Shown piece after piece: positions 1-64,000 of a DNA stretch of 64,000 nt. The notes beneath the pieces were generated by a model. The model made no database searches and was not told the DNA's origin. It worked only from the letters and a program-made list of their open reading frames with translations. Positions within the stretch are counted from its first letter, which is position 1. Every line of letters begins with the position of its first letter. This DNA comes from Pseudonocardia lacus (GTDB lineage Bacteria > Actinomycetota > Actinomycetes > Mycobacteriales > Pseudonocardiaceae). Location: contig NZ_JAHDTH010000010.1 in the NCBI RefSeq assembly GCF_018531445.1, forward strand, positions 1 through 64,000, given 5' to 3'. Made by a program: the position numbers and the translations under genes.

Positions 1-1007
1 CGGTCGCGGCGGAGCCGGCGCAGCCGCAGGTCCCGGTCGCGCCCGGACCCCCGGCCCCCACCGCGGCCGCGCCCGCCCCGGTGGGCAACAGCAGCGCCAC
101 CCCGACCGTCGGCGTGACGGTGCCGGTCGGCCCGACGCCCGGCTACATGGAGATCGCCCCGAACGGGCGCTACGGCTACATCGCCAACCGCGCCGCCGGC
201 ATCCTCACCGTCTTCGACACCACCCTCAACGGCGTCACCGGCACGATCCCGGTCCCCGAGGGGGGCCCGCAGTTCGTGGCGTTCTCCCCGGACGGCACCC
301 GCGCCTACGTGAGCATCTTCAACAACGAGCGCACCGTGAACGAGGTGGGCGTGCTCGACACGGCCACCAGCACGTTCGTGGCGCGCGTGCCGACCGGCGT
401 GCGGCCGTTCGCGCTCGACGTCACCCCCGACGGGCGCACCGTCTACGTGCCCAACCACGACTCCGGCTCGATCACGGTGATCGACACGGCGTCGAACACC
501 GTCGCGGCGACGATCGACGTGCAGCCCAACCCGCACTGGGTGGACGTCTCCGACGACGGCACGCGCCTGTACGCGGCCAACCACGAGTCGAACGTGGTGA
601 CCATCCTGGACACCGCGACCAACGCGCCGATCACGACGGTGGCGGTGGGCCTGAGCCCGCACAGCATCCTGGCCCACCCGGAGGAGCCGCTGCTCTACAA
701 CGTCAACTACGACAGCAGCTCGATGTCGGTGACCGACCTGAACACCAACACCGTGGTGGCCACGGTACCGACGGCGCCGCACCCGCAGGACGTGTCGATG
801 GCCCCCGACGGGCGCCACGGCTACCTCGCCACGGTCGACGACAACGCGATCCAGGTCTTCGACACCAAGACGTTCGCGATCACCGCGCGCGTGCCGACGG
901 GGCGCAGCCCCACGAGCATCGCGGTGGCGCCGAACGGCCGCCAGGCCTACGTCACCAACCTCGACGACGGCACGGTGACGGTGCTCAACATCGCCGGCAC
1001 CGCCTGA
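1..1007 (+). CDS. YVTN-type beta-propeller repeat protein, 5' end missing
   Basis: The reading frame is open from base 3, so the gene begins upstream of the window. The first residues seen are a Pro/Ala-rich linker, so the GTG at 81 is unlikely to be the true start. About seven repeats of some 42 residues follow. Each has the pattern of a P-DG motif, a YV or YI-AN strand and an IDT/FDT turn, as in YVTN-family beta-propellers. Such proteins are usually secreted or surface-attached binding or scaffold domains; no catalytic residues are visible. The missing N-terminus probably holds a signal peptide or another domain, so a specific function cannot be given. Confidence 0.85.
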   Translation, partial: VAAEPAQPQVPVAPGPPAPTAAAPAPVGNSSATPTVGVTVPVGPTPGYMEIAPNGRYGYIANRAAGILTVFDTTLNGVTGTIPVPEGGPQFVAFSPDGTRAYVSIFNNERTVNEVGVLDTATSTFVARVPTGVRPFALDVTPDGRTVYVPNHDSGSITVIDTASNTVAATIDVQPNPHWVDVSDDGTRLYAANHESNVVTILDTATNAPITTVAVGLSPHSILAHPEEPLLYNVNYDSSSMSVTDLNTNTVVATVPTAPHPQDVSMAPDGRHGYLATVDDNAIQVFDTKTFAITARVPTGRSPTSIAVAPNGRQAYVTNLDDGTVTVLNIAGTA

Positions 1008-1075
1008 GCGCCCCGGGCGGAGGGCCCGGGGCGGAGCCGCGCGGTTCAACGGCGGGAGTTGGGTACCTCGCACGG

Positions 1076-1840
1076 ATGGACCCACGTGCCGGACACGCCG
1101 CCCCCGCGACCGTCGCTGCCCCGCGCTCGATCGCCGACCAGAGCGTCGAGCAGCTCGGCGGTCGGATGAGCATCCTGACCCGGCAGCGCGCCGACCACGA
1201 GCGGCTGGACCGGCTGATGGCCCGCGCTCGGGAGACCCTGGACTCCCCGGACGAGCGCGAGCACGCCAGGGCGCTGCGCGCGCTGGCCCGCCTGGTGTTC
1301 ACCCACGCCTTCGCCGAGGAGGCGGTGCTCTTCCCGGCCGCGCGCCGCGTGCTCCCCGAGGGCGACCCGCTGACCCTGCGCATCGAGTCCGACCACCAGG
1401 AGGTCGACGACGTCGTCAGCGACCTGGACGGGTCCGCCCGGTCCGAGCCGGGGCACGTCGAGCTGATGGAGCGCGCGTTCGCGGTGCTCGACCACGACGT
1501 GCGCACCGAGGAGGACGAGTTGCTGGCCCGGCTGCAGCAGCTGATGTCGCCGCGGCGGCTGCGGCTGCTGGGCTGGACGTGGGAGCTGGTGCGGCGGATC
1601 TCCCCGACCCGCCCGCACCCCGTCGTGTCCCGCCGTCCGCCGGGTCAGACGCTGTCCGCCCTGCCGCTGACGGTCCTCGACCGCGGCCGCGACAACCTGC
1701 AGCGGCTCGACGAGCTCACCGGGCACCGCTTCGGCTCCCGGCTGGCCCCGCTGGACCGGGCGCTGGCCGCGGCGGCCGGGGCGGTCGAGCGGTGGCCGGT
1801 GATGCGGCGCGGCGAGCGCGCGCAGACCAGCCGCCCCTGA
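1076..1840 (+). CDS. Hemerythrin HHE-domain protein
   Basis: A 254-residue protein with a hemerythrin-like four-helix bundle at about residues 35-150. The iron-ligand pattern is visible: DHERLDRL, then FTHAFAEEAVLFP, then DHQEVDD, then DHDVRTEEDELL. Family members bind a di-iron centre and serve in oxygen, NO or redox sensing, or as iron reservoirs. Residues 170-254 form a basic Pro/Arg-rich tail with a short RDNLQRLDEL stretch that I do not recognise. ATG 1076 is the first start; ATG 1166 (MSILTRQRADHE) would also keep the whole domain and may be the real one. It appears to be a stand-alone gene. Confidence 0.8.
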   Translation: MDPRAGHAAPATVAAPRSIADQSVEQLGGRMSILTRQRADHERLDRLMARARETLDSPDEREHARALRALARLVFTHAFAEEAVLFPAARRVLPEGDPLTLRIESDHQEVDDVVSDLDGSARSEPGHVELMERAFAVLDHDVRTEEDELLARLQQLMSPRRLRLLGWTWELVRRISPTRPHPVVSRRPPGQTLSALPLTVLDRGRDNLQRLDELTGHRFGSRLAPLDRALAAAAGAVERWPVMRRGERAQTSRP

Positions 1841-1940
1841 CGGTTTGCGCGGCGGCCCCGCGGGCATGCCGAGGTCCACCGCGCAGCACCCGGGCGGGGG
1901 TCGTCCGGGACGGGAGCGCGGTGGGACGGGGAGGCGAGCG

Positions 1941-3089
1941 GTGCGAGCGATGGTCTACCGCGGGCCGTACAAGGTGCGGGTCGAGGAGAAGGACGTACCA
2001 CCGATCGAGCACCCCAACGACGCGATCGTGAAGGTGTCGTTGGCCGCGATCTGCGGCTCCGACCTGCACCTCTACCACGGGCTCATGCCCGACACCCGGG
2101 TCGGCATGACGTTCGGCCACGAGTTCGTCGGGACGGTGCACGAGGTGGGGTCGTCGGTGCGGAACCTGCGCCCCGGCGACCGGGTCATGGTGCCGTTCAA
2201 CATCTACTGCGGGTCCTGCTTCTTCTGCGCCCGCGGGCTGTACTCCAACTGCCACAACGTGAACCCGAACGCCACCGCCGTCGGCGGCATCTACGGCTAC
2301 TCGCACACCACCGGCGGCTACGACGGCGGGCAGGCCGAGTACGTGCGGGTGCCCTTCGCCGACGTCGGCCCGGCGAAGATCCCCGACTGGATGGCGGAGG
2401 ACGACGCCGTCCTGCTGACCGACGCCCTGGCCACCGGCTACTTCGGGGCCCAGCTCGGCGACATCGTCGAGGGCGACGTGGTGGTCGTGTTCGGCGCCGG
2501 TCCGGTCGGGCTGTACGCGGCGAAGTCCGCCTGGCTGATGGGCGCCGGCCGGGTGATCGTCATCGACCACCTGGAGTACCGGCTGGCGAAGGCGCGCGAG
2601 TTCGCCCACGCCGAGACCTACAACTTCGTGGAGTACGACGACATCGTCGTGCACCTCAAGAAGATCACCGGTCACCTCGGCGCGGACGTCGCGATCGACG
2701 CCGTCGGCGCCGAGGCCGACGGCAACCTGCTCCAGCACGTCACCTCGGCCAAGCTGAAGCTGCAGGGCGGCTCACCGATCGCGCTCAACTGGGCCATCGA
2801 CGGGGTGCGCAAGGGCGGCACGATCTCGGTGATGGGCGCCTACGGCCCGATCTTCAGCGCGGTCAAGTTCGGCGACGCGATGAACAAGGGCCTGACCCTG
2901 CGGATGAACCAGACCCCGGTCAAGCGGCAGTGGCCGCGGCTGTTCGAGCACATCCGCAACGGCTACCTCGCGCCCAGCGACATCGTGACCCACCGGGTGC
3001 CGCTGGAGCACATCGCCGAGGCCTACCACATGTTCTCGGCCAAGCTGGACGGCTGCATCAAGCCGCTGATCGTCCCGGCCGCCGGGTGA
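1941..3089 (+). CDS. Zinc-dependent alcohol dehydrogenase, formaldehyde-dehydrogenase-like
   Basis: A 382-residue medium-chain dehydrogenase. It has the catalytic-zinc Cys (AAICGSDLHLYHG), the GHE motif (FGHEFVGTVHEVG), a structural zinc cluster (CGSCFFC followed by a later Cys) and an NAD-binding GAGPVG with an acidic residue in VIVIDH. Proteins of this shape resemble glutathione-independent formaldehyde dehydrogenases, but the substrate cannot be read from sequence. GTG 1941 is chosen because GGGAGG lies about 7 bases upstream; ATG 1950 is the alternative. The frame is open further upstream but that part looks non-coding. The next gene starts 14 bases after the stop, so the two are probably co-transcribed. 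Confidence 0.85.
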   Translation: MRAMVYRGPYKVRVEEKDVPPIEHPNDAIVKVSLAAICGSDLHLYHGLMPDTRVGMTFGHEFVGTVHEVGSSVRNLRPGDRVMVPFNIYCGSCFFCARGLYSNCHNVNPNATAVGGIYGYSHTTGGYDGGQAEYVRVPFADVGPAKIPDWMAEDDAVLLTDALATGYFGAQLGDIVEGDVVVVFGAGPVGLYAAKSAWLMGAGRVIVIDHLEYRLAKAREFAHAETYNFVEYDDIVVHLKKITGHLGADVAIDAVGAEADGNLLQHVTSAKLKLQGGSPIALNWAIDGVRKGGTISVMGAYGPIFSAVKFGDAMNKGLTLRMNQTPVKRQWPRLFEHIRNGYLAPSDIVTHRVPLEHIAEAYHMFSAKLDGCIKPLIVPAAG

Positions 3090-3103
3090 GGAGGACGAGC
3101 ACC

Positions 3104-3685
3104 GTGACCGACCTGCCGACCTACACCGCGCGCAAGCCGGCCAACCCGGAGACCAGCGAGCAGTTGCGCGCCCGCATCCCGGGCTGGGGCGCCGACCTGG
3201 ACCCGAAGGACCGCCCGGCGGTGCCGCGCGAGCACGCCGAGGAGACCGGGGCGCACTGGGAGTTCCCGGAGCGCCAGCCGGAGAAGTGGCCGCGGGAGCG
3301 GTCCATCGAGCACGCCTTCGTCACCCCGGTGTTCGGCACCTCCTGCCCGCCGAAGGGGCTGTCCGGCGCGATCCGGAAGTTCTCCTACCGCCGCTACAGC
3401 GAGGGCCGCGCGGCGCACTGGCTGCTGCTGGTGGCGGCCGACCGGGTCGACGCGTGGGAGAGCCACCTGCGCTCGTTCGTCACCGCCCGCCCGGACAACC
3501 CGGTCACCGAGACCGGGCTGCTCGCCGAGTTCACCCGGCACGGGATCGCGTCCCGGCGCGGTCGGCGCCGCGCCGACGTGGTGCACCAGGGTCTCGACCC
3601 GCTGATCGTCGCCGGCCCGTGGGTGGCCGCGGCCGGCGCGGCGGTCGTCGCCGTCCGCGCACTGGTGCGGCGCGGACGGCGGTGA
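3104..3685 (+). CDS. Conserved hypothetical protein with C-terminal membrane helix
   Basis: A 193-residue protein of unknown function. The middle (about 65-150) is compact, with YRRYSEGRAAHWLLLVAADRVDAWESH. Residues about 168-185 are an Ala/Val-rich hydrophobic helix followed by an Arg-rich end, which suggests a C-terminal membrane anchor with the basic tail inside the cell. The GTG start at 3104 has GAGGAG overlapping the previous stop codon, which supports an operon with the dehydrogenase. It may be a partner of that enzyme, but nothing in the sequence shows a catalytic role. Confidence 0.7.
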   Translation: MTDLPTYTARKPANPETSEQLRARIPGWGADLDPKDRPAVPREHAEETGAHWEFPERQPEKWPRERSIEHAFVTPVFGTSCPPKGLSGAIRKFSYRRYSEGRAAHWLLLVAADRVDAWESHLRSFVTARPDNPVTETGLLAEFTRHGIASRRGRRRADVVHQGLDPLIVAGPWVAAAGAAVVAVRALVRRGRR

Positions 3686-3692
3686 CCCCCGG

Positions 3693-4508
3693 TCAGCCGG
3701 CCTTGGCGAGGTCGCCGAGGAACCCGGTGACGATCCGCGTGAGGTCCTCCGGGCGCTCGATGTGCATCCCGTGGCTCGACCCGGGCCCGGTGACGAGCTC
3801 GTAGCGGGCGCCCGGGATCGCGTCGGCGACCTTCTTCGCCTGCCACTGCGGGGTCAGCAGGTCCTGCTCGCCGACCACGACCAGCGTCGGTGCGGTGATC
3901 CCGCCGAGGCGGTCGATCGAGTCGTGCAGCAGGTCGGCGTCCCACTGCTCGACGGTCACCTGCATCTGCGCCTCGTTCTGCGGGAACGCGGGCAGCATCG
4001 GCACCAGCATCTCGGCGAAGTCCGGGTGGTCGAGCAGCTGCGGGGAGAAGGCGATGCCGGCCGTGGCCATCGCCGACTCCATGTCGCGGTGCACGTAGGG
4101 CAGGCGCAGTGCGGTGAGCACCGAGCGCTGGAACCCGTCGCAGCGGCCCCACGTCGCGTAGAGCAGGGCGGAGGCCACCTGGTCGGGGTGGGCCAGCGCG
4201 AGCTCCTGCACGATCGCCGAGCCCAGCGACCAGCCCAGCACGTGCGCCTTGGGGATCTCCAGCGCCTCCAGCAGCGCGGAGGCGTCCTCGGCGAGCGAGG
4301 CGACCGAGATCGGGCCCTCGCCGCGGTCGCTGCCACCCAGGCCGCGGTTGTCGAAGGCGATGACCCGGTGGGTCCGGGCCAGGCGGGGGGCCAGCTCACC
4401 CCAGAGCGGGATGGCGCCGGAGGTCCCCATGATCAGCAGCAGTGGGTCGCCCTCGCCGCTGATCTCGTAGTTGAGCGTCGTCCCGGTGCGGACGGGGATG
4501 CGGGGCAT
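3693..4508 (-). CDS. Alpha/beta hydrolase
   Basis: A 271-residue alpha/beta hydrolase of the lipase/epoxide-hydrolase-like group. The oxyanion region is LLLIMGTSG, the nucleophile elbow is GWSLGSA (Ser), the acid lies in VVGEQDLLTP and the His in GSSHGMHIERP. AGGAGAG lies just before ATG 4508. It sits 23 bases downstream of the flavin monooxygenase gene on the same strand. That arrangement fits a ketone route in which a Baeyer-Villiger enzyme makes an ester or lactone and the hydrolase opens it. The role is inferred from context; fold and triad are clear. Confidence 0.85.
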   Translation of the reverse strand: MPRIPVRTGTTLNYEISGEGDPLLLIMGTSGAIPLWGELAPRLARTHRVIAFDNRGLGGSDRGEGPISVASLAEDASALLEALEIPKAHVLGWSLGSAIVQELALAHPDQVASALLYATWGRCDGFQRSVLTALRLPYVHRDMESAMATAGIAFSPQLLDHPDFAEMLVPMLPAFPQNEAQMQVTVEQWDADLLHDSIDRLGGITAPTLVVVGEQDLLTPQWQAKKVADAIPGARYELVTGPGSSHGMHIERPEDLTRIVTGFLGDLAKAG

Positions 4509-4531
4509 GTGTCTCTCCTGGGGCCGGGGGA

Positions 4532-6034
4532 TCAGCGGTACTGCAGGCCGTCGTCGAGGTCGGCCTCGGGCAGCGAGGTGCGCTCGTGGTCGTGCTCGTG
4601 CATGTGGGTCCACGGGTCCCGGTCGCCCTGGCGGAACATGCGCCCCTGCGAGCGCAGGACGTAGCCCGCGTTGAAGTTCTCCGGGTCCGACCACGGCAGC
4701 AGCGGCATGTCCGCGTCCTGCGGGCGCAGCGTCGGGACGACGGTCGTCGCGCCGCGCTCGGCCATGTGCCGGAAGATCCGCTCGACGACGTCGTTGACCA
4801 GGTCGACGCGCAGGGTCCAGCTGTGCCGGAAGTAGCCGAAGGCGTAGGCCATGTTCGGCACGCCGCTGATCATCAGCCCGCGCCAGGTGACCCGCTGGGT
4901 GAAGTCCACGGCCTCGCCGTCGACGGTGAACGGGATGTCGCCGAACGGGGCGAGGTTGAAGCCGGTGGCGGTGACGACGACGTCGGCCTCGATCACCTCG
5001 CCCGAGGAGACCTGCACGCCCTTCTCGGTGAACTCGCTGATGGTGTCGGTGACGACCGAGGCCTTGCCCTCGCGCATGGCCTCGAAGAAGTCGCCGTCCG
5101 GGACGAACGCGATGCGCTGCTGCCACGGCCGGTAGCGCGGGGTGAAGTGCTTCTCGACGTCGGTGCCCTCGGGCAGCAGCGGCCGGATGCCCTCGACCAG
5201 GAACTCGTGCAGCTCCTGCGGGTTGTCGCGGCCGGTGGTGGCCAGCCAGTCGAGCTGCTGGACGTACTGGCGGCGCAGGATCTCGTGGGTCCACTCCGCC
5301 GGCAGGTCCAGGGGCTCGAGCATGGTGGCCAGGTCGTGCACGGTCGGCGCGGCGAACCAGTACGAGGGCGAGCGCTGCAGCATCGTCACGTGCGCGGCCG
5401 TCTTCGCGATCGCCGGGATCAGGGTCGCCGCCGTCGATCCCGATCCGATGACCAGCACCCGCTTGCCCGTGGTGTCGAGGTCGGCCGGCCACTGCTGCGG
5501 GTGCACGACGGTGCCCTCGTAGCGCTCCAGGCCCGGCCACTCGGGCCGGTACGGGTCCTCGTGGTTGTAGTAGCCCGTGCACATCCACAGGAAGTCGCTG
5601 GTGAGGGTCAGCCGCTCACCGGTGTCGGTGCGGGTGACCTCCACGGTCCACCGGCGCTCCGCCGACGACCACGAGGCCGAGGTGACCTTGTGGTGGTAGT
5701 GGATGCGCCCGGCGAGGTCGTCCTCCTCGATGACCTCGTCGAGGTACTCCAGGATCGCGCTGCCGGCGGCGATCGAAGGCCCGCGCCACGGCTTGTGCCG
5801 GTAGCCGTAGGTGAACAGGTCGCTGTCGGAGCGGGCCCCCGGGAACTGGTGGGTCCACCAGGTCCCGCCCCGGGCGTCCTGCGACTCCAGGATCGTGAAG
5901 CTGCGCTCGGGGAACTGCGTGCGCAGCCGGTGCGCGGCGCCGAGGCCGGACACGCCGGCTCCGACGATCAGGACGTCGACGTGACGGTCCTCGACGAGCG
6001 AGCTGTCCTGCGGGGCCGTGGCGGCACTGGTCAT
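4532..6034 (-). CDS. Flavin-containing monooxygenase, Baeyer-Villiger type
   Basis: A 500-residue class B flavoprotein monooxygenase. It shows an N-terminal FAD-binding GAGVSGLGAAHRL near residues 24-36, a second nucleotide-binding motif GSGSTAA for NADPH, and between them YEGTVVHPQQWP. The last fits the Baeyer-Villiger fingerprint FxGxxxHxxxW with Tyr for Phe. The expected reaction is NADPH- and O2-dependent conversion of a ketone to an ester or lactone; the substrate is unknown. ATG 6034 has AGAGGA upstream. It shares a 141-bp divergent promoter region with the regulator at 6176 and is followed by a hydrolase, so it probably forms a regulated ketone-degradation unit. Confidence 0.85.
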   Translation of the reverse strand: MTSAATAPQDSSLVEDRHVDVLIVGAGVSGLGAAHRLRTQFPERSFTILESQDARGGTWWTHQFPGARSDSDLFTYGYRHKPWRGPSIAAGSAILEYLDEVIEEDDLAGRIHYHHKVTSASWSSAERRWTVEVTRTDTGERLTLTSDFLWMCTGYYNHEDPYRPEWPGLERYEGTVVHPQQWPADLDTTGKRVLVIGSGSTAATLIPAIAKTAAHVTMLQRSPSYWFAAPTVHDLATMLEPLDLPAEWTHEILRRQYVQQLDWLATTGRDNPQELHEFLVEGIRPLLPEGTDVEKHFTPRYRPWQQRIAFVPDGDFFEAMREGKASVVTDTISEFTEKGVQVSSGEVIEADVVVTATGFNLAPFGDIPFTVDGEAVDFTQRVTWRGLMISGVPNMAYAFGYFRHSWTLRVDLVNDVVERIFRHMAERGATTVVPTLRPQDADMPLLPWSDPENFNAGYVLRSQGRMFRQGDRDPWTHMHEHDHERTSLPEADLDDGLQYR

Positions 6035-6099
6035 GGGCGGTGTCCTCTGGGGCGGCGGTGACGGGGGACGTTGCGACGGTATGTCCGGTCCCCGCTCCC

Positions 6100-6122
6100 G
6101 GGTGTCCCATCTTCGGACACCC
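6100..6122. promoter_or_regulatory. Perfect 8-bp inverted repeat, likely operator
   Basis: GGGTGTCC (6100-6107), a 7-base spacer and GGACACCC (6115-6122) form a perfect inverted repeat in the 141-bp gap between the monooxygenase and the divergent AcoR-like regulator. A further TGTCC half-site lies at about 6082-6086. Position and symmetry suggest a binding site for the dimeric Fis-type C-terminus of the neighbouring regulator; that pairing is inferred. Confidence 0.55.
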
Positions 6123-6175
6123 CGCCCCCTTGACGGCCACGCATGATGGGGGAGTCGCACGGGGAGGTGTGATGC

Positions 6176-7900
6176 ATGGGTGACGCCCTCGCTCGTCGGA
6201 GGCTCCTCACGTCCGCGCGGGCCGAGCTGCTGGACCGCCCCGACATCGCCCTGCCCGGAATCCCGCGCCATGTGGCCGCCTCCTGGCGGCGCAGCCTGGC
6301 CCGCGGGGTCGACCCCGGCGTCGTCGCGAACCGGTTCCACCCCGACCTGGACGTGGAGTCGCGGCTGGTCCGCTGCGCCCGCCCGGTGATCGAGCAGCTG
6401 GCCGAGCAGGTGGCCGGCATCCCGGTGTGCGTCGCGCTCACCGACGACAGCGCCCGCCTGCTGGTCCGGCTGGACACCACGACGACCATCGGGCGGATCG
6501 CCGACACCAACAACTTCGCCGAGGGCTTCGGCTACGACGAGGGCGCGGTCGGCACCAACGGGGTGGGCACCGTGCTGGAGAGCGGCGGGCCGGTGCACGT
6601 CGTCGGGGCCGAGCACTTCGTCGAGCAGTTGCAGGAGTACGCGTGCGCGGGCGCCCCGGTGCGCGACCCGTTCACCGGCCGGATCGAGGGGGTGCTGGAC
6701 GTCAGCTGCCGGGCCGAGGACTCGTCGCCGCTGCTGCTCTCGCTGGTCAGATCGGCGGCCGGGCGGATCCAGGAGGCGCTGTTGCACGACCGCGACGCGG
6801 ACCAGCAGGCCCTGTTCGACCACTACACCCGGGTGGAGGCCAGGACGCGCCGGGCCGTGCTGGCGGTCGGTCGCCGCACGGTGCTGACCAACACCGCCCT
6901 GCAGACCCTGCTCGACCCGGGCGACCTCGTCGCCGTGCAGGACCACGCCCGGTTCCTCATGCGCCGGGGACCCGCGGTCGACGACCGGCTGCACCTGCCC
7001 TCCGGCGCGCGGGTCCGGATGCGCGGCTCCACCGTCACCGTGGGCAGCACCGTCGCCGGGCTGGTGGCGGTGGTCACGGTGCTGCGGGAGGCCGCCGCCG
7101 TGGCCGTCCCGCAGACCCGGCCGCTGCCCGAGCCCACCGGGACGAGCCCGGCGTGGCGGGCGGCCTGGACCGGGGCGGCCCAGGCGCTCGCGGCCGGCAC
7201 TCCGCTGCTGGTCGTCGGCGAGCGCGGCGCCGGGCGGCGTCGGCTGCTCGTCGACGTGGACCGCGCGTTGCACGGCGAGGGGCACGTCGTCGAGCTCGGA
7301 CCGGCCGACCCCGTCGACGGCCTGCCGGAAGGGCTGCCCCGATCCGGTCCGCCGCCGCTGGTCGTGCTGCGCGACCTCGACCTGTGGGACGCCGCCGCGG
7401 CGGCCGGGGCGGTCGCCGCGCTGCGTGGCACCGGCGCCCGGCTCGCCGCCACGATCTCCGACCCCGGGGGCACCGGGCCGCTCACCGACTTCGGGCACTC
7501 GGTGACCGTGCCGCCCCTGCGCAACCGCTCCGGCGACCTCGCCGCGCTGGTGGCCGACCTGCTCGACGAGCTGGCGCCGGGCCGCGACGCGCGGATGTCG
7601 GCGGGCGCGCTGCGCACGCTGGCCCGCTACGCGTGGCCGGGCAACGTCCGCGAGCTGCGGGACGCGCTCGACGTGGCGCTGCGCCGGCGACCGGTCGGCG
7701 TGGTCGAGGCCGCCGACCTGCCCGAGTTCTGCCAGAGCGCGCCGCGCGCCATCCTGCGCCAGGTCGACCTGGCCGAGCGCGACGCGATCGTGCACGCGCT
7801 GCGCGAGTCCGGCAACAACCGGGTGGCGGCCGCCGCGGCGCTGGGGCTGGCCCGCTCCACCCTCTACCGCAAGATCGCGCAGTACGGCATCACGGGCTGA
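6176..7900 (+). CDS. AcoR-like GAF/Fis-family transcriptional regulator with degenerate AAA+ domain
   Basis: A 574-residue regulator. The N-terminus (about 70-210) is a GAF-like sensor with the NFAEGFGYDEGAVGTNGVGT block typical of AcoR-type regulators. The centre should be a sigma-54-activating AAA+ domain, but the Walker A region reads GERGAGRRR and no GAFTGA loop is visible. The C-terminus has YAWPGNVRELRDAL and a Fis-type helix-turn-helix (NNRVAAAAALGLARSTLYRKI). Actinobacteria generally lack sigma-54, so it likely acts through ordinary RNA polymerase. GGGGAGG precedes ATG 6176. It is divergent from the monooxygenase/hydrolase pair, its probable target. Its last 11 bases overlap the end of the convergent gene. 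Confidence 0.8.
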   Translation: MGDALARRRLLTSARAELLDRPDIALPGIPRHVAASWRRSLARGVDPGVVANRFHPDLDVESRLVRCARPVIEQLAEQVAGIPVCVALTDDSARLLVRLDTTTTIGRIADTNNFAEGFGYDEGAVGTNGVGTVLESGGPVHVVGAEHFVEQLQEYACAGAPVRDPFTGRIEGVLDVSCRAEDSSPLLLSLVRSAAGRIQEALLHDRDADQQALFDHYTRVEARTRRAVLAVGRRTVLTNTALQTLLDPGDLVAVQDHARFLMRRGPAVDDRLHLPSGARVRMRGSTVTVGSTVAGLVAVVTVLREAAAVAVPQTRPLPEPTGTSPAWRAAWTGAAQALAAGTPLLVVGERGAGRRRLLVDVDRALHGEGHVVELGPADPVDGLPEGLPRSGPPPLVVLRDLDLWDAAAAAGAVAALRGTGARLAATISDPGGTGPLTDFGHSVTVPPLRNRSGDLAALVADLLDELAPGRDARMSAGALRTLARYAWPGNVRELRDALDVALRRRPVGVVEAADLPEFCQSAPRAILRQVDLAERDAIVHALRESGNNRVAAAAALGLARSTLYRKIAQYGITG

Positions 7901-10900
7901 GCAGCGCGGTCAGCTCGGCGGCCCGCTCGCGGAAGCGCGCGACGTTGGCCAGCTTGACGTCCTCGTACCCGCGGACCAGGTCCGGGAGCCCGGCGATCTC
8001 CTCGACCACGTCCGCGGTGGCGGCGTCGAGCCGGGCCACCGCGGCGCGGACCAGCCGCTGGTACTCGCCGACGAGCTCGCGCTCGGTCCGCCGCACGTGG
8101 GCGTGGCCGAAGAGGTCGAAGGCCGTTCCCCGCAGCCTGCGGGCGGCCCGCAGCGCCCGGAACGCGGGGGTGGCGCCGGCCCGCAGCCGGATCTTGCGGT
8201 TCATCCCGATGGCCCGCAGCACCGGCGGGTGCAGCAGCACCGAGACCCGGGCGTCGGGGCCGTGCGCCTCGGCGCGGCGCGCGGTCTCCACGGGGTCGAG
8301 GTGCAGCCGGGCCACCTCGTACTCGTCCTTGTAGGCCATCAGCTTGTGCAGGCCGCGGGCGTAGGCGAGGCCGATCCGCTCGCCCGTCGCCGCGCCGGCG
8401 GCCGCCACGGCCAGGTCGCGGACCCGGCGGACCTCCTCGGCGTAGCGGGCGGCGTAGGCGGCGTCCTGGTAGCCGGTCAGGTCGGCGATCCGCACCGCCA
8501 GCACCTCGCCCAGGCCGATCTCCTGGGCGCGGGCCCGCGCGGCCGCGTCGACGGCCACGGCCTCCCGCGCGGGCGGCTCGACCGCCGCCCGCACGGCCTC
8601 CGGGTCCTGCACGGCCGCGCGACCCCAGCGGAACGCGTCCAGGGTGTTCTGCACCGCGGCCCCGTTGAGCCGGATCGCCTCCTCCAGCGCCGTGGCGCTC
8701 ACCGGCAGCACCCCGGCCTGGTACGCCGCGCCGAGCAGCACGACGTTGGTGGGCATGTGGTCGCCGAAGAGCCGCTCGGACAGCCGCTGCGCGTCCAGGT
8801 GCACCTGCTCGGCGGTGGCCGCGGCGATCCGCTCCAGCGCCTCGTCGGGCGAGCCCGGCAGCACCACCCGCCCGGTGATCATCGGCGCGGTCGGCACGAT
8901 CGCCGAGTTGACCACCGCCACGGTCCGGTCCGGCACGCAGACGCCGAGGTTGGTGTCGTCGGCCGCGCCGAGCAGGTCGAAGCCCACCAGCACGTCGGCC
9001 GTGCCGCGCGAGGCGCGCAGCGACCCGACGACCGGGGTCTTGGAGATCCGCACGTCGGAGACGACCGGGCCGCCCTTCTGGGCCAGCCCGATCTGCTCCA
9101 GACCGGCGGCGAAGCGCCCGTCGAGGTGGGCGGCCATCTGCAGGATCTTCGACGCCGTCACCACGCCGGTGCCGCCGATCCCGGGCATCCGGACCAGCAC
9201 GTCGCGCTCGCCGAACCGCGGCTGCGGCTCGACCAGGGCTACCGGCAGCTCCGGCCGGTCGGGCGCGCTCCGCGTCCCGGGCTCCACCAGCAGGAACGAC
9301 GGGCAGTCGCCCTCCAGGCAGCTGAAGTCGGAGTTGCAGGACGACTGGTGGATGCGGGTCTTGCGGCCGAACTCGGTGTGCACCGGCTGCACCGACAGGC
9401 ACGTCGACTTGTCGCCGCAGTCCCCGCAGCCCTCGCACACCCGCTCGTTGATCACCACCCGCTCGGTGACGGCGGGCAGCTTGCCGCGCTTGCGCAGCCG
9501 GCGCTCCTCGGTGGCGCAGCGGTCGTCGTGCAGGAGCACGGTGACGCCGTCGACGGCGGCGAGTTCGCGCTCCACGGCGGGGAGGTCGTCGCGGTGGCGG
9601 ACCGACGCGATCGGGTCCAGGGCGATGCCGCGGTACCGCCCCGGATCGTCGGTGGTGACCACGATCCGGCGCACCCCCTCGACGGCGAGCAGCCGGGTCA
9701 CCGACGGGACGTCGAGGCGACCCTCTGCGCGCTGCCCGCCGGTCATCGCGACGGCGTCGTTGTAGAGCAGCTTGTAGGTCATCCGCACGCCCGCGGCCAC
9801 GGCCGCGCGGACCGCCAGCGAGCCGGAGTGGTGGAACGTGCCGTCGCCGAGGTTCTGCACCAGCGTCGGGTCGTCGGTGAACGGCGCCAGGCCGATCCAC
9901 TGCGCGCCCTCGCCGCCCATCTGGGTCAGCCCGATCTGGGTGCCCCGGCCCTCGCCCTCCAGCGCGATCAGGGCGTGGCAGCCGATGCCCACGCCCACCA
10001 GCGAGCCGTCCTCGGTGCGGGTGGAGCGGTTGTGCGGGCAGCCGGAGCAGAAGAAGGGCGTGCGCTTGGCCATCGGCAGGCTGATCCGCGAGGCCCGGGC
10101 GGGACGCAGGCGGTCCAGGTGCTCGCGCGCCGGGCGCGGCAGCCGCTCCGCGCCGAGCACCACCGAGATCCGCCGGCCGAGGGCGACCGCGACGTCCTCG
10201 GCGGCGACCTGGCTGCGCCCGGTGAGCAGCGGCCGGCCGGTCTCGTCCGTGCGCCCGACGACGTTCGGCGCATCGGCCCGCCGGTACAGGGCCTGCTTGA
10301 GCGCGCCCTCCACGAACGGGACCTTGTCCTCGACGACGAAGACCTCCTCGAGGCCCTCGGTGAGCGCGGCGAGGTGGCCGGGGTCGAGCGGGTGCGGCAT
10401 CCCGAGCCGCACGAGCCGCAGGCCCAGCGCCTCCATCGCCGCCTCGTCGAGCCCCATGTCCTCCAGGGCGCGCTCGACGACGGCGTGCGCGGTGCCGGAC
10501 GCGACGATCCCGAGCCGGGCGCGCCGCGCGGAGAAGGTGATCCGGTTGAGGCCGTGCTCGGTGGCGTAGTGGCGGGCGATGTCCAGGCGCCGGGTGAGCA
10601 TGTCGTGCTCGGCGTCGAGGCCGACGGGCCCGACGATCGGGGGGAGCAGCGGGCGCGGTGCCGCCGGCGGGTGCGGGATGCCGTGGCGCAGCGCGCCCAC
10701 GTCGATGGTGGCCGCCGAGTCGGCGACGTCCGCGACGATCTTCAACCCGGTCCACAGCCCGCTCGCCCGCGACAGCGCGACGGCGTGCAGGCCGTACTCG
10801 ACGATCTCCGCGACCGTGCCGGGCGCGAACAGCGGCAGCGCGAGGCTCTGCGCCATCGGCTCGCAGGAGCTGGGGACGGTGGAGGACTTGCAGGACGGGT

Positions 10901-11339
10901 CGTCGCCGATCCAGGCGACGGCTCCGCCGGTCGTGGCGGTCCCGGCGAGCTGGCCGTGCCGGATGGCGTCGGCGGCCCGGTCGAGACCGGGGGCCTTGCC
11001 GTACCAGAAGCCCGTGACGCCGTCGTGGCGGCGACCGGGCAGCGCGGCCAGCATCTGCGTGCCCGCCACGGCGGTGGCCGCCAGCTCCTCGTTGACGCCC
11101 GGCCGGAACACGACGCCGGTCTCGTCGAGGTGCCGGCGCGCCCGGCCCATCTCCAGGTCGACCCCGCCCAGCGGCGAGCCCTGGTAGCCGGAGACGAACG
11201 CGCGGGTGTCCAGCCCGCGCTCGGTGTCGAGCCTGCGCTGTTCGAGGACCATCCGCACGAGTGCTTCGATGCCCGAGACGAGCGCCCGCCCGGACGTCGC
11301 GCCGTACTTGTCGTCGAGGGTCACCGCGCTCGCACGCAC
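7890..11339 (-). CDS. Indolepyruvate:ferredoxin oxidoreductase, fused alpha/beta chain
   Basis: A 1149-residue single-chain 2-oxoacid:ferredoxin oxidoreductase of the indolepyruvate type. The N-terminal third carries the thiamine-pyrophosphate-enzyme halves (FVSGYQGSPLGGVDLEM; later FFCSGCPHNRST). A ferredoxin-like insert near 630-700 has NERVCEGCGDCGDKSTCLS and CNSDFSCLEGDCPS for iron-sulfur clusters. The gamma/IorB-like domain starts at MPGIGGTGVVTASKIL. It oxidatively decarboxylates aryl- or branched 2-oxoacids to acyl-CoA, which suits amino-acid breakdown. GTG 11339 has GAGGAGG upstream; GTG 11324 (VTLDDKYG) is a shorter alternative. The gene is divergent from the Lrp regulator. Confidence 0.9.
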   Translation of the reverse strand: MRASAVTLDDKYGATSGRALVSGIEALVRMVLEQRRLDTERGLDTRAFVSGYQGSPLGGVDLEMGRARRHLDETGVVFRPGVNEELAATAVAGTQMLAALPGRRHDGVTGFWYGKAPGLDRAADAIRHGQLAGTATTGGAVAWIGDDPSCKSSTVPSSCEPMAQSLALPLFAPGTVAEIVEYGLHAVALSRASGLWTGLKIVADVADSAATIDVGALRHGIPHPPAAPRPLLPPIVGPVGLDAEHDMLTRRLDIARHYATEHGLNRITFSARRARLGIVASGTAHAVVERALEDMGLDEAAMEALGLRLVRLGMPHPLDPGHLAALTEGLEEVFVVEDKVPFVEGALKQALYRRADAPNVVGRTDETGRPLLTGRSQVAAEDVAVALGRRISVVLGAERLPRPAREHLDRLRPARASRISLPMAKRTPFFCSGCPHNRSTRTEDGSLVGVGIGCHALIALEGEGRGTQIGLTQMGGEGAQWIGLAPFTDDPTLVQNLGDGTFHHSGSLAVRAAVAAGVRMTYKLLYNDAVAMTGGQRAEGRLDVPSVTRLLAVEGVRRIVVTTDDPGRYRGIALDPIASVRHRDDLPAVERELAAVDGVTVLLHDDRCATEERRLRKRGKLPAVTERVVINERVCEGCGDCGDKSTCLSVQPVHTEFGRKTRIHQSSCNSDFSCLEGDCPSFLLVEPGTRSAPDRPELPVALVEPQPRFGERDVLVRMPGIGGTGVVTASKILQMAAHLDGRFAAGLEQIGLAQKGGPVVSDVRISKTPVVGSLRASRGTADVLVGFDLLGAADDTNLGVCVPDRTVAVVNSAIVPTAPMITGRVVLPGSPDEALERIAAATAEQVHLDAQRLSERLFGDHMPTNVVLLGAAYQAGVLPVSATALEEAIRLNGAAVQNTLDAFRWGRAAVQDPEAVRAAVEPPAREAVAVDAAARARAQEIGLGEVLAVRIADLTGYQDAAYAARYAEEVRRVRDLAVAAAGAATGERIGLAYARGLHKLMAYKDEYEVARLHLDPVETARRAEAHGPDARVSVLLHPPVLRAIGMNRKIRLRAGATPAFRALRAARRLRGTAFDLFGHAHVRRTERELVGEYQRLVRAAVARLDAATADVVEEIAGLPDLVRGYEDVKLANVARFRERAAELTALLSP

Positions 11340-11467
11340 CTGGCCGCCTCCTCGTCGTGGTGGGAACGCTGCGAGCAGACCCCAGTCGGAGGGGCGTCCG
11401 CAAGATAGGAAAGGCGGTCCGCGCCCAGTACGCAGGAATGCTTCTGCTCCGACCGGTGAACCGTCAC

Positions 11468-11473
11468 TATCCT
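11468..11473 (+). promoter_or_regulatory. Putative -10 element of the Lrp-family gene
   Basis: TATCCT ends 6 bases before GTG 11480, placing the transcription start at or next to the start codon, as in leaderless actinobacterial genes. No convincing -35 was found. Confidence 0.4.
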
Positions 11474-11479
11474 GCGCGG

Positions 11480-11920
11480 GTGACCCCGCTCGACGACGTC
11501 GACCGCAGGCTGCTGGCCCTGCTGGAGGTCGACGGCAGGCGCACGTTCGCCGACCTCGCCACGGAGGTCGCGCTGTCGCAGCCCGCGGTGAAGCGCCGGG
11601 TCGACCGGTTGGTCGCCACCGGCGTGATCCGCGGCTTCACCGCGATCGTCGACCCGGCCCGCGGCGACCGCCCGCTGGAGGCGTTCTGCGAGCTGCGCTT
11701 CCAAGGCACGTCCTCGCCGGAGGACATCGAGGCGCTGCACGGGCGCGTCGCGGAGGTCGACGCGGTCTACATCCTGGCCGGCGACTTCGACGCGCTGTGC
11801 CAACTGCGGGTGCGGGACATGGCGCACCTGCGCGAGGTGGTCGCCCGGCTGCGGGCGATACCCGGCGTGGTGGGCACCAAGACGCTGGTGGTGATGAGCA
11901 GCGTGCGTGGACCGCACTGA
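11480..11920 (+). CDS. Lrp/AsnC-family transcriptional regulator
   Basis: A 146-residue Lrp/AsnC regulator. The N-terminal winged helix reads DDVDRRLLALLEVDGRRTFADLA with recognition helix SQPAVKRRVDRL. The C-terminal RAM domain (about 65-140) would bind amino acids and form oligomers. GTG 11480 matches the usual family start (TPLDDVDRRLL) and lies just after a -10-like TATCCT; ATG 11438 would add 14 residues. It is divergent from the indolepyruvate oxidoreductase, so control of that gene by an aromatic or branched amino acid is the simplest reading. Confidence 0.85.
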   Translation: MTPLDDVDRRLLALLEVDGRRTFADLATEVALSQPAVKRRVDRLVATGVIRGFTAIVDPARGDRPLEAFCELRFQGTSSPEDIEALHGRVAEVDAVYILAGDFDALCQLRVRDMAHLREVVARLRAIPGVVGTKTLVVMSSVRGPH

Positions 11921-11966
11921 TCGCCCTGACCTGCTTCGTGACCTTCCGGGCCCGGGGCGGGGCGGG

Positions 11967-12287
11967 TCAGGTCTTGCGCACGGCGTGCTTGCCGGCGAGG
12001 CGGTCGATCTGGTGCCAGAGCTCGTCGCGCACCTCGGCGGCCGCCTTGTCGATGTCCTGCTCCGCCGAGGTCGCCACCAGCTTCGGGTGCCCGGCGATCG
12101 AGCACTCGAGCACGGTGCGCTGCGACTTCGTGCCCCGCTCCTTGATCGCCAGGTCCAGCTCCACCTGCTCGGGCTGCCAGTGGGCGAGGCGGTTCTCCAA
12201 CCGGCCGAACAGGATGCCACCGAGCTTGTCGTGCTCGTGCGCGTGGAACTGCGGCTGGACGCGCAGGCGGTCGACGTAGCTCGTCAT
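11967..12287 (-). CDS. Short HPF/RaiA-like ribosome hibernation factor
   Basis: A 106-residue protein matching the S30AE/HPF fold: ENRLAHWQPEQVELDLAIKERG, then QRTVLECSIAGHPKLVATSAEQDIDKAAAEVRDELWHQIDR in pattern. Proteins of this type bind the small ribosomal subunit and silence ribosomes in stress or stationary phase. It lacks the C-terminal dimerisation domain of long HPF, so it resembles short HPF or a divergent paralogue. GAGGAGAA lies before ATG 12287. Convergent with the Lrp gene, it is likely an independent unit. Confidence 0.7.
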   Translation of the reverse strand: MTSYVDRLRVQPQFHAHEHDKLGGILFGRLENRLAHWQPEQVELDLAIKERGTKSQRTVLECSIAGHPKLVATSAEQDIDKAAAEVRDELWHQIDRLAGKHAVRKT

Positions 12288-12486
12288 GTGGTTCTCCTCG
12301 TCGGGTGTCCGCCCGGGAGACGATCACCCGGTACGGCTCCTTACCCTGCCGACCCGGCCGCTACACCGCCGATCCGGTGACGCCGCGGCCATCGGTCGTG
12401 CCGGGCGGGTGGGCCCGGTGATGCCGGTGGCCCCGTCCGTGGCGCAGGCTGGGGGCGACCGACCGCTCCCGACGGGAAGAGGATGC

Positions 12487-13263
12487 ATGCGGATCGACGA
12501 CGTCGCTGCCGAGGTGGCCGAGACCGTGTGGTCGGCCTGGCGGTCCGGCGAACGGATGGACGCGCTGCCCCGGCGCATCCGCCCCACCGCGGTCGCGGCG
12601 GGCTGGGCCGCGCAGCGGGCGCTGGTCGAGCTGGCCGGCCCCGCCTACGGCTGGAAGATCGCCGCCACGGCCGCCGCGGGGCAGGCCCACATCGGGGTGA
12701 GCGGGCCCCTGCCCGGGCCGCTGTTCGAGCGGTTCCGCCACGAGCCCGGCGGCGTGATCCCGTCCGGCGAGCTGCACATGCGGGTCGTCGAGGCCGAGTT
12801 CGCCTTCCGCCTCGGCGAGGACGTGCCGGCGGGCGCCTCCGCGGAGGCGATCGCCGCGGCCGTCGCGGCGCTGCACCTGGCCGTCGAGGTCCCCGACTCC
12901 CGGTTCGTCGACTTCGCCACCGTCGGCGGCCCGTCCCTGGTCGCCGACGCCGCCTGCGCCGGGTTCTTCGTGCTCGGACCGGAGGTGCCCGACTGGCGCG
13001 GCGCCGACCTCGCCGCGCGGGCGACCCGCATCGAGGTGAACGGCGAGACCGCCGCCGTCGGCCGCGGCGACGCCGTGCTCGGGTCCCCCGTGACGGCCCT
13101 GACCTGGCTGGCCCGGGAGCTGAGCGGGCTGGGCCGCGACCTGCGGGCGGGCGAGGTCGTGACCACCGGGACCACGACGCCGCCGCCGGCGATCGGCCCG
13201 GGCGACGAGGTCCGCGCCCACTTCGAGGGCTACGGGGAGGTCGGGTTCTCCTTCGCCCGGTGA
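12487..13263 (+). CDS. 2-keto-4-pentenoate hydratase-like protein (FAH superfamily)
   Basis: A 258-residue protein of the MhpD/2-hydroxypentadienoate hydratase group. Recognisable parts are YGWKIAATAAAGQAHIGVSGPLPGPLF, an acidic metal-binding stretch (VVEAEFAFRL), LAVEVPDSRF, and C-terminal VVTTGTTTPPPAIGPGDEV. Family members hydrate or decarboxylate 2-oxo-4-enoates in aromatic catabolism. ATG 12487 is preceded by AGAGGA. No other aromatic-pathway genes are next to it, so its actual substrate is open. The 199 bases upstream hold no gene that I can support. Confidence 0.8.
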   Translation: MRIDDVAAEVAETVWSAWRSGERMDALPRRIRPTAVAAGWAAQRALVELAGPAYGWKIAATAAAGQAHIGVSGPLPGPLFERFRHEPGGVIPSGELHMRVVEAEFAFRLGEDVPAGASAEAIAAAVAALHLAVEVPDSRFVDFATVGGPSLVADAACAGFFVLGPEVPDWRGADLAARATRIEVNGETAAVGRGDAVLGSPVTALTWLARELSGLGRDLRAGEVVTTGTTTPPPAIGPGDEVRAHFEGYGEVGFSFAR

Positions 13264-13355
13264 GGGCCCGCCGGAGGGCGGAGGAGAACCGGTTGTCCCG
13301 TCCGCTCGCTCCGCGGGCCTGCCGAGGTGCCTTCGCCGCCCTAGACTCGTGAGGA

Positions 13356-14582
13356 ATGGCAACGATCTCCACGCGGGCGTCCACGGCGCCGCTGCACGAG
13401 CGCGGGACGCCCGGCTACCGGCGCGTCGGAGCCGCGCTGTGGTGCGCGGGCGTCGCGACGTTCGTGCTGGTCTACTGCGTGCAGGGGCTGCTGCCGAGCC
13501 TGGCGGCGGAGTTCGGGGTGTCCTCGACGGTGTCGAGCCTGGTGCTGTCGGCGACGACCGGGACGCTGGCGCTGGCCGTCGTCCCGCTGTCCGCGGTCGC
13601 CGAGTCGTGGGGCCGGGCGCGGGTGATGACCGCCGCGCTGGCGGCGTCGGCCGTGCTGGGCCTGCTCGCCCCGCTGGCCCCGTCCTTCGGGGTGCTGGTC
13701 GCGGTCCGGGCGCTGCAGGGCCTCGCGCTGGCCGCGCTGCCGGCGCTGGCGATGGCGCACGTGGCGCGCGAGGTGGCCCCGCGCTGGCTCGGCGGCGCGA
13801 TGGGGCTGCTCATCGCGGGCAACACCCTCGGCGGGCTGTCCGGGCGGTTGATCGCCGGCGTGGTCGCCGACCTCGGCGGTTGGCGCGTCGCGCTGGCCAT
13901 CGTGGGTGCCGTGTCGCTGGCCGCGACCGTCGCCTTCCGGCTGCTGCTGCCGGCCTCGGTCGCCCCCGCCGCGCCCCGGGTCCGGCTGCGGGACCTCGGC
14001 GCCCCGCTGCGCGCCCAGCTGCGCGACCCCGGCCTGCGGTGCCTGTTCGGGATCGCCTTCCTGCTCATGGGCGCCTTCGTCACCGTCTACAACTACCTGG
14101 GCTTCCGGCTGCTCGGGCCGCCGTTCGCGGTGCCGCCCGCGCTCGTGGGCCTGGTGTTCCTCGGCTACCTCGCCGGCTCCTACGCGTCCTCGGCGGCGGG
14201 GCGGCTCGGCGACCGCGTCGGGCGCCGCCGGGTGCTCTGGGCCGCGGTCCTCGCCGCGCTGGCCGGGGCGTGGGTCACGCTGCCCGACCAGCTGGTCGCC
14301 GTGCTGGCCGGGCTGCTGCTGTTCACCGTGGGGTTCTTCGGGGCGCACTCGCTGGCCAGCGGGTGGGTCGGGCGCCGGTCGTCGGTGCTGGCCGACGGTG
14401 CCCCGGCCGTGGCGTCCTCGCTGTACCTGCTGGCCTACTACGCGGGCAGCAGCATCGCCGGCTCGGTGGGCGGGCTGGCCTACGACGGCGCCGGCTGGCC
14501 CGGCCTGCTCGGCTACGTCAGCGCGCTGCTGCTCGGGGCCGGCGGGCTGGCCCTGGCCCTGCGCCGGGTGCCGGCGGCCTGA
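13356..14582 (+). CDS. MFS transporter
   Basis: A 408-residue major facilitator protein with about 12 hydrophobic segments. The first is near residue 30, and the A-like motif RLGDRVGRRRVL sits between helices 8 and 9. The N-half GRLIAGVVADLGGWR fits the motif-C and loop region of drug:H+ antiporters such as the YnfM/CmlR group. It is likely an exporter of small molecules; the substrate is unknown. A -10 hexamer TAGACT (13342-13347) lies 8 bases before ATG 13356 and GAGGA abuts the start, so the mRNA is probably leaderless or nearly so. Confidence 0.85.
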   Translation: MATISTRASTAPLHERGTPGYRRVGAALWCAGVATFVLVYCVQGLLPSLAAEFGVSSTVSSLVLSATTGTLALAVVPLSAVAESWGRARVMTAALAASAVLGLLAPLAPSFGVLVAVRALQGLALAALPALAMAHVAREVAPRWLGGAMGLLIAGNTLGGLSGRLIAGVVADLGGWRVALAIVGAVSLAATVAFRLLLPASVAPAAPRVRLRDLGAPLRAQLRDPGLRCLFGIAFLLMGAFVTVYNYLGFRLLGPPFAVPPALVGLVFLGYLAGSYASSAAGRLGDRVGRRRVLWAAVLAALAGAWVTLPDQLVAVLAGLLLFTVGFFGAHSLASGWVGRRSSVLADGAPAVASSLYLLAYYAGSSIAGSVGGLAYDGAGWPGLLGYVSALLLGAGGLALALRRVPAA

Positions 14583-14588
14583 TCGCGG

Positions 14589-14948
14589 TCAGGCGGTGAT
14601 CGGGAAGGTCAGCGCGAGCGGCCAGGCCAGCAGCGCGCCGCCCACGACCGCCGGCGACCAGACCGGCATGGCCGGGCCGCGCAGGACGGCGGCGGTGACG
14701 CCCTGCCAGACCAGCAGCACGGCGAAGAGCGGCACCACGAACAGCACGAACGACGGCGCCCCGCCGACGGACGCGGCCCCGGCCAGGCCCAGTACCACGA
14801 CCAGCGCCGCCCAGGCGTGGCCGAGGACGGGACGGCGCCCCGCCACCGCCTCAAGGCCGGCCACCAGCAGCGCGGTGGCGGCGAACGCCGGCAGCAGGAG
14901 CCACAGCCGACCCGGGGCGGGCCCGTGACCGGCCGGCGCTGTGCACAC
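14589..14948 (-). CDS. Small membrane protein, probably 5'-truncated
   Basis: A 119-residue protein with about four hydrophobic segments (LLLPAFAATALLVAGL; WAALVVVLGLAGAASV; FVLFVVPLFAVLLVWQ; VVGGALLAWPLALTF). No family is recognised. The only usable start is GTG 14948, and its first codons lie inside the repeat that begins at 14928. The N-terminal residues (CTAPAGHGPAP) are therefore repeat-encoded. Either the original 5' end was replaced when the repeat arrived, or the gene is a remnant. It converges on the MFS gene with a 6-base gap. Confidence 0.5.
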   Translation of the reverse strand: MCTAPAGHGPAPGRLWLLLPAFAATALLVAGLEAVAGRRPVLGHAWAALVVVLGLAGAASVGGAPSFVLFVVPLFAVLLVWQGVTAAVLRGPAMPVWSPAVVGGALLAWPLALTFPITA

Positions 14949-15156
14949 GGTGGCTCGCAGGGGTGGTGGCGTCGCGCAGCGTCAGGTGGGTCCTCGCAGG
15001 CCGCCGGCGGGCTGTGAGACCACGTCCAGGGCTGCGAGGTGCCCAGGACCCGCCCCTGCCTGCTCCAGGGGCGTGCCGAGTGGTTGGCGATTCGCGTCCC
15101 GCGAGCCGACCAGTGCTGCCCGCCGCTTCCGCTCCTCGGCGCTGCGCGCCTGCGGT
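14928..15156. repeat. Palindromic intergenic repeat, full copy 1
   Basis: This 229-bp copy matches 15421-15649. It opens with GGCGCTGTGCACACGGTGG and CTCGCAG. A GC-rich palindrome follows, centred on GCCGCCGGCGGGC near 15000-15014, then CCAGGGCTGCGAGGTG, a variable patch, and a second conserved block from 15078 (GAGTGGTTGG) to 15156 (CGCGCCTGCGGT). Confidence 0.8.
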
Positions 15157-15158
15157 CG

Positions 15159-15247
15159 CTCGCAGGGGTGGTGGCGTCTGCGCAGCGTCGGGTGGGGTCT
15201 CGCAGCCCGCCGGCGGGTTGCGAGTACACGTCCAGGGCTGCGAGGTG
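15159..15247. repeat. Palindromic intergenic repeat, partial copy 2
   Basis: An 89-bp copy of only the first half of the repeat: CTCGCAG, GGGTGGTGGCGTC, the central palindrome (one mismatch) and CCAGGGCTGCGAGGTG. It follows copy 1 after two bases. The next 173 bases (15248-15420) are unique and hold no gene that I can support. Confidence 0.8.
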
Positions 15248-15420
15248 CGCTCGGGGCTGCGGGGCGGCTACTCGGCCCGGGCCCGGGCCCGGGGCATGCG
15301 GCAAGTCGTGAAGTTGGGGTTGAACGGGCACGTGGTCAGTCGGCCGCAGGTCAGCGCGCCGAGTTGATCTCCGGCTCGGCCCCGCGCCGGCCCGGGACAG
15401 GCCCTGGGTGGACCGCGCGC

Positions 15421-15649
15421 ACCGGCTGGCGCTGTGCACACGGTGGCTCGCAGAGGTGGTGGCGTCCGCGCAGCGTCAGGTGGGTCGTCGCAGCCCGCCG
15501 GCGGGCTGCGAGACCACGTCCAGGGCTGCGAGGTGCGCCCAGGCCCCCCGGCCCCGGGGGCATGGCGAGTGGTTGGTGACGCGCGTCCCGCGAGCCTCGA
15601 CCAGTGCTGCCGCGCCGCTTCCGCTCCTCGGCGCTGGCGCGCCTGCGGT
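15421..15649. repeat. Palindromic intergenic repeat, full copy 3
   Basis: The second full 229-bp copy, in direct orientation to copy 1. The palindrome at 15488-15511 is perfect over 24 bases, with CTCGCAG-type arms also at 15447-15453 and 15526-15532. The conserved second block runs from 15567 to 15649. Confidence 0.8.
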
Positions 15650-15692
15650 GCGGGTCGGCTTGCCATCGAAACGCCCACCCGGACCAAGCACA

Positions 15693-16007
15693 CGGTCGGT
15701 GTTGGATCACACCGTGGCCTTCGCCGGCGACGGTGGTATCACCGCGGCATCGAATCTGTATGGGGTGTGTGTGCATCACCATCAGCTCAAGCACGACGCC
15801 CCGGGCTGGTCGGTGCGCCAGGACCCGGATGGGCGGATCACCTGGAGCACGCCGACCGGGCGGTCCTACTCCAGTGATCCGCACGACTACCGCGTCGAAG
15901 GCAGACCGGATCTCATCGCGCACGTCGTGGCCGAGGTTGAGCGGCGGCGGGCCCGACCACCGGACCGGCCACCGCCGACCGCGGACACCGGGCCGCCGCC
16001 GTTCTGA
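15693..16007 (+). pseudogene. C-terminal remnant of a DUF222/13E12-type HNH endonuclease
   Basis: Starting near 15693 the frame encodes an HNH nuclease tail: VLDHTVAFAGDGG, ASNLYGVCVHHHQLKH, then WSVRQDPDGRITWSTPTGR and a Pro-rich end. The DH, N and HH residues of the HNH motif are present. The long DUF222 domain and the first part of the Cys pair expected upstream are absent. The upstream bases are the intergenic repeat and do not continue the protein. No credible start exists, so this is a 3' fragment. The frame remains open further upstream but reads as repeat-derived nonsense. Confidence 0.75.
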
Positions 16008-16040
16008 CCCCTCGACAACTCGCGGCGCGACACGGGCAAC

Positions 16041-17180
16041 TCAGGTGTCGTGCAGTACCACCCCGCGGATGTTCCGGCCCTCGACCATGTCCCGGTAGGC
16101 CTCGTCGAGCTGGTCCAGGCGGTAGCGGCGGGAGATCAGCTCGTCCAGCCGGAGCTGTCCGGCGCGGTAGAGGTCGATGAGCAGGGGGATGTCGGCGCGG
16201 GGGTTGCAGTTGCCGAACAGGGCGCCGCGGACCTCGCGCTGGTGCAGCACGACGTCCTGGGTGGCGAAGGTGAGCGCCTTCTCCGACGAGCGGCCGTTCG
16301 CGGTCACGATGACGCGGCCGCCCCTGCCGACCAGCGCGGTGCTCGCGGCCACCATGTCCTCGTCGAGCTCGCCGGGGGTCAGGATGACGTGGTCGGCCAA
16401 CCCGCCCGCGGTCACCTCCGCGACGTGGTCCGCCGCGGCGGCCAGGTGCGGGTGGGCCGCGGTCGCGCCGAACCGCAGGGCCGTGGTGCGCTTGAGCTCG
16501 ACGGGGTCGACGGCGACGACGTGGCGGGCGCCGGCGAACCGGGCGCCCTGGACGGCGTTCACCCCGACCCCGCCGACGCCGACCACGACCACGACGTCAC
16601 CGGCGCGGACCTCGGCGGCGCGGACCGCGGAGCCCCACCCGGTGGGGACGCCGCAGCCCAGCAGCGCCCCGACGTCGAACGGGACGTCGTCGGGCAGGGG
16701 CAGGCAGGCCCACTCGGAGACGACCGCGCGCTGCGCGAAGGTGCCCAGGCCGCAGAACCCGCCGAGGTCGGTGGAGGCGGTGCCGGGGCCGTCGAGGTGG
16801 AACCGGAACGTGCCGTCCTCGGCCATGCCGGTCATGGCGTTGGCGCCCTTGACGCACACGTTCTCGTGGCCCGTCGAGCACGGGCGGCAGGTCCCGCAGG
16901 CGGGGATGTAGGAGCAGACGACACGGTCACCGGGGCGCACCCGGGCGACGTCGGGGCCTACGGCCTCCACGACGCCGGCACCCTCGTGGCCGCCGACGAT
17001 GGGCAGCCGGGTCGGGAAGTCGCGCTGGGTGACGTGGTGGTCGGAGTGGCACAGGCCGGCGGCGCGGAAGGCGACCCGGACCTCGTGCGCGCGGGGCTCG
17101 TCGACCCGCAGGTCGACGACCTCCCACCCGGACCCGCCGTCGAGCATGACGCCGGCGCGGACGGTGGTCTCACCACTCAT
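16041..17180 (-). CDS. Zinc-dependent alcohol dehydrogenase A
   Basis: A 379-residue medium-chain dehydrogenase resembling class III and NDMA-linked actinobacterial enzymes. It has the catalytic Cys in AGLCHSDHHVTQ, VGGHEGAGVVEAVG, a structural zinc cluster (CGTCRPCSTGHENVC), GCGVPTGWGSAV, and a nucleotide fold GVGGVGVNAV with an acidic residue in VVAVDP. The expected reaction is NAD-linked oxidation of a primary alcohol or an adduct. Its ATG (17180) lies 11 bases inside the end of the next dehydrogenase gene, so the two are translated together. Confidence 0.85.
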   Translation of the reverse strand: MSGETTVRAGVMLDGGSGWEVVDLRVDEPRAHEVRVAFRAAGLCHSDHHVTQRDFPTRLPIVGGHEGAGVVEAVGPDVARVRPGDRVVCSYIPACGTCRPCSTGHENVCVKGANAMTGMAEDGTFRFHLDGPGTASTDLGGFCGLGTFAQRAVVSEWACLPLPDDVPFDVGALLGCGVPTGWGSAVRAAEVRAGDVVVVVGVGGVGVNAVQGARFAGARHVVAVDPVELKRTTALRFGATAAHPHLAAAADHVAEVTAGGLADHVILTPGELDEDMVAASTALVGRGGRVIVTANGRSSEKALTFATQDVVLHQREVRGALFGNCNPRADIPLLIDLYRAGQLRLDELISRRYRLDQLDEAYRDMVEGRNIRGVVLHDT

Positions 17181-18258
17181 GCACGATCACCCCGCGGAGG
17201 TTGCGACCCGCGTGCAGGTCGTCGAAGCCGGTGCCGATGTCGTGGAGGTGGTAGCGGGCGGTGATGAGCCCGTCGACGTCGAGCGCGCCGTCCTGGTACA
17301 TCCGGACCAGGCGGGGGACGTCGTCGAGGGGGTTGCAACCGCCGAGCACCCCGCCCCGGATCCGGCGGGTGTAGGCGATCGCCGGGCTCGGGTGGTGGCG
17401 GAACGAGCCGGGGCCCAGCGACGTCACGGTGACCTGGCCGGCCTTCCCGACGACCATCAGGGCGGCGTCCAGCACGGCGTCGTCGACCACGCCCACCGTG
17501 ACGACGGCGTGGTCGGCCAGCTCGCCCCAGGTGTCGTCGACGACGAAGTCGTGTGCCTCGGCGGCGTCGGCGAAGGCGTGGGTCGCGCCGAAGCGCAGGG
17601 CCGCCTCCCGCTTCGCCGGGACCGGGTCGACGGCGACCACGCGCCGGGCCCCGGTGGCCGCCGCGGCCTGCACCGCGTTCGCCCCCACGCCGCCGCACCC
17701 GAACACGACGACGGTCTGCCCGACGCGCACGCCGGCGAGGTGGGCCACCGTGCCCCACCCGGTCGGGACGGCGCAGCCCAGCACGGCCGCGACCGCGGGC
17801 GGCAGGTCGTGCGGGACGCGGACGCAGGACCGCTCGGAGATCACGGCGCGTTCGCTGAACGTGCCGAGCCCCCGGTACCCGGCCAGGTCCCGCTCGTCGA
17901 GGTGGAACGGCACCGGCCCGGCCGCGGGGTCGGCGCCGTCGTCGCAGAGGTTCTGCCGGCCGGTCGCGCAGTAGCGGCAGTGCCCGCAGACGGGCACGGG
18001 GGAGCACAGCACGTGGTCGCCCGCCGCGACCCGGGAGACGCCCGGCCCGACGGCCTCGACGATCCCCGAGCCCTCGTGGCCCCCGACGAACGGTGCCCGC
18101 GCACCGACGGTGCCCCGCCGCGCGTGGTCGTCGAGGTGGCACAGCCCTGCCGCGCGGAACCGCACCCGGACCTCCCGCGGGCCGGGGTCGTCGAGGTCGA
18201 GGTCGACCAGCTCCCACGGCGCGCCGGGCTCCCGGCAGATCGCGGCCCGGGTCCTCAC
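17170..18258 (-). CDS. Zinc-dependent alcohol dehydrogenase B
   Basis: A 362-residue paralogue of the following dehydrogenase: AGLCHLDDHARRG, VGGHEGSGIVEAVG, structural zinc CGHCRYCATGRQNLC, GCAVPTGWGTVA and GCGGVGANAV with VVAVDP. Aligning it with its neighbour places the start at GTG 18258 (RTRAAICREPG); the frame is open to 18315 but that part does not look coding. Its stop overlaps the next gene's start. The close tandem pair suggests two related substrates or a heteromeric enzyme. Both lie downstream of the PucR gene after about 115 bases, so readthrough from the peptide operon is possible. Confidence 0.8.
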   Translation of the reverse strand: MRTRAAICREPGAPWELVDLDLDDPGPREVRVRFRAAGLCHLDDHARRGTVGARAPFVGGHEGSGIVEAVGPGVSRVAAGDHVLCSPVPVCGHCRYCATGRQNLCDDGADPAAGPVPFHLDERDLAGYRGLGTFSERAVISERSCVRVPHDLPPAVAAVLGCAVPTGWGTVAHLAGVRVGQTVVVFGCGGVGANAVQAAAATGARRVVAVDPVPAKREAALRFGATHAFADAAEAHDFVVDDTWGELADHAVVTVGVVDDAVLDAALMVVGKAGQVTVTSLGPGSFRHHPSPAIAYTRRIRGGVLGGCNPLDDVPRLVRMYQDGALDVDGLITARYHLHDIGTGFDDLHAGRNLRGVIVHEW

Positions 18259-18373
18259 CGCCCGCGCACCGGGCCCGTAGCGGGGACGTCGATGTCCATG
18301 GGCCGACGCTCGCACGGGCGGTCGCCCTGGTCGAGAGACCGCTGACGGCCCCGGCCGCCGTCTCTTGACTCGG

Positions 18374-20053
18374 TCAGCCGCCCCGCGGCGGGGTGGTGCG
18401 CAGCACCCGCAGCTGCAGCATCGCGGCGAAGCGCTGGTCGGGGTCGTCGAGGTCGATGCCGCCGACCTCGACGACCCGCCGCAGCCGGTAGCGGAAGGTG
18501 TTCTGGTGCACGAACAGCGCGTCGGAGGCCGCGACGACGTCGCCGAACGCGTCCAGCCACGCGCGCAGCGTCTCCACCAGGCTGCTGCGGTGGCGGTCGT
18601 CGTAGTCGATCAGCCGGGCCAGCGCCCCGGTCGGCTCGTCGCCGCGGGCGGCGGCGAGGTCGCGCAGCTCCAGGATCAGGGCCTCGCCCTGCAGTTCGTC
18701 GAGCCGCCCGACCCGCCGCCCGGTCGCTCGGCCGGTGCCCTCGCGCAGCACCCGCAGGACCCGGTCCACACCGGCGCGGCTGTGGGCCAGCCCGGACAGG
18801 TCGGGCGCGACCGGCCCCACCGCGGCGATCGCGGGCAGCCGGTCGCCGACGCGGTCCAGGAAGTCCTGCAGGGTGCGCAGCGCGCGGGCCTCCGCCTTGT
18901 CCGCGGGGCCGACCGCGGGCAGCAGCCCGTAGGTGGCGGTGCCGATGGCGCCCGCCGCGGAGCGGGGGTGCACGGCGGACAGGTGCATGGCGAAGGCGTC
19001 GGCGAGGCGCTGGCGGTCCTGGGTGGTGGCGGCGTCCGCGCTGCCGTCGGCGGGGGGTCGCGGCCCGTGCTCGTCGAGGGCCACGCCCAGCACCAGCAGC
19101 GGCCGCCCGGCGAGGCCGAGCCGTCCGAGGGCCTCGCCCGCTCCGACGCCGCCCTCCAGCGCGGAGCTGAGCAGGTCGGAGCGCAGCCGCCGGGCCACGT
19201 CCGCGCCCGCCCGGACCCGCAGCAGGTGCAGGGCGACCAGCTTCGCCGCCTCGCGCAGCGCCTCGACGCGCTCGGGGCTGAACGGCTCGGTCACCGCCGC
19301 CCAGATCGAACCCAGCACCTCGTCGCCCGCGCGGACGGCGATCGCGACGCGCGGGATGGAGCGCCCGCCGCGCCCGTCCGGGACCGGGTCGATGCTCACC
19401 GGTTGGTCGCTGCGCAGCAGCTCGCCGAACACCCCGCGCTCGTGCAGGATCCGGGAGAGGCGCTCGGGCACCTGCCGGCCCAGGATGGTCTCGACCCGGG
19501 CGGGGTCGGCCTCGTCCTGGCGCCCGGAGAACGCGAGCACCCGGGAGCTGCGGTCCTCGATGGTGATCGGGGCGTCGAGCAGCGCGGCGATCGCGTTGGC
19601 CACGGCGAACAGGTCGCCCGACGGCAGCCCGCCCAACGACTCGGAGTCGGCGACCCCGATGTCGCCCTCGGCCAGCAGCGCGCGCAGCATCTCGCCGAGG
19701 TGGCCCCACGGCGCGCCCCGGGTCAGCCCGATCACGGCCACCCCGGCCTCGTCGGCGGCGGCGCGCACGGGCGCGGTCAGCGCGACCGGCGCCCGCAGCA
19801 CCAGACCGGCCGCGCCCTGGCCGCCGAGCCGGCGCAGCAGCGCCGCGACCTGGTCGGGGGCCTCCACCCCGATGCCGAGCACGAGCGCGTGCGGCGGCAG
19901 CACCGGCTGGTCGAGCGGGTCGTGGATCACGACGCCGCCGATGTCGGGGTGGCGGTCGGGGTCGCCGTGGGCGAGGTCGAGCAGGGTGCTGCCCAGGTCG
20001 TCGAGGACCCGACCCAGGCCCGTGCGGGGACGCGCGCTCGCGGCGGGGTGCAC
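18374..20053 (-). CDS. PucR-family transcriptional regulator, last gene of the peptide operon
   Basis: About 559 residues. The N-terminal PucR-like ligand region (about 12-130) begins GLGRVLDDLGSTLLDLAHGD. A GGDEF-like/CdaR middle follows, and the C-terminal helix-turn-helix is VVAASDALFVHQNTFRYRLRRV. Family members sense a metabolite and control nitrogen or purine use. GTG 20053 is chosen because it just precedes the domain. GTG 20140, which overlaps the upstream gene's end by 16 bases, is a real alternative and would couple translation. Placement at the operon end suggests feedback control of the peptide/D-amino-acid genes. Confidence 0.8.
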   Translation of the reverse strand: MHPAASARPRTGLGRVLDDLGSTLLDLAHGDPDRHPDIGGVVIHDPLDQPVLPPHALVLGIGVEAPDQVAALLRRLGGQGAAGLVLRAPVALTAPVRAAADEAGVAVIGLTRGAPWGHLGEMLRALLAEGDIGVADSESLGGLPSGDLFAVANAIAALLDAPITIEDRSSRVLAFSGRQDEADPARVETILGRQVPERLSRILHERGVFGELLRSDQPVSIDPVPDGRGGRSIPRVAIAVRAGDEVLGSIWAAVTEPFSPERVEALREAAKLVALHLLRVRAGADVARRLRSDLLSSALEGGVGAGEALGRLGLAGRPLLVLGVALDEHGPRPPADGSADAATTQDRQRLADAFAMHLSAVHPRSAAGAIGTATYGLLPAVGPADKAEARALRTLQDFLDRVGDRLPAIAAVGPVAPDLSGLAHSRAGVDRVLRVLREGTGRATGRRVGRLDELQGEALILELRDLAAARGDEPTGALARLIDYDDRHRSSLVETLRAWLDAFGDVVAASDALFVHQNTFRYRLRRVVEVGGIDLDDPDQRFAAMLQLRVLRTTPPRGG

Positions 20054-20124
20054 GCCGTCACCGTAGGGCCGGCCCTCCGGCTCGACGAAGGCGTCCGCTC
20101 CGGTCGTCGGCTCGGCCGCCGACC

Positions 20125-21261
20125 TCAGCCGGCGAGCCACTCGGCCGCCGTGGTGACCTCGGCGAGCCGGTCCGGCACGGGCGCCACGCCGAGCCCGGGA
20201 CCGGTCGGCACGTCGAGGTGGCCGTCGTCGAGCACGAACGGCTCGGTGATGTCGGCGGCGTAGTACCGCCCGGACGCCGACGTGTCGCCGGGCAGCGTGA
20301 ACCCGGGCAGGGCGGCGAGGGCGACGTTGGCGGCCCGGCCCAGCCCGGTCTCCAGCATCCCGCCGCACCACACCGGCACGCCGTGCGCGGCGCAGACGTC
20401 GTGGATGCGCCGGGCCTCCAGGTAGCCCCCGACCCGGCCCGGCTTGACGTTGACGATGCGGCAGGCGCCCAGCCGGATCGCCGCCGCGGCGTCGCGGGCC
20501 GACCCGATGGACTCGTCCAGGCAGATCGGGGTGCGGATCAGCGCGGCGAGGTCGGCGTGGCCGAGCACGTCGTCCTCGGCGAGGGGTTGCTCGACCAGCA
20601 GCAGGTCGAAGGGGTCCAGCCGGGCCAGGTGGCGTGCGTCGGCCAGCGTGTAGGCGGTGTTCGCGTCGACCTGCAGCAGCACCTCGTCGCCGAAGCGCTC
20701 GCGCACGGCCCGGACCGGCTCGACGTCCCAGCCGGGCTCGATCTTCAGCTTGATCCGGGCGTAGCCCTCGTCGAGGAACCCGCCGACGGCGTCGAGGAGC
20801 TCGGGGACGCTGTCCATGATCCCGACCGAGACGCCGCACGGGACGCGCCGGTGCACCGCGCCCAGCTCGCGGCCGAAGGAGCGGCCCTCGGCGCGCAGCT
20901 CGGCGTCGAGCACCGCGGTCTCCAGCGCCGCCTTCGCCATCCGGTGGCCCTTGACCGGCGCCAGCACGTGCGCGACCGCGTGCGCCGGCACCGGTCCCGC
21001 CGCCAGCAGCGCCGGGACGAGGTGGCGGCGCAGCACGTCCGCGGCCGCGTCGACGTACTCGCTGGAGTACGACGGGTCGGCCAGCGCCACGCACTCGCCC
21101 CAACCCTCCGCGGCGTCGGTGACGACGCGGATGAGCAGCACGTCGCGGGTCCGCTGGGTGCCGAAGGAGGTCCGGAACGGCGCGACCAGCGGCAGGCGGA
21201 TGCGGCGCAGCTCGATGCGGCGCGGGCGCGGCGTCGATCCCCCGCTCGCGAGCTCGCTCAC
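20125..21261 (-). CDS. N-succinylamino acid racemase-like enolase-superfamily enzyme
   Basis: A 378-residue muconate-lactonising-subgroup protein, MenC type 2. Catalytic Lys pair K171/K173 lies in RIKLKIEPGWD, metal ligands are D199 (LQVDANTAY), E224 (VEQPL) and D249 (CLDES), and the opposing Lys is K273 (NVKPGRVGG). This group includes o-succinylbenzoate synthases and N-succinylamino acid racemases. No other menaquinone genes are nearby, whereas a GNAT acyltransferase and peptide genes are, so the racemase role is favoured. The GTG start overlaps the acyltransferase stop (GTGA). It would interconvert N-succinyl-D- and L-amino acids. Confidence 0.8.
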   Translation of the reverse strand: MSELASGGSTPRPRRIELRRIRLPLVAPFRTSFGTQRTRDVLLIRVVTDAAEGWGECVALADPSYSSEYVDAAADVLRRHLVPALLAAGPVPAHAVAHVLAPVKGHRMAKAALETAVLDAELRAEGRSFGRELGAVHRRVPCGVSVGIMDSVPELLDAVGGFLDEGYARIKLKIEPGWDVEPVRAVRERFGDEVLLQVDANTAYTLADARHLARLDPFDLLLVEQPLAEDDVLGHADLAALIRTPICLDESIGSARDAAAAIRLGACRIVNVKPGRVGGYLEARRIHDVCAAHGVPVWCGGMLETGLGRAANVALAALPGFTLPGDTSASGRYYAADITEPFVLDDGHLDVPTGPGLGVAPVPDRLAEVTTAAEWLAG

Positions 21262-22118
21262 CGGTGGCCCCGCACGACGTAGCCGCCCGCGCGGTCGAAC
21301 CCGTCGATCCGCCCGCCGCGCCCCGCCAGTGCGGCGAGCGCCTCGCGCACGGCCGTCCGCCAGCGCCGCGCCGCCTGCGGGTCGACGAGTCGCAGCCGTT
21401 CGACGTCGGGGGGTACCGCGACCAGCGACGTCGGGCCGTCGAGGCTCCCCGGACGCGGTCCGCCGTCGTCGGCGGTGCCCAGCGCCGGCACGGCGCCGTC
21501 GAGCCGGGAGCGGGCCGGGCCGTCCCCGGAGCAGGCCAGGACCACGTCGGGGTCGCGCAGCCGCCAGCGCACCAGCAGCCGGTCGGAGTCCTCGTCGCCG
21601 TTGATCGCGTCGCCGAGCGGGCCGTAGAAGTTCGGCAGGTACTCGGCCGGCCGCGCGGCCAGCTTCACCAGGTTGAAGTGCGCGTTGCGGGCCACCAGGG
21701 GGTCGAAGGTCCAGGCGATCTCGCCGACGCCGCGGGCCATCGCCCAGGCCCGCTGGTGCAGCTTGAGCGCGAAGCCGATGCGGCGGTTGGTCGCGGCGGG
21801 CGCGACGCCGGCGATGTGGCTGTGCAGCGCGTCCTCGGACGGCGCGTGGAAGAAGCCGACGCAGGCCCCGACCAGCACGCCGTCGGCGAAGGCGCCGGCC
21901 ACGTAGTTGCCCGCCTTGGTGAACGCGCGGAGCAGTTCGACGGTCATCGGCGGGTTCGCCGAGCGCCCCCAGATCGCGCAGAGCAGCTCGACGGTGCGGT
22001 CGAGGTCGGCCAGCTCGGTCAGCTCGCGCACCGACACCCCCGCCCCGCGGGCGGCGGTGTCCGCGGCCCGCATGGCCCCGTCCAGCTCCAGAGCGATCTC
22101 GACGGTCCGGCCCGGCAT
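21258..22118 (-). CDS. GNAT-type acyltransferase, predicted amino-acid N-succinyltransferase
   Basis: A 286-residue protein with a GNAT-like N-terminal half: VRELTELADLDRTVELLCAIWG, then GNYVAGAFADGVLVGACVGF and HSHIAGVAPAATNRRIGFALK, which carries the acyl-CoA loop. A long C-terminal half has WTFDPLVARNAHFNL. This architecture is the one known beside N-succinylamino acid racemases, where it transfers succinyl from succinyl-CoA to a D-amino acid. The start ATG 22118 overlaps the preceding stop (TGATG) and the stop overlaps the racemase start (GTGA), so translation is coupled on both sides. The family is fairly clear; the acyl donor is inferred from its partner. Confidence 0.75.
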   Translation of the reverse strand: MPGRTVEIALELDGAMRAADTAARGAGVSVRELTELADLDRTVELLCAIWGRSANPPMTVELLRAFTKAGNYVAGAFADGVLVGACVGFFHAPSEDALHSHIAGVAPAATNRRIGFALKLHQRAWAMARGVGEIAWTFDPLVARNAHFNLVKLAARPAEYLPNFYGPLGDAINGDEDSDRLLVRWRLRDPDVVLACSGDGPARSRLDGAVPALGTADDGGPRPGSLDGPTSLVAVPPDVERLRLVDPQAARRWRTAVREALAALAGRGGRIDGFDRAGGYVVRGHR

Positions 22119-25100
22119 CAGCGCGTCCTCGGTGTCGCCCGCACGCCGTGGTGCAGGTACCGCTCCCCGGTGGGCAGCTCGTAGAAGGTCACCGGCGCCC
22201 AGGTCTGCGCCTGCGGCGGCCGGACGGCGAACAGCGCCGGACCGACCGGGACCAGCGGGTGCTCGTCGACCGGGTCGGGCACCAGGTCGGCCAGGGGGCC
22301 GGTGACGGTGGTGCGCAGCAGCGGGCCGTCCGGGCCGTCCTCGACCTCCATCCGCACACCGGCCCGCTCGTAGACGCCGACGAACGGCGCCACGTCCACC
22401 GGCGCGGGGTGCTCGGGCGGAGCGAACGGCTCCGCCATCGCGACCTCGGCGACCTCGGCGAAGACCTCCCGGTAGAGGTCCTGGTAGAGGTCGCGGCCGT
22501 GGCCGCCGTTGGTCAGCAGCACGACGGCCAGCCCCTGCTCGGGCAGCACCCGCAGGAATGCCTGCTGCCCGAGCGTGGTGCCGTCGTGGCCGATGAGCCG
22601 GTGGCCGTCCCAGTCGAACCGGATCCAGCCCAGCCCCCAGGAGTCGCCCAGGATGTGCTTGTCGGGCAGGTCGGCGTGGTGGGCGGCCATGTCGTGCACG
22701 CCGGTGGCCGACAGCAGCCGGGTGCCGTCGGCGGCCAGTCCGCCGGTCAGGTGCAGCCGGGCGAAGGCCAGCACGTCCGCGGCCGTGCCGGTGACCAGCC
22801 CGGCCGGCCCGAGCGCCCGCGGCAGCGACCACGCCGGCACCGGCACCGGCCCGCCGTCGCGCTCGTCGTGGCCGACGGCGACGGCGTGCAGCAGGGCCTC
22901 CTCGGGCAGCGTCACCGTGCGGGCGAGCCCGAGCGGGGTGAACAGCCGCTCGCGTACGGCCCGGTCCCAGCTCAGCCCGGTGACCTCCTCGATCATCCGG
23001 CCGAGCAGGACGTAGCCGGCGTTGCAGTACGACCAGGTCGCGCCCACCGGGTGGTTCTGGGTGCTCTCGGCGAGCAGTTCGACGTAGCGGCGCAGGCAGT
23101 CGTCGCCGCGGCCGGTGTCGGTGAAGATGTCGCCGTCGATGCCGCTGGTGTGGGTGAGCAGCTGGCGGGTGGTGACCGCCTTGGTGGCGTCGGGGTCGGC
23201 CAGGCGCAGCTCGGGCAGCACCTCGACGACGGGGGTGTCCAGCCCGAGCAGGCCCTCCTCGACCAGCATCATCACCACGGTCGCCGTCCACACCTTGGTG
23301 ATCGAGCCGATCTGGAACAGCGCGTCGGCGCTGACCGGCGCCCCGGTGCCGACGTGCAGGACGCCGTGGACGGCCTCGACCAGCTCGTCGTCGCGGCCGT
23401 CGGTCCCGAGGCGCAGCACGCCCAGCTGCGCGCCGGGCACGCCGTGCCGCTCGGCGAGCCGGGCCAGGCGCCGCTGCCAGTGCGCTCTCGACTCGGCGCT
23501 GTCGACGCGGGGTCGCCCGGCGCGCACGGTGTGCTGCTCCAGCCAGTCCAGGATCCGGTGGTTGACATCGAGGCGCTGCGAGGGCCGGCCGGTCAGGATG
23601 AACGCGTGCGGGGCGTCCGGGTAGACGACCAGCCGGGTCGGCACGCCCCGCTCGCGCAGCGCGGTGTGCCACTGCTGGGCCTGGCCGAGCGGGCACCGCA
23701 GGTCGGCGCCGCCCTGCAGGACCAGCGTCGGCGTGCGGACGTCGCCGACGCGGCTCAGCGGCGACATCGCCGCGTAGCGCTCCGGCTCCTGCCACGGCGC
23801 CCCGCCGAGCTCGTACGCGCTGATCAGGTGGCAGTCGTCGCTGGTGCCGCCCATGCTGACCAGGTCGCTGACCGGCCCACCGGCGACGGCGGCGGCGAAC
23901 CGGGTGTCGTGGCCGGTCAGCCAGCAGGCCATGAAGCCGCCGTAGCTGTAGCCCGCGACCGCGAGCCGGTCCGGGTCGGCGACGCCCTCGGCGACGAGCT
24001 CGTCGAGCGGTTCGAGGAGGTCGGCCGAGTCCGCGACACCCCACGCGTCGCGGACCCCGTCGAAGAACGCCTCGCCGTAGCCGTCGCTGCCGCGGGGGTT
24101 GACCAGCAGCACCGCCCAGCCCCGGCGGACCAGCTCCTGGTGGTAGAGGTGGACCTCGTCGGCGGCCGCGTTCCAGGCGTTGTGCGGGCCGCCGTGCACG
24201 TCGAGCAGCACCGGCCGAGGCCCGGTCCGGGCGGGGTCGTGCATGAGCCAGGCCTGCACCCGGGTGCCGTCGGAGATCGTGAACCAGCGCTCGGCGCGGG
24301 GGAGCAGCTCGCGGTCGGCCACCGCGGCGCCGTGCTCGGTGCGCACAGCGACCGCGCCGGTGGCCAGGTCGACGACCGCGACCTCGCCGAACGACTCCGG
24401 CGTGGTCAGCACGACGGCGGCGCGACCGGCGGCGACCGACAGGTCCGACACCACCCGCCCCGCGCCGTCGAGCACCGGGCGCGGGTCGCCGCCGTCGGTC
24501 CGGACCGACCACAGGTGTGTGCAGCCGTGCTCGCGCAGGCAGAACCACACCCGCCCGTCGACCTCCCGCGGCGTCCCGCCCGGGTAGCCGACGCCGCCGG
24601 GCATGACGTTGCGGTCGAGGCCGCCGGTCAGGTCGGTGACCTCCCAGCTGTCGACACCGAGCCGGAACAGCCGCGCGTGCCCGGCCGGGTCGCCCGACCA
24701 GCCGGTGACCAGCAGCGACCCGTCGGGGGCCCAGTCCGCGGTGGCGGCCACACCGTCGGTGAAGGCGACGGGCCGCGGCCGGGCGTGCGGCCCGTCGACC
24801 GTCAGGAGCTGGACCGGGGTGCGGTGGCGCAGGTCGGCGTCCGCGCCGACCGGGCCGGTGAAGGCGAGCGTGGTGCCGTCCGGCGACCAGGCCGGGGCGC
24901 CGGTGCCGCGCCCGTCGGTGAGCACCCGCAGCCGGCGGTCGGCGACGTCGAGCAGGTGCACCTGGTGGCGGACCCGACCGTGCAGCCCGGCGCCGTCGGC
25001 CTGGTAGTCGAGCCCGTCGGAGACCATGGGGCCGGTCGCGCCTCCGATCGCACCCCCGGTCGGATCCACCGGCGCGCTGAACGCCAGCCGGCGCCCGTCC

Positions 25101-25435
25101 GGGCTCCACCGCGGCTCGCCCGCCCCGAGCGGCAGGTCCGTCAGCTGCTCGGGCTCACCGCCGTCGACGTCGAGCACCGCCACCTGCCCGCCGCGCAGGA
25201 AGGCGAGCCGGCCGCCGTCGGGCGACCACGCCGGGGCGGTGTCCTCGGGTCCGGCGGTGAGCCGGCGCGGGGTGCCCCCGCCGGCCGGGACCAGCCACAG
25301 CTGCTCGACGGTGCGGTCGCGGTCGGCGTCGAGGGTCCGCAGCACGTAGACGACCCGGGACCCGTCGGGCGACACCGCGGGCCGGGACGGGACCGCGATC
25401 TCGGTCAGGTCCTCGATGCGCATGGGTCGGGTCAC
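22118..25435 (-). CDS. Fused S9 prolyl-oligopeptidase and beta-lactamase-fold peptidase
   Basis: An 1105-residue two-enzyme protein. Residues 1-390 form a WD-like beta-propeller (repeated WSPDG). Residues 400-640 form an S9 hydrolase with Ser497 in GYSYGGF, Asp in GGADLRCP and His in DAPHAFI. Residues 665-980 form a class C beta-lactamase/D-aminopeptidase-like domain with Ser711 and Lys714 (GSITKVW), YCN as the YxN motif and GHDGTT as the third motif. A lipocalin-like C-terminus ends it. No signal peptide is visible, so it should act in the cytoplasm. It could release residues from imported peptides, including D-residues. GTG 25435 overlaps the upstream stop; ATG 25423 is the alternative. Confidence 0.85.
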   Translation of the reverse strand: MTRPMRIEDLTEIAVPSRPAVSPDGSRVVYVLRTLDADRDRTVEQLWLVPAGGGTPRRLTAGPEDTAPAWSPDGGRLAFLRGGQVAVLDVDGGEPEQLTDLPLGAGEPRWSPDGRRLAFSAPVDPTGGAIGGATGPMVSDGLDYQADGAGLHGRVRHQVHLLDVADRRLRVLTDGRGTGAPAWSPDGTTLAFTGPVGADADLRHRTPVQLLTVDGPHARPRPVAFTDGVAATADWAPDGSLLVTGWSGDPAGHARLFRLGVDSWEVTDLTGGLDRNVMPGGVGYPGGTPREVDGRVWFCLREHGCTHLWSVRTDGGDPRPVLDGAGRVVSDLSVAAGRAAVVLTTPESFGEVAVVDLATGAVAVRTEHGAAVADRELLPRAERWFTISDGTRVQAWLMHDPARTGPRPVLLDVHGGPHNAWNAAADEVHLYHQELVRRGWAVLLVNPRGSDGYGEAFFDGVRDAWGVADSADLLEPLDELVAEGVADPDRLAVAGYSYGGFMACWLTGHDTRFAAAVAGGPVSDLVSMGGTSDDCHLISAYELGGAPWQEPERYAAMSPLSRVGDVRTPTLVLQGGADLRCPLGQAQQWHTALRERGVPTRLVVYPDAPHAFILTGRPSQRLDVNHRILDWLEQHTVRAGRPRVDSAESRAHWQRRLARLAERHGVPGAQLGVLRLGTDGRDDELVEAVHGVLHVGTGAPVSADALFQIGSITKVWTATVVMMLVEEGLLGLDTPVVEVLPELRLADPDATKAVTTRQLLTHTSGIDGDIFTDTGRGDDCLRRYVELLAESTQNHPVGATWSYCNAGYVLLGRMIEEVTGLSWDRAVRERLFTPLGLARTVTLPEEALLHAVAVGHDERDGGPVPVPAWSLPRALGPAGLVTGTAADVLAFARLHLTGGLAADGTRLLSATGVHDMAAHHADLPDKHILGDSWGLGWIRFDWDGHRLIGHDGTTLGQQAFLRVLPEQGLAVVLLTNGGHGRDLYQDLYREVFAEVAEVAMAEPFAPPEHPAPVDVAPFVGVYERAGVRMEVEDGPDGPLLRTTVTGPLADLVPDPVDEHPLVPVGPALFAVRPPQAQTWAPVTFYELPTGERYLHHGVRATPRTR

Positions 25436-26178
25436 GTCCGGCTCCTTCGTGCGCCCCGTCCGGGGACGGCGGCGAGCAACTCGCGGGTGTAGTCGTGGCG
25501 GGGTTCGGTGAGCACCTCGGCGGTCGGGCCCTGCTCGACGACCCGGCCGCCGCGCAGGACCACGACCCGCGAGGCGACGTAGCGGACGACCGCCAGGTTG
25601 TGCGAGATGAACAGGATCGACAGCCCCAGCTCGCGGCGCAGCTCGCGGACCAGGTTGAGCACGGCCCCCTGGACCGAGACGTCCAGCGCGGAGGTGATCT
25701 CGTCGGCGATGACGGCGCGGGGGCGGGCGGCGAGCGCGCGGGCGAGCGCCACGCGCTGGCGCTGCCCGCCCGACAGCCGCGACGGCACGGCGTCCGCGCG
25801 GGCCGGGTCGAGGTGCACCAGCTCGAGCAGCCGCTGCACCTCGACCCGCCGCTCGGCGCGCGAACCGCCGGGCGGCATCGCCTCGGCCACGCTGTCCCCG
25901 ACGGTGCGACGCGGGTCGAGCGAGGAGTAGGGGTCCTGGAAGACCATCTGCAGCGGCCGGTGCCGACCCCTGAGCGGCACCGGCTCGCCGTCCATGGTGA
26001 TCCGCCCGCCGCCGAGCGGGGCCAGCCCGACGGCGGCCCGGGCGAGCGTGGACTTGCCCGACCCCGACTCGCCGACCAACCCGACGATCTCGCCGGAGGG
26101 GACCAGCAGGCTCACCCCGTCGACGGCGGTCGTGCGGCCGTAGCGGACGGTCACGTCCGCGAAGCGCAGTTCGGTCAC
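25432..26178 (-). CDS. Peptide ABC transporter ATP-binding protein (DppF/OppF type)
   Basis: A 248-residue ABC ATPase. Walker A is GESGSGKST, the Q-loop is MVFQDPYSSLDPRR (typical of OppF/DppF), the signature is LSGGQRQRVALARAL, Walker B is AVIADEITSALD and the H-loop is SHNLAVV. It would pair with the ATPase half of the fused protein encoded just upstream to drive import. GTG 26178 overlaps that gene's stop (GTGA), and its own stop overlaps the next start. It is shorter than most DppF proteins and lacks the C-terminal oligopeptide extension with its Cys residues. Confidence 0.9.
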   Translation of the reverse strand: MTELRFADVTVRYGRTTAVDGVSLLVPSGEIVGLVGESGSGKSTLARAAVGLAPLGGGRITMDGEPVPLRGRHRPLQMVFQDPYSSLDPRRTVGDSVAEAMPPGGSRAERRVEVQRLLELVHLDPARADAVPSRLSGGQRQRVALARALAARPRAVIADEITSALDVSVQGAVLNLVRELRRELGLSILFISHNLAVVRYVASRVVVLRGGRVVEQGPTAEVLTEPRHDYTRELLAAVPGRGARRSRT

Positions 26179-28139
26179 GGTGACTCCACGAGCAGGTCGA
26201 CGGCGCGTTCGGCGGGCAGCGGTTCCCCCGCGTGCCAGCAGGCCACCCGGCGTGCGGGCGCGTGCGGGTCGGACACGAGCGCCGGGTCCTGCGCCCGGCA
26301 GCGGGCGTCGGCCAGCGGGCACCGGGCGGCGTACGCGCAGCCGGCGGGCACGTCGGCCGGGTCGACGGGGCGGCCCGGGATGGTGGCGAGGGGCTCGTCC
26401 AGGTCGGTGTCCATGTCGGGCACCGCGTCGACGAGCGCGCGGGTGTAGGGGTGGCGGGCGGTGGCCAGTTCCGCGGCCGGCAGGTCCTCGACGATCCGCC
26501 CCGCGTACATCACCAGGACGCGGTCGCAGACCTCGCCGACGACCGCCACGTCGTGACTGATGAGCAGCAGCGCGACGGCGTCGCTGTCCCGGACGGCCGA
26601 GAGCAGGTCGAGCACCTGGCGCTGGACGGTGACGTCGAGCGCGGTGGTCGGCTCGTCGGCGACGATCAGCGCCGGGGTGCCCATCAGCCCCATGCCGATC
26701 ATCGCGCGCTGGCGCATGCCGCCGGAGAACTCGTGCGGGTACTGCCGGGCGCGCTCTCCCGGGTCCGGGATGCGGACCGCGTCGAGCCGGTCCACCGCGC
26801 GGGCGGCCGCCTCGCGGCGGGTCATCCCCTGGTGGTGGGTGGCGACCTCGGCCAGCTGGGCGCCGATGCGGCGGGCCGGGTTGAGCGAGGTCATCGGGTC
26901 CTGGAACACCACGGCCAGCTCGGTGCCGAGCTTGCGGCGGTCGGCCGTCGCCTGCGGGGCGCGCAGGTCGGTGCCCAGCAGGTGCAGCCGGGACGCCTCG
27001 AGCCGGGCGTCGTCGTCGAGCAGGCGGGTGACGGCCAGCGCGGTCAGCGACTTGCCGCAGCCCGACTCGCCGACGATGCCGACGGACTCGCCGCGGTGGA
27101 CGTCGAAGCTCACCCCGCGGACCGGGCGGACGGGGCCGGACGGCCCGCGGAAGCTCACCGCGAGGTCGCGGACGCCGAGCACGACGTCGTCGGCGGGGTC
27201 CGGGGCGTCCGCCGCGGCGTGGGCGGGGCCGGGCGCGGCCGTGCGCCCGGGCAGGACCCACCGCCCGCTGCCCACCGGAACGCCCAGCCCCTCGATGCCC
27301 AGCCCCTCGACCCCCAGGCCCTTGGCGACCGACTCGCCGACCAGGTTGAACGCCAGACCGGCCAGCAGCACGGCCGCGCCGGGGACGAGCGCCGCGGCCG
27401 GGTTCAGGTAGAGCGCGGAGGCGCCGTCGTAGAGCAGCCGGCCCCAGTCGAACGACGGCGACTGGACACCGAGACCGAGGAACGACAGGCCGGCGAAGGA
27501 CAGCAGGGCGGTGCCCGCGCCGATGGTGGCGTTCACGACGAGCGGTTCGGCGATGTTCGGCAGCACGTGGCGGACCAGGATCCGGCCCCGGCCGACCCCG
27601 GCGACCCGCGCGGCCGCGACGAAGTCCCGGGCGGCGACCCCGCTGACCAGGGTCTGCACCAGGCGGGCGAACCCCGGGGCCCCGGCGAGCCCGATGGCCA
27701 TCACCGCGCCCGTCGCCCCGACGCCGAAGACCACCGCGAAGAACAGCGCCAGCAGCATCCCGGGGAAGGCGACGGCGATGTTGACCGCGGCCGTGACGAG
27801 CCGACCCGCCCGCCCCCTGCCGAGCAGGAACGGCGCGGTCCCGAGCAGCAGCCCGACCACCACCGCGATCGCCACGGCCAGCAGGGCCAGCACGACCGAC
27901 AGCCGCGACGCGACCAGCACCCGCGCGGCGATGTCGCGGCCGAGGTTGTCGGTCCCGGCCCAGTGCCGCGCGGACGGGCCGGCCAGGATGTTCCCGGTGT
28001 CGACGGCCTCGGCGTCCGCGCCCCACAGCACCGGCCCGAGCACGGCCAGCGCCGCGACGACCACCAGCAGGGCGATCGCGACCAGGGCGAGGGGAGTGCG
28101 GGCGACCCGCGACCAGCGCCGCGTCGATGCGGGGGGCAC
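26175..28139 (-). CDS. Fused peptide ABC permease (DppC) and ATPase (DppD)
   Basis: A 654-residue fusion. Residues 1-290 are a DppC/OppC permease with about six membrane segments, the GTDNLGRDIAARVL motif and the EAA loop (AARVAGVGRGRILVRHVLPN). A Gly/Pro/Ala linker (about 285-320) joins it to a DppD ATPase: Walker A GESGCGKSL, VFQDPMTSLNPARR, signature FSGGMRQRAMIG, Walker B ALIVADEPTTALD, and the oligopeptide C-terminal Cys motif (CAYAARCPLADARC). GTG 28139 lies 3 bases after the upstream stop. Such permease-ATPase fusions are known in actinobacterial dipeptide systems but are not the rule. Confidence 0.9.
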   Translation of the reverse strand: MPPASTRRWSRVARTPLALVAIALLVVVAALAVLGPVLWGADAEAVDTGNILAGPSARHWAGTDNLGRDIAARVLVASRLSVVLALLAVAIAVVVGLLLGTAPFLLGRGRAGRLVTAAVNIAVAFPGMLLALFFAVVFGVGATGAVMAIGLAGAPGFARLVQTLVSGVAARDFVAAARVAGVGRGRILVRHVLPNIAEPLVVNATIGAGTALLSFAGLSFLGLGVQSPSFDWGRLLYDGASALYLNPAAALVPGAAVLLAGLAFNLVGESVAKGLGVEGLGIEGLGVPVGSGRWVLPGRTAAPGPAHAAADAPDPADDVVLGVRDLAVSFRGPSGPVRPVRGVSFDVHRGESVGIVGESGCGKSLTALAVTRLLDDDARLEASRLHLLGTDLRAPQATADRRKLGTELAVVFQDPMTSLNPARRIGAQLAEVATHHQGMTRREAAARAVDRLDAVRIPDPGERARQYPHEFSGGMRQRAMIGMGLMGTPALIVADEPTTALDVTVQRQVLDLLSAVRDSDAVALLLISHDVAVVGEVCDRVLVMYAGRIVEDLPAAELATARHPYTRALVDAVPDMDTDLDEPLATIPGRPVDPADVPAGCAYAARCPLADARCRAQDPALVSDPHAPARRVACWHAGEPLPAERAVDLLVESP

Positions 28140-28142
28140 GGC

Positions 28143-29141
28143 TCAGTCCTCCCGGATCGTCGAGCGCGGGTCGAGCAGGGCGAGCGCGACGTCGACCGCG
28201 GTGTTGGCCAGCAGCACGCCCAGGCCGTAGACCAGCACGATCGCCTGCACCACCGGGTAGTCCTTGGTGAGGATCGACTGCACGATCGTGCTGCCCAGGC
28301 CGGGCCAGGCGAAGACGTTCTCGACCAGCACCGTGCCGGCGACCATCGAGCCCAGCAGCAGACCGCCCAGCGTCAGCGCCGCGGTGACGGCGTTGGGGAG
28401 GGCGTGGCCGAGGTACACCGTGCGCGCCGGGAGGCGCTTGGCGCGCGCGGTGCGCACGTAGTCGGCCTCCAGCACGGCGACCATCTCGACCCGCACGATG
28501 CGGGCGAGGATCGCCGCGGGCCCGACGGCCAGGGCGATCACCGGCAGCACGTAGGCCGCCGGGGTGTCGTTGCCGGCGCCGGGCAGCCAGCCGAGCCCCA
28601 CCCCGAACACCGAGACCAGCCCGACCCCGATCAGGAAGTCCGGGACGGTCGCCACGACGATGCTGCCGGTGGTGAACGCGAGCTCGGTGCGCCGCCCGTG
28701 CCCGCGGCGGGTCAGCACGCCCATGGCCACGCCCAGCGGGATCGCCACGGCGACGGCCGCGAGGAACGCCAGCACGGCCAGCTCCAGCGTGGCCGGCAGC
28801 CGTTGCGCGACGATGCCCGAGACGGGCAGCTGCGACGACAGCGAGGTGCCCAGGTCGCCGGTGAACAGCCCCTCCAGGTACCGCAGGTACTGGGTGAGCA
28901 GCGGGTCGTCGAGCCCGAGCGCCTGGCGGCGGGCCGCGACGAGCTCGGCGGGCGCGGTGGGGCCGAGCGCGCCGCGGACCGGGTCGCCCGGGATCAGGTG
29001 GATCATCGCGAAGGACGCGGTGACCAGCACGAACAGCGAGACCAGCAGCCGGCCGACGCGGCGGGCGCCGAACCGCAGCCACGGGCTCGGCTCACGGCGC
29101 CGATCCGTCGGCGGGGGAGGGGCGTTCACGGTGGCCGTCAT
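28143..29141 (-). CDS. Peptide ABC transporter permease (DppB type)
   Basis: A 332-residue permease with six membrane segments. It has the DppB features IHLIPGDPVRGALG after helix 1, a long first loop ending in LGTSLSSQLPV, and the EAA loop with DYVRTARAKRLPARTVYLGHALPN. It forms the membrane channel together with the permease half of the next gene. ATG 29141 is 6 bases after the binding-protein stop, so it is in the same transcript. Confidence 0.9.
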   Translation of the reverse strand: MTATVNAPPPPTDRRREPSPWLRFGARRVGRLLVSLFVLVTASFAMIHLIPGDPVRGALGPTAPAELVAARRQALGLDDPLLTQYLRYLEGLFTGDLGTSLSSQLPVSGIVAQRLPATLELAVLAFLAAVAVAIPLGVAMGVLTRRGHGRRTELAFTTGSIVVATVPDFLIGVGLVSVFGVGLGWLPGAGNDTPAAYVLPVIALAVGPAAILARIVRVEMVAVLEADYVRTARAKRLPARTVYLGHALPNAVTAALTLGGLLLGSMVAGTVLVENVFAWPGLGSTIVQSILTKDYPVVQAIVLVYGLGVLLANTAVDVALALLDPRSTIRED

Positions 29142-29147
29142 GGCGCG

Positions 29148-30737
29148 CTAGTCCGCCGTCATCCGGATGCTCGTCGGGACCAGCTGCCCCGGCGTCGCGA
29201 ACTCCGCGCCCTTGCCGAAGGTCCGCGCGGAGACGGCCGCGAACGGCACGATGTCGGCGTTCGCGATGAGCCCGGCCTCGGCGTCCAGCCAGGCGGCACA
29301 GCCCTCCTCCGGGGTCAGCGCTGACGCGGCCGACACGGCGGCGTCGTAGGCGGGGTCGGCGATGGCGGAGAAGTTGGTGCCGTCGGGGGCCGGCGGCCCG
29401 GACAGGAACGGCACGAGCTGGTCGGGGGTGCTGACGTTGAGCGTGACCCAGGCGACGTCCCAGTCGCCCGCGCCGAAGATGGTCCCGGTCAGCGTCGTCT
29501 CGTTCTGGGCCTGCGCGGTGGCCGCCACCCCGATCGCCTTCCACTGCTGCACCGCGAGCTCGGCGGCCGCGTCGCCGCTGCTGCCGAGGTTGTTCTGGTA
29601 GAGGAAGACCAGCGACAGCGGGCGCCCGGCCTTGCTGCGCACGCCGTCGGCGCCGAGCGTCCAGCCCGCCTGGTCGAGCAGCGCGCCCGCGGCGGCCGGG
29701 TCGGTGGTGGGCAGCGCGCCGGAGACCGAGTCGCCGGGGCACCCGACCGGCGCGTTCATGGCCAGTGTCGTGGCCGGGACGCCCCGCCCGGCGGTGACGA
29801 CCTTCTGCAGCTCGGCCAGGTCGAGCGCCCGGGTGAGCGCCATGCGGACGGCGGGGTCGTCGGTGACCCGCCCGGGCGCGTGGTTGTACCACTGCTCCCC
29901 GGCCATGGCCGGGGTCTCGGCGACGAACAGCCCGGCCCCCGCGAGCCGTTCGGAGTCCGGCCCGGCGACCTGGGCGGCGTTCAGGCCGCCGGACAGCAGC
30001 AGGTTGGCCGCGGTCGTCTCGTTCTCCACGACCTTCATCACGACGGTCTCCGGCGTCCCCGGGGCCGCGGTCGTGGCGCCCTCGGGGCCCCACGCGTACC
30101 CCTGGCGCTTGGTGTAGGTGTAGCTGTCGCCGGGTGCGGCCTGCGTGAGCGCGAACGGCCCGGTGCCCGCGGTGGCGGTCTGCAGGGTGGACCGGTCGGC
30201 CAGGCCGCTGGGGCAGACCATCGGCAGGCCCGCCAGCCCGTTGAGCACGAACGGTGACGGCGAGGCCAGCGTGATCGTCACGGTGCGCGCGGCGTCGTCG
30301 GCCTGCGCCGTGGCACCCGGCGGGAAGAAGGTCCCCAGGAACGGGCTCTTGCTCTCCGGGTCGCCGACGAACGCCAGGTTGTCGGCCGCGACCGAGGCGG
30401 TGAACGGCGTCCCGTCCGAGCAGGTGATGCCCTCGTGGAGCGTGAGCGTCACCGTCGTGCCCTCGACCTGCCAGCTCTCCGCCAGCGCCGACCTGATCTC
30501 GCCGGTGTCGCCGTCGACGCTGACCAGCGGGTCGTAGGCGAACTGGGTGACGGTGAACAGCGAGGTGCCCGCACCCATCTGCGGGTCGAGGTTGCCCGGG
30601 TCCGAGGACAGCCCGAGGGTGAAGGTGCCGCCCTCGACGACGCCCCCGCCCGCGGCGGAGGACCCGCTGGAGCATCCGGCGAGTGCGACGACCAGGCAGG
30701 CGCTCAGGCCGAACCGGCCCGCGGTGGACAGCTTCAT
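29148..30737 (-). CDS. Peptide-binding lipoprotein (SBP family 5)
   Basis: A 529-residue extracytoplasmic solute-binding protein. The signal peptide ends in the lipobox LAGC (Cys22), so it should be a lipoprotein on the outer face of the membrane. It contains the family 5 features DPQMGAGTSLF near the start, ADNLAFV and VRMALTRALDLAELQKVV. Members bind di- or oligopeptides, nickel or similar ligands; the operon favours peptides. It lies between the beta-lactamase-fold peptidase gene (27-base gap) and the permease gene. Confidence 0.9.
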   Translation of the reverse strand: MKLSTAGRFGLSACLVVALAGCSSGSSAAGGGVVEGGTFTLGLSSDPGNLDPQMGAGTSLFTVTQFAYDPLVSVDGDTGEIRSALAESWQVEGTTVTLTLHEGITCSDGTPFTASVAADNLAFVGDPESKSPFLGTFFPPGATAQADDAARTVTITLASPSPFVLNGLAGLPMVCPSGLADRSTLQTATAGTGPFALTQAAPGDSYTYTKRQGYAWGPEGATTAAPGTPETVVMKVVENETTAANLLLSGGLNAAQVAGPDSERLAGAGLFVAETPAMAGEQWYNHAPGRVTDDPAVRMALTRALDLAELQKVVTAGRGVPATTLAMNAPVGCPGDSVSGALPTTDPAAAGALLDQAGWTLGADGVRSKAGRPLSLVFLYQNNLGSSGDAAAELAVQQWKAIGVAATAQAQNETTLTGTIFGAGDWDVAWVTLNVSTPDQLVPFLSGPPAPDGTNFSAIADPAYDAAVSAASALTPEEGCAAWLDAEAGLIANADIVPFAAVSARTFGKGAEFATPGQLVPTSIRMTAD

Positions 30738-30764
30738 GGGGTCATCCGTTCCGGTGGGGGCGGT

Positions 30765-32153
30765 TCAGGCGCCTGCGCGCCGGATGGCGCGGCCGAGGTG
30801 CAGGTAGAGGGCGTGACCGGTGCCGTCGTCACCGAGGAACACGTGCGGCATGTGCATGCCGCGGTCGGCCCGGAGGGGGATCAGCGCGTCGTCGCGGTGG
30901 GCGACCAGTTCGGTGCGCTCGACCCGCCCGCCCATCTCCACGAGCGCGCCCTTGGGCACCTGGTCGATCCAGATGCGGCCGTCGGCGTCCTGGCTGACGG
31001 TGAGGTCGAAGACCTCCGCCGAGTAGGTGCCGGTGAACCGCTCGGCGTCGATCCGCGGCGGCTGCGCGGGCGGGGCCGGCAGCGCGGGCAGCGCGATGCC
31101 GCCGAGCGCGGCGAGGGCGTGCCCGACCACGTCGCGGTAGAGGGAGATGGCGTCGCCGCCGTTGGTCAGCAGCGCCACCGCCAGGCCCGCCTCCGGCACC
31201 ATCCGCAGGAAGGCGGCCTGCCCGATGGTGTTGCCGTCGTGGCCGACGACCACCCCGCCGGGGTTGTCGAACCGCTCGAACCCCAGCCCCCACGAGGACC
31301 CCATGAGGCCGAGGTCGGGCAGGTCGACCTCGCGGGCCCGCATCCGGGCGGCCGTCCCCGGCGCCAGCACCTGGCCGCCGTCGGGCGCGCGGCCGTCGTC
31401 GAGGTGCATGCGCGCGAACCCGACGAGGTCGCGCGGGCGCATCGCCAGCATCGAGCCGGCCGGCGCGTTGGACCGGGCCATCGCCCACACCGGCGCCGGG
31501 ACGACCGCCGCGCCGGGCTCGGGCTCGACGTGCCCGACCGCGGCCCGGAACATGATCGCCTCGATCGCGCCCGTCGCCGCGTGGGTGAGGCCCAGCGGGG
31601 CGATGAGGCGCTCGCGCAGGCACGTGTCGAAGGGCTTGCCCCGCAGCACCTCGACGAGCCGGCCCAGCACGCAGTAGCCGGCGTTGTTGTAGGAGAACTG
31701 CGCACCGGGCGCGAACAGCTGCGGCACCTCCCGCAGGGCCGCGACCAGCTTCTCGACGCAGTCGTCGCCCGTCCCGGTGTCGGTGAAGATGTCGCCCTCG
31801 AACCCGGCGGTGTGGCTGAGCAGGTGCCGCACGGTGATCCGCGCGGCGGCGTCGGCGTCGGCGATCCGGAACTCGGGCAGGTGGACCCGGACCGGGTCGT
31901 CGAGCGCGATGACGCCCTCGTCCACCAGTTGCATGACCAGCGAGGCCGTCCACAGCTTGGTGACCGACCCGATCTGGAACACCGAGTCCGCGGTCGCCTC
32001 CACCCCGGTCGCCCTGCTGAGCACCCCGGCGGCCCCGTCGACCACCTCGCCACCGGACAGCACGGCCCACGCGGCCCCCGGTACGTCGTACTCGCGCAGC
32101 AGCCGCGGGACCCGCTCGTCGAGCCAGGACCGGACCGCGTCGAGGGTGCTCAT
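30765..32153 (-). CDS. Beta-lactamase-fold serine peptidase, first gene of the peptide operon
   Basis: A 462-residue class C beta-lactamase/D-aminopeptidase-like protein. Ser63-x-x-Lys66 lies in IGSVTKLWT, the second motif is SYNNAGY and the third is VVGHDGNT. A small beta-rich C-terminal domain follows (about 350-462). It is a clear paralogue of the C-terminal half of the fused S9 protein in the same operon (both have FEGDIFTDTGTGDDC-like text and the same C-terminal domain). No signal peptide is visible. A role in cutting D-amino-acyl or peptidoglycan-like peptides is inferred. Confidence 0.85.
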   Translation of the reverse strand: MSTLDAVRSWLDERVPRLLREYDVPGAAWAVLSGGEVVDGAAGVLSRATGVEATADSVFQIGSVTKLWTASLVMQLVDEGVIALDDPVRVHLPEFRIADADAAARITVRHLLSHTAGFEGDIFTDTGTGDDCVEKLVAALREVPQLFAPGAQFSYNNAGYCVLGRLVEVLRGKPFDTCLRERLIAPLGLTHAATGAIEAIMFRAAVGHVEPEPGAAVVPAPVWAMARSNAPAGSMLAMRPRDLVGFARMHLDDGRAPDGGQVLAPGTAARMRAREVDLPDLGLMGSSWGLGFERFDNPGGVVVGHDGNTIGQAAFLRMVPEAGLAVALLTNGGDAISLYRDVVGHALAALGGIALPALPAPPAQPPRIDAERFTGTYSAEVFDLTVSQDADGRIWIDQVPKGALVEMGGRVERTELVAHRDDALIPLRADRGMHMPHVFLGDDGTGHALYLHLGRAIRRAGA

Positions 32154-32161
32154 GGGCGAGC

Positions 32162-32167
32162 AGGCTA
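32162..32167 (-). promoter_or_regulatory. Putative -10 element for the nine-gene peptide operon
   Basis: Read on the minus strand, TAGCCT ends 8 bases before the ATG at 32153, which would give a leaderless or very short leader. No good -35 was seen. It is the only promoter-like hexamer noted close to the operon start. Confidence 0.35.
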
Positions 32168-32268
32168 TGAACGATGGGCGCGACTGTGTTCGTCGTCACC
32201 GACAACTCCGTGGCGGTGTGTTGGTCGGGGTCGACGAGGTGGAGGTGGGCGTCCGGCGAGACCGCTTC

Positions 32269-32898
32269 CTAGGTCGGGGGCAACTCGGCTCTGTGCTCGG
32301 GACACAGCAGGGCGACGGCGTAGGCGATCAGCCCTCCACCGTCCCGGGCCTCGTAGCCCTCGTCGACGACGAGCCGGCGCACGACTTCGCGCCAGGGCTC
32401 GCCGCGATCGAACAGCGAGCAGACGTACTGGCCCGCCGCGTGGTCCAAGGTCTCGCCACGGGAGAAACCGCTGTCACCCATCATGTCGAGGTACATCTGC
32501 TGGGCGACCTCCCGCGCGGCCGGGCTGAGGACGTCGTCGGCATCCGGCGCGGCGGACGCCGGTCGCAGGGTGAGGGTGATCAGGTCGGTTTGCCGCACCG
32601 ACGTGCCGGCCGGCGGGTGTTGCGACCCGACTCGGCTCTCGCGGGATGCGGCCGCGGGCACGTACTCGATGTTCCGAGCCCCGAGTTCGGAGGCCAGCCG
32701 ACCCTGCGCGGCCGAGCCGCTGAGTCCCGTCACGTCCGGCATCGTGAACGACTCGACGGGAAGGACGGTGTGGGTCGGCGAAGCCGTGCCGGGTGGCGGG
32801 TTGATGTCGGTGGCTTCGGCGCCGGCAACGTCGTCGCCGCACCCGGCGATCAGCAGCAGCATGATCAGGGCGATGGCGGTACTCGCAGCGCGCCTCAT
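32269..32898 (-). CDS. PASTA plus DUF732 lipoprotein
   Basis: A 209-residue predicted lipoprotein. The signal ends in LLLIAGC. Residues about 50-115 form one PASTA domain (MPDVTGLSGSAAQGRLASEL; HPPAGTSVRQTDLITLTL). Residues 120-205 look like DUF732, a domain common in mycobacteria and relatives, with paired Cys (QYVCSLF and ALLCPEH). PASTA domains bind muropeptides or beta-lactams on Ser/Thr kinases; here no kinase is attached, so it may be a stand-alone cell-wall binder. GAGGAGG precedes ATG 32898. It lies 115 bases upstream of the peptide operon on the same strand. Confidence 0.75.
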   Translation of the reverse strand: MRRAASTAIALIMLLLIAGCGDDVAGAEATDINPPPGTASPTHTVLPVESFTMPDVTGLSGSAAQGRLASELGARNIEYVPAAASRESRVGSQHPPAGTSVRQTDLITLTLRPASAAPDADDVLSPAAREVAQQMYLDMMGDSGFSRGETLDHAAGQYVCSLFDRGEPWREVVRRLVVDEGYEARDGGGLIAYAVALLCPEHRAELPPT

Positions 32899-32958
32899 CA
32901 CGACCTCCTCGCCGACCTGATCTGGCTGCGAATCGGCTCCTCGGCCTCCGTCGTTACT

Positions 32959-32984
32959 CTCGCCGGCTCCTCGCAGCCGGCGAG
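32959..32984 (-). terminator. Hairpin after the second PucR gene
   Basis: CTCGCCGGCT (32959-32968), a 6-base loop and AGCCGGCGAG (32975-32984) form a perfect 10-bp stem, about 80 bases past the PucR stop and before the lipoprotein gene. There is no U-tract, so it may terminate or only stabilise the mRNA. Confidence 0.45.
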
Positions 32985-33065
32985 GCCGTGACCCAACGCC
33001 CGCGGATCGGCTGGCACCACCGACGGGTTGTTCCGGGGGGAGCGGCAACATCGGTCTGGCAGCCG

Positions 33066-34607
33066 TCACCCCGGAAGGTGCAGGGCGAACCACAGCTCTG
33101 CGCGGGCGCCCGGGGAGTCCAGGTCGCGCCCCAGCAGGGCCGCGGCCTTGGCGATGCGGGCGCGCAGGGTGTGCCGGTGCACCCCGAGCCGGGCGGCGGC
33201 CGGGTCCCACTGGCCGTGGTGGGCCAGCCATTCGCGCAGCGAGTCGACGAGGTCGCCGCGGCGCTCGGCGTCGTGGCGCAGCAGCGGCGCGAGCACCGAC
33301 TCGGCGAACGCGGCGGCCTCGGCGGGGGCGACGAGGGCGGTGAGCCCGCCGGCGGCGAGGTCGGGGAACCGGACGGCCGCGCGGTCGTGGCGGTCCGCGG
33401 TGTCCAGCGCCCGCGTCGCCTCGTGCAGGGCACGCCCGAGCTCGGTCGGCGCGACGGGGCCGGAGACGCCGGCGCGGACGTCGCGCATCCGGGCGGCGGG
33501 CGCGAGCACGGCGTCCACGGCGCCGGGCGCCTCGTCGGACGCCACGGCGACGACGCGGTCGTCGAGTTCGGCGTGGAAACCGGGCGCGGCCCGGTCGAGC
33601 GCGTCGAGCAGCGCCGCCCGCCGCGCCCCGGACAGCCGCCCACCGAAGGCCACCACGACCACCGGGCCCCGCGGCAGCGCCCCCCAGGTGTCGGCGAGGA
33701 CCTGTTCGGCTCCGCAGTCGGGCGCGGTGACCAGGGTCCGCAGCACCGCGGTGCGCAGCCGCCGCTCCGCGCGTCCGACGGCGGCGGAGCGGGCGTGCGC
33801 GAGGCTCAGCACCGACACCGCGAACCCGATCAACTGGTGCTCCACCGGGGTGAAGGGCCGGTCGCGGCCGACGACCAGCACCGCGGGCGCGAGCAGCCGC
33901 ACTGGCTGCAGCACCACCTGCCCGGCGCCGTCGGCCACCGAGGCGCTGGAGCGCCCCGGGTGGTCGCGCACCTTCGCGATCTCCTCGGCGAGCCCGGCGG
34001 CGCGGCGGGCCGCGGAGCGCGGGGCGGCGTGCCGGACGCGGTCGTCGCCGTCGCTGATCAGCGCCCAGCCGCCGAGCCGCTCGGCCAGGGTGGCCAGCAC
34101 CTTCGCCGGCCCGCCGGTGTCGCGCCGCGTCGCGCCGGCCGGTCCGGCCGCGGAGATCCCGTCGGGCAGCGCGGCCGCGGTCAGCGCGCGGCGGGCCTCC
34201 TCGGTGCGCATCACCTCGGCGTGCCGGTCGGCGGCGTGCGCGGCGGCCAGCGCCTTGGTCAGGGCGAGGAACGGGGTCCGCTCCGGGACCTCCAGCAGGG
34301 GCAGGCCCTCCCGCTCGCAGGCCTCGACGACGGCGGCGGGGATCTCGTCGTAGCCCAGGCCGGTGCCGAACCCGAGCCCGGCCAGGCCGTGCGCGGCCAG
34401 CCTCGCGACGTACTCGCGCGGGCCGGTGCCGGAGTGCGGACCGAGCCCGATGGTCAGCAGGAGTTCGCCGCCGTCGAGGTAGGGGGTGGGGTCGTCGAGC
34501 TCGCTGGCGTGCACCCATTCGAGGGTCCGATCCAGATCTGCGGAACGACACGCGGCGCGGAGTCCGAGGCTGCGGTCCTCGCACAGGTCCCGGAGGGTGA
34601 GCGGCAC
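33066..34607 (-). CDS. PucR-family transcriptional regulator, divergent from the carboxylase operon
   Basis: A 513-residue PucR regulator. The N-terminal PucR domain (1-125) starts LTLRDLCEDRSLGLRAACRS and includes ELLLTIGLG; the C-terminal helix-turn-helix is AARLGVHRHTLRARIAKA. The family controls purine, allantoin or other nitrogen pathways in response to metabolites. GTG 34607 has GAGGAGG about 4 bases upstream. It is divergent from the molybdenum hydroxylase/PxpA/carboxylase operon, with a 129-bp gap holding repeated TCGGACAC boxes, so it very likely controls that operon. Confidence 0.85.
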   Translation of the reverse strand: MPLTLRDLCEDRSLGLRAACRSADLDRTLEWVHASELDDPTPYLDGGELLLTIGLGPHSGTGPREYVARLAAHGLAGLGFGTGLGYDEIPAAVVEACEREGLPLLEVPERTPFLALTKALAAAHAADRHAEVMRTEEARRALTAAALPDGISAAGPAGATRRDTGGPAKVLATLAERLGGWALISDGDDRVRHAAPRSAARRAAGLAEEIAKVRDHPGRSSASVADGAGQVVLQPVRLLAPAVLVVGRDRPFTPVEHQLIGFAVSVLSLAHARSAAVGRAERRLRTAVLRTLVTAPDCGAEQVLADTWGALPRGPVVVVAFGGRLSGARRAALLDALDRAAPGFHAELDDRVVAVASDEAPGAVDAVLAPAARMRDVRAGVSGPVAPTELGRALHEATRALDTADRHDRAAVRFPDLAAGGLTALVAPAEAAAFAESVLAPLLRHDAERRGDLVDSLREWLAHHGQWDPAAARLGVHRHTLRARIAKAAALLGRDLDSPGARAELWFALHLPG

Positions 34608-34664
34608 CGCTGCCTCCTCGCGAACCCGACACAGTGGCGGGGTCCGGGCCGTCGACCCGCCATA

Positions 34665-34710
34665 TCGGACACTAGCGCGCGGGAGTGGGGTGGATCACGC
34701 TGTCGGACAC
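34665..34710. promoter_or_regulatory. Two direct TCGGACAC boxes between divergent genes
   Basis: TCGGACAC occurs at 34665-34672 and 34703-34710, 38 bases apart, in the gap between the PucR gene and the CoxL-like gene. A related GACAC lies near 34628. The spacing is close to four helical turns, as expected of boxes bound cooperatively; PucR is the likely binder. Confidence 0.45.
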
Positions 34711-34736
34711 CTGTTCCTCGGCCGAGGGGAGACGGC

Positions 34737-37106
34737 GTGACCGCCACCGCGCCGAAGTACGTCGGGACCAGCCTGCCGCGCAAGGAGGACCGCGCCCTGC
34801 TGACCGGGCGCGCGACGTGGACGGGGGACATCACCCCGGCCGGCGCGCTGCACCTGGCGCTGGTCCGCAGCCCGTTCGCGCACGCCCGGATCACCGGCAT
34901 CGACACGGCCGCGGCGCGCGAGCACCCGGGCGTGACCGCGGTGCTGACGGCCGCGGACGTCGACGGCGAGTTCCTGGCCGGCATCCCGTGCGGCTGGCCG
35001 GTCACCGAGGACATCCTGGTCCCCGACCACCGGCCGCTGGCGACGACCGAGGTCAACCACGTCGGCGACGGCGTCGCCGTGGTGCTCGCCACGAGCGAGG
35101 CCGCCGCCCGCGACGCCGTCGAGCTGGTCGAGGTGGACTACGAGGAGCTGCCCGCGGTCGTCGACGTCGCCGACGCGCTCGCCGAGGGCGCCCCGCTGGT
35201 GCACGAGGAGCTGGGCTCCAACCACTGCTACACCTGGCCGCTGGCCACCGGCGACGTCGACGCCGCGTTCGCCCGGGCCGACGTCGTCGTCAAGGGGACC
35301 TACCTGCAGCAGCGGGTGATCGCCTCGCCGATGGAGCCGCGGGCGGTCGTCTGCGTGCCCGACCCGGTCGGCGGCGGGTTCACCCTGTACACCGCGACCC
35401 AGGTCCCGCACTTCGTGCGCGACATCCTGGCCGCCTGCACCGGCATCTCCGACACCAAGATCCGGGTCGTGGCCCCGGACGTCGGCGGCGGGTTCGGCGC
35501 CAAGCTCAACGTCTACGCCGAGGAGTTCCTGGCCCTCGTGCTGGCCCGCCGGACCGGCAAGCCGATCAAGTGGACCGAGACGCGCTCGGAGCACCACCAG
35601 GCCACCACGCACGGCCGCGGGCAGGTCCAGGACATCTCGGTGGCCGCCACCAGTGACGGCAAGATCCTGGGCATGAAGGTGGAGCTGCTCGCCGACATGG
35701 GCGCCTACCTGCAGCTGCTCACCCCGGGCATCGCGGTGTTCGGCGCCTTCACCTTCTGCGGGCTCTACGACTTCGCCAGCTACTCGTTCACCTGCCGGGG
35801 CGCGTTCACCAACCTCACCCCGACCGACGCCTACCGCGGCGCCGGGCGCTCCGAAGCCGCGTACGGCCACGAGCGGATCATCGACGACCTGGCCCGCGAG
35901 CTGGGGATGGACCCGGCGGAGGTGCGGCTGCGCAACCTGCACCCGAAGTTCCTGGAGCCGCGCACGGTGCCCTCGGGGGTGCAGTACGACTCCGGCGACT
36001 ACGAGACCTGCATGCGCAAGGCGATGGAGCTCGTCGACTACGACGCCCTGCGCGCGGAGCAGCGGCAGCGCCGGGAAGCCGGCGAGAAGGTCCAGATCGG
36101 CATCGGGATCGGCAACTTCACCGAGTCCGGCGGGCTGTCGCCGTCGAAGGTGGCCGCCGGCGTGCGGCTGCAGTCCGGTGGCTGGGAGCAGGCCACGGTC
36201 CGGATGACGACGTCGGGCAAGGTCGAGGTGATCACCGGGACCTCGCCGCACGGCCAGGGCCACGAGACGGCGTGGGCGCAGATCGTCGCCGACCGGCTCG
36301 GGGTGCACCCCGACGACATCGAGGTCCTGCACGGCGACACCCTGATCGCCCCGTTCGGCCGCGACACCTACGGTTCGCGCAGCCTCGCCGTCGGCGGCAC
36401 CGCGGTGCACCTGGCCGCCGGGAAGGTGCTGGACAAGGCCCGGCTGATCGCCGCGCACCTGCTGGAGGCCGACGAGTCCGACCTGCGGTTCGAGGGCGGG
36501 ACGTTCTCGGTGGCCGGCACCTCCGGGCCGTCGGTGACCATCCAGGAGGTGGCGGGCGCGGCGTCGCTGGCGGCGAACCTGCCCGAGGGCATGGAGCCGA
36601 ACCTCACCGCCGACTCGGCGTTCGACCCGCCCAACTTCACCTGGCCGTTCGGCACCCACATCTGCGTCACCGAGGTCGACGTCGAGACCGGGTTCACCCG
36701 CATCCGCCGCTACGTCGCCGTCGACGACTGCGGGCTGGTGGTGAACCCGACCATCGTCGAGGGCCAGCTGCACGGCGGCATCGCCCAGGGCATCGGCCAG
36801 GCGCTCTACGAGCACGCGACGTTCGACGCCGAGGGCCAGCCGACCGCGGCCAACCTGGCGACCTACACCATCCCCACGGCGGTGGACCTGCCGAACTTCG
36901 AGCTGGAGCAGCAGGTCACGCTGTCGCCGACGAACCCGATGGGGGTCAAGGGCATCGGCGAGTCCGGGGCCATCGGGTCCTCGCCCGCGGTGGTCAACGC
37001 CGTCATCGACGCCCTGTCCCACCTCGGGGTCACCCACGTCGACATGCCCGCGACCCCGCAGGCCGTCTGGCGGGCGATCAAGGCCGCGACCGAGCAGGCT
37101 GGTTGA
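34737..37106 (+). CDS. Molybdopterin-binding hydroxylase large subunit (form II CoxL-like)
   Basis: A 789-residue protein of the xanthine dehydrogenase/CO dehydrogenase large-subunit family. The active-site loop near residue 365 reads AYRGAGR, the form II pattern, not the AYxCSFR of true CO dehydrogenase. Also visible are VGGGFGAKLNVYAEE and GVKGIGESGAIGSSP with the catalytic Glu. It should hydroxylate a heterocycle or oxidise an aldehyde. The FAD and 2Fe-2S subunits that normally complete the enzyme are not in this window. GTG 34737 is the first gene of a six-gene operon with PxpABC and biotin-carboxylase parts. Confidence 0.9.
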   Translation: MTATAPKYVGTSLPRKEDRALLTGRATWTGDITPAGALHLALVRSPFAHARITGIDTAAAREHPGVTAVLTAADVDGEFLAGIPCGWPVTEDILVPDHRPLATTEVNHVGDGVAVVLATSEAAARDAVELVEVDYEELPAVVDVADALAEGAPLVHEELGSNHCYTWPLATGDVDAAFARADVVVKGTYLQQRVIASPMEPRAVVCVPDPVGGGFTLYTATQVPHFVRDILAACTGISDTKIRVVAPDVGGGFGAKLNVYAEEFLALVLARRTGKPIKWTETRSEHHQATTHGRGQVQDISVAATSDGKILGMKVELLADMGAYLQLLTPGIAVFGAFTFCGLYDFASYSFTCRGAFTNLTPTDAYRGAGRSEAAYGHERIIDDLARELGMDPAEVRLRNLHPKFLEPRTVPSGVQYDSGDYETCMRKAMELVDYDALRAEQRQRREAGEKVQIGIGIGNFTESGGLSPSKVAAGVRLQSGGWEQATVRMTTSGKVEVITGTSPHGQGHETAWAQIVADRLGVHPDDIEVLHGDTLIAPFGRDTYGSRSLAVGGTAVHLAAGKVLDKARLIAAHLLEADESDLRFEGGTFSVAGTSGPSVTIQEVAGAASLAANLPEGMEPNLTADSAFDPPNFTWPFGTHICVTEVDVETGFTRIRRYVAVDDCGLVVNPTIVEGQLHGGIAQGIGQALYEHATFDAEGQPTAANLATYTIPTAVDLPNFELEQQVTLSPTNPMGVKGIGESGAIGSSPAVVNAVIDALSHLGVTHVDMPATPQAVWRAIKAATEQAG

Positions 37107-37137
37107 TCGCCGGGAGCACAGGGGAAGGAGAGACCCG

Positions 37138-37863
37138 ATGGTGGCCATCAACTGCGACATGGGCGAGTCGTACTCGATCTACCACTGCGGCGACGACGAG
37201 GGGATCATGCCCTGGGTGACCGTCGCCAACGTGGCGTGCGGGTTCCACGCGTCCGACCCCCGGGTGATGACCCGGACCGTGAAGCTGGCCAAGCGGCACG
37301 GCGTGAAGGTCGGGGCGCACCCGTCGCTGCCCGACCGGGAGGGCTTCGGGCGGCGCGAGATGAAGCTCGACCGCGAGGAGCTGACCGCCGCGGTCGTCTA
37401 CCAGATCGGGGCGCTGTCCGGGTTCCTGCGCGCCGAGGGCATGGAGCTCAACCACGTCAAGGTCCACGGCTCCCTCTACGGGATGTCCGCGCGTGATCCT
37501 GATGTTGCTGCCGCCGTCGCCGACGCCGCGGACGTCTTCGGCGCGCCCCTGATGGGCATGTCCGGCACCGTGCACGAGCAGGTGTGGGGGGAGCGCCAGG
37601 CGGGCTTCATCAGCGAGTACTACGCCGACCTCGACTACCGCGACGACGGCTCGCTGATCATCACCCGGGTGCACGAGGCGTTCGACCCGGCGCGGTCGGC
37701 CGAGCGGGCCCTGCGCGCGGTCACCGAGGGCGTCGCGATCTCGGAGAACGGCAAGGAGCTCGCGGTGCGCGCCGACGCGGTCTGCGTGCACTCCGACACC
37801 CCGAACGCGGTCGAGCTGGCCAGGGCCGTGCACGACGTGCTCAAGCCCCACCTGGACGACTGA
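37138..37863 (+). CDS. pxpA: 5-oxoprolinase subunit A family protein (LamB/YcsF)
   Basis: A 241-residue LamB/YcsF protein with the family landmarks INCDMGESYS, VANVACGFHASDP, KVGAHPSLPDREGFGRR and VKVHGSLYG. PxpA acts with PxpB and PxpC in ATP-dependent opening of 5-oxoproline. All three are in this operon, but a biotin carrier and carboxylase separate A from B and C. The true substrate may therefore be another lactam. The start ATG 37138 has AAGGAGAG upstream. Confidence 0.85.
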   Translation: MVAINCDMGESYSIYHCGDDEGIMPWVTVANVACGFHASDPRVMTRTVKLAKRHGVKVGAHPSLPDREGFGRREMKLDREELTAAVVYQIGALSGFLRAEGMELNHVKVHGSLYGMSARDPDVAAAVADAADVFGAPLMGMSGTVHEQVWGERQAGFISEYYADLDYRDDGSLIITRVHEAFDPARSAERALRAVTEGVAISENGKELAVRADAVCVHSDTPNAVELARAVHDVLKPHLDD

Positions 37864-37907
37864 CACCGCCCACGCCCGAGAAGCCGACGCCAGAGAAGGA
37901 GCCCGAA

Positions 37908-38153
37908 TTGCCGCGTCACGACGTCGTCTCCCCGATCCCCGGCGTGTTCTACCGCCGTCCCGACCCCGACAGCCCGCCGTTCGCCGAGGACGGCGGCGCC
38001 GTCACCGACGACTCGCCGATCGGGCTGGTCGAGGTCATGAAGTCCTTCCACCGGATCCCGGCCGGGGCGACCGGCACGCTCGTCGAGTTCCTGGTGGAGG
38101 ACGAGGACGAGGTGGACGCCGGACAGCCGGTGGCGGTGGTGGAGACGCCGTGA
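37908..38153 (+). CDS. Biotin carboxyl carrier protein
   Basis: An 81-residue biotinyl domain: VSPIPGVFYRRP, then GLVEVMKSFHRI with the biotin-accepting Lys in VMKS, then DEVDAGQPVAVVETP. The Ser after Lys departs from the usual AMKM, as seen in carriers of the PxpBC/urea-carboxylase-like group. The start is TTG 37908, chosen because AAGGAG lies about 7 bases upstream and the domain begins right after it. It should carry CO2 from the adjacent biotin carboxylase to a PxpB/PxpC-type transferase. Confidence 0.8.
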   Translation: MPRHDVVSPIPGVFYRRPDPDSPPFAEDGGAVTDDSPIGLVEVMKSFHRIPAGATGTLVEFLVEDEDEVDAGQPVAVVETP

Positions 38154-38163
38154 GCGTGGTGCT

Positions 38164-39519
38164 GTGAGACGGCTGCTCGTCGCGAACCGCGGCGAGATCG
38201 CCGTCCGGATCATCCGGGCCGCCCGCGACCTGGGCATCGACACGGTCGCGGTGCACTCCACGGCCGACCGGGAAGCGCTGCACACCCGGCTGGCCGACAC
38301 GGCGCTGGAGATCGGGCCGTCGCCCGCGTCGAAGTCCTACCTGGTCGCCGAGGCGATCCTGGAGGCGGCGCGGGAGTCGGGCGCCGACGCCGTGCACCCC
38401 GGATACGGGTTCCTGTCCGAGCGGGCGTCGTTCGCGGCCGCGGTCACCGGGGCGGGCCTGACGTTCGTCGGGCCGTCGGCGTCGACGATCGAGCGCATGG
38501 GCGACAAGGTCGCCGCCCGCGAGGTGGCCGCGGCCGCGGGCGTCCCGACCGTGCCGGGGACGCCCGGCGGGGTGGCCGGGGTCGACGCGGCGGTCGAGGC
38601 GGCGGGGGCGATCGGGTACCCGGTGATGCTCAAGGCCGCCGCGGGCGGCGGGGGCCGCGGCATCCGCGTGGTGCACGACGAGGACGCGCTGCGCGACGTG
38701 TTCGGGCAGGCCACCACCGAGGCGCGGAACGCCTTCGGCGACGGCGCGATGTACCTGGAGCGGTTCGTCGAGCGCGCCCGCCACGTCGAGGTGCAGGTCC
38801 TCGGCGACGGCTCGGCCGCGGTGCACCTGTTCGAGCGGGAGTGCTCGCTGCAGCGGCGCCGGCAGAAGGTCGTCGAGGAAGCGGTATCCCCGGGCATCAC
38901 CGAGGCCGTCCGCGAGCGGATGACGCGGGCGGCGGTCGACCTGTGCCGCGAGGTCGGCTACGCCTCGGCCGGCACCGTGGAGTTCCTCGTCGACGACGAG
39001 TCGCAGGAGTTCTTCTTCATCGAGATGAACACCCGCATCCAGGTGGAGCACCCGACGACCGAGCTGGTCACCGGCATCGACCTGGTCGCCGAGCAGCTGC
39101 GGATCGCGGCGGGCGAGCCGCTGCGGTTCGCCCAGGAGGACGTGCGGCGGCGCGGGCACGCGATCGAGTACCGGGTCTGCGCCGAGGACCCGGCCAACGA
39201 CTTCATGCCCCAGCCGGGCAGCGTCGGGCGCATCACCCTGCCCGGCGGGCCGTGGGTCCGTTGCGACACCTGGCTGGAGCCCGACGGCACCGTCCCGCCC
39301 TACTACGACTCGCTGCTGGCCAAGGTCGTCGTCTGAGGCGCGGACCGCGCCGAGGCGCTGGCCCGGTCGCGCCGGGCGCTGGACGAGCTCACCGTCGCCG
39401 GCATCCCCACCACCGCCGGCCTGCTGCGGGAGCTGGTGGACGAACCGTGGGTCGGGTCCGCCGACTTCCACACCAGGACCCTCGAACAGTGGCTGGCCGA
39501 TCGGAAGGAGACCGCATGA
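38164..39519 (+). pseudogene. Biotin carboxylase with an in-frame TGA stop
   Basis: The frame encodes a biotin carboxylase: RRLLVANRGEIAVRIIRAAR, VHPGYGFLSER, the ATP-grasp glycine loop KAAAGGGGRGI, RHVEVQVLGD, FIEMNTRIQVEHPTTE and YYDSLLAKVVV. TGA at 39334-39336 then ends it at 390 residues. The same frame continues with GADRAEALARSRRALDEL and runs to a natural stop at 39519, whose TGA overlaps the PxpB start. Homologues have Trp (TGG) at this point, so one G-to-A change accounts for it. The lost 60 residues finish the C-terminal domain. It may be a true nonsense mutation, a sequence error or a readthrough site. The start is GTG 38164. Confidence 0.85.
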
Positions 39520-40418
39520 GCGAGCTCGCCAGCGAGTCATCGACACGGGGCGCCCGGTACAGCTGGGGCGGCGACGAGTTCGTGTTCGTCGAGCTGGCCG
39601 AGGAGATGAGCCTGCAGGCCAACTTCAAGGCCATGGCCATCACCGGGCTGCTGCGGTCCGAGCGGCCGGACGGCGTCCTGGAGATCTGCCCGGCCAACGC
39701 CTCCTACCAGGTCCGCTACGACCCGGACGTGCTGGAGCCGCACGCCTTCCTGGCCCATCTCAAGGAGCTGGAGGACCGGGTCGGCGACGCGCTGGGGGTC
39801 ACCCTGGACTGCCGGGTCGTGGAGATCCCGGTGCTCTACCGCGACCCCTGGACCACCGAGACGCTGCTGCGCTTCCGCGACCGCCACCAGGACCCCGACG
39901 CCACCGACATCGAGTACGCGGCCCGGATCAACGGCTACGGCTCGGTCGAGGAGTTCATCGCGGTGCACTCCGGCTCGCCCTGGTTCACCTCGATGGTCGG
40001 GTTCGTGGCCGGGCTGCCGTTCAAGTACCAGATGGTGCCCCGGGAGCGGCAGATCCTGGTGCCGAAGTACCTGCGCCCGCGCACCGACACCCCCAAGCAG
40101 ACCGTCGGCTACGGCGGCTGCTTCTCCTGCATCTACTCGGTGCGCGGCGCGGGCGGCTACCAGATGTTCGGCATCACCCCGGCGCCGATCTACGACCCGA
40201 CCCAGACCAAGCCCGATTTCGCCGAGCACATGGTGTTCATGCGCCCCGGCGACATCGTGCGCTTCCGCCCGATCGACCGCGACGAGTACGACGACCTGGC
40301 GGCGAAGGCCGATGCCGGGCAGTTCCGCATCACCAACCGCCCGGTCGGGTTCGACCTGCAGCCGTTCCTGGACGACCCCGACGGCTACAACAAGCGCCTG
40401 CTGGAGGTTCTCGCGTGA
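39516..40418 (+). CDS. pxpB: 5-oxoprolinase subunit B family protein (allophanate hydrolase subunit 1/KipI)
   Basis: A 300-residue AHS1/KipI-family protein. Landmarks are NASYQVRYDP, IPVLY, the long INGYGSVEEFIAVHSGSPW stretch, FVAGLPF and VGYGGCFSCIYSVRGAGGYQ. It is longer than usual PxpB proteins by about 60 residues, mostly near the N-terminus and the middle. Together with PxpC it forms the carboxyltransferase-like half found inside urea carboxylase. ATG 39516 overlaps the stop of the carboxylase frame and its own stop overlaps the PxpC start. Confidence 0.85.
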   Translation: MSELASESSTRGARYSWGGDEFVFVELAEEMSLQANFKAMAITGLLRSERPDGVLEICPANASYQVRYDPDVLEPHAFLAHLKELEDRVGDALGVTLDCRVVEIPVLYRDPWTTETLLRFRDRHQDPDATDIEYAARINGYGSVEEFIAVHSGSPWFTSMVGFVAGLPFKYQMVPRERQILVPKYLRPRTDTPKQTVGYGGCFSCIYSVRGAGGYQMFGITPAPIYDPTQTKPDFAEHMVFMRPGDIVRFRPIDRDEYDDLAAKADAGQFRITNRPVGFDLQPFLDDPDGYNKRLLEVLA

Positions 40419-41389
40419 CCACGATCGAGGTCCGCAAGCCGGGCCTGTCCACCACCGTGCAGGACGGCGGCCGCTCCGGCTACTACCACCTGGGCATCCC
40501 GCCCTCGGGCGCGCTCGACCAGTACTCGCTGGCCTGCGCCAACGCCCTGGTCGGCAACCCGGGCGACGCCGCCGTGCTGGAGATCGTCTACATGGGACCG
40601 GAGCTGGCGTTCACCGGCCCGGCGACGGTGGCGGTGGCCGGCGCGACGATCGCGCCGAAGGTCAACGGCGACGAGCGCCCGGTGTGGGAGTCCTTCGACG
40701 TCGCCGAGGGCGACGTGCTCAGCTTCGACTACCTCAAGGCCGGGGCACGCGCCTACCTCGCGGTGGCGGGCGGGATCGACGTCGAGGAGAAGCTGGGCAG
40801 CCGCTCCACCTACGCGCTCGGCGCGCTGGGCGGGGTCGAGGGCCGCCCCCTCACCGAGGGCGACGTGCTGCCGGTCGGGTCCGGCCCCGCCGGGCGGGCC
40901 GGGCTGGTGCTGCCCGTCGGGCTGCGCCCGGCGCTGTCCAAGCAGGTCGAGGTCCGGGTCGTCATGGGCCTCTACGACCACCGGCTCACCGACCGCGGCC
41001 GGGCCGCGTTCCTCGACACCGAGTGGACGCTGACCCCGGTGGCCGATCGGATCGGCTTCCGCTACACCGGCGGCCAGCTGGAGACCGTCGACCGGGAGCC
41101 GCCGTTCGGGGCAGGCCAGGACCCGTCGAACATCGTCGACTCGCCGTACCCGATCGGCTCCATCCAGGTGCCGGGCGGGGTGGAGCCCATCGTGCTGCAC
41201 CGCGACGCCGTGTCCGGCGGCGGCTACATGATGGTCGCGACGGTGCTGTCGGGCGACCTCGACGTCGTCGCCCAGTCGGCGCCGCGGACGCGCACGAAGT
41301 TCGTGGAGGTCGACCTGGATACGGCGCTGCGGCTGCGGGCCGAGCGCAAGGAGCGGCTGGTCCGCATGCACGCCGCCCTGGACGGCTGA
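40415..41389 (+). CDS. pxpC: 5-oxoprolinase subunit C family protein (AHS2/KipA)
   Basis: A 324-residue AHS2/KipA-family protein: IEVRKPGLSTTVQDGGRSGYYHLGIPPSGALD, given here as a pattern only up to its key parts (GLSTTVQDGGR and GIPPSGALD). LAVAGGIDV, LGSRSTYALGALGG and IGSIQVPGG follow. It partners PxpB. GTG 40415 overlaps the PxpB stop by four bases (GTGA). This is the last gene of the operon; the next gene converges from the other strand after 12 bases. Confidence 0.85.
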   Translation: MTTIEVRKPGLSTTVQDGGRSGYYHLGIPPSGALDQYSLACANALVGNPGDAAVLEIVYMGPELAFTGPATVAVAGATIAPKVNGDERPVWESFDVAEGDVLSFDYLKAGARAYLAVAGGIDVEEKLGSRSTYALGALGGVEGRPLTEGDVLPVGSGPAGRAGLVLPVGLRPALSKQVEVRVVMGLYDHRLTDRGRAAFLDTEWTLTPVADRIGFRYTGGQLETVDREPPFGAGQDPSNIVDSPYPIGSIQVPGGVEPIVLHRDAVSGGGYMMVATVLSGDLDVVAQSAPRTRTKFVEVDLDTALRLRAERKERLVRMHAALDG

Positions 41390-41401
41390 GGGCAGGCGCG
41401 G

Positions 41402-43066
41402 CTACGACAGGACGGGGACGACCACGCGCGACGGGTGCGCCGCGTCGTGGAACACCTCGAACCGGCACGGGCGGACCGCGGTCGCCGCGCCCAGCGGCTC
41501 ACCGGTGCCGGGGTTGCGCGCGAACCGCGGGAACGCCCCGCCGCTGACCTGCACCCGCAGCCGGTGCCCCGCCCGGAAGCGGTAGGCGGTGGGGAACAGC
41601 TCCACGTCGACGGCCAGGACACCGTCCCCGCCGACGGTGACGTCGGCCGCGGGGACCGTGCGGGGGTCGAGGCGGCGGATGCCGTCGACGACGTTGCGCG
41701 AGACCCCGTCGGCGTCGACGTCGCAGAGCCGGACGAACACGTCGGCGTGCTCCAGTTCGGGGCGCACGTGCACCAGCGCGCGCACCGGCCCGACGACGTC
41801 GAGGTCGGCGGCGAGCACCGGCCCGGTGAAGACGAGCACGTCGGGGCGCTGCTCGACGGCGCGGTTGTCGGCCTGCTTGCCCGGCGGGCTGAGCAGCGGG
41901 CCGCCCACCGTCGGGGTCGGGTCGGCGGGGTCGTAGGTGAACCGGCTGGGCTCGGCGTCGGTCGTCGGGGCCTGCTCGTCGAGCCCGCCCGCGGCGCGCA
42001 GGTGGTGCTCGACCGGCCGGCTGCGCGCGGGCGGCCAGGTCTCGGACTCGATCCATCGGCCCGCGTGCTGCAGGTGCAGCCGCACGGGCGCGCCGGTGGG
42101 GGCCGGGCCGTCCTGCAGGTGGTGGCGCAGCCAGGCGACGTCGGTGCGGACGATCTCCCGCAGCTCGCCGGGCTCGGCGTGCAGCCACGGCCCGACGGCG
42201 ATCCGGGCGGGCACGCCCGCCTCGCGCAACCGGGCGTAGTCCTTCAGCTGCTCGGCGGCGAACAGGTCCCACCAGCCGGTCACCATGCTCACCGGCGGCA
42301 TCCGGGACAGCTCGGCGCGCTCGTGGTCGGCGACCGACCAGAACTCGTCACCGGGCTCGGCGTGGGAGGTGAAGTCGCGCCAGAAGGCCACCGGCGCCCG
42401 GGCGACGGCCGTATCGGCGGCCTGCAGCGGCAGGCTGCGCAGCGCCCGGCGCAGGCGGGCGTCGACCCGCGGGTTCGGCACCGGCGCGGGCAGCCCGCCC
42501 GCCTCCTGGCGGCCGATCTGGGCCGACCAGTTCAGGGCGTTGTGCAGCCCCGGCGCGCCGTGGTCGTAGAACGCCGCGGTGATCCGCGCCGCGGTGATGT
42601 GCGGGGAGACCGAGACCAGCGGCGGGTCGGCGTAGGGCGCGACGGCCCACTGCGTGTGCCCGAAGTAGCTGCCGCCGGTCATCGCGACCCGCCCGTCGCA
42701 CCAGGGCTGCGCGCGCAGCCACGCCACGGTGGCCAGGCCGTCCTCGTGCTCGGTGGTGAAGGGCCGGAAGTGGCCGCCGGAGCCGAACGTGCCGCGGGTG
42801 GATTGCACGAACACCTGGAACCCCCGGCGGGCGAACGGGGCGGCGAACGCCTGCGCGATCAGCCCGGCCCGGCCGTAGGGCAGGCGGACGAGCACCACCG
42901 GCAGGGCGTCGGCGGCCCGGCTCGGGCGGTACAGGTCGCCGAGCAGCGACACCCCGTCGGGCATGGGGACGGCGACGTCGTGGCGCACCGAGTAGGGGGT
43001 GGCCCGCAGCGGCAGCCCGAACGCGGCGTCGGCGATCAGGCCGCCCAGCCTCGACAGCACGCTCAC
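41402..43066 (-). CDS. CocE/NonD-family hydrolase (X-Pro dipeptidyl-peptidase-like)
   Basis: A 554-residue CocE/NonD hydrolase. The alpha/beta hydrolase core has the nucleophile in MTGGSYFGHTQW, Asp in GWWDLF and His in GPWLHAE. The C-terminal jelly-roll domain (about 400-554) has AVDVELFPTAYRFRAGHRLRVQ. Relatives cleave cocaine esters, glutaryl-7-ACA or X-Pro peptides, so ester or amide hydrolysis is expected. GTG 43066 has GAGGTGGG nearby; a second GTG at 43060 is possible. It is convergent with the PxpC operon and divergent from the luciferase-like gene. Confidence 0.85.
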   Translation of the reverse strand: MSVLSRLGGLIADAAFGLPLRATPYSVRHDVAVPMPDGVSLLGDLYRPSRAADALPVVLVRLPYGRAGLIAQAFAAPFARRGFQVFVQSTRGTFGSGGHFRPFTTEHEDGLATVAWLRAQPWCDGRVAMTGGSYFGHTQWAVAPYADPPLVSVSPHITAARITAAFYDHGAPGLHNALNWSAQIGRQEAGGLPAPVPNPRVDARLRRALRSLPLQAADTAVARAPVAFWRDFTSHAEPGDEFWSVADHERAELSRMPPVSMVTGWWDLFAAEQLKDYARLREAGVPARIAVGPWLHAEPGELREIVRTDVAWLRHHLQDGPAPTGAPVRLHLQHAGRWIESETWPPARSRPVEHHLRAAGGLDEQAPTTDAEPSRFTYDPADPTPTVGGPLLSPPGKQADNRAVEQRPDVLVFTGPVLAADLDVVGPVRALVHVRPELEHADVFVRLCDVDADGVSRNVVDGIRRLDPRTVPAADVTVGGDGVLAVDVELFPTAYRFRAGHRLRVQVSGGAFPRFARNPGTGEPLGAATAVRPCRFEVFHDAAHPSRVVVPVLS

Positions 43067-43188
43067 CGGTCGCCCACCTCGCGGTTCATGATGACCTCGC
43101 CCCTGCCGTCGCTCCGGATCTTCGCAGGATATCCGCGGTGCCGACGTCGGCGGTGCGTCCGCCGCCGGGGTGTTGCCATGCTGTACCG

Positions 43189-44037
43189 GTGACGGCGCCG
43201 ATGAAGTACGCCCTGTACGCCCTGCACCGCGGTGCGAACGTGCAGCCGGACCGGCTCGCCGGGACGGCCCGGCGGGTGGAGGACCTCGGGTTCGAGTCGC
43301 TGTGGGTGGGCGATCACATCGCGCTGCCCGACGACGCACCCGACAGCTCCACCGAGCCCCGGCTCGAAGCGCTCACCGTCCTGACGTACCTGGCCGCGGT
43401 GACCGAGCGGGTCCGGCTCGGGGTGGGGGTGCTGGTGCTGCCCCAGCGCCAGCCCGTGCTGCTGGCCAAGCAGCTCACCTCGCTGGACGTGCTGTCGGGC
43501 GGGCGGCTCGTCGTCGGGATCGGCGTCGGGTACGTCGAGGCGGAGCTGGCGGCCTTCGGGGTCGGCCGGGCCGACCGGGCCGCGATGACCGACGAGCACC
43601 TCGACGTCGTGCTCGGGCTGTGGCGCCACGACCGCGACCACGACGGGCGCTTCGTGTCGCTGCACGGGGTCGTCCAGCACCCGGGGCCGGTCCAGCGCCC
43701 GCACCCGCCGATCGTGGTCGGCGGGCACGTGCGGGCGGCGATCGAGCGGGCGGCCCGGGTCGGGGACGGGTGGTTCGGGTGGGAGCTGACCCCGGACCAG
43801 GCCGGCGAGGCCGTCGCCCGGCTCGACGAGGCGCGCCGGCGGCTGCGGGGCGCCGACGCCCCCCGGCTGGAGATCACGATCACCCCGCCCGACCCGTTCG
43901 TCACCCCCGACGACGCCCGCCGCTACGCCGAGGCGGGCGTGGACCGGCTGGTCCTGGTCCCCGGCGAGATGACCGCCGCGGGCACCGACGCGGTGATCGA
44001 CCACGCCGCGGCCCACCTCCTCCGGCACGGGGCGTAG
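43189..44037 (+). CDS. Luciferase-like (LLM class, F420-type) oxidoreductase
   Basis: A 282-residue LLM-class protein of the TIGR03619-like F420 group: FESLWVGDHIALP, VRLGVGVLVLPQRQPVLLAKQ, LDVLSGGRLVVGIGVGY, HPPIVVGGH and AARVGDGWFGW. Such enzymes use F420 or FMN to oxidise or reduce small substrates. GTG 43189 or ATG 43201 may be the start. This is the last gene before the low-GC island. Confidence 0.85.
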   Translation: MTAPMKYALYALHRGANVQPDRLAGTARRVEDLGFESLWVGDHIALPDDAPDSSTEPRLEALTVLTYLAAVTERVRLGVGVLVLPQRQPVLLAKQLTSLDVLSGGRLVVGIGVGYVEAELAAFGVGRADRAAMTDEHLDVVLGLWRHDRDHDGRFVSLHGVVQHPGPVQRPHPPIVVGGHVRAAIERAARVGDGWFGWELTPDQAGEAVARLDEARRRLRGADAPRLEITITPPDPFVTPDDARRYAEAGVDRLVLVPGEMTAAGTDAVIDHAAAHLLRHGA

Positions 44038-44269
44038 CACGATGCGGGGTGAGCGAGACGACTCTCGCTCGACCAGTCAAGGCTCGCCTCAACACACTTT
44101 GACGCCCGGTGACGCCACGCGCACTCATGCCTCACCAGCATCGACTATGTCACTCGGAAGGAGCAGGAAGGACGGTGATCGCCCGCCGAGGGCCCACACG
44201 GCGCATGATCAGGGCTCACAGGGAAACCGAGCGACAGCCCTGATAGACTCGAACACTTGTTCCTCGTGG

Positions 44270-44308
44270 CACATGTTGTGGCCAGGGCCCCACGCGCCAC
44301 AACATGTG
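44270..44308. repeat. 12-bp perfect inverted repeat
   Basis: CACATGTTGTGG (44270-44281) and CCACAACATGTG (44297-44308) are perfect complements around a 15-base spacer. It could be an operator, a recombination site or an RNA hairpin. It lies about 190 bases upstream of the YjzC-like gene. Confidence 0.65.
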
Positions 44309-44443
44309 GGGGATGTCGGCCCCGTGCGGTATGATCGACACGAGCAAGCAAAGACCCCGACCGGGGTCTGACTGCCCAGTCGGGGCCGGAGTTGCCTGGT
44401 AAGCCTCTCCACCCTACAACGGGTTGTGGCTGGATGACGGTGT

Positions 44444-44484
44444 CCTCCCTCACCTGTGGCTGGTCGTCCAGCTCGGGAGGGAGG
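44444..44484 (+). promoter_or_regulatory. Hairpin covering the ribosome binding site of the YjzC-like gene
   Basis: CCTCCCTC (44444-44451) is complementary to GAGGGAGG (44477-44484), which contains the Shine-Dalgarno sequence 8 bases before ATG 44493. The 25-base loop has its own small stem (CTGG-TCGT-CCAG, 44459-44470). Folding would block translation, so this may be a translational switch. Confidence 0.45.
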
Positions 44485-44492
44485 TGTTGGCC

Positions 44493-44663
44493 ATGGCAAA
44501 GGGCAAGGGCATCAAGCCTGGGACTCCGGCGCCGAAGTCGGGACAGTATCGGCCGACTGGCGGCGGTTCAGAAGTGACAGCCATTCAGGGTAAGCCGCTG
44601 CCGCCATCGAGTGCGCCGGGTAAGACCTGGCAGCTCGTCGACAAGACCAAGCACAAGAAGTAG
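44493..44663 (+). CDS. YjzC-like small protein
   Basis: A 56-residue basic protein: KPGTPAPKSGQYRPTGGG, then GKPLPP and KTWQLVDKTKHKK. The KPG-APKSGQY opening and the GKPLPP...VDKTKHK ending match the YjzC-like family of small proteins of unknown function, which are often found in mobile regions. ATG 44493 is chosen over an upstream in-frame ATG (44424) because a strong GAGGGAGG site precedes it. A terminator hairpin follows at once, so it is a single-gene unit. Confidence 0.7.
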   Translation: MAKGKGIKPGTPAPKSGQYRPTGGGSEVTAIQGKPLPPSSAPGKTWQLVDKTKHKK

Positions 44664-44670
44664 TTGAGTC

Positions 44671-44711
44671 GGGCCTGATGGCGCTTCTACCGTCAAGGTG
44701 TCATCAGGCCC
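44671..44711 (+). terminator. Terminator hairpin after the YjzC-like gene
   Basis: GGGCCTGATG (44671-44680) and CATCAGGCCC (44702-44711) form a perfect 10-bp stem with a 21-base loop, starting 7 bases past the stop codon and followed by TCTCTC. Confidence 0.6.
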
Positions 44712-44739
44712 TCTCTCACGCCGGGAGCAGTGTCGGGAG

Positions 44740-44756
44740 CCTAAGCGTCGCTTAGG
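44740..44756. promoter_or_regulatory. 17-bp palindrome upstream of the unknown 220-residue gene
   Basis: CCTAAGCG-T-CGCTTAGG is a perfect odd palindrome about 150 bases before ATG 44906. A possible promoter for that gene is TTGTCA (44872-44877), a 17-base spacer and TAGAGG (44895-44900). The palindrome could be an operator; nothing else marks it. Confidence 0.4.
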
Positions 44757-44905
44757 AGGGGTTGCCTCGACTCCGTTGAAGGCGGAACTCGTTCGAGGTG
44801 CGTGCGAATTGCCTCTCAGGCGATTCGCTATCAGCATCGCAGATTGGTTCGCGCTAACGCATTCAGGCAAATTGTCAGATTACATGACGTACGTTAGAGG
44901 TCACC

Positions 44906-45568
44906 ATGACAGGCCAGCCGCTCGACGGCGCTAGGGCGCTACTAGCGGACAGCGCTTCTGAAATCGGAAAGGTTCGCGAACTGTTGCACTTTTCTCTCAA
45001 GCGCCGGAATGTGGCTGACGAAAGCGAGCTTGCTAAGATTCAGGTCAAGGTCAAGAACATACTTGAGAACCAGCGGTCCGCCTTGGAGTACATTGCGCAC
45101 GAGGCTGTCGGCCACTTTGGTGAGTCGGGAAAGCGAAGCTACTACCCGCTTGCTCCGACGCCATCTGAATGGCTGAAGGTCATGAGAAAGAATCTACCGG
45201 GTGTCGAGTCCTCCAGGCCAGACGTTACCGCTCTTTTCGAGAAGCATCAACCTTATCAACCTGGACATGAGTGGATGATGAAACTTTCCGCTCAAGTCAA
45301 CGATCTTAAGCACAAGCGGTTGGTTCCGCATGTACTGGATGAGATTCCATTCATTGATGTCGGACTGCCGGGCGGCATGAGTATCCGAGTTCCCGCTGAA
45401 CTGGCCTCGGAGAATGTAGATGTTGCGCCGGGTGTGGCCGTTAAGCGGATGACCGCCGTTCGCTGGACATTCGATGGAACGGATCTCGGAGTGAGGCGCA
45501 CACTTGACGAGGCGCAGGAAATTGTTACCGCAGTTGTAGACGATTTTGCGGTGTATCTCAACTGGTAA
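44906..45568 (+). CDS. Unknown protein of foreign composition
   Basis: A 220-residue soluble protein that I do not recognise. The N-terminal 75 residues are helical (SEIGKVRELLHFSLKRRN; AKIQVKVKNILENQRSALEYIAHEA). The C-terminal half has beta-strand character (PGGMSIRVPAELA; AVRWTFDGTDLGVRRTLDEA). The helix pair with ENQRSALEYIA is reminiscent of HEPN-like helical proteins found in defence loci, but no RxxxxH motif is evident, so this is only a hint. GC content near 50-55 percent and codon use differ sharply from the rest of the window, indicating recent transfer. GAGG lies before ATG 44906. Confidence 0.65.
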   Translation: MTGQPLDGARALLADSASEIGKVRELLHFSLKRRNVADESELAKIQVKVKNILENQRSALEYIAHEAVGHFGESGKRSYYPLAPTPSEWLKVMRKNLPGVESSRPDVTALFEKHQPYQPGHEWMMKLSAQVNDLKHKRLVPHVLDEIPFIDVGLPGGMSIRVPAELASENVDVAPGVAVKRMTAVRWTFDGTDLGVRRTLDEAQEIVTAVVDDFAVYLNW

Positions 45569-45687
45569 TCGAACAAGTAACGCCGAACGCCGACGTCTGC
45601 CGACCGGTGGGGTTGCACTCGCGTATGCCTTGCGGTTCCTCAGTAGCGTCTTGGCGTGCCGCTGTACTTCGTGAGATAGTCGGCGAC

Positions 45688-46896
45688 GTGGCGCCAGCAA
45701 CGACCGGACAGCGCATTGCTGCGTACCGTCGTCGACGAGGGCTTAGCCAGGCCGCGCTTGCAGGCTTGGTGGGGCGGTCCGAGTCGTGGCTTTCGCAGGT
45801 TGAGCGCGGAGTACGGTCGGTTGATCGTCTTTCGGTTCTGCTCGACATGGCGAACGTGCTTCACGTCGACGTGGAGGCCCTGACGGGTCGTTCGTGGCAG
45901 TACGCTCCGAACGGAACGACGCTCATCGACGATCTTGACAGCATCCGCCGGGTGCTTGTCCGCTATACCGCCTTGACCGGCGCGGTCGACAGTGATGACC
46001 CGCTGTCGGCGGACGCTCTGCACGCCCGCGCAGCGGACATCCACATGCAGTACCAGGCCGCGAATTACAGTCGGGTGATCCGGGAGCTGCCCGAGCTGCT
46101 CGTCGCCGCCGATCAGGTTCACATCGCCGCGAACGGCGACGGTGGGCAGCTCTTGGGCTACGTCTCGGTCTACGTGGCCGGTGCCAAGCTGTTGACCAAG
46201 CTCGGATCTGCCGACCTTGCGGCGGTCGCCGCCGACCGGGCCGCGATGACGGCCGGAACGCTCGACTCGTTCGCCGCGCAAGGCATGGCGATCTATCAGG
46301 TCGTGTGCGCGTTGCTGCGGTCGGACCGGACCGATGAGGCGGAGACATTGGCCGTCACGATGGCGGAGCGGCTGACTCCGCGCGTGCGCGCCGATGACCC
46401 GTCCCTGCTGTCGATTACGGGTGCGCTGTGGCTGATCGCGGCCGTGATCGCGGCTCGCCGGACCGACCGGGCACAGGCATGGGCGCGACTCGACCACGCC
46501 GAGACCCTCGCCGGAACACTCGGGACCGACGCAAACCATGCCTGGACCGCCTTCGGGCCGACCAACGTGGCGATCCACCGGGTGTCCGTCGCCGCCGAAC
46601 TCGGTGACCCAGCCGAAGCGCTCGCCGCCGCGAGTGCGGTCGACATCGGACGGCTGCCGCCCGGTTTGAGCAGTCGTCGTGCGCAGGTGAATCTTGATCT
46701 GGCATGGGCGCAGTCGCAGCGCAAGCGCGATGCGGAGGCAACGTTGCACCTGTTGGAGGCGGAGCGAGCGGCGCCGGAGGCGATCCGCTACAACGTGATG
46801 GCCCGTGAGACCCTGCGCGAGATGCTGGGGCGGCAGCGGAAGAAGCCTTCCCGGACGCTGACCGACCTGGCCGCCCGCGCTGGAGCCCTGGAGTAG
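45688..46896 (+). CDS. XRE-family regulator with TPR-like C-terminus
   Basis: About 402 residues. The N-terminus is an XRE helix-turn-helix (GQRIAAYRRRRGLSQAALA; SESWLSQVERG). The rest is helical and TPR-like, with ARAADIHMQYQAANYSRVI, AAVAADRAAMTAG and AEATLHLLEAERAAPEAIR. This layout is common in actinobacteria, where it often accompanies the small flavoprotein found next here. GTG 45688 (VAPATTGQRIAAY) is chosen because it starts just before the HTH; the frame is open from 45607. The flavoprotein gene begins 7 bases after the stop. Confidence 0.85.
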   Translation: MAPATTGQRIAAYRRRRGLSQAALAGLVGRSESWLSQVERGVRSVDRLSVLLDMANVLHVDVEALTGRSWQYAPNGTTLIDDLDSIRRVLVRYTALTGAVDSDDPLSADALHARAADIHMQYQAANYSRVIRELPELLVAADQVHIAANGDGGQLLGYVSVYVAGAKLLTKLGSADLAAVAADRAAMTAGTLDSFAAQGMAIYQVVCALLRSDRTDEAETLAVTMAERLTPRVRADDPSLLSITGALWLIAAVIAARRTDRAQAWARLDHAETLAGTLGTDANHAWTAFGPTNVAIHRVSVAAELGDPAEALAAASAVDIGRLPPGLSSRRAQVNLDLAWAQSQRKRDAEATLHLLEAERAAPEAIRYNVMARETLREMLGRQRKKPSRTLTDLAARAGALE

Positions 46897-46903
46897 CTAC
46901 ACC

Positions 46904-47464
46904 GTGACCAACGCCGCCACCGACGTTCTGACGCTGGTCGTGTGCGGTGCTCCTCTCGCCGCCCGGGCGTCCGACGTCGCCGCGGCGCTTGGCGCGATCG
47001 GCTGGACCGTCACCGTAGTCGCGTCACCGGCGTCGCAGGGCTGGCTGGACGTCGATGCCATCCAGGTCGTGACCGGTCGCCCCGTGCTGTTCGAGCAGCG
47101 CGACGCTCACCAGGCCAGCGGACCGCGACCGGCCGCCGTGGTCGCCTGCCCGCTGACGATGAACACCGCAAGCAAGGCAGGAACCGCGATCATGGACACC
47201 TACGCCGCCGGGGTCCTCGTCGACGCTCTCGCCGTCGGTACGCCGCTGACACTCGTGCTCATGGTCAGCGACCGGCTGTGGCGGCATCCAGCCTGGTTGG
47301 GTCACCTCGCCACGCTCGGCAAGGCTGGCGCGCGGTTCGTGAGCCCGACCACGGGGCTGGTCAGCGAGCCCGAACCCGTACGGTCTGGCACTGGCCCGGA
47401 GGTGGTCGCCGGGTTCGACCCGGCCGCTCTGGCCAGGACCGTCGGCGCTCCGCGCCGCTCCTGA
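46904..47464 (+). CDS. Flavoprotein domain protein (PPC-decarboxylase-like)
   Basis: A 186-residue flavoprotein-fold protein: LTLVVCGAPLAARASDVAAAL, WTVTVVASPASQGWLD, and CPLTMNTASKAGTAIMDTY, the last being the FMN-binding stretch typical of the phosphopantothenoylcysteine-decarboxylase fold. Housekeeping CoaBC is longer and elsewhere, so this is an accessory flavoprotein, usually paired with an XRE-TPR regulator. GTG 46904. A strong hairpin follows at 47477. Confidence 0.75.
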   Translation: MTNAATDVLTLVVCGAPLAARASDVAAALGAIGWTVTVVASPASQGWLDVDAIQVVTGRPVLFEQRDAHQASGPRPAAVVACPLTMNTASKAGTAIMDTYAAGVLVDALAVGTPLTLVLMVSDRLWRHPAWLGHLATLGKAGARFVSPTTGLVSEPEPVRSGTGPEVVAGFDPAALARTVGAPRRS

Positions 47465-47476
47465 CCGATCATCGTT

Positions 47477-47498
47477 CACCCGCACTTTTGTGCGGGTG
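47477..47498 (+). terminator. Terminator hairpin after the flavoprotein gene
   Basis: CACCCGCAC, a TTTT loop and GTGCGGGTG form a perfect 9-bp stem 12 bases after the stop codon. Confidence 0.65.
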
Positions 47499-47569
47499 GT
47501 AGTCGCGTGCGTACTGCGAGTGCATATCAGCGGTTGCTTCTCCTGCGTCACCGACCAGGAGAACCAACC

Positions 47570-48100
47570 ATGAAGCTGATCCTCGACAACTCACAGATCA
47601 CCGACGGATCTCGCCTTCTCACCGGCGGAGCGGGACACGTCCTCTACCACCGGGATGCCGTGCCGCTGGGGCCGTTCGACGCGGATCCGCTGGACCTGTG
47701 GCAGCTTCTCGGCGGAGCGGCCGGGATGTCCGGGCCCGACCTGCGGGCACGGGCCGCCACGTGGCTGCTCGGCGCCCTGGAGGGCGCCGGAGTGGACATC
47801 CGAGCGTTCGACAGGGGAGCCGTGCGGCTGCTGACCGGAGACACCGGAGTCCCGGAGATCCAGGTCATCGCGGGCTGGATCGCCCGCGCCAAGCGAGCAA
47901 AGCCCGGTCGGCTGTCCATGCCGGACTACAGACGCACGCCCACCGAGCGGCTGCTCGATGCGCTCGATCAGGCCGGGGTGAGGCTCGGCAGCTACGACGC
48001 TCACCTGCCCCGGTTCCTCGCCGAGGACTACGGACCGCGCACGGTTCGCGCGGTCGCGGGATGGCTCGGCCGTACCGGGCGGCGCGAGGAGCGCGGATGA
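47570..48100 (+). CDS. Unknown island protein
   Basis: A 176-residue protein, not recognised. It contains two similar blocks: DLRARAATWLLGALEGAGVDIRAFD and PTERLLDALDQAGVRLGSYD, each followed by a VRxxAGW-type end (VIAGWIARAKRA; AVAGWLGRTGRR). This suggests an internal duplication of about 60-70 residues. ATG 47570 is preceded by CAGGAGAA. Its stop overlaps the ATG of the decayed GntR gene (ATGA), so the two once formed an operon. Confidence 0.65.
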   Translation: MKLILDNSQITDGSRLLTGGAGHVLYHRDAVPLGPFDADPLDLWQLLGGAAGMSGPDLRARAATWLLGALEGAGVDIRAFDRGAVRLLTGDTGVPEIQVIAGWIARAKRAKPGRLSMPDYRRTPTERLLDALDQAGVRLGSYDAHLPRFLAEDYGPRTVRAVAGWLGRTGRREERG

Positions 48101-48252
48101 TCACGTTCGGCTGGAGCAGGACTCCGGGTTGTCGCCCTACCTGCGACTGGTCCGCCAGGTTCGCCAGGGACTGCGTTGGGGTTGCTACGCAAGGGCGATC
48201 AGTTACCAACAGTCAAGGCACTGTCCAGGCTCGCCATAAACCAGAACACCGT
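48097..48252 (+). pseudogene. Decayed GntR-family (YtrA-like) regulator, N-terminal fragment
   Basis: Starting at ATG 48097 (ITF), the sequence reads in pieces as a YtrA-like GntR regulator: RLEQDSGLSPYLRLVRQVRQGLRWG in one frame, then LLRKGDQLPTVKALSRL and AINQNTV in another. Two single-base deletions (near 48108 and near 48181) explain the frame changes. After NTV (about 48252) the homology ends abruptly, in the middle of the helix-turn-helix domain, right next to the core gene at 48268. The whole effector half is missing. Confidence 0.7.
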
Positions 48253-48267
48253 AGGCGTCCCCGCGGG

Positions 48268-49674
48268 TCACGCGAGCGCGGCGGTCACCGGCGCCCAGCG
48301 CGCGACGTCGTCGGGTCCGGCCAGGTCGGGGGGCGACACGAACGCCGTGCGCACGCCGGTCTCGGCGAGGAGGCGGTAGCGGCGCACGTGCTCGGCGGCG
48401 GTGCCGGCGTGGTGGCGGGCGGCGAACGCGGCCGCGCCGGTCCGCCCGCGCAGCCGCTCGACCAGCCGCGCGACGTGCTCCCGGTCGTCGCCGAGCAGGG
48501 GCAGGTCGAGCACCGTGATCCGGTTCTGCTCGCCGACGTCGGCGACCCGGTCGGCGGGCACGTTGCAGGCGTCGCCCGCCGTCGCCGCGATGCGCAGCGT
48601 CCGCCGGCCGGTGCCGCCGATGATGATCGGGAGCGCCCCGACGGGGCGCGGGTAGCAGGTCGTCTCGGGCAGCCCGGCCGCCGGCCCGGTGCCCGGTGCC
48701 CAGAGCGCGCGCAGCGTCGGGACGGCGCGTTCGAGCAGGTCCAGCCGTTCGCGCGGCGAGGGGAAGGCCAGGGCGTGGGCGGCGTGCTCGCGCTCCCACC
48801 AGCCCGCCCCCAGGCCGCAGAAGGCGCGCCCGTCGCTGAGGGCGTCGAGCGTGGCCAGCGCCTTGGCCAGCGGCCCGGCGGGGCGCACGGTGACCGGCGA
48901 GACCAGGGTGCCCAGGTGCAGGGTGGTCGTCGCGCCGGCCAGCAGCCCCAGCGCCACGAGCGGGTCGGGGATCGCCTCGAACGGCCGTCCGACCTGCGGG
49001 ATCTGGATGAGGTGGTCCATCAGGGCCAGCCCGGCGAACCCCGCGCCCTCGGCCGCGACGGCCACGGCGCGCAGCCACGCGGCCGGGTCGTCGCCCCACG
49101 GGAAGCGCGAGACCTGCAGCACGAACGAGAGCCGCCCGGGCTCGGCGAACAGCGGCCGGGCTCCCGCTGGTGCGGCGGCGGGCGCCGGCGCCGCCGCGGC
49201 GGGCGCCGGACCACCCCGCTCGCGCACCACCACGTCCCAGCCCTCGGCGGCGACCTCGGCGGACACCTCCGGCATCCGGCGCAGCTGGGCGGTCAGCGCG
49301 GGCGCGGGGACCGGCCGGTCGCGCTGCCGGTTGCGCGCCCGGCAGAGCGCGCCCGGTGTGTCGAATACCACCGCGACGCAGGGGAGCCCGGTGGCGCGGC
49401 CCGCGGCGAGCCAGTCCCGGCGCCGGCGCGGGTCGAGCCCGAGCGTGTCGACGACGGTGGTGAGCCCGCGCCGCAGCCGGGCCGCCACGACCGCCTCCAG
49501 CACGGCGAAGGCCTCGGTGGTGGCGTCGAGGTCGGCCGGGCCGGTGCCGACCCGCTCGCGCAGCGCGTCGGACGAGACGACCTCCACCTCGCGGTAGCGC
49601 GACGCCGCCCAGGTCGACTTGCCCGCTCCGGCCGGCCCGACGAGCACCACCAGCGCCGGATCGGGCAGCTCCAC
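48268..49674 (-). CDS. Fused AAA nucleotide kinase and luciferase-like oxidoreductase
   Basis: A 468-residue fusion. Residues 1-155 are a P-loop kinase of the polynucleotide-kinase-like type (Walker A GPAGAGKST, SSDALRERVG, TTVVDTLGLDPRRRRDW). An Ala/Pro linker (about 160-175) leads to an LLM-class flavin/F420 oxidoreductase (residues 180-468: LSFVLQVSRFPWGD, GLALMDHLIQIP, TLVSPVTVRPAGPLAKALATL, LSDGRAFCGLGAGW). GTG 49674 (ELPDPALVVLVG) follows a CATACT -10-like box by 7 bases, which suggests a leaderless mRNA; GTG 49704 would add 10 residues. The link between the two activities is unknown. Confidence 0.8.
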   Translation of the reverse strand: MELPDPALVVLVGPAGAGKSTWAASRYREVEVVSSDALRERVGTGPADLDATTEAFAVLEAVVAARLRRGLTTVVDTLGLDPRRRRDWLAAGRATGLPCVAVVFDTPGALCRARNRQRDRPVPAPALTAQLRRMPEVSAEVAAEGWDVVVRERGGPAPAAAAPAPAAAPAGARPLFAEPGRLSFVLQVSRFPWGDDPAAWLRAVAVAAEGAGFAGLALMDHLIQIPQVGRPFEAIPDPLVALGLLAGATTTLHLGTLVSPVTVRPAGPLAKALATLDALSDGRAFCGLGAGWWEREHAAHALAFPSPRERLDLLERAVPTLRALWAPGTGPAAGLPETTCYPRPVGALPIIIGGTGRRTLRIAATAGDACNVPADRVADVGEQNRITVLDLPLLGDDREHVARLVERLRGRTGAAAFAARHHAGTAAEHVRRYRLLAETGVRTAFVSPPDLAGPDDVARWAPVTAALA

Positions 49675-49745
49675 GCGCGGGAGTATGCCGGGTGCCACCC
49701 GCACACCCCGCCCGGCGGGAGGAGGGTCGGTGACAGGATGTCGTG

Positions 49746-50549
49746 ATGGACGTGGCGAACAGGCATCGCGTACGGGTGACCGGGCACGAGGACGGCCCGC
49801 TGCTCCTGCTCGCCCACGGCTTCGGCTGCGACCAGCACATGTGGCGGCTGGTGGAGCCGATCCTGGCGCGGACGTGCCGGCTCGTGCTGTTCGACTTCCC
49901 CGGCGCGGGCGGCTCGCCGGCGTCCGGGTGGAGCGCCGAGCGTTACTCGCGCCTGGACGGGTACGCCGAGGACATGGCCGCGATCTGCCGGGAGCTCGAC
50001 CTGCGCGACGTGGTCGTCGTCGGGCACTCGGTGGCGGCCATGATCGGGGTGCTGGCCGCCGGCCTGGAGCCGGACCGCGTCTCGGGCCTGGTCCTGGTGA
50101 CGCCCTCGCCCCGCTACATCGACGACGAGGGCTACCGCGGGGGCTTCAGCCGGGCCGACATCGACGAGCTGCTCGAGTCGCTGGAGAGCAACTACCTCGG
50201 CTGGTCGGCGGCCATGGCCCCGGTGATCATGGGCAACCCGGAGCGCCCTGAGCTGGGCCAGGAGCTGACCAACAGCTTCTGCCGGATGGACCCGCGCATC
50301 GCGCAGGTGTTCGCCCGCGCGACGTTCCTGTCCGACAGCCGCGACGACCTGGCGACCGTGGCGGTGCCGACGCTGGTCCTGCAGTGCGCGCAGGACGCGA
50401 TCGCCCCGCCGGAGGTCGGCGCCTACGTCCACGAGCACATCCCCGGCAGCCGGCTGGTCACCCTGGACGCGACCGGGCACTGCCCGCAGCTCAGCGCCCC
50501 CGAGCAGACCGCCGCCGCGATCCTGTCCTTCGTCGGGGCCCGGCCGTGA
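49746..50549 (+). CDS. rsbQ: RsbQ-type alpha/beta hydrolase
   Basis: A 267-residue hydrolase that follows Bacillus RsbQ along its length: HGFGCDQHMW, LFDFPGAGGSPASGW, GHSVAAMIGVLA with the catalytic Ser, SPRYIDDEGYRGGF, NYLGWSAAMAPV, QCAQDAIAPPEVGAYV and ATGHCPQL with the His. RsbQ is the small-molecule-binding partner that activates the phosphatase RsbP in the energy-stress branch of general stress control. Here the RsbP-like gene follows after 19 bases. ATG 49746 is used; GTG 49743 directly before it is possible. Confidence 0.85.
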   Translation: MDVANRHRVRVTGHEDGPLLLLAHGFGCDQHMWRLVEPILARTCRLVLFDFPGAGGSPASGWSAERYSRLDGYAEDMAAICRELDLRDVVVVGHSVAAMIGVLAAGLEPDRVSGLVLVTPSPRYIDDEGYRGGFSRADIDELLESLESNYLGWSAAMAPVIMGNPERPELGQELTNSFCRMDPRIAQVFARATFLSDSRDDLATVAVPTLVLQCAQDAIAPPEVGAYVHEHIPGSRLVTLDATGHCPQLSAPEQTAAAILSFVGARP

Positions 50550-50568
50550 GACCGGGGCCGACCGAACC

Positions 50569-51771
50569 GTGAGGGGGCCCGGCGCCGAACTGGTCGAGGC
50601 GGTCCTCGACGAGCAGGCCCGCTCGGCCGAGCTGTACGAGGCCGCGCCGTGCGGCCTGCTCTCGACGCTGCCCGACGGCACCATCGTCCGGATCAACGCG
50701 ACGCTGCTGGGCTGGGTCGGGCGCACCGGGGCCGAGCTGGTCGGGCGGGGGCGGTTCACCGACCTGCTCACGGTGGGTGGGCGCATCCACTACGAGACCC
50801 ACATCGCGCCGCTGCTGGCCATGCAGGGCTCCGTGGGCGGGTTCGCGCTGGAGCTGCGCACGGCGCATGGCAGGCTGCCCGTGCTGGTGTCCGCCGTCGT
50901 GTCGGCGGGGGACGGCGCGGGGCCGTCCCGGGTCCGGTTCGTGGTGTTCGAGGCCAGGGACCGCCGCTCCTACGAGGGCGAGCTGCTGCAGGCCCGCCGC
51001 GAGGCCGACCGGGAGCGCGAGCGGATCCAGCGGTTGGCCACCGTCCTGCAGCGCACGCTGCTGCCGCCCCGGCTGCCCGAGGTGGCGGGCGTGGAGACCG
51101 CCGCGTACTACCACCCGGCCTCGGCCGACGAGGTCGGCGGCGACTTCTACGACGTGTTCGCGCTGCCCGGCGACCGGTGGGGGTTCTTCCTCGGCGACGT
51201 CTGCGGCAAGGGCCCGGGCGCCGCGGCGCTGACCTCGCTCACGCGCTACACGCTGCGCTCCGCGGCCGCCCACGACCCCGACCCGGTCGCCGTCCTGACC
51301 AACCTCGACGCCGTGCTGGCCCAGGAGCACGACCGGGGCAACCCGAAGTTCTGCACCGTCGTCTACGGGGTCCTGCGCACGGCGGGGGAGGCGGTCGAGA
51401 TGGTGCTGGCCTCCGGCGGGCACCCCCCGCCGCTGGTGCTGCGGGCCGACGGCGCCGTCGACGTGGTGGACCTGGTCGGCGGCCAGCTCGTCGGCGCCGT
51501 GCCCGAGCCCCGGTTCACCCGGGCCGACCTGCGGCTCGTGCCCGGCGACACGCTGCTGCTCTACACCGACGGGCTGATCGAGGCCCGCGTCGACGGTGGC
51601 GCCCGCTACGAGGAGGACGACCTCCTGCGGTTCGCCGGGGCGCTCGCGCCCGCCCCGCCGGCCACGGTCGTCGAGGCGATCGCCGCGCTGCTGGAGGACT
51701 TCGGCGACGGCCTCGACGACGACGCCGCGCTGCTGGCCATCGGTCCGCGACGCCGCGGCGCGCCGGGCTGA
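50569..51771 (+). CDS. rsbP: RsbP-type PAS/PP2C phosphatase
   Basis: A 400-residue protein: a PAS domain (about 18-130, LYEAAPCGLLSTLPDGTIVRIN in pattern), a coiled linker (residues 135-165, RREADRERERIQRLATVLQ) and a PP2C/SpoIIE phosphatase domain (VGGDFYDVFAL, FFLGDVCGKGPGAA, LASGGHPPPLVLR, LLLYTDGLIEAR, DDDAALLAIG) with the metal-binding Asp residues. RsbP dephosphorylates an anti-anti-sigma factor; its target is not in this window. GTG 50569. It is paired with the RsbQ gene, so the PAS domain likely receives the RsbQ signal. Confidence 0.85.
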   Translation: MRGPGAELVEAVLDEQARSAELYEAAPCGLLSTLPDGTIVRINATLLGWVGRTGAELVGRGRFTDLLTVGGRIHYETHIAPLLAMQGSVGGFALELRTAHGRLPVLVSAVVSAGDGAGPSRVRFVVFEARDRRSYEGELLQARREADRERERIQRLATVLQRTLLPPRLPEVAGVETAAYYHPASADEVGGDFYDVFALPGDRWGFFLGDVCGKGPGAAALTSLTRYTLRSAAAHDPDPVAVLTNLDAVLAQEHDRGNPKFCTVVYGVLRTAGEAVEMVLASGGHPPPLVLRADGAVDVVDLVGGQLVGAVPEPRFTRADLRLVPGDTLLLYTDGLIEARVDGGARYEEDDLLRFAGALAPAPPATVVEAIAALLEDFGDGLDDDAALLAIGPRRRGAPG

Positions 51772-51785
51772 TCGCGGCCCCCCGG

Positions 51786-53960
51786 TCAGCCGGCCAGCCG
51801 CGCCGGTGTCGCCAGCGCCTCGGTCAGCAGCGCGACGAGCGCCTCCAGCTGGACGTCGGTCGACGCGCCGACCTCCTCCTCGGAGCCGTCGAGCGCCTGG
51901 GCGGCCAGGCCGGCCTTGCTGTCGATCAGCCCGGCGATGCGGGCGTCGATCGTCTGCGCGGCGATGATGCGCCAGGCCGTGACCGGCTGGTCCTGGCCGA
52001 TGCGGTGGCTGCGGTCGATGGCCTGGGTCTGCTCGGCCGCCGTCCAGGACAGCTCCGCGAGCACCACGTTGGAGGCGACCTGCAGGTTGATGCCGACACC
52101 GGCCGCGGTCAGCGAGCAGACGATGACCGCGACGTCGGGGTCGTCGACGAAGGCGTCGATGTTCTTCTGCCGCGCGCCGGGCGTCTGGTCGCCGCGGATC
52201 GAGGAGAACCGCACGCCCTGGCGGGTGAAGAGCTCCTCGGCGTCGTCCATGACGTCGACGTGCTTGGCGAAGAAGACCACCTTGCCCGCGCTGCGGGCGA
52301 GCTGGGCCGCGTAGTCGGCGGCGAGCCCGGCCTTGGCCCGGCCGATGCGCCGCATCATGGTGAACACGTTGTCGCCCGACGGCGACGAGTTCGCCTCCTT
52401 GAGCTCCCGCCTGGCCACCTTGCGCACGAGCTCGTGGTCGATGCCGTCGAGCCCGACGACGCCGGCGTCGGACCGGCGCCCGGCCAGGGCGGCCTCGTAC
52501 CGCGACACCAGCCGGGCCGCGAGGTCGCGCTCGGCGGCGCGGATCGACCGGCCGGCCGCGCCGTCCAGCTCCACGGGCAGGTCGGCGATGCGCCGCGCCG
52601 GGATGTCCGCGGCGACGTCGACCTTGCGCCGACGGACGATGCCCAGGTCGACGACGCACTTGCGGGCGGAGGTGTAGAACCCCGGGTCGGCGGGGGTGAG
52701 GCCGGTCGCGTCGAGGGCGGCCATCAGCTCACCGAGCGGCTTCTTCTCGTCGATCCAGCCGAGGAACTGCCAGATCGCTCGGAAGTCCTCGATGTCGTTG
52801 ATCAGCGGGGTGCCGGTCAGCGCCATCAGCAGCGGGTCCGCGGTGAACGACCGGATGCGCTCGGAGAGCTCCAGGACGTGGCGCGAGCGCAGCGAAGCCT
52901 TGTTCTTGATGAAGTGCGCCTCGTCGACGACCATGCCGCGGAAGCCGAAGTCACCGAGCCACCCGACGTGGCGGTCGAGCACCTCGTAGTTGACGACGAC
53001 GATGTCGGCGAAGCCGTCGATCGAGTCGCCGTCGCCGTGGATCACGGTGGCCGTGCGGTGCGGCGTCCACAGCCCGGCCTCGCGCGCCCAGTTGGTCTTG
53101 ACGACGTTCGGCACGACGACGAGCAGCGGGTAGGCGTTCGCCGCCTCCGCGGCCAGCAGCGACTGGGCGGTCTTGCCCAGGCCGGGCTCGTCGGCGAGCA
53201 GGAAGGTGCGGTGCCCGGCGGACGCCGCGGCGACCAGCTGGGCCTGGTGGGGCATGAGCTCGAGGCCGGGCGGGGTGAAGCGGGAGGTCGGGAAGGGCAG
53301 GTCCATGCACGCCGGGGTGCCGGCGCCGGCGCGCTCGAACGAGCTGAGCAGCGGGCCGATCAGCTCCCAGCTGGCCAGCCGCGTCGCGCGCGGCGCGCTC
53401 TGGCGGACGACCGCCCGGTCGGGCGCCAGGAAGGGGTTGGCCAGCTGGCGCGAGATGACCGACTGCGGCACGACCCGGTGCTTGGCCGGCTCGGCGTCGG
53501 GGCGCTCCACCGCCGCGACGGGCTCGGGGGCGGTCTCGATGCCGGCCTCGCGCAGCATCTCCCGCTTGAGCGACCTGGCCGCGTCGGTGACGACGGCGTC
53601 CTCGGCGAGCAGCGCCATGAGGTCGGAATCACGCACGGCGGTCTTCGCCAGGATCGTCGCGATGCCGTCGAGGCGCTTGAGCTGCTCGGTGCGGTGCGCC
53701 TCGGTGGCGGTCGCGTCCTCGCGGAGCCGGGCGCGCTCCTCGCGCAGCAGCAGCGCGACGACCTGGAACTTGGTGCGCGTCGTGGGGGACACCCGGCCGT
53801 TGCGGATGGCCGTCTCGACCTCCCGGACGGCGCGGGCGGCCACCGAGATCACGTCGTCGCGGTCGCGGCCGCGTCGCCGATCCCTCGGGGCGTTCCGGCG
53901 AGCCCTGGTCTGGGGCTGGCCTCGTCGAGCCACTAACTCCTCCTCCGGCGTGCCCGGCAC
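51786..53960 (-). CDS. SNF2-family DEAD/DEAH helicase
   Basis: A 724-residue SNF2-like ATPase. Motif I is ADEPGLGKTAQ, motif II is VVDEAHFIKN, motif III lies in LMALTGTPLIND, and the second RecA domain has VFFAKHVDVMDDAEEL, SLTAAGVGINLQ and QAIDRSHRIGQDQPV. Residues 1-200 are charged and helical with no clear domain. The protein is probably a DNA translocase in repair or chromatin remodelling. No methylase or nuclease partner is adjacent, so a phage-defence role is not supported. GTG 53960. The 197 bases upstream hold no gene that I can support. Confidence 0.85.
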   Translation of the reverse strand: MPGTPEEELVARRGQPQTRARRNAPRDRRRGRDRDDVISVAARAVREVETAIRNGRVSPTTRTKFQVVALLLREERARLREDATATEAHRTEQLKRLDGIATILAKTAVRDSDLMALLAEDAVVTDAARSLKREMLREAGIETAPEPVAAVERPDAEPAKHRVVPQSVISRQLANPFLAPDRAVVRQSAPRATRLASWELIGPLLSSFERAGAGTPACMDLPFPTSRFTPPGLELMPHQAQLVAAASAGHRTFLLADEPGLGKTAQSLLAAEAANAYPLLVVVPNVVKTNWAREAGLWTPHRTATVIHGDGDSIDGFADIVVVNYEVLDRHVGWLGDFGFRGMVVDEAHFIKNKASLRSRHVLELSERIRSFTADPLLMALTGTPLINDIEDFRAIWQFLGWIDEKKPLGELMAALDATGLTPADPGFYTSARKCVVDLGIVRRRKVDVAADIPARRIADLPVELDGAAGRSIRAAERDLAARLVSRYEAALAGRRSDAGVVGLDGIDHELVRKVARRELKEANSSPSGDNVFTMMRRIGRAKAGLAADYAAQLARSAGKVVFFAKHVDVMDDAEELFTRQGVRFSSIRGDQTPGARQKNIDAFVDDPDVAVIVCSLTAAGVGINLQVASNVVLAELSWTAAEQTQAIDRSHRIGQDQPVTAWRIIAAQTIDARIAGLIDSKAGLAAQALDGSEEEVGASTDVQLEALVALLTEALATPARLAG

Positions 53961-54157
53961 GGCCGTCGATGACGGACCGTCCGCGCACAGTGCTGCGGTC
54001 GGGCGGTGGGTGGGTGTCGCGGGACGAGGGCCGAGTGGCTCCTCCGTGACATGCCCGGCGGCGACCGTCGAAGGTCGTTGTCACCCACCGCACTGGGTCG
54101 ACCGCGGCCGGACGAACGGCGTCCGTGCGGGTCGACCCCCGCGAGCTTAGCGCAGGC

Positions 54158-55444
54158 TCACGCGAACGCGCTGATCCCGGTGATCGCCCGCCCGACGATC
54201 AGCGACTGCACCGAGTCGGTGCCCTCGTAGGTGTAGACGGCCTCGATGTCGGCGTGGTGGCGGGCGACGTGGTGGTCGAGCAGGATCCCGTTGCCGCCCA
54301 GCACGTCGCGGGCCATCGCGCACACCCGGCGGGCCGCCGAGGCGGTGGCCAGCTTGGTCAGCGCCGCGTGCTCCAGCGCGGCCCGGCCCTGCTCCTGCAG
54401 CTGCGACATCCGCACGCACATGGTCTGCATGCCGGTGATGTCGGCGAGCATGTGCGAGAGCTTGTCCTGCACGAGCTGGAAGGCGGCCAGCGGGCGGCCG
54501 AACTGCTCGCGGCGCAGGGCGTAGGTGACCGCGGCGTCGTAGGCGGCCACGGCGTGCCCGAGCGCCTCCCAGGCCACGGTCTGGCGCGACTTGGCCAGCA
54601 CCCGGTTGGTGTCGGCGAAGCTGCGGGCCAGTTCGAGGCGGCAGTCGCCGTCGACGCGCACGCCGTCGAGCTCGATCTGGGCCTGCCAGACCGCCCGGTT
54701 CGCGGTCTTGCCGGTGATCCGGCGGGCCGCGTACCCGGGCACCGGATCGCCCGCGCCGTCGGCGTGGTCCACGACGAACGCCCCGACCTGCCCGTCGTCG
54801 TCGCGGGCCCACACGACCACGACGTCGGCGACGGTGCCGTTGCCGATCCAGCGCTTGCGGCCGTGCAGGGTCCAGGAGCCGTCGGGCTCGCGGTGCGCGC
54901 GGGTGTCGAGGCGCACGACGTCGGAGCCGTGCTCGGGCTCGGTGAGCGCGAACGCCCCGATCCGACGCACCGCGGCCATGTCGGGCAGCCAGCGCTGTCG
55001 CTGCTCGGCCGAGCCGAGCAGCCCGATGGTGGTCATCGCCAGCCCGGAGTGGACGCCGTGGAAGGTCGAGACGCTGCCGTCGCCGCGCGCGAACTCGGCG
55101 GTGACCATGCCCTCGGCCAGCGGCGACAGGCCCGGGCAGCCGTCGCCGTCCAGGGCCCCGCCGGCCACCCCGAGCGCGGCGTAGGCGGGCAGCAGCGGCG
55201 CCGGGAACTCCGCGCGCTCCCAGTAGTCGTTGGCCACCGGGGCCACGACCTCGTCGCTGAACTCCCGGACCCGGCGCAGCACCTCCCGCTCCCGGGCGTC
55301 GAGGTGCTCCTCGACGTGGAAGAAGTCGGTGCCCCGGGACCGGGCGAGGTCGTCGCCGGGCACCGGGGTCACCTCGGTCTCGGCGGGGGCGGGGTGGGGG
55401 TTCTCCCCGGTGGGCGGGGCGGAGACGGTGGTCGGGTCGGTCAC
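54158..55444 (-). CDS. Acyl-CoA dehydrogenase, glutaryl-CoA-dehydrogenase-like
   Basis: A 428-residue acyl-CoA dehydrogenase. Landmarks are RRIGAFALTEPEHGSDV, WTLHGRKRWIGNGTVADVVVVWAR in pattern, the Gly-rich ARDVLGGNGILLDHHVARH and YTYEGTDSVQSLIVGRAITG with the catalytic Glu in YEGT. Lys/Arg residues and the YEGT ending resemble glutaryl-CoA dehydrogenase and related decarboxylating enzymes. GTG 55444 has GGAGG upstream; the frame is open further but reads as non-coding. It needs FAD and an electron-transfer flavoprotein that is not in this window. Confidence 0.85.
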   Translation of the reverse strand: MTDPTTVSAPPTGENPHPAPAETEVTPVPGDDLARSRGTDFFHVEEHLDAREREVLRRVREFSDEVVAPVANDYWERAEFPAPLLPAYAALGVAGGALDGDGCPGLSPLAEGMVTAEFARGDGSVSTFHGVHSGLAMTTIGLLGSAEQRQRWLPDMAAVRRIGAFALTEPEHGSDVVRLDTRAHREPDGSWTLHGRKRWIGNGTVADVVVVWARDDDGQVGAFVVDHADGAGDPVPGYAARRITGKTANRAVWQAQIELDGVRVDGDCRLELARSFADTNRVLAKSRQTVAWEALGHAVAAYDAAVTYALRREQFGRPLAAFQLVQDKLSHMLADITGMQTMCVRMSQLQEQGRAALEHAALTKLATASAARRVCAMARDVLGGNGILLDHHVARHHADIEAVYTYEGTDSVQSLIVGRAITGISAFA

Positions 55445-55516
55445 TGCTGCCTCCGGTCGACACGTGGGTGCGCCGAGCAGATCACGACGGCGCCCGTCCG
55501 GCACCCCGAGCGGGGC

Positions 55517-56401
55517 TCAGGCGCCCAGCAGCGTGACCAGGACGTCGCGGGACCGGGTCCACAGCAGCGAGCCCCCCTCCTCGGGCAGCAGGTGCAGGCG
55601 GCCGCGCGGGAAGCGCTCGGCGAGGGTGCGGCCGTGGTCGGGGGAGTGCACGGTGCTGGTGTCGAGGGCGCCGTACCAGAGGTCGACGGGCACCGCGATC
55701 CCCTCGGGTGGCACCGGCCATGGCCCGAGGGCCAGCACCAGGTCCCGGGCGTAGCCGGCGGGTCCCTGGGCGAAGCCCTCGGCCAGGGCGGTGCGGTAGG
55801 CCGGCGCGAAGTCGGCGCCGGCGTAGCGGGCGGCGTCGACGGGGCCGCTGGTGGAGACGGTGAGGTCCCACAGCAGGTCCGGTCCGGCCCACCGCGGCAC
55901 TTCCCGCTCGAACTCCGCCGGGTCGTCGGCGACCGCGTCGACCATCGCGCGGACCTCGGGCACCAGGTGCTCGCGCATCGCCGCCAGGTCGTCCTGCCCG
56001 GACACCAGCGCGGCCGCCCGGACGGTGCCGGCCCCGGCGAGGGCGGCGGCGAAGACCGCGCCCTGGGAGAAGCCGACCACGCGGACGTCGCTGGTGTCGG
56101 CGCCGCGCCCGGCGCCGACATCGGCGACGAGGTGCGCGACGTCGTCGCACCAGTCGGTCAGGGTGCGGCCGGGCCGGGGTGAGGAGCGGCCCAGCCCGGG
56201 GCGGTCGATGCCGACCAGCCGGACGCCGAGGTCGTGCAGGTCGTCGGTGCCGAAGCCGAGCGAGCCGCTGCTGCCCGCGCCGGGGCAGTACAGGACGGTC
56301 CGGCCGGTCTCCGGCCCCCAGGAGGTCCAGGCCAGGACCCGCCCGTCGGGGAGGGTGGTCGCGGCGGGGGTGCCGGGGGTGGGGGAAGAGCCGTTCACCA
56401 C
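55517..56401 (-). CDS. Alpha/beta hydrolase with missing catalytic His
   Basis: A 294-residue alpha/beta hydrolase: VLYCPGAGSSGS, IDRPGLGRSSPRPG, nucleophile VVGFSQGAVFAAAL with Ser, and an acid near LWYGALDTST. The position where the catalytic His is expected reads LLPEEGGSLLW, with Gly where relatives have His. The enzyme may be inactive, may use another His (for example in HSPDHGRTL), or may have another role. It lies 22 bases downstream of the SelO gene on the same strand. Two GTG starts are adjacent (56401 and 56398). Confidence 0.75.
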   Translation of the reverse strand: MVNGSSPTPGTPAATTLPDGRVLAWTSWGPETGRTVLYCPGAGSSGSLGFGTDDLHDLGVRLVGIDRPGLGRSSPRPGRTLTDWCDDVAHLVADVGAGRGADTSDVRVVGFSQGAVFAAALAGAGTVRAAALVSGQDDLAAMREHLVPEVRAMVDAVADDPAEFEREVPRWAGPDLLWDLTVSTSGPVDAARYAGADFAPAYRTALAEGFAQGPAGYARDLVLALGPWPVPPEGIAVPVDLWYGALDTSTVHSPDHGRTLAERFPRGRLHLLPEEGGSLLWTRSRDVLVTLLGA

Positions 56402-56423
56402 CGGATCTTCCCCCGCGGTGGGG

Positions 56424-57869
56424 TCAGGTGCCGCAGTAGGTGACGTGCGGCGGGCAGCCCGCCGGCGCCGGCTCGGCGTAGCGCTGCAGGCCCGGCCGCT
56501 CGTCGAAGGGGCGGGCCAGCACGTCGAGCAGCTGCCGGAACGAGGTCGTGTCGCCCGCGGTCGCCTCGGTGAGCGCCTGCTCGACGAGGTGGTTGCGCGG
56601 GACGTAGACGGGGTTCACCCGGTCCATCGCCGCGGCCACGGCGGCCCGGTCGGCCGGCAGCAGCGCCTCGCGGCGGGCGGCCCACGCGTCGAACGGCTCG
56701 GGCTCGGCGAACAGCGACCGCGCGGTGCCGGCCGACAGCGCCCGGAAGAACGTGGTGAAGTCGACGCGCTGGGCGCGCATCAGCTCCAGCAGGTCGGTCA
56801 CCAGGTCCGGGTCCGGCTCGGCGAGCCCGAGCTTGGCGGCGCTGCCCCGCGCCCAGTGCCGCCGGTAGGTCTCGGCGAACCCGCTCAGGACCGCCGTCGC
56901 GGCCTCGACCGCCGCGTCGGCGTCGGCGTCGATCAGCGGCAGCAGCGCCTCGCCGAGCCGGGCGAGGTTCCACTGCACGATGCCGGGCTGGTTGCCGTAG
57001 GCGTAGCGGCCGGCGTGGTCGATGGAGCTGAACACGGTGGCCGGGTCGAAGGCGTCCATGTACGCGCAGGGCCCGTAGTCGATGGTCTCGCCGGAGATCG
57101 TGGTGTTGTCGGTGTTCAGCACGCCGTGCACGAAGCCGACCAGCATCCACCGCGAGACGAGCTCGGCCTGGGCGTCGACGACGTGGCGGTACAGCCGCAG
57201 GTACCGGTCGGGCCCGTCGCCCGCCGCGGGGTGGTGGCGGGCGATGGCGTGGTCGGCGAGGGCCCGCAGGACGTCCAGGTCGCCCGAGGCGGCGGCGTAC
57301 TGGAACGTGCCGACGCGCAGGTGGCTCGCGGCGACGCGGCAGAGCACCGCACCGGGCAGCGGACCCTCCTCGCGCAGCACCTCCTCGCCGGTGGCGACGA
57401 CCGACAGGGCCCGCGTCGTCGGGATCCCCAGCGCGTGGTTGGCCTCGCCCATCAGGTACTCGCGCAGCATCGGCCCCACCGCCGCCCTGCCGTCGCCGCC
57501 GCGGGCGAACGGCGTGCGGCCGGACCCCTTGAGGTGCAGGTCGCGGCGCCGGCCCGCGGTGTCGGTCACCTCGCCGAGCAGCAGCGCCCGCCCGTCGCCC
57601 AGGCGCGGCACGTAGCCGCCGAACTGGTGCCCGGCGTAGGCCTGCGCCACCGGGACGACCCCGTCGGGCAGGCCGTGGCCGGTCAGCAGCGCCACGCCCG
57701 CCGGTTCGCGCAGCGCGGCCGGGTCGACCCCCAGCTCCGCGGCCAACCCCTCGTTGAGCACCAGCAGCTCCGGGTGCGGCGCGGGCGCGGCCGACCACGG
57801 CACCGACAGGGCCGGCACGTCGCGGGCGTAGGTGTCGTCGAAGTCGAACAGCATCCGCGCGACGGTCAT
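56424..57869 (-). CDS. selO: SelO/YdiU-family protein adenylyltransferase
   Basis: A 481-residue SelO (UPF0061) pseudokinase that transfers AMP to protein substrates. Typical blocks are [21 protein letters not shown], split here as AYAGHQFGG and [12 protein letters not shown]; then [61 protein letters not shown] in pattern, [11 protein letters not shown], and [12 protein letters not shown] near the end. The C-terminus ends in Cys-Gly-Thr, the Cys matching the place where animal SelO has selenocysteine. In bacteria it is linked to oxidative-stress control of redox proteins. ATG 57869. Confidence 0.9.
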
Positions 57870-58015
57870 CCCCCGAGGCTACGTCCGGCCGGCGCCTCGT
57901 CGCACGACGAGCGGCGGGCCCCCGGGTTCCGGAGGGACCGACTCCGTAGGGTGACGGCAGGGTCGCCCCGGATCATCCGGGTCGGCGACGTCGGGTCTCG
58001 GGGGGAGCACCGATC

Positions 58016-60166
58016 GTGACGGCCGAGGACGCTGGGCGAGCCAGGACGCAACGGGCCGACGTGGGCTGGACGGCGCTGGTGCTGGCGGTGGCCGTGGTGG
58101 TGATCGCCGTGGTGGTCTCGGTGGGCAACGCGGTCGAGGCCGCCCGCCAGCGCGACGAGGCACTGGCCCGGCTGGCGGCGTCGCAGTCCGACGAGCTCTT
58201 CGCGCTCGACCCGCAGCGGGCGGTGCTGCTCGCGCTGGCCGGGGCCGCTGTCGCGGACACCGACCAGGGCCGCGACGCGCTGGTCCGGGCGGCCGAGAAC
58301 CAGCAGCAGGTGCTGGGCTACCTCGACGCCCACGCCGACCGCGTCGAGGACGTGGCCTTCGCGCCGGCGGGCGACCTGCTGGCGACCGCGGGCGCCGACG
58401 GCGTCGTGCGGCTGTGGGGGATGCCCGGCCGCAGCCCGGCGGGGGAGCTGGTCGGGGCCGTCGACGGCGACATCGCGTTCAGCCCCGACGGCCGCACGCT
58501 GTACGCCGTCGGCGCGAGCGAGGTCGCGGTGTGGGACGTGCCCGGCCGGACCAGGCGGGCCGTGCTCGCCTCCGGGCACATCCCGCGCAGCCTCGCGGTC
58601 AGCCCGGACGGCGGGCTGGTCGCCCAGGGCGGCCGCGGTGGCGAGGTGGTGGTGTGGGAGAGCGTCGCGGGCCGGCAGCGCTTCCTGCTGCCCGGGATCG
58701 GCGGTGCGGTCTCCGCCCTCGCGTTCAGCCCCGACGGGCGCCTGCTGCTGGCCGGCGCCGCCGACGGCTCGATCACCCTGTGGGACGCGGCCACCGGGGC
58801 CACCGTGGACGTCTGGGACGGGTTCGCGCCCGGAAGCACGTCGATCGCGTTCAGCCCGGACGGCACGGTCGCGGCCTACAGCGGGGTCGAGGCCGGCTCG
58901 GTCGAGGTGCGCCAGGTCCACGACGGCCTGGTCCTGGCCACCGTGCCCGGCTACGGCACCGGCATCGACGGCCTGCGGTTCCTCGACGACCAGGTCCTGA
59001 TGGCGACCACCAGCGACGGCGCGCTGCTGAGCGTCGACCTGGTCACCGGGGAGCAGCAGGAGGTCGTCGGCCCGCTGGCGGACGTCACCGCCGTCGCCGT
59101 CAGCCAGGACCTGCGCACGGTCGCGTCCGGCTCGCACGACGGCGCGGTCGCGGTGTGGGACCCGGCCCGTCCCGGCGCCACCCCGGTCGGCGCCGCGCTG
59201 GGCGAGGTGCTGACGATGGCGGTGCACCCGGGCGGCGACCTGGTCGCGACGGGCGACGGCACGGGCACCACCGTGCTGCGCGACGTGCGCCCCGCAGCGC
59301 CGCAGCCCGACCAGGTGCTGCCCGGCGAGGGCCAGGTCAACGGGGTGGCGTTCACCCGCGACGGGTCCCTGCTGGCCGTCGCGAACAGCACGGGCGCCAC
59401 GGTGCTGTGGCGCCTCGGCGCGGCCTACCCGCAACAGCAGGCGGTCCTGCGCTCGGACGTGAGCGCGGTGGCGGCCGCGTTCTCGCCGGACGGCGCGACG
59501 CTGGCCGTCGGGCTGTTCGACGGTCGGGTCGAGCTGTGGGACGTCGCTTCCGCGACCCGCGTCGGCGCCCTGCAGGACCAGGCGCTGCCGGGGGGCGTGG
59601 CGGTCGCGTTCAGCCCGGACGGGCGCACGCTCGCCGCCGCCTCGGTCGACGGCGTCGGCCTGTGGGACGTCGCGGCGCGCACCCGGATCCGGAGCCTGGG
59701 CGGCTCGATCGGGCTCGGCACGACCGGGCTGGCGTTCAGCCCGGACGGCACTCGGCTCGCCCAGGCCGGCAAGGACGGGCGCGTCGCGCTGTGGACGCTC
59801 GACGCCGCGGGCGGCGACGGCTTCGCGGTGCTGCCCGGGCACCGCGAGCGGGTCACCGGGGTGGCGTTCAGCCCGGACGGGCGCACCCTCGCCTCGGGTG
59901 ACACGGCCGGCACCATCGTGCTGTCGGACACCACGACGCTGGCCCAGCGCGCGGTGCTGGGCTGGACCCTGATCACCGGGGTCGGGTTCCGGGCCGGCGG
60001 CACGGGCCTGGTCGCCACGACCTACACCGGCGAGGTCCTGCGCTGGGACCTGGACGTGCCCGCGCTGCGCGAGCGGCTGTGCGGGATCGTCGGGCGCGAC
60101 CTGGACCCGGCCGAGTGGGCGCGGTACCTGCCCGACCGCCCGCAGGAGCCGGTCTGCCCGCGCTGA
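58016..60166 (+). CDS. Membrane-anchored WD40-repeat protein
   Basis: A 716-residue protein. One membrane helix lies near residues 18-42 (ALVLAVAVVVIAVVVSVG). A helical juxtamembrane segment follows (ARQRDEALARLAASQSDELFALDPQRAVLLALAGA in pattern), as often seen in the C-terminal parts of STAND/kinase signalling proteins. About 13-14 WD40 blades then follow, with repeated AFSPDG and VxLWD. The propeller should face the outside. No enzyme domain is present; it may be a sensor or scaffold. GTG 58016 has GGGGGAG upstream. It is divergent from SelO. Confidence 0.8.
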   Translation: MTAEDAGRARTQRADVGWTALVLAVAVVVIAVVVSVGNAVEAARQRDEALARLAASQSDELFALDPQRAVLLALAGAAVADTDQGRDALVRAAENQQQVLGYLDAHADRVEDVAFAPAGDLLATAGADGVVRLWGMPGRSPAGELVGAVDGDIAFSPDGRTLYAVGASEVAVWDVPGRTRRAVLASGHIPRSLAVSPDGGLVAQGGRGGEVVVWESVAGRQRFLLPGIGGAVSALAFSPDGRLLLAGAADGSITLWDAATGATVDVWDGFAPGSTSIAFSPDGTVAAYSGVEAGSVEVRQVHDGLVLATVPGYGTGIDGLRFLDDQVLMATTSDGALLSVDLVTGEQQEVVGPLADVTAVAVSQDLRTVASGSHDGAVAVWDPARPGATPVGAALGEVLTMAVHPGGDLVATGDGTGTTVLRDVRPAAPQPDQVLPGEGQVNGVAFTRDGSLLAVANSTGATVLWRLGAAYPQQQAVLRSDVSAVAAAFSPDGATLAVGLFDGRVELWDVASATRVGALQDQALPGGVAVAFSPDGRTLAAASVDGVGLWDVAARTRIRSLGGSIGLGTTGLAFSPDGTRLAQAGKDGRVALWTLDAAGGDGFAVLPGHRERVTGVAFSPDGRTLASGDTAGTIVLSDTTTLAQRAVLGWTLITGVGFRAGGTGLVATTYTGEVLRWDLDVPALRERLCGIVGRDLDPAEWARYLPDRPQEPVCPR

Positions 60167-60191
60167 CCGGTGCGCGCCCTAGCGTGGCGGC

Positions 60192-61412
60192 ATGACCGCT
60201 CGACCTGACAAGCACGACCCGTCCTCGCTCGCGTTCGCCTCCCGGGCCGTGCACGCCGGCAACCGGGTCGACGGGGGCAGCGGCGCGATCCGCACGCCGC
60301 TGGTGATGGCGAACTCCTACGCCCTGCCGGCCGACCCGTCGCAGATGAGCTGGTCGGGCACCGACGTCCCGCTCTACACGCGCAACTCCGGCGCCACCCA
60401 GCTCGCGCTGCAGGAGAAGCTGGCCGCGCTCGACGGCGGCGCGGACGCGGTGGCGCTGGCGAGCGGGGTCGCGGCGCTGCACGCGGTGTTCTTCACCTTC
60501 GTCGGCGCCGGCGAGCACGTCGTCGTCTCCGACGTCACCTACGAGGCCACCTGGCGGCTGTTCGCCGAGCTGCTGCCGAAGAAGTACGGCGTCGAGGTCA
60601 GCTTCGTCGACTCCGCGGACCCCGCGGCGGTCGCGGGGGCGATGCGGGCGAACACCCGGCTCGTGCACGTCGAGACGATCGCGAACCCGACCACGAAGGT
60701 CACCGACATCGCGGCCGTCGCCGCCGTGGCGCACCGGGGCGGGGCGCTGCTGTCGGTGGACTCCACGTTCACCCCGCCGCCGCTGTACCGGCCGCTGGCC
60801 GACGGCGCGGACCTGGTCGTGCACTCGCTCACGAAGTACGTCAACGGCCACGGCGACGCCATGGGCGGCGCGGTCGTCGGCGCCCGCGACCTCGTCGCGC
60901 GGATCAAATCGGAGGCGATGGTCGACGTCGGCGGGGTCATCTCGCCGTTCAACGCGTGGCTGATCCTGCGCGGCTCGGTCACCCTGCCGCTGCGGCTGCG
61001 CCAGCACCTGGCCACCGCGCAGCGGCTGGCCGAGCTCCTCGACCGCGACCCCCGGACCGCGTTCGTGACCTACCCCGGCCTGCCCTCGCACCCCCAGCAC
61101 GAGCTGTCCGCCCGGCAGTTCGGCGGGCGCGGCCACGGCGCGGTCATCTCCTTCGCCGTCGACGGCGACCCCGACGCCCAGAACCGGTTCGTCGCCGCGC
61201 TGCGCGTGATCACCTCGGCGGTCTCGCTCGGCCACGACGAGTCCCTCATCGTGCACGTCGGCACGTCCGGCCCGCGCGTCGCGGCCTACCCGCCGCAGTT
61301 CCGCCGCTACGGCCACCTGCGCTTCTCCGTCGGGCTGGAGGACCCCGACGACCTCGCCGCCGACCTGCTGGCCGCGCTCGACCTGGCCATCGGCCCGGTC
61401 AGGGCGCGATGA
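60192..61412 (+). CDS. Cys/Met metabolism PLP-dependent enzyme
   Basis: A 406-residue enzyme of the cystathionine gamma-synthase/methionine gamma-lyase family. Landmarks are YTRNSGATQLALQEKLAAL, ALASGVAALHAVFFTFVGAG, THE-like VHVETIANPTTKVTDI, VDSTFTPPPLYRPL and the PLP Lys in VHSLTKYVNGHGDAMGG. It should perform gamma- or beta-elimination or replacement on sulfur amino acids; the exact reaction cannot be told. A -10 hexamer TAGCGT (60180-60185) lies 6 bases before ATG 60192, so the mRNA is probably leaderless. Its end overlaps the convergent kinase gene by 14 bases. Confidence 0.85.
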   Translation: MTARPDKHDPSSLAFASRAVHAGNRVDGGSGAIRTPLVMANSYALPADPSQMSWSGTDVPLYTRNSGATQLALQEKLAALDGGADAVALASGVAALHAVFFTFVGAGEHVVVSDVTYEATWRLFAELLPKKYGVEVSFVDSADPAAVAGAMRANTRLVHVETIANPTTKVTDIAAVAAVAHRGGALLSVDSTFTPPPLYRPLADGADLVVHSLTKYVNGHGDAMGGAVVGARDLVARIKSEAMVDVGGVISPFNAWLILRGSVTLPLRLRQHLATAQRLAELLDRDPRTAFVTYPGLPSHPQHELSARQFGGRGHGAVISFAVDGDPDAQNRFVAALRVITSAVSLGHDESLIVHVGTSGPRVAAYPPQFRRYGHLRFSVGLEDPDDLAADLLAALDLAIGPVRAR

Positions 61413-62899
61413 CCGCCCGGTAGAGCCGCTCGAACCGCTCGGCCCGGTCGTGGTAGTGCTCGCGGTGGGCCGGCACCGGGTGCAGCGCCGGCCCGGTCGG
61501 GACGGGCGCGCGGTCGGTGTCCGGCGCCAGGACCTCCAGCGCGTGCAGGGCGGTGCCGTGCAGCGTCGCCCGCTTCATGGTCACCGGTTCCACCGGCGTG
61601 CCCAGCGCGTCGGCCAGCACCTGCAGCCAGCCCGGCAGGTCCTGGGTGACCCGGCCGCTGGCCACGGTGCGCCGCGGGTCGGCCGCGGTCGCGCGCAGCT
61701 GCTCGGCGATCCGCGCGTAGGACAGCGCGACGCCCTCCATCGCGCCGCGGAACAGCTGGGCGCCGGTGGTGGCTGCGGCGGCGCCGGCGATGACGGCCCG
61801 GGCGTCGGCGGCCCAGCCGGTGGAGCGCTCGCCGGACAGGTAGGGCAGCACCAGCGGGGTGGCGGGGTCGGGGGCGGCGCCCATCGCCTCGTCGAGGTCG
61901 GCGTCGCCCAGCCGCACGGTCTCGCCCAGCCAGCTCAGCACCCGTCCGACGTCGTTCAGCGCCCCACCGAGCAGGGACCGGCGGGAGTCGACCCGGTAGC
62001 ACCACAGCCCCGACGGGATCCGCTCCGGGATGTCGGTGACCAGCACGCGGATCGCCCCGCTGGTGGCCGCGGACACCGCGGCCGTGGTCGCGTCGCCCGC
62101 CCCGGCGCCGAGGTTGCTGGCGAAACCGTCGGAGATGGGCGCGAACCAGCGGGCGCCGGCCAGCGCCGGCCAGCGCCGGCCAGCGCCGCGCCACCTCGGC
62201 GTCGACGTCGGTGAGCGGGTGGTCCGGGTCGCGCACCTCGCAGAGCCGGTCGGGCGCGATCCCGGCGGCGTCCAGCATGACCGGGTCCCACGCGCCGGTC
62301 CGCCGGTCGAGGAGCCCGCTCCACGCCGCGGTGGCGGTGCCGGCCGCGGTCGTCCCGAGCAGCCGCAGCCAGGCGTACTCACCCAGGGACATCCAGCGCC
62401 GGACCCCGGAGAACAGGTCGGGGTCGGTCTCGCGCAGCCAGCGCAGCCGGGCGGGCAGGTAGCTGCTGTGCAGGCGCACCCCGGTGCGCTGCTGCACCTC
62501 GTCCTCGTCGAGCTCGGCGCGCAGCGCGACCACCTGCGCGCCGCACCGCGAGTCGGCGTAGGTGTAGCAGGGGGTGGCGGCGCGCCCGTCGGCGCCCACG
62601 CCGACCAGCGACGACGCGAACGTGTCGAGGGCGACCCCGGTGATCCGGCCGCGCGGCGCTTCGCCGGCCAGCTTGGCGATGATCTCCGCGAGCTCGTCGA
62701 CGACCTGGTCCGGGTCGATCTCGCTGGCGCCCTCGCCGCTCGTGCGGAACTCGTGGGCGACCTTGCGCCGCCCGCCGTCGACCGGCCGGCCCGCGGCGTC
62801 GTAGACGTCGCCGCGGCTGGCCGTCGAGCCGACGTCCAGCGCCAGGACGAGCGGGTCGAGCGCCTCGTCCAGCCCGACCCGTCCCAGGCTCCCGCTCAT
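61399..62899 (-). pseudogene. FGGY carbohydrate kinase, frameshifted at a 10-bp repeat
   Basis: An FGGY sugar kinase split in two frames. The N-terminal part from ATG 62899 has VLALDVGSTASRGDVYD, VALDTFASSLVG, ADSRCGAQV and RLRWLRETDPDLF, and runs to WPALAGAG near 62165. The C-terminal part is in another frame: ARWFAPISDGFASNLGAGAG, LPYLSGERSTGW, and VASGRVTQDLPGWLQVLADALG in pattern, to the stop at 61399. The switch lies in a tandem 10-bp repeat at 62153-62188. Removing one unit joins the frames into a normal protein of about 496 residues, so one unit was gained. As written it is inactive, but expansion and contraction could reverse it. Confidence 0.85.
62153..62188. repeat. Tandem 10-bp repeat inside the FGGY kinase gene
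   Basis: GCGCCGGCCA occurs three times in a row followed by GCGCCG, 3.6 units in all. Because 10 is not a multiple of 3, each gained or lost unit shifts the frame. Confidence 0.9.
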
Positions 62900-62938
62900 C
62901 GGACCCCTCTCACGACGCCACCCGCGGACCGTCGCCGG

Positions 62939-63530
62939 CTACCGGGCGCGGCGGCGGACGGTCCGGTCGAGGATTCCCGGCGTGGCCTTCAGCGACGCCT
63001 CGGAGATGATCGGGAAGATGCCGCGCTCGCGCCACCGCTGGGAGATCTCCGACCAGTCGTAGTACTGGGTCACAAGTGCAGTTGACCAGCGTATATGAAG
63101 ATCAGATACCTCGCTGTGGCACATCTGTGGCGCATCTGTGGCACGCGGGGAGTGCGGTTGAGCGCTGAGTCGGTCGAAGGCGGCGTCGATGACGGTCCTG
63201 GTGCGGTTCGTGCTGTCGGGCATGAGGTGGGTGTGGGTGCGCAGGGTGAAGGCGGGGTCGGCGTGCCCGAGGCGCTCGCTCACGACCTTGATCGACTCGC
63301 CGCCGTCGAGGAGGACGCTGGCGTAGAGGTGGCGCAGCGCGTGGCAGCCGTTGGCGCGGGTGGTGGGGATGCCGGTCGCGATCAGGGCCGGCTTCCAGAC
63401 CCGCCAGTTGAAGTAGCTCCGGTTGATGGGGGTGCGGGACCGGGTGGTGATGAGGAGGTCTTCGGTGATCGAGTCGCCGTCGGGGAGATCCCACGGGAGT
63501 GTGACCTCTCGGGCGGGGAACTGCTCGAGT
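62939..63530 (-). pseudogene. C-terminal fragment of a tyrosine recombinase (integrase)
   Basis: From about 63505 down to 63155 the minus strand encodes the catalytic half of a phage-type integrase: VTLPWDLPDGDS, INRSYFNWRVWKPAL, GCHALRHLYASVLLDGGESIKV, given here as HALRHLYASVLLDGG, and SERLGHADPAFTLRT. The next residues are HTHLMPDS where active enzymes have Y-x-HLMP: the catalytic Tyr is His (CAC for TAC). The N-terminal domains are absent. The frame continues past the integrase to a TAG at 62939 through QYYDWSEISQRWRERGIFP, which I do not recognise and which may be the end of another gene 40 bases before the kinase start. Confidence 0.75.
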
Positions 63531-63642
63531 CGGGGACGGTCGAGGCGCCCGAGGCCCGGACGAGCTCGTCGAGGCCGTTGCCGATCCCGCGGGCCAGCAC
63601 CTCCACGTCGCCCGCGGTGTCGTAGTCGCCGGTCAGCCGGGG

Positions 63643-64000
63643 CTACGGGAGCTCGTGCTGCAGACGTACGGCTCGGGCAACAGTCCGACGGACCGCTGGT
63701 TCCTCGACGGGCTGCGCCGGGCGGCCGATGGTGGCCAGCACGTGATCGGGCACCCGCCAGGTGCTGAAGGCGCGCCGAACCTCGGTGGCCGCGCCCTCGG
63801 CCGCCAGCGCGACCCGCAGGTGATGCAGGGCGGAGCCGCAGCTCAGCAGGAGATCGCAGCCCTCGGGGTCGGTGGCCGGCAGCCATTACAGGCGGCCGCC
63901 CGCAGATGCACGGTCCGCTCGTCGAACGCTAACCGCCAGGGCTGGGTGTTGTGCAGTGACGGCGCCCTGGTGGCAAGGACGACCGCGGTGCTCACCAGCG
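63643..64000 (-). pseudogene. Frameshifted remnant of an Acg-type nitroreductase
   Basis: The minus strand entering from the right edge reads STAVVLATRAPSLHNTQPW and RLAFDERTVHLRAAACNG. After a frame change near 63881 it reads LPATDPEGCDLLLSCGSALHHLRVALAAEG. The APS-HNTQPWR start and the DPEG...LLLSCGSALHHLRVALA block are typical of Acg/nitroreductase-family proteins of actinobacteria. The frame ends at TAG 63643-63645 after about 100 residues, far short of the usual 320 or more. The 100-odd bases between this and the integrase fragment (63531-63642) hold nothing that I recognise. Confidence 0.65.

Follow-up and report, generated by a model that had tools for sequence, protein, structure and literature searches.

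The locus raises the question of what is degraded by an operon that combines the domains of urea carboxylase, encoded as separate genes, with a PxpA protein and a molybdenum hydroxylase large subunit. It comes from a soil actinomycete and occupies positions 34737-41389 of the window, the whole 64,000-nucleotide stretch of DNA analysed here. Gene content and neighbourhood suggest that the operon may serve N-heterocycle catabolism, in which oxidation to a lactam would be followed by biotin-dependent N-carboxylation and hydrolysis by PxpA; we regard the chances of this proposal as evenly balanced.

Genes of the operon

A sequence-only reading had identified a CoxL-like hydroxylase, PxpA, BCCP, AccC, AHS1, AHS2 and a divergent PucR regulator, and profile matches bear out these identities and their coordinates (Table 1). 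The PucR gene adjoins the operon in several Pseudonocardia loci. The AccC and AHS1 genes overlap by 4 bp, as do those of AHS1 and AHS2. The hydroxylase belongs with the molybdenum hydroxylase large subunits, as it has the three molybdenum cofactor domains (Pfam Ald_Xan_dh_C, PF01315; MoCoBD_1, PF02738; MoCoBD_2, PF20256) and the motifs AYRGAGR and GIGE. The AYRGAGR loop is presumably that of a form II CoxL-like hydroxylase. PxpA scores above the cut-off for its family and was aligned with six relatives. The BCCP has the EVMKSF motif of a biotinylatable carrier; MK is present in all 106 carrier-labelled proteins, and E precedes K by three residues in 105 of them. The best solved match of AHS2 is 3va7 (161 bits), which we take to be the yeast urea carboxylase structure, and 5i8i, labelled Urea Amidolyase, is also among the best.

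Table 1. Features of the operon and its divergent regulator, in window coordinates.
Feature	Position	Strand	Evidence and remarks
PucR-family regulator	33066..34607	-	Divergent; PucR domain PF07905, 85 bits; HTH_30 PF13556, 64 bits
CoxL-like Mo hydroxylase, large subunit	34737..37106	+	GTG start, 789 aa; best solved match CoxL 8uem, 659 bits
PxpA / LamB-YcsF protein	37138..37863	+	PF03746 (LamB_YcsF), 289.5 bits; NF003814, 267.5 vs cut-off 226
Biotin carrier BCCP (short)	37908..38153	+	TTG start; Biotin_lipoyl PF00364; NF005457, 110.7 vs cut-off 87; EVMKSF
Biotin carboxylase AccC	38164..39519	+	Both halves match Biotin_carb_C and NF009471; in-frame TGA inside
In-frame TGA in AccC	39334..39336	+	Sequence; alignment with 73 relatives
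AHS1, carboxyltransferase subdomains C and D	39516..40418	+	PF02682 (CT_C_D), 125 bits
AHS2, carboxyltransferase subdomains A and B	40415..41389	+	PF02626 (CT_A_B), 281 bits

The window copy of the biotin carboxylase is not intact. Residues 1-390 of AccC match positions 1-56 of Biotin_carb_C, and the 59 residues past the TGA match positions 58-108; because the two halves match adjoining stretches of one model, a single codon is affected. The aligned column holds W in 41 relatives, H in 21, F in 8, and S, L and T in one each. None of the 73 has a stop there, which marks the window AccC, on alignment evidence, as either mutated or mis-sequenced. The operon of Pseudonocardia humida (L026), for example, is uninterrupted. 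The aligned relatives were drawn from the first 80 loci, those with the AHS1 most similar to the window copy among 126, and hydroxylase frequencies among those loci are therefore biased toward close relatives; the genus survey of 62 Pseudonocardia genomes was unranked. If the TGA is real, the operon may be decaying and the set inactive in this strain, a possibility to which we give somewhat less than an even chance and which is compatible with every other reading considered below. The relatives' lack of a stop speaks for decay. Against it, the remaining reading frames show no interruption and their family matches span almost the full length, and the assembly is a 501-contig draft, so that a single base error is possible. 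The stop codon, like the diiron hydroxylases described below, was absent from the sequence-only reading.

Conservation of the five-gene set

Five duplicate loci (L106, L108, L111, L113 and L114) were excluded beforehand, and nine of the 122 remaining loci (L126, L132-L137, L141 and L151) were dropped because they do not have AHS1 and AHS2 at an identity of at least 40%, leaving 113. AHS1 and AHS2 occur with PxpA and AccC at 106 of the 113 loci; the co-occurrence of AccBC with PxpBC-type genes, whose absence from relatives had been named as evidence against the sequence-only reading, is thus present. The same gene set lies on an archaeal plasmid (Haladaptatus). No biochemistry was found for this clade. 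The set is widespread and uncharacterised, and its probable role is the opening of cyclic amides with biotin and ATP.

Relationship to urea carboxylase and 5-oxoprolinase

The operon had been described as a split urea carboxylase, and its biotin carboxylase, carrier, AHS2 and AHS1 domains are indeed those of the urea carboxylase of urea amidolyase. In that enzyme, however, BC, CT and BCCP form one chain, whereas here they are separate genes accompanied by PxpA. All scores fall below the single-chain cut-off of TIGR02712 (1303.85), with 492.6 bits for AccC, 116.3 for AHS1 and 223.4 for AHS2. In the AHS1 tree, 17 operon sequences form one branch (support 98/96) that excludes the PxpB-type sequences and the sole urea carboxylase sequence, so that the carboxyltransferase domain does not group with that of urea carboxylase as represented by this one sequence. 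At the one uca locus opened, UAAP1 and UAAP2 lie beside uca and atzF; neither UAAP1 nor UAAP2 was matched in 161 scanned regions, and AtzF gave amidase-level matches alone (30-37% identity) at 10 operon loci. The literal description is rejected on the sub-cut-off scores, the separate AHS1 clade, and the missing UAAP genes and clear AtzF.

A related possibility is that AccC, BCCP, AHS1 and AHS2 carboxylate urea (or guanidine) for nitrogen, with the hydroxylase incidental or releasing urea-like compounds. Besides the four shared domains, AHS1 scores higher against urea carboxylase than against PxpB (116 vs 76 bits), and AHS2 higher than against PxpC (223 vs 192). The nearest studied operon, mumTLUHC of A. 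baumannii, compared here by description, encodes MumL, which we take to be a LamB/YcsF member. As described in the available part of PMC5050338, it is interpreted as serving urea use and, like the window operon, combines a putative biotin carboxylase with an allophanate-hydrolase homologue; mumC, which encodes the carboxylase, is needed for growth on urea as nitrogen source. The same text gives it, unlike the window operon, an NRAMP transporter and no hydroxylase, and reports that a mumH mutant still used urea (PMC5050338). PxpA, which almost all complete sets include, would be superfluous in a urea pathway. Together with the separate AHS1 clade and the UAAP and AtzF results, these points make urea or guanidine a very unlikely substrate.

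The label PxpBC was also applied too loosely: AHS1 (75.7 vs 145.55 for TIGR00370) scores well short of the PxpB cut-off, and AHS2 (191.9 vs 500 for NF045499) well short of that for PxpC. A second CT_C_D gene elsewhere in the genome (C47) is closer to PxpB at 108.9 bits, itself below the 145.55 cut-off, and a PxpB-type gene lies beside the operon at 7 of the 113 loci. These findings argue against a PxpABC 5-oxoprolinase acting on pyroglutamate, in which the biotin parts merely boost or regulate activity, as do the biotin synthesis genes flanking several lineages (see below) and the product, glutamate, which would require neither GabT nor a hydroxylase. In its favour are the PxpA score and the P. 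flavescens locus L105, which has PxpA, AHS1 and AHS2 without AccBC. In C. glutamicum, moreover, the pxpTABC operon supports growth on 5-oxoproline with biotin genes absent, according to the available part of PMC13274462. We consider this explanation quite unlikely. PxpABC resembles the operon in combining PxpA with two AHS proteins and in opening a lactam with ATP (PMC13274462, same part); the operon differs in adding AccC and BCCP and in its separate AHS1 clade.

HyuA-type genes lie near 6 of the 113 operons, the copy at L101 being closest to CapA. CapAB caprolactamase presumably belongs to other protein families than those of the operon. It requires ATP and bicarbonate, and to that extent its lactam opening is like the one proposed here; a biotin domain is not mentioned in the available part of the source (PMC8453981).

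The orphan hydroxylase

The window hydroxylase had been described as having neither its FAD nor its iron-sulfur subunit, and this holds. The genome has nine MoCoBD_1, seven FAD_binding_5 and seven Fer2_2 places, with all three together at seven; the large subunit stands alone at two, the window locus (C501) and C19. A search for this gene order together with adjoining small and medium subunit genes had been put forward as a check, but CoxM and CoxS genes were found beside none of 23 operon CoxL loci (flanks of 2.6-13 kb on each side), and such linkage in relatives is rejected. In G137 a complete CoxS-CoxL-CoxM set, including a large subunit separate from the operon CoxL, does lie some 7.5 kb away from the latter, and L060 has a complete Cox set about 6 kb from its operon. 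Orphan large subunits are not peculiar to this operon: in six Pseudonocardia genomes MoCoBD_1 places outnumber FAD_binding_5 places by 4 to 9. The protein shares large-subunit domains and motifs with the CoxL of aerobic CO dehydrogenase but differs in the absence of CoxM and CoxS and in its score against TIGR02416 (707 bits vs a cut-off of 991.15). AYRGAGRS is present in 23 of 25 CoxL sequences, the two exceptions reflecting a wrong choice of frame, and we take AYRGAGR to stand in place of the CO dehydrogenase loop.

CoxL orthologues occur in 30 of the 62 Pseudonocardia genomes (at least 76% identity; next best 58%). In 29 of the 30 the gene lies 734-915 bp upstream of the operon carrier gene on the same strand, and the thirtieth lies at contig ends; chance adjacency is rejected by these 29 loci. 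CoxL is interrupted by a TAG in G009 and is in two pieces in L038 and L123. It is also found, in another gene order, in operons of a different actinobacterial class (f19). The 10 Pseudonocardia-group and 5 f19 operon CoxLs form one clade (100/100), whereas a single clade for the operons carrying them is rejected (p-AU 0.0005), so the pairing of CoxL with the operon arose in two operon lineages. CoxL is a conserved orphan linked to two operon lineages, and it probably makes the ring amide.

A second hydroxylase type and the core set

A toluene-monooxygenase-type diiron protein (TmoA-type, 731 bits to 1t0q) occurs at 14 of the 113 loci and CoxL at 23, with no overlap. The TmoA-type protein, of the toluene-4-/o-xylene monooxygenase kind, takes the hydroxylase slot in sister operons, and as a diiron enzyme it is unrelated to the molybdenum hydroxylase. 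A 235-residue protein of the diiron-type operons (u21) had no Pfam or NCBIfam match, and its predicted model was poor (mean pLDDT 52.7). Three genomes (G011, G026 and G039) have operons of both types, which suggests more than one substrate. The other 76 of the 113 operons have neither hydroxylase, and the core set therefore works without one. This majority, together with the varying adjoining transporters, would also be expected if hydroxylase and carboxylase acted on different compounds of a broader pathway, the carboxylase target being a non-lactam amide or its product remaining unhydrolysed. In Pseudonocardia, however, CoxL keeps strictly to its place beside the operon, the two are associated a second time in f19, and almost all complete sets include PxpA, which makes this separation unlikely.

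Flanking genes

Neighbours of the 113 operon loci were compared with 39 control regions (0 matches), taken at round coordinates in the surveyed genomes and unmatched for gene type, by one-sided Fisher tests that treat loci as independent although they are not. The queries came from operon loci, which match by construction, and values without those loci are therefore also given. BioB/A/F biotin synthesis genes flank 20 of the 113 loci (p 0.0016; without query loci 18/111, p 0.003), Burkholderia contributing 11 of them. Class III aminotransferases flank 16 (p 0.006; 12/109, p 0.021). The aldehyde dehydrogenase excess (10/113, p 0.046) disappears without query loci (5/108, p 0.21). GabT was found at five loci and GabD at six of the 113, with scores above NCBIfam cut-offs for GabT in L092 and L127 and for SSADH in L092; no GABA-pathway genes flank the window operon. 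The aminotransferase of the Pseudonocardia locus L034 has putrescine aminotransferase 6gwi as its best solved match (298 bits), closely followed by a 4-aminobutyrate transaminase (287 bits), and for the L139 aminotransferase the nearest structures are 4-aminobutyrate transaminases (561 bits). These matches do not discriminate between substrates.

Proposed pathway

A hydroxylase followed by ATP-driven opening of a cyclic amide, as the sequence-only reading had suggested, is still the best interpretation of the conserved set and its orphan hydroxylase. The lone CoxL-type protein would convert a cyclic imine or an N-heteroaromatic compound to a lactam by oxidising the carbon adjacent to N, and would pass its electrons to another acceptor or to FAD and iron-sulfur subunits supplied by a paralogue. 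AccC would then carboxylate the carrier biotin with ATP and bicarbonate, and AHS1/AHS2 would move the carboxyl group to the lactam N, as urea carboxylase does with urea. PxpA, in place of the allophanate hydrolase of urea amidolyase, would hydrolyse the N-carboxylactam, and the product would lose CO2 to leave an omega-amino acid. In a minority of relatives, the neighbouring class III aminotransferase and aldehyde dehydrogenase could carry on from there. Among possible substrates we favour a gamma-lactam such as 2-pyrrolidinone (for example from 1-pyrroline), which would yield GABA; this is a lead that we hold as rather doubtful.

Searches of open-licence papers found no biotin-dependent lactam-opening system. 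Tentatively, and with its probability below even, the operon may represent a new, urea-amidolyase-like class of lactamase, in which biotin-dependent N-carboxylation precedes PxpA hydrolysis and CO2 is catalytic. Interchangeable ring hydroxylases would feed it, one of them a xanthine-oxidase-family large subunit whose own FAD and iron-sulfur genes have been lost, and which shares those of a paralogue or uses another electron acceptor.

NCBIfam names the carrier and best carboxylase models acetyl-CoA carboxylase and the PxpA model 5-oxoprolinase, and the archaeal set likewise; if the proposal is true, a widespread gene set is misnamed. Unreactive lactams would then also be opened by a second kind of chemistry, and the hydroxylase would point to substrates for direct tests. 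The conservation of an orphan CoxL across two classes makes the route of electron transfer a testable question.

Organization of the window operon

Pfam domains place the six genes and the divergent regulator where the sequence-only reading had put them (table). Neighboring genes are separated by only 10 to 44 bp or overlap by 4 bp, indicating an operon-like organization. A TGA at 39334-39336 in the biotin carboxylase frame was absent from that reading. Biotin_carb_C (Pfam) is matched at positions 1-56 by the protein ahead of the TGA and at positions 58-108 by the 59 residues that follow. Among 73 aligned relatives this column holds W in 41, H in 21, F in 8, and S, L and T in one each, and none has a stop. 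The draft assembly has 501 contigs, so either a sequencing error or a real mutation is possible, and the window's own copy of the operon may be damaged.

Coordinates and Pfam domains of the operon genes and the divergent regulator
Gene	Position	Strand	Pfam domains
CoxL-like hydroxylase	34737-37106	+	Ald_Xan_dh_C, MoCoBD_1, MoCoBD_2
PxpA	37138-37863	+	LamB_YcsF
Biotin carrier	37908-38153	+	Biotin_lipoyl
AccC	38164 onwards	+	three biotin carboxylase domains
AHS1	39516-40418	+	CT_C_D
AHS2	40415-41389	+	CT_A_B
Divergent regulator	33066-34607	-	PucR, HTH_30

The window also holds a probable peptide-uptake cluster (18374-32153, minus strand) with SBP_bac_5, an OppB-type permease, a permease-ABC ATPase fusion (654 aa), MR_MLE enolase-family and beta-lactamase-family genes, and a PucR-HTH/GAF regulator. 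A 1101 aa protein (22118-25423, minus strand) joins a prolyl-oligopeptidase (Peptidase_S9) to a Beta-lactamase-family domain. Positions 44001-48000 have a GC content of 0.649, versus 0.72-0.77 elsewhere, and few called genes.

Distribution of the five-gene core

An AHS1 search of genome contigs gave 126 relatives. The best 80 of these, the whole-genome loci and the window make up 122 distinct scanned loci (L numbers; G and C denote genomes and contigs), and 113 carry AHS1 and AHS2 at at least 40% identity. PxpA and AccC are also present in 106 of the 113 at the thresholds used; the association seen in the window is real and more widely conserved than one sequence could reveal. Five of the other seven loci sit at contig ends (L030, L031, L058, L118, L119), and in L121 AccC is split in two pieces. 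In Pseudomonas flavescens (L105, 8823-11799) an operon-type PxpA directly precedes AHS1-AHS2, without AccBC. Of the named loci, that of Pseudonocardia humida is closest: its hydroxylase, PxpA, AHS1 and AHS2 are 92-94% identical to the window's at the protein level. Going by record names, members of the Actinomycetota and of the Alpha-, Beta- and Gammaproteobacteria carry the core. The haloarchaeon Haladaptatus salinisoli has it on a plasmid, under the annotations 5-oxoprolinase PxpA, acetyl-CoA carboxylase parts and carboxyltransferases.

The NCBIfam carrier model scores above its cut-off in 28 of 396 and 27 of 398 genomes in two samples, which are upper bounds for the set. In the 398-genome sample 14 matches exceed 100 bits, and 12 of the other 13 lie in open frames of 152-197 aa, the size of ordinary AccB. 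In the 396-genome sample, six of the 20 genomes read from among the 27 others show no AHS pair (L132-L137). A second operon lineage has the order PxpA-AHS1-AHS2-BCCP-AccC with a class III aminotransferase beside it (L107, L109, L110, L112, L131), and a variant, L151, places carrier and AccC after PxpB/AHS2 of 37-38% identity.

Relationship to urea carboxylase and PxpABC

The description of the set as a split urea carboxylase fails. The window AHS1 scores 116 bits against urea carboxylase and 76 bits against PxpB, both far under the cut-offs. In the AHS1 tree, 17 operon members including the archaeal one form a single branch (support 98/96), and six PxpB-type rows and one urea carboxylase domain fall outside it. 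The one urea carboxylase locus that was opened carries UAAP1, UAAP2, uca and atzF. Neither UAAP1 nor UAAP2 has a match across 161 scanned regions, and searches for AtzF (allophanate hydrolase) gave only amidase-level matches at 10 operon loci (30-37% identity). Plain PxpABC is likewise rejected, since AHS1 falls far under the PxpB cut-off and the PxpB-type rows lie outside the operon branch. PxpB-type genes adjoin 7 of the 113 operons, and another CT_C_D gene in the window's genome (contig C47) scores 108.9 bits for PxpB over 183 aa (cut-off 145.55).

Lombard and Moreira note separate urea-carboxyltransferase-like gene pairs, without functional data (PMC3199775); mumC but not mumH of Acinetobacter baumannii mumTLUHC is required for urea as a nitrogen source (PMC5050338); and growth of Corynebacterium glutamicum on 5-oxoproline depends on pxpTABC (PMC13274462).

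The biotin part of the set is likely real. Of 106 carrier-labelled proteins, those of duplicate loci among them, 105 retain the carrier motif E-x-M-K. BioB, BioA or BioF occurs in the flanks of 20 of 113 loci and in none of the 39 control regions (one-sided p 0.0016; 18 of 111, p 0.003, without the two query-supplying loci). Burkholderia accounts for eleven of the 20, treated as a single lineage; the rest comprise one Amycolatopsis, three Streptomyces, two Pseudonocardia genomes and three MAGs, actinobacterial ones among them. BioB at L115 sits among the operon genes themselves, and at the proteobacterial locus L139 a putative BioY-like transporter, labelled by eye from sequence, follows AHS2.

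A conserved orphan hydroxylase

Among 62 Pseudonocardia genomes, 39 have a carrier above the cut-off and 30 a CoxL orthologue (at least 76% identity, against 58% for the next paralogue). In 29 of these genomes a same-strand carrier match begins 734-915 bp downstream of CoxL; in the remaining one (G041) both genes lie at contig ends. A further genome (G055) has a partial CoxL adjoining the operon on a 5 kb contig (L108). In f19, an actinobacterial family having only the phylum in common with the window, CoxL of 64-76% identity lies beside the operon in a different gene order (L121-L129), with AccC divergent wherever the contig shows it. CoxL is here a conserved orphan linked with the operon. 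Searches for CoxM (FAD subunit) and CoxS (iron-sulfur subunit), which recovered positive controls, gave no match in flanks of 2.6-13 kb at any of the 23 loci with CoxL of at least 60% identity. The missing partners are confirmed, and the linked small and medium subunits sought in relatives were found in none of these loci. Interrupted CoxL copies occur in G009, L038 and L123.

Farther away, about 7.5 kb from its operon CoxL, G137 carries all three subunits as a CoxS-CoxL-CoxM set (L199, 2371-6226, minus strand), beyond the first stretch read (L129); the large subunit of this set shares 44% identity with the window's. At L060, where no close CoxL orthologue occurs, a complete Cox set lies about 6 kb from the operon. 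L142 has CoxS together with a large subunit of 32% identity, and L044-L046 have a FAD subunit with another large subunit. Nine f19 genomes hold large and FAD subunits in the ratios 3/2, 5/4, 3/2, 3/2, 4/3, 3/1, 4/3, 4/3 and 5/4, a surplus of one large subunit per genome and of two in the fragmented G245. Because each of these genomes also carries one or more FAD-subunit genes elsewhere, borrowing of this subunit is possible. In six Pseudonocardia genomes large subunits exceed FAD subunits by 4 to 9, and the window's genome has a second orphan large subunit on C19 (L201), so orphans are not special to the operon in this genus. L191 (G007, contig C1) likewise has a large subunit with neither a FAD nor an Fe-S subunit next to it in the stretch read.

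A tree built from 34 large subunits, 15 of them actinobacterial operon CoxLs, unites these 15 in one clade (100/100), with ten Pseudonocardia-group rows nested among five f19 rows. Its sister is a group of seven f19 CoxLs in CoxM-bearing sets (100/99 for the pair), six of which also show CoxS in the stretch read. This position suggests that the orphan descends from an ordinary three-subunit enzyme. The AHS1+AHS2 tree disagrees with the CoxL tree: Pseudonocardia CoxL-type operons cluster with operons of a diiron type (9 rows, 100/100), and a single clade of the nine CoxL-linked operons is rejected (p-AU 0.0005). One hydroxylase clade has therefore been joined to two operon lineages. L139 is a third case: its CoxL (3616-5994, minus strand; 44% identity) adjoins the operon, is placed elsewhere in the tree on long branches, and lies about 130 kb from the nearest FAD-subunit gene. 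A sugar-type ABC transporter, a class III aminotransferase and a putative glutamine-synthetase-like gene (label by eye) are in its vicinity.

An alternative hydroxylase and the possible substrate

At 14 of the 113 loci, in Amycolatopsis, Saccharopolyspora, Streptomyces and Pseudonocardia, a toluene-monooxygenase-type diiron monooxygenase occupies the hydroxylase slot. All six parts were identified at L052 (TmoA-type, TmoB, effector, TmoE-type, reductase, Rieske), the TmoA-type protein matching 1t0q with 731 bits over residues 1-493 of 498. Tautomerase-family and Polyketide_cyc2 genes come next and have relatives in most diiron-type loci. Three genomes (G011, G026, G039) hold both operon types. 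A 235 aa family heading the diiron-type operons (L052, 2321-3028, and homologues) has no Pfam or NCBIfam match and a poor structure model (pLDDT 52.7).

Class III aminotransferases are found in the neighborhood of 16 of 113 operons and of none of the 39 controls (p 0.006; 12 of 109, p 0.021, without query loci), and semialdehyde or aldehyde dehydrogenases near 10 of 113 versus 0 of 39 (p 0.046; 5 of 108, p 0.21). Because the loci are not independent, these excesses are a lead rather than a test. L092 has a GABA transaminase (PRK07495, 796 bits, cut-off 724) and a succinate-semialdehyde dehydrogenase (722 bits, cut-off 646). Beside the CoxL-type operon of L127 the same enzymes score 558.5 bits (cut-off 506.65) and 644 bits, just under 646. 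The diiron-type L117 has an SSADH-like gene under the cut-off (527 bits), and the aminotransferase beside a Pseudonocardia operon (L034) is of another subtype, under every cut-off. As a lead, this points to a gamma-lactam giving GABA or succinic semialdehyde as the substrate; that the diiron type acts on pyrrole is conjecture.

HyuA-type genes occur near the operon at L064, L101, L102, L124, L144 and L149, that of L101 being closest to caprolactamase subunit alpha. Caprolactamase requires both ATP and bicarbonate, and among the options considered in that study is a carboxylated lactim (PMC8453981). Among the open-licence papers listed in literature searches, none treats the five-gene set as a lactam system.

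Molybdenum hydroxylases such as aldehyde oxidase turn cyclic iminium compounds into lactams. Urea carboxylase shifts CO2 from biotin to urea nitrogen, and its carboxyltransferase domain is related to AHS1/AHS2 of the operon. By analogy, the set would carboxylate the lactam nitrogen and weaken the amide, and PxpA would hydrolyse the weakened, carboxylated lactam. The proposed pathway, with its predicted chemical steps, survives the tests run on the sequences. The strongest argument that hydroxylation feeds ring opening is the occurrence of two unrelated hydroxylases before one carboxylase/hydrolase set.
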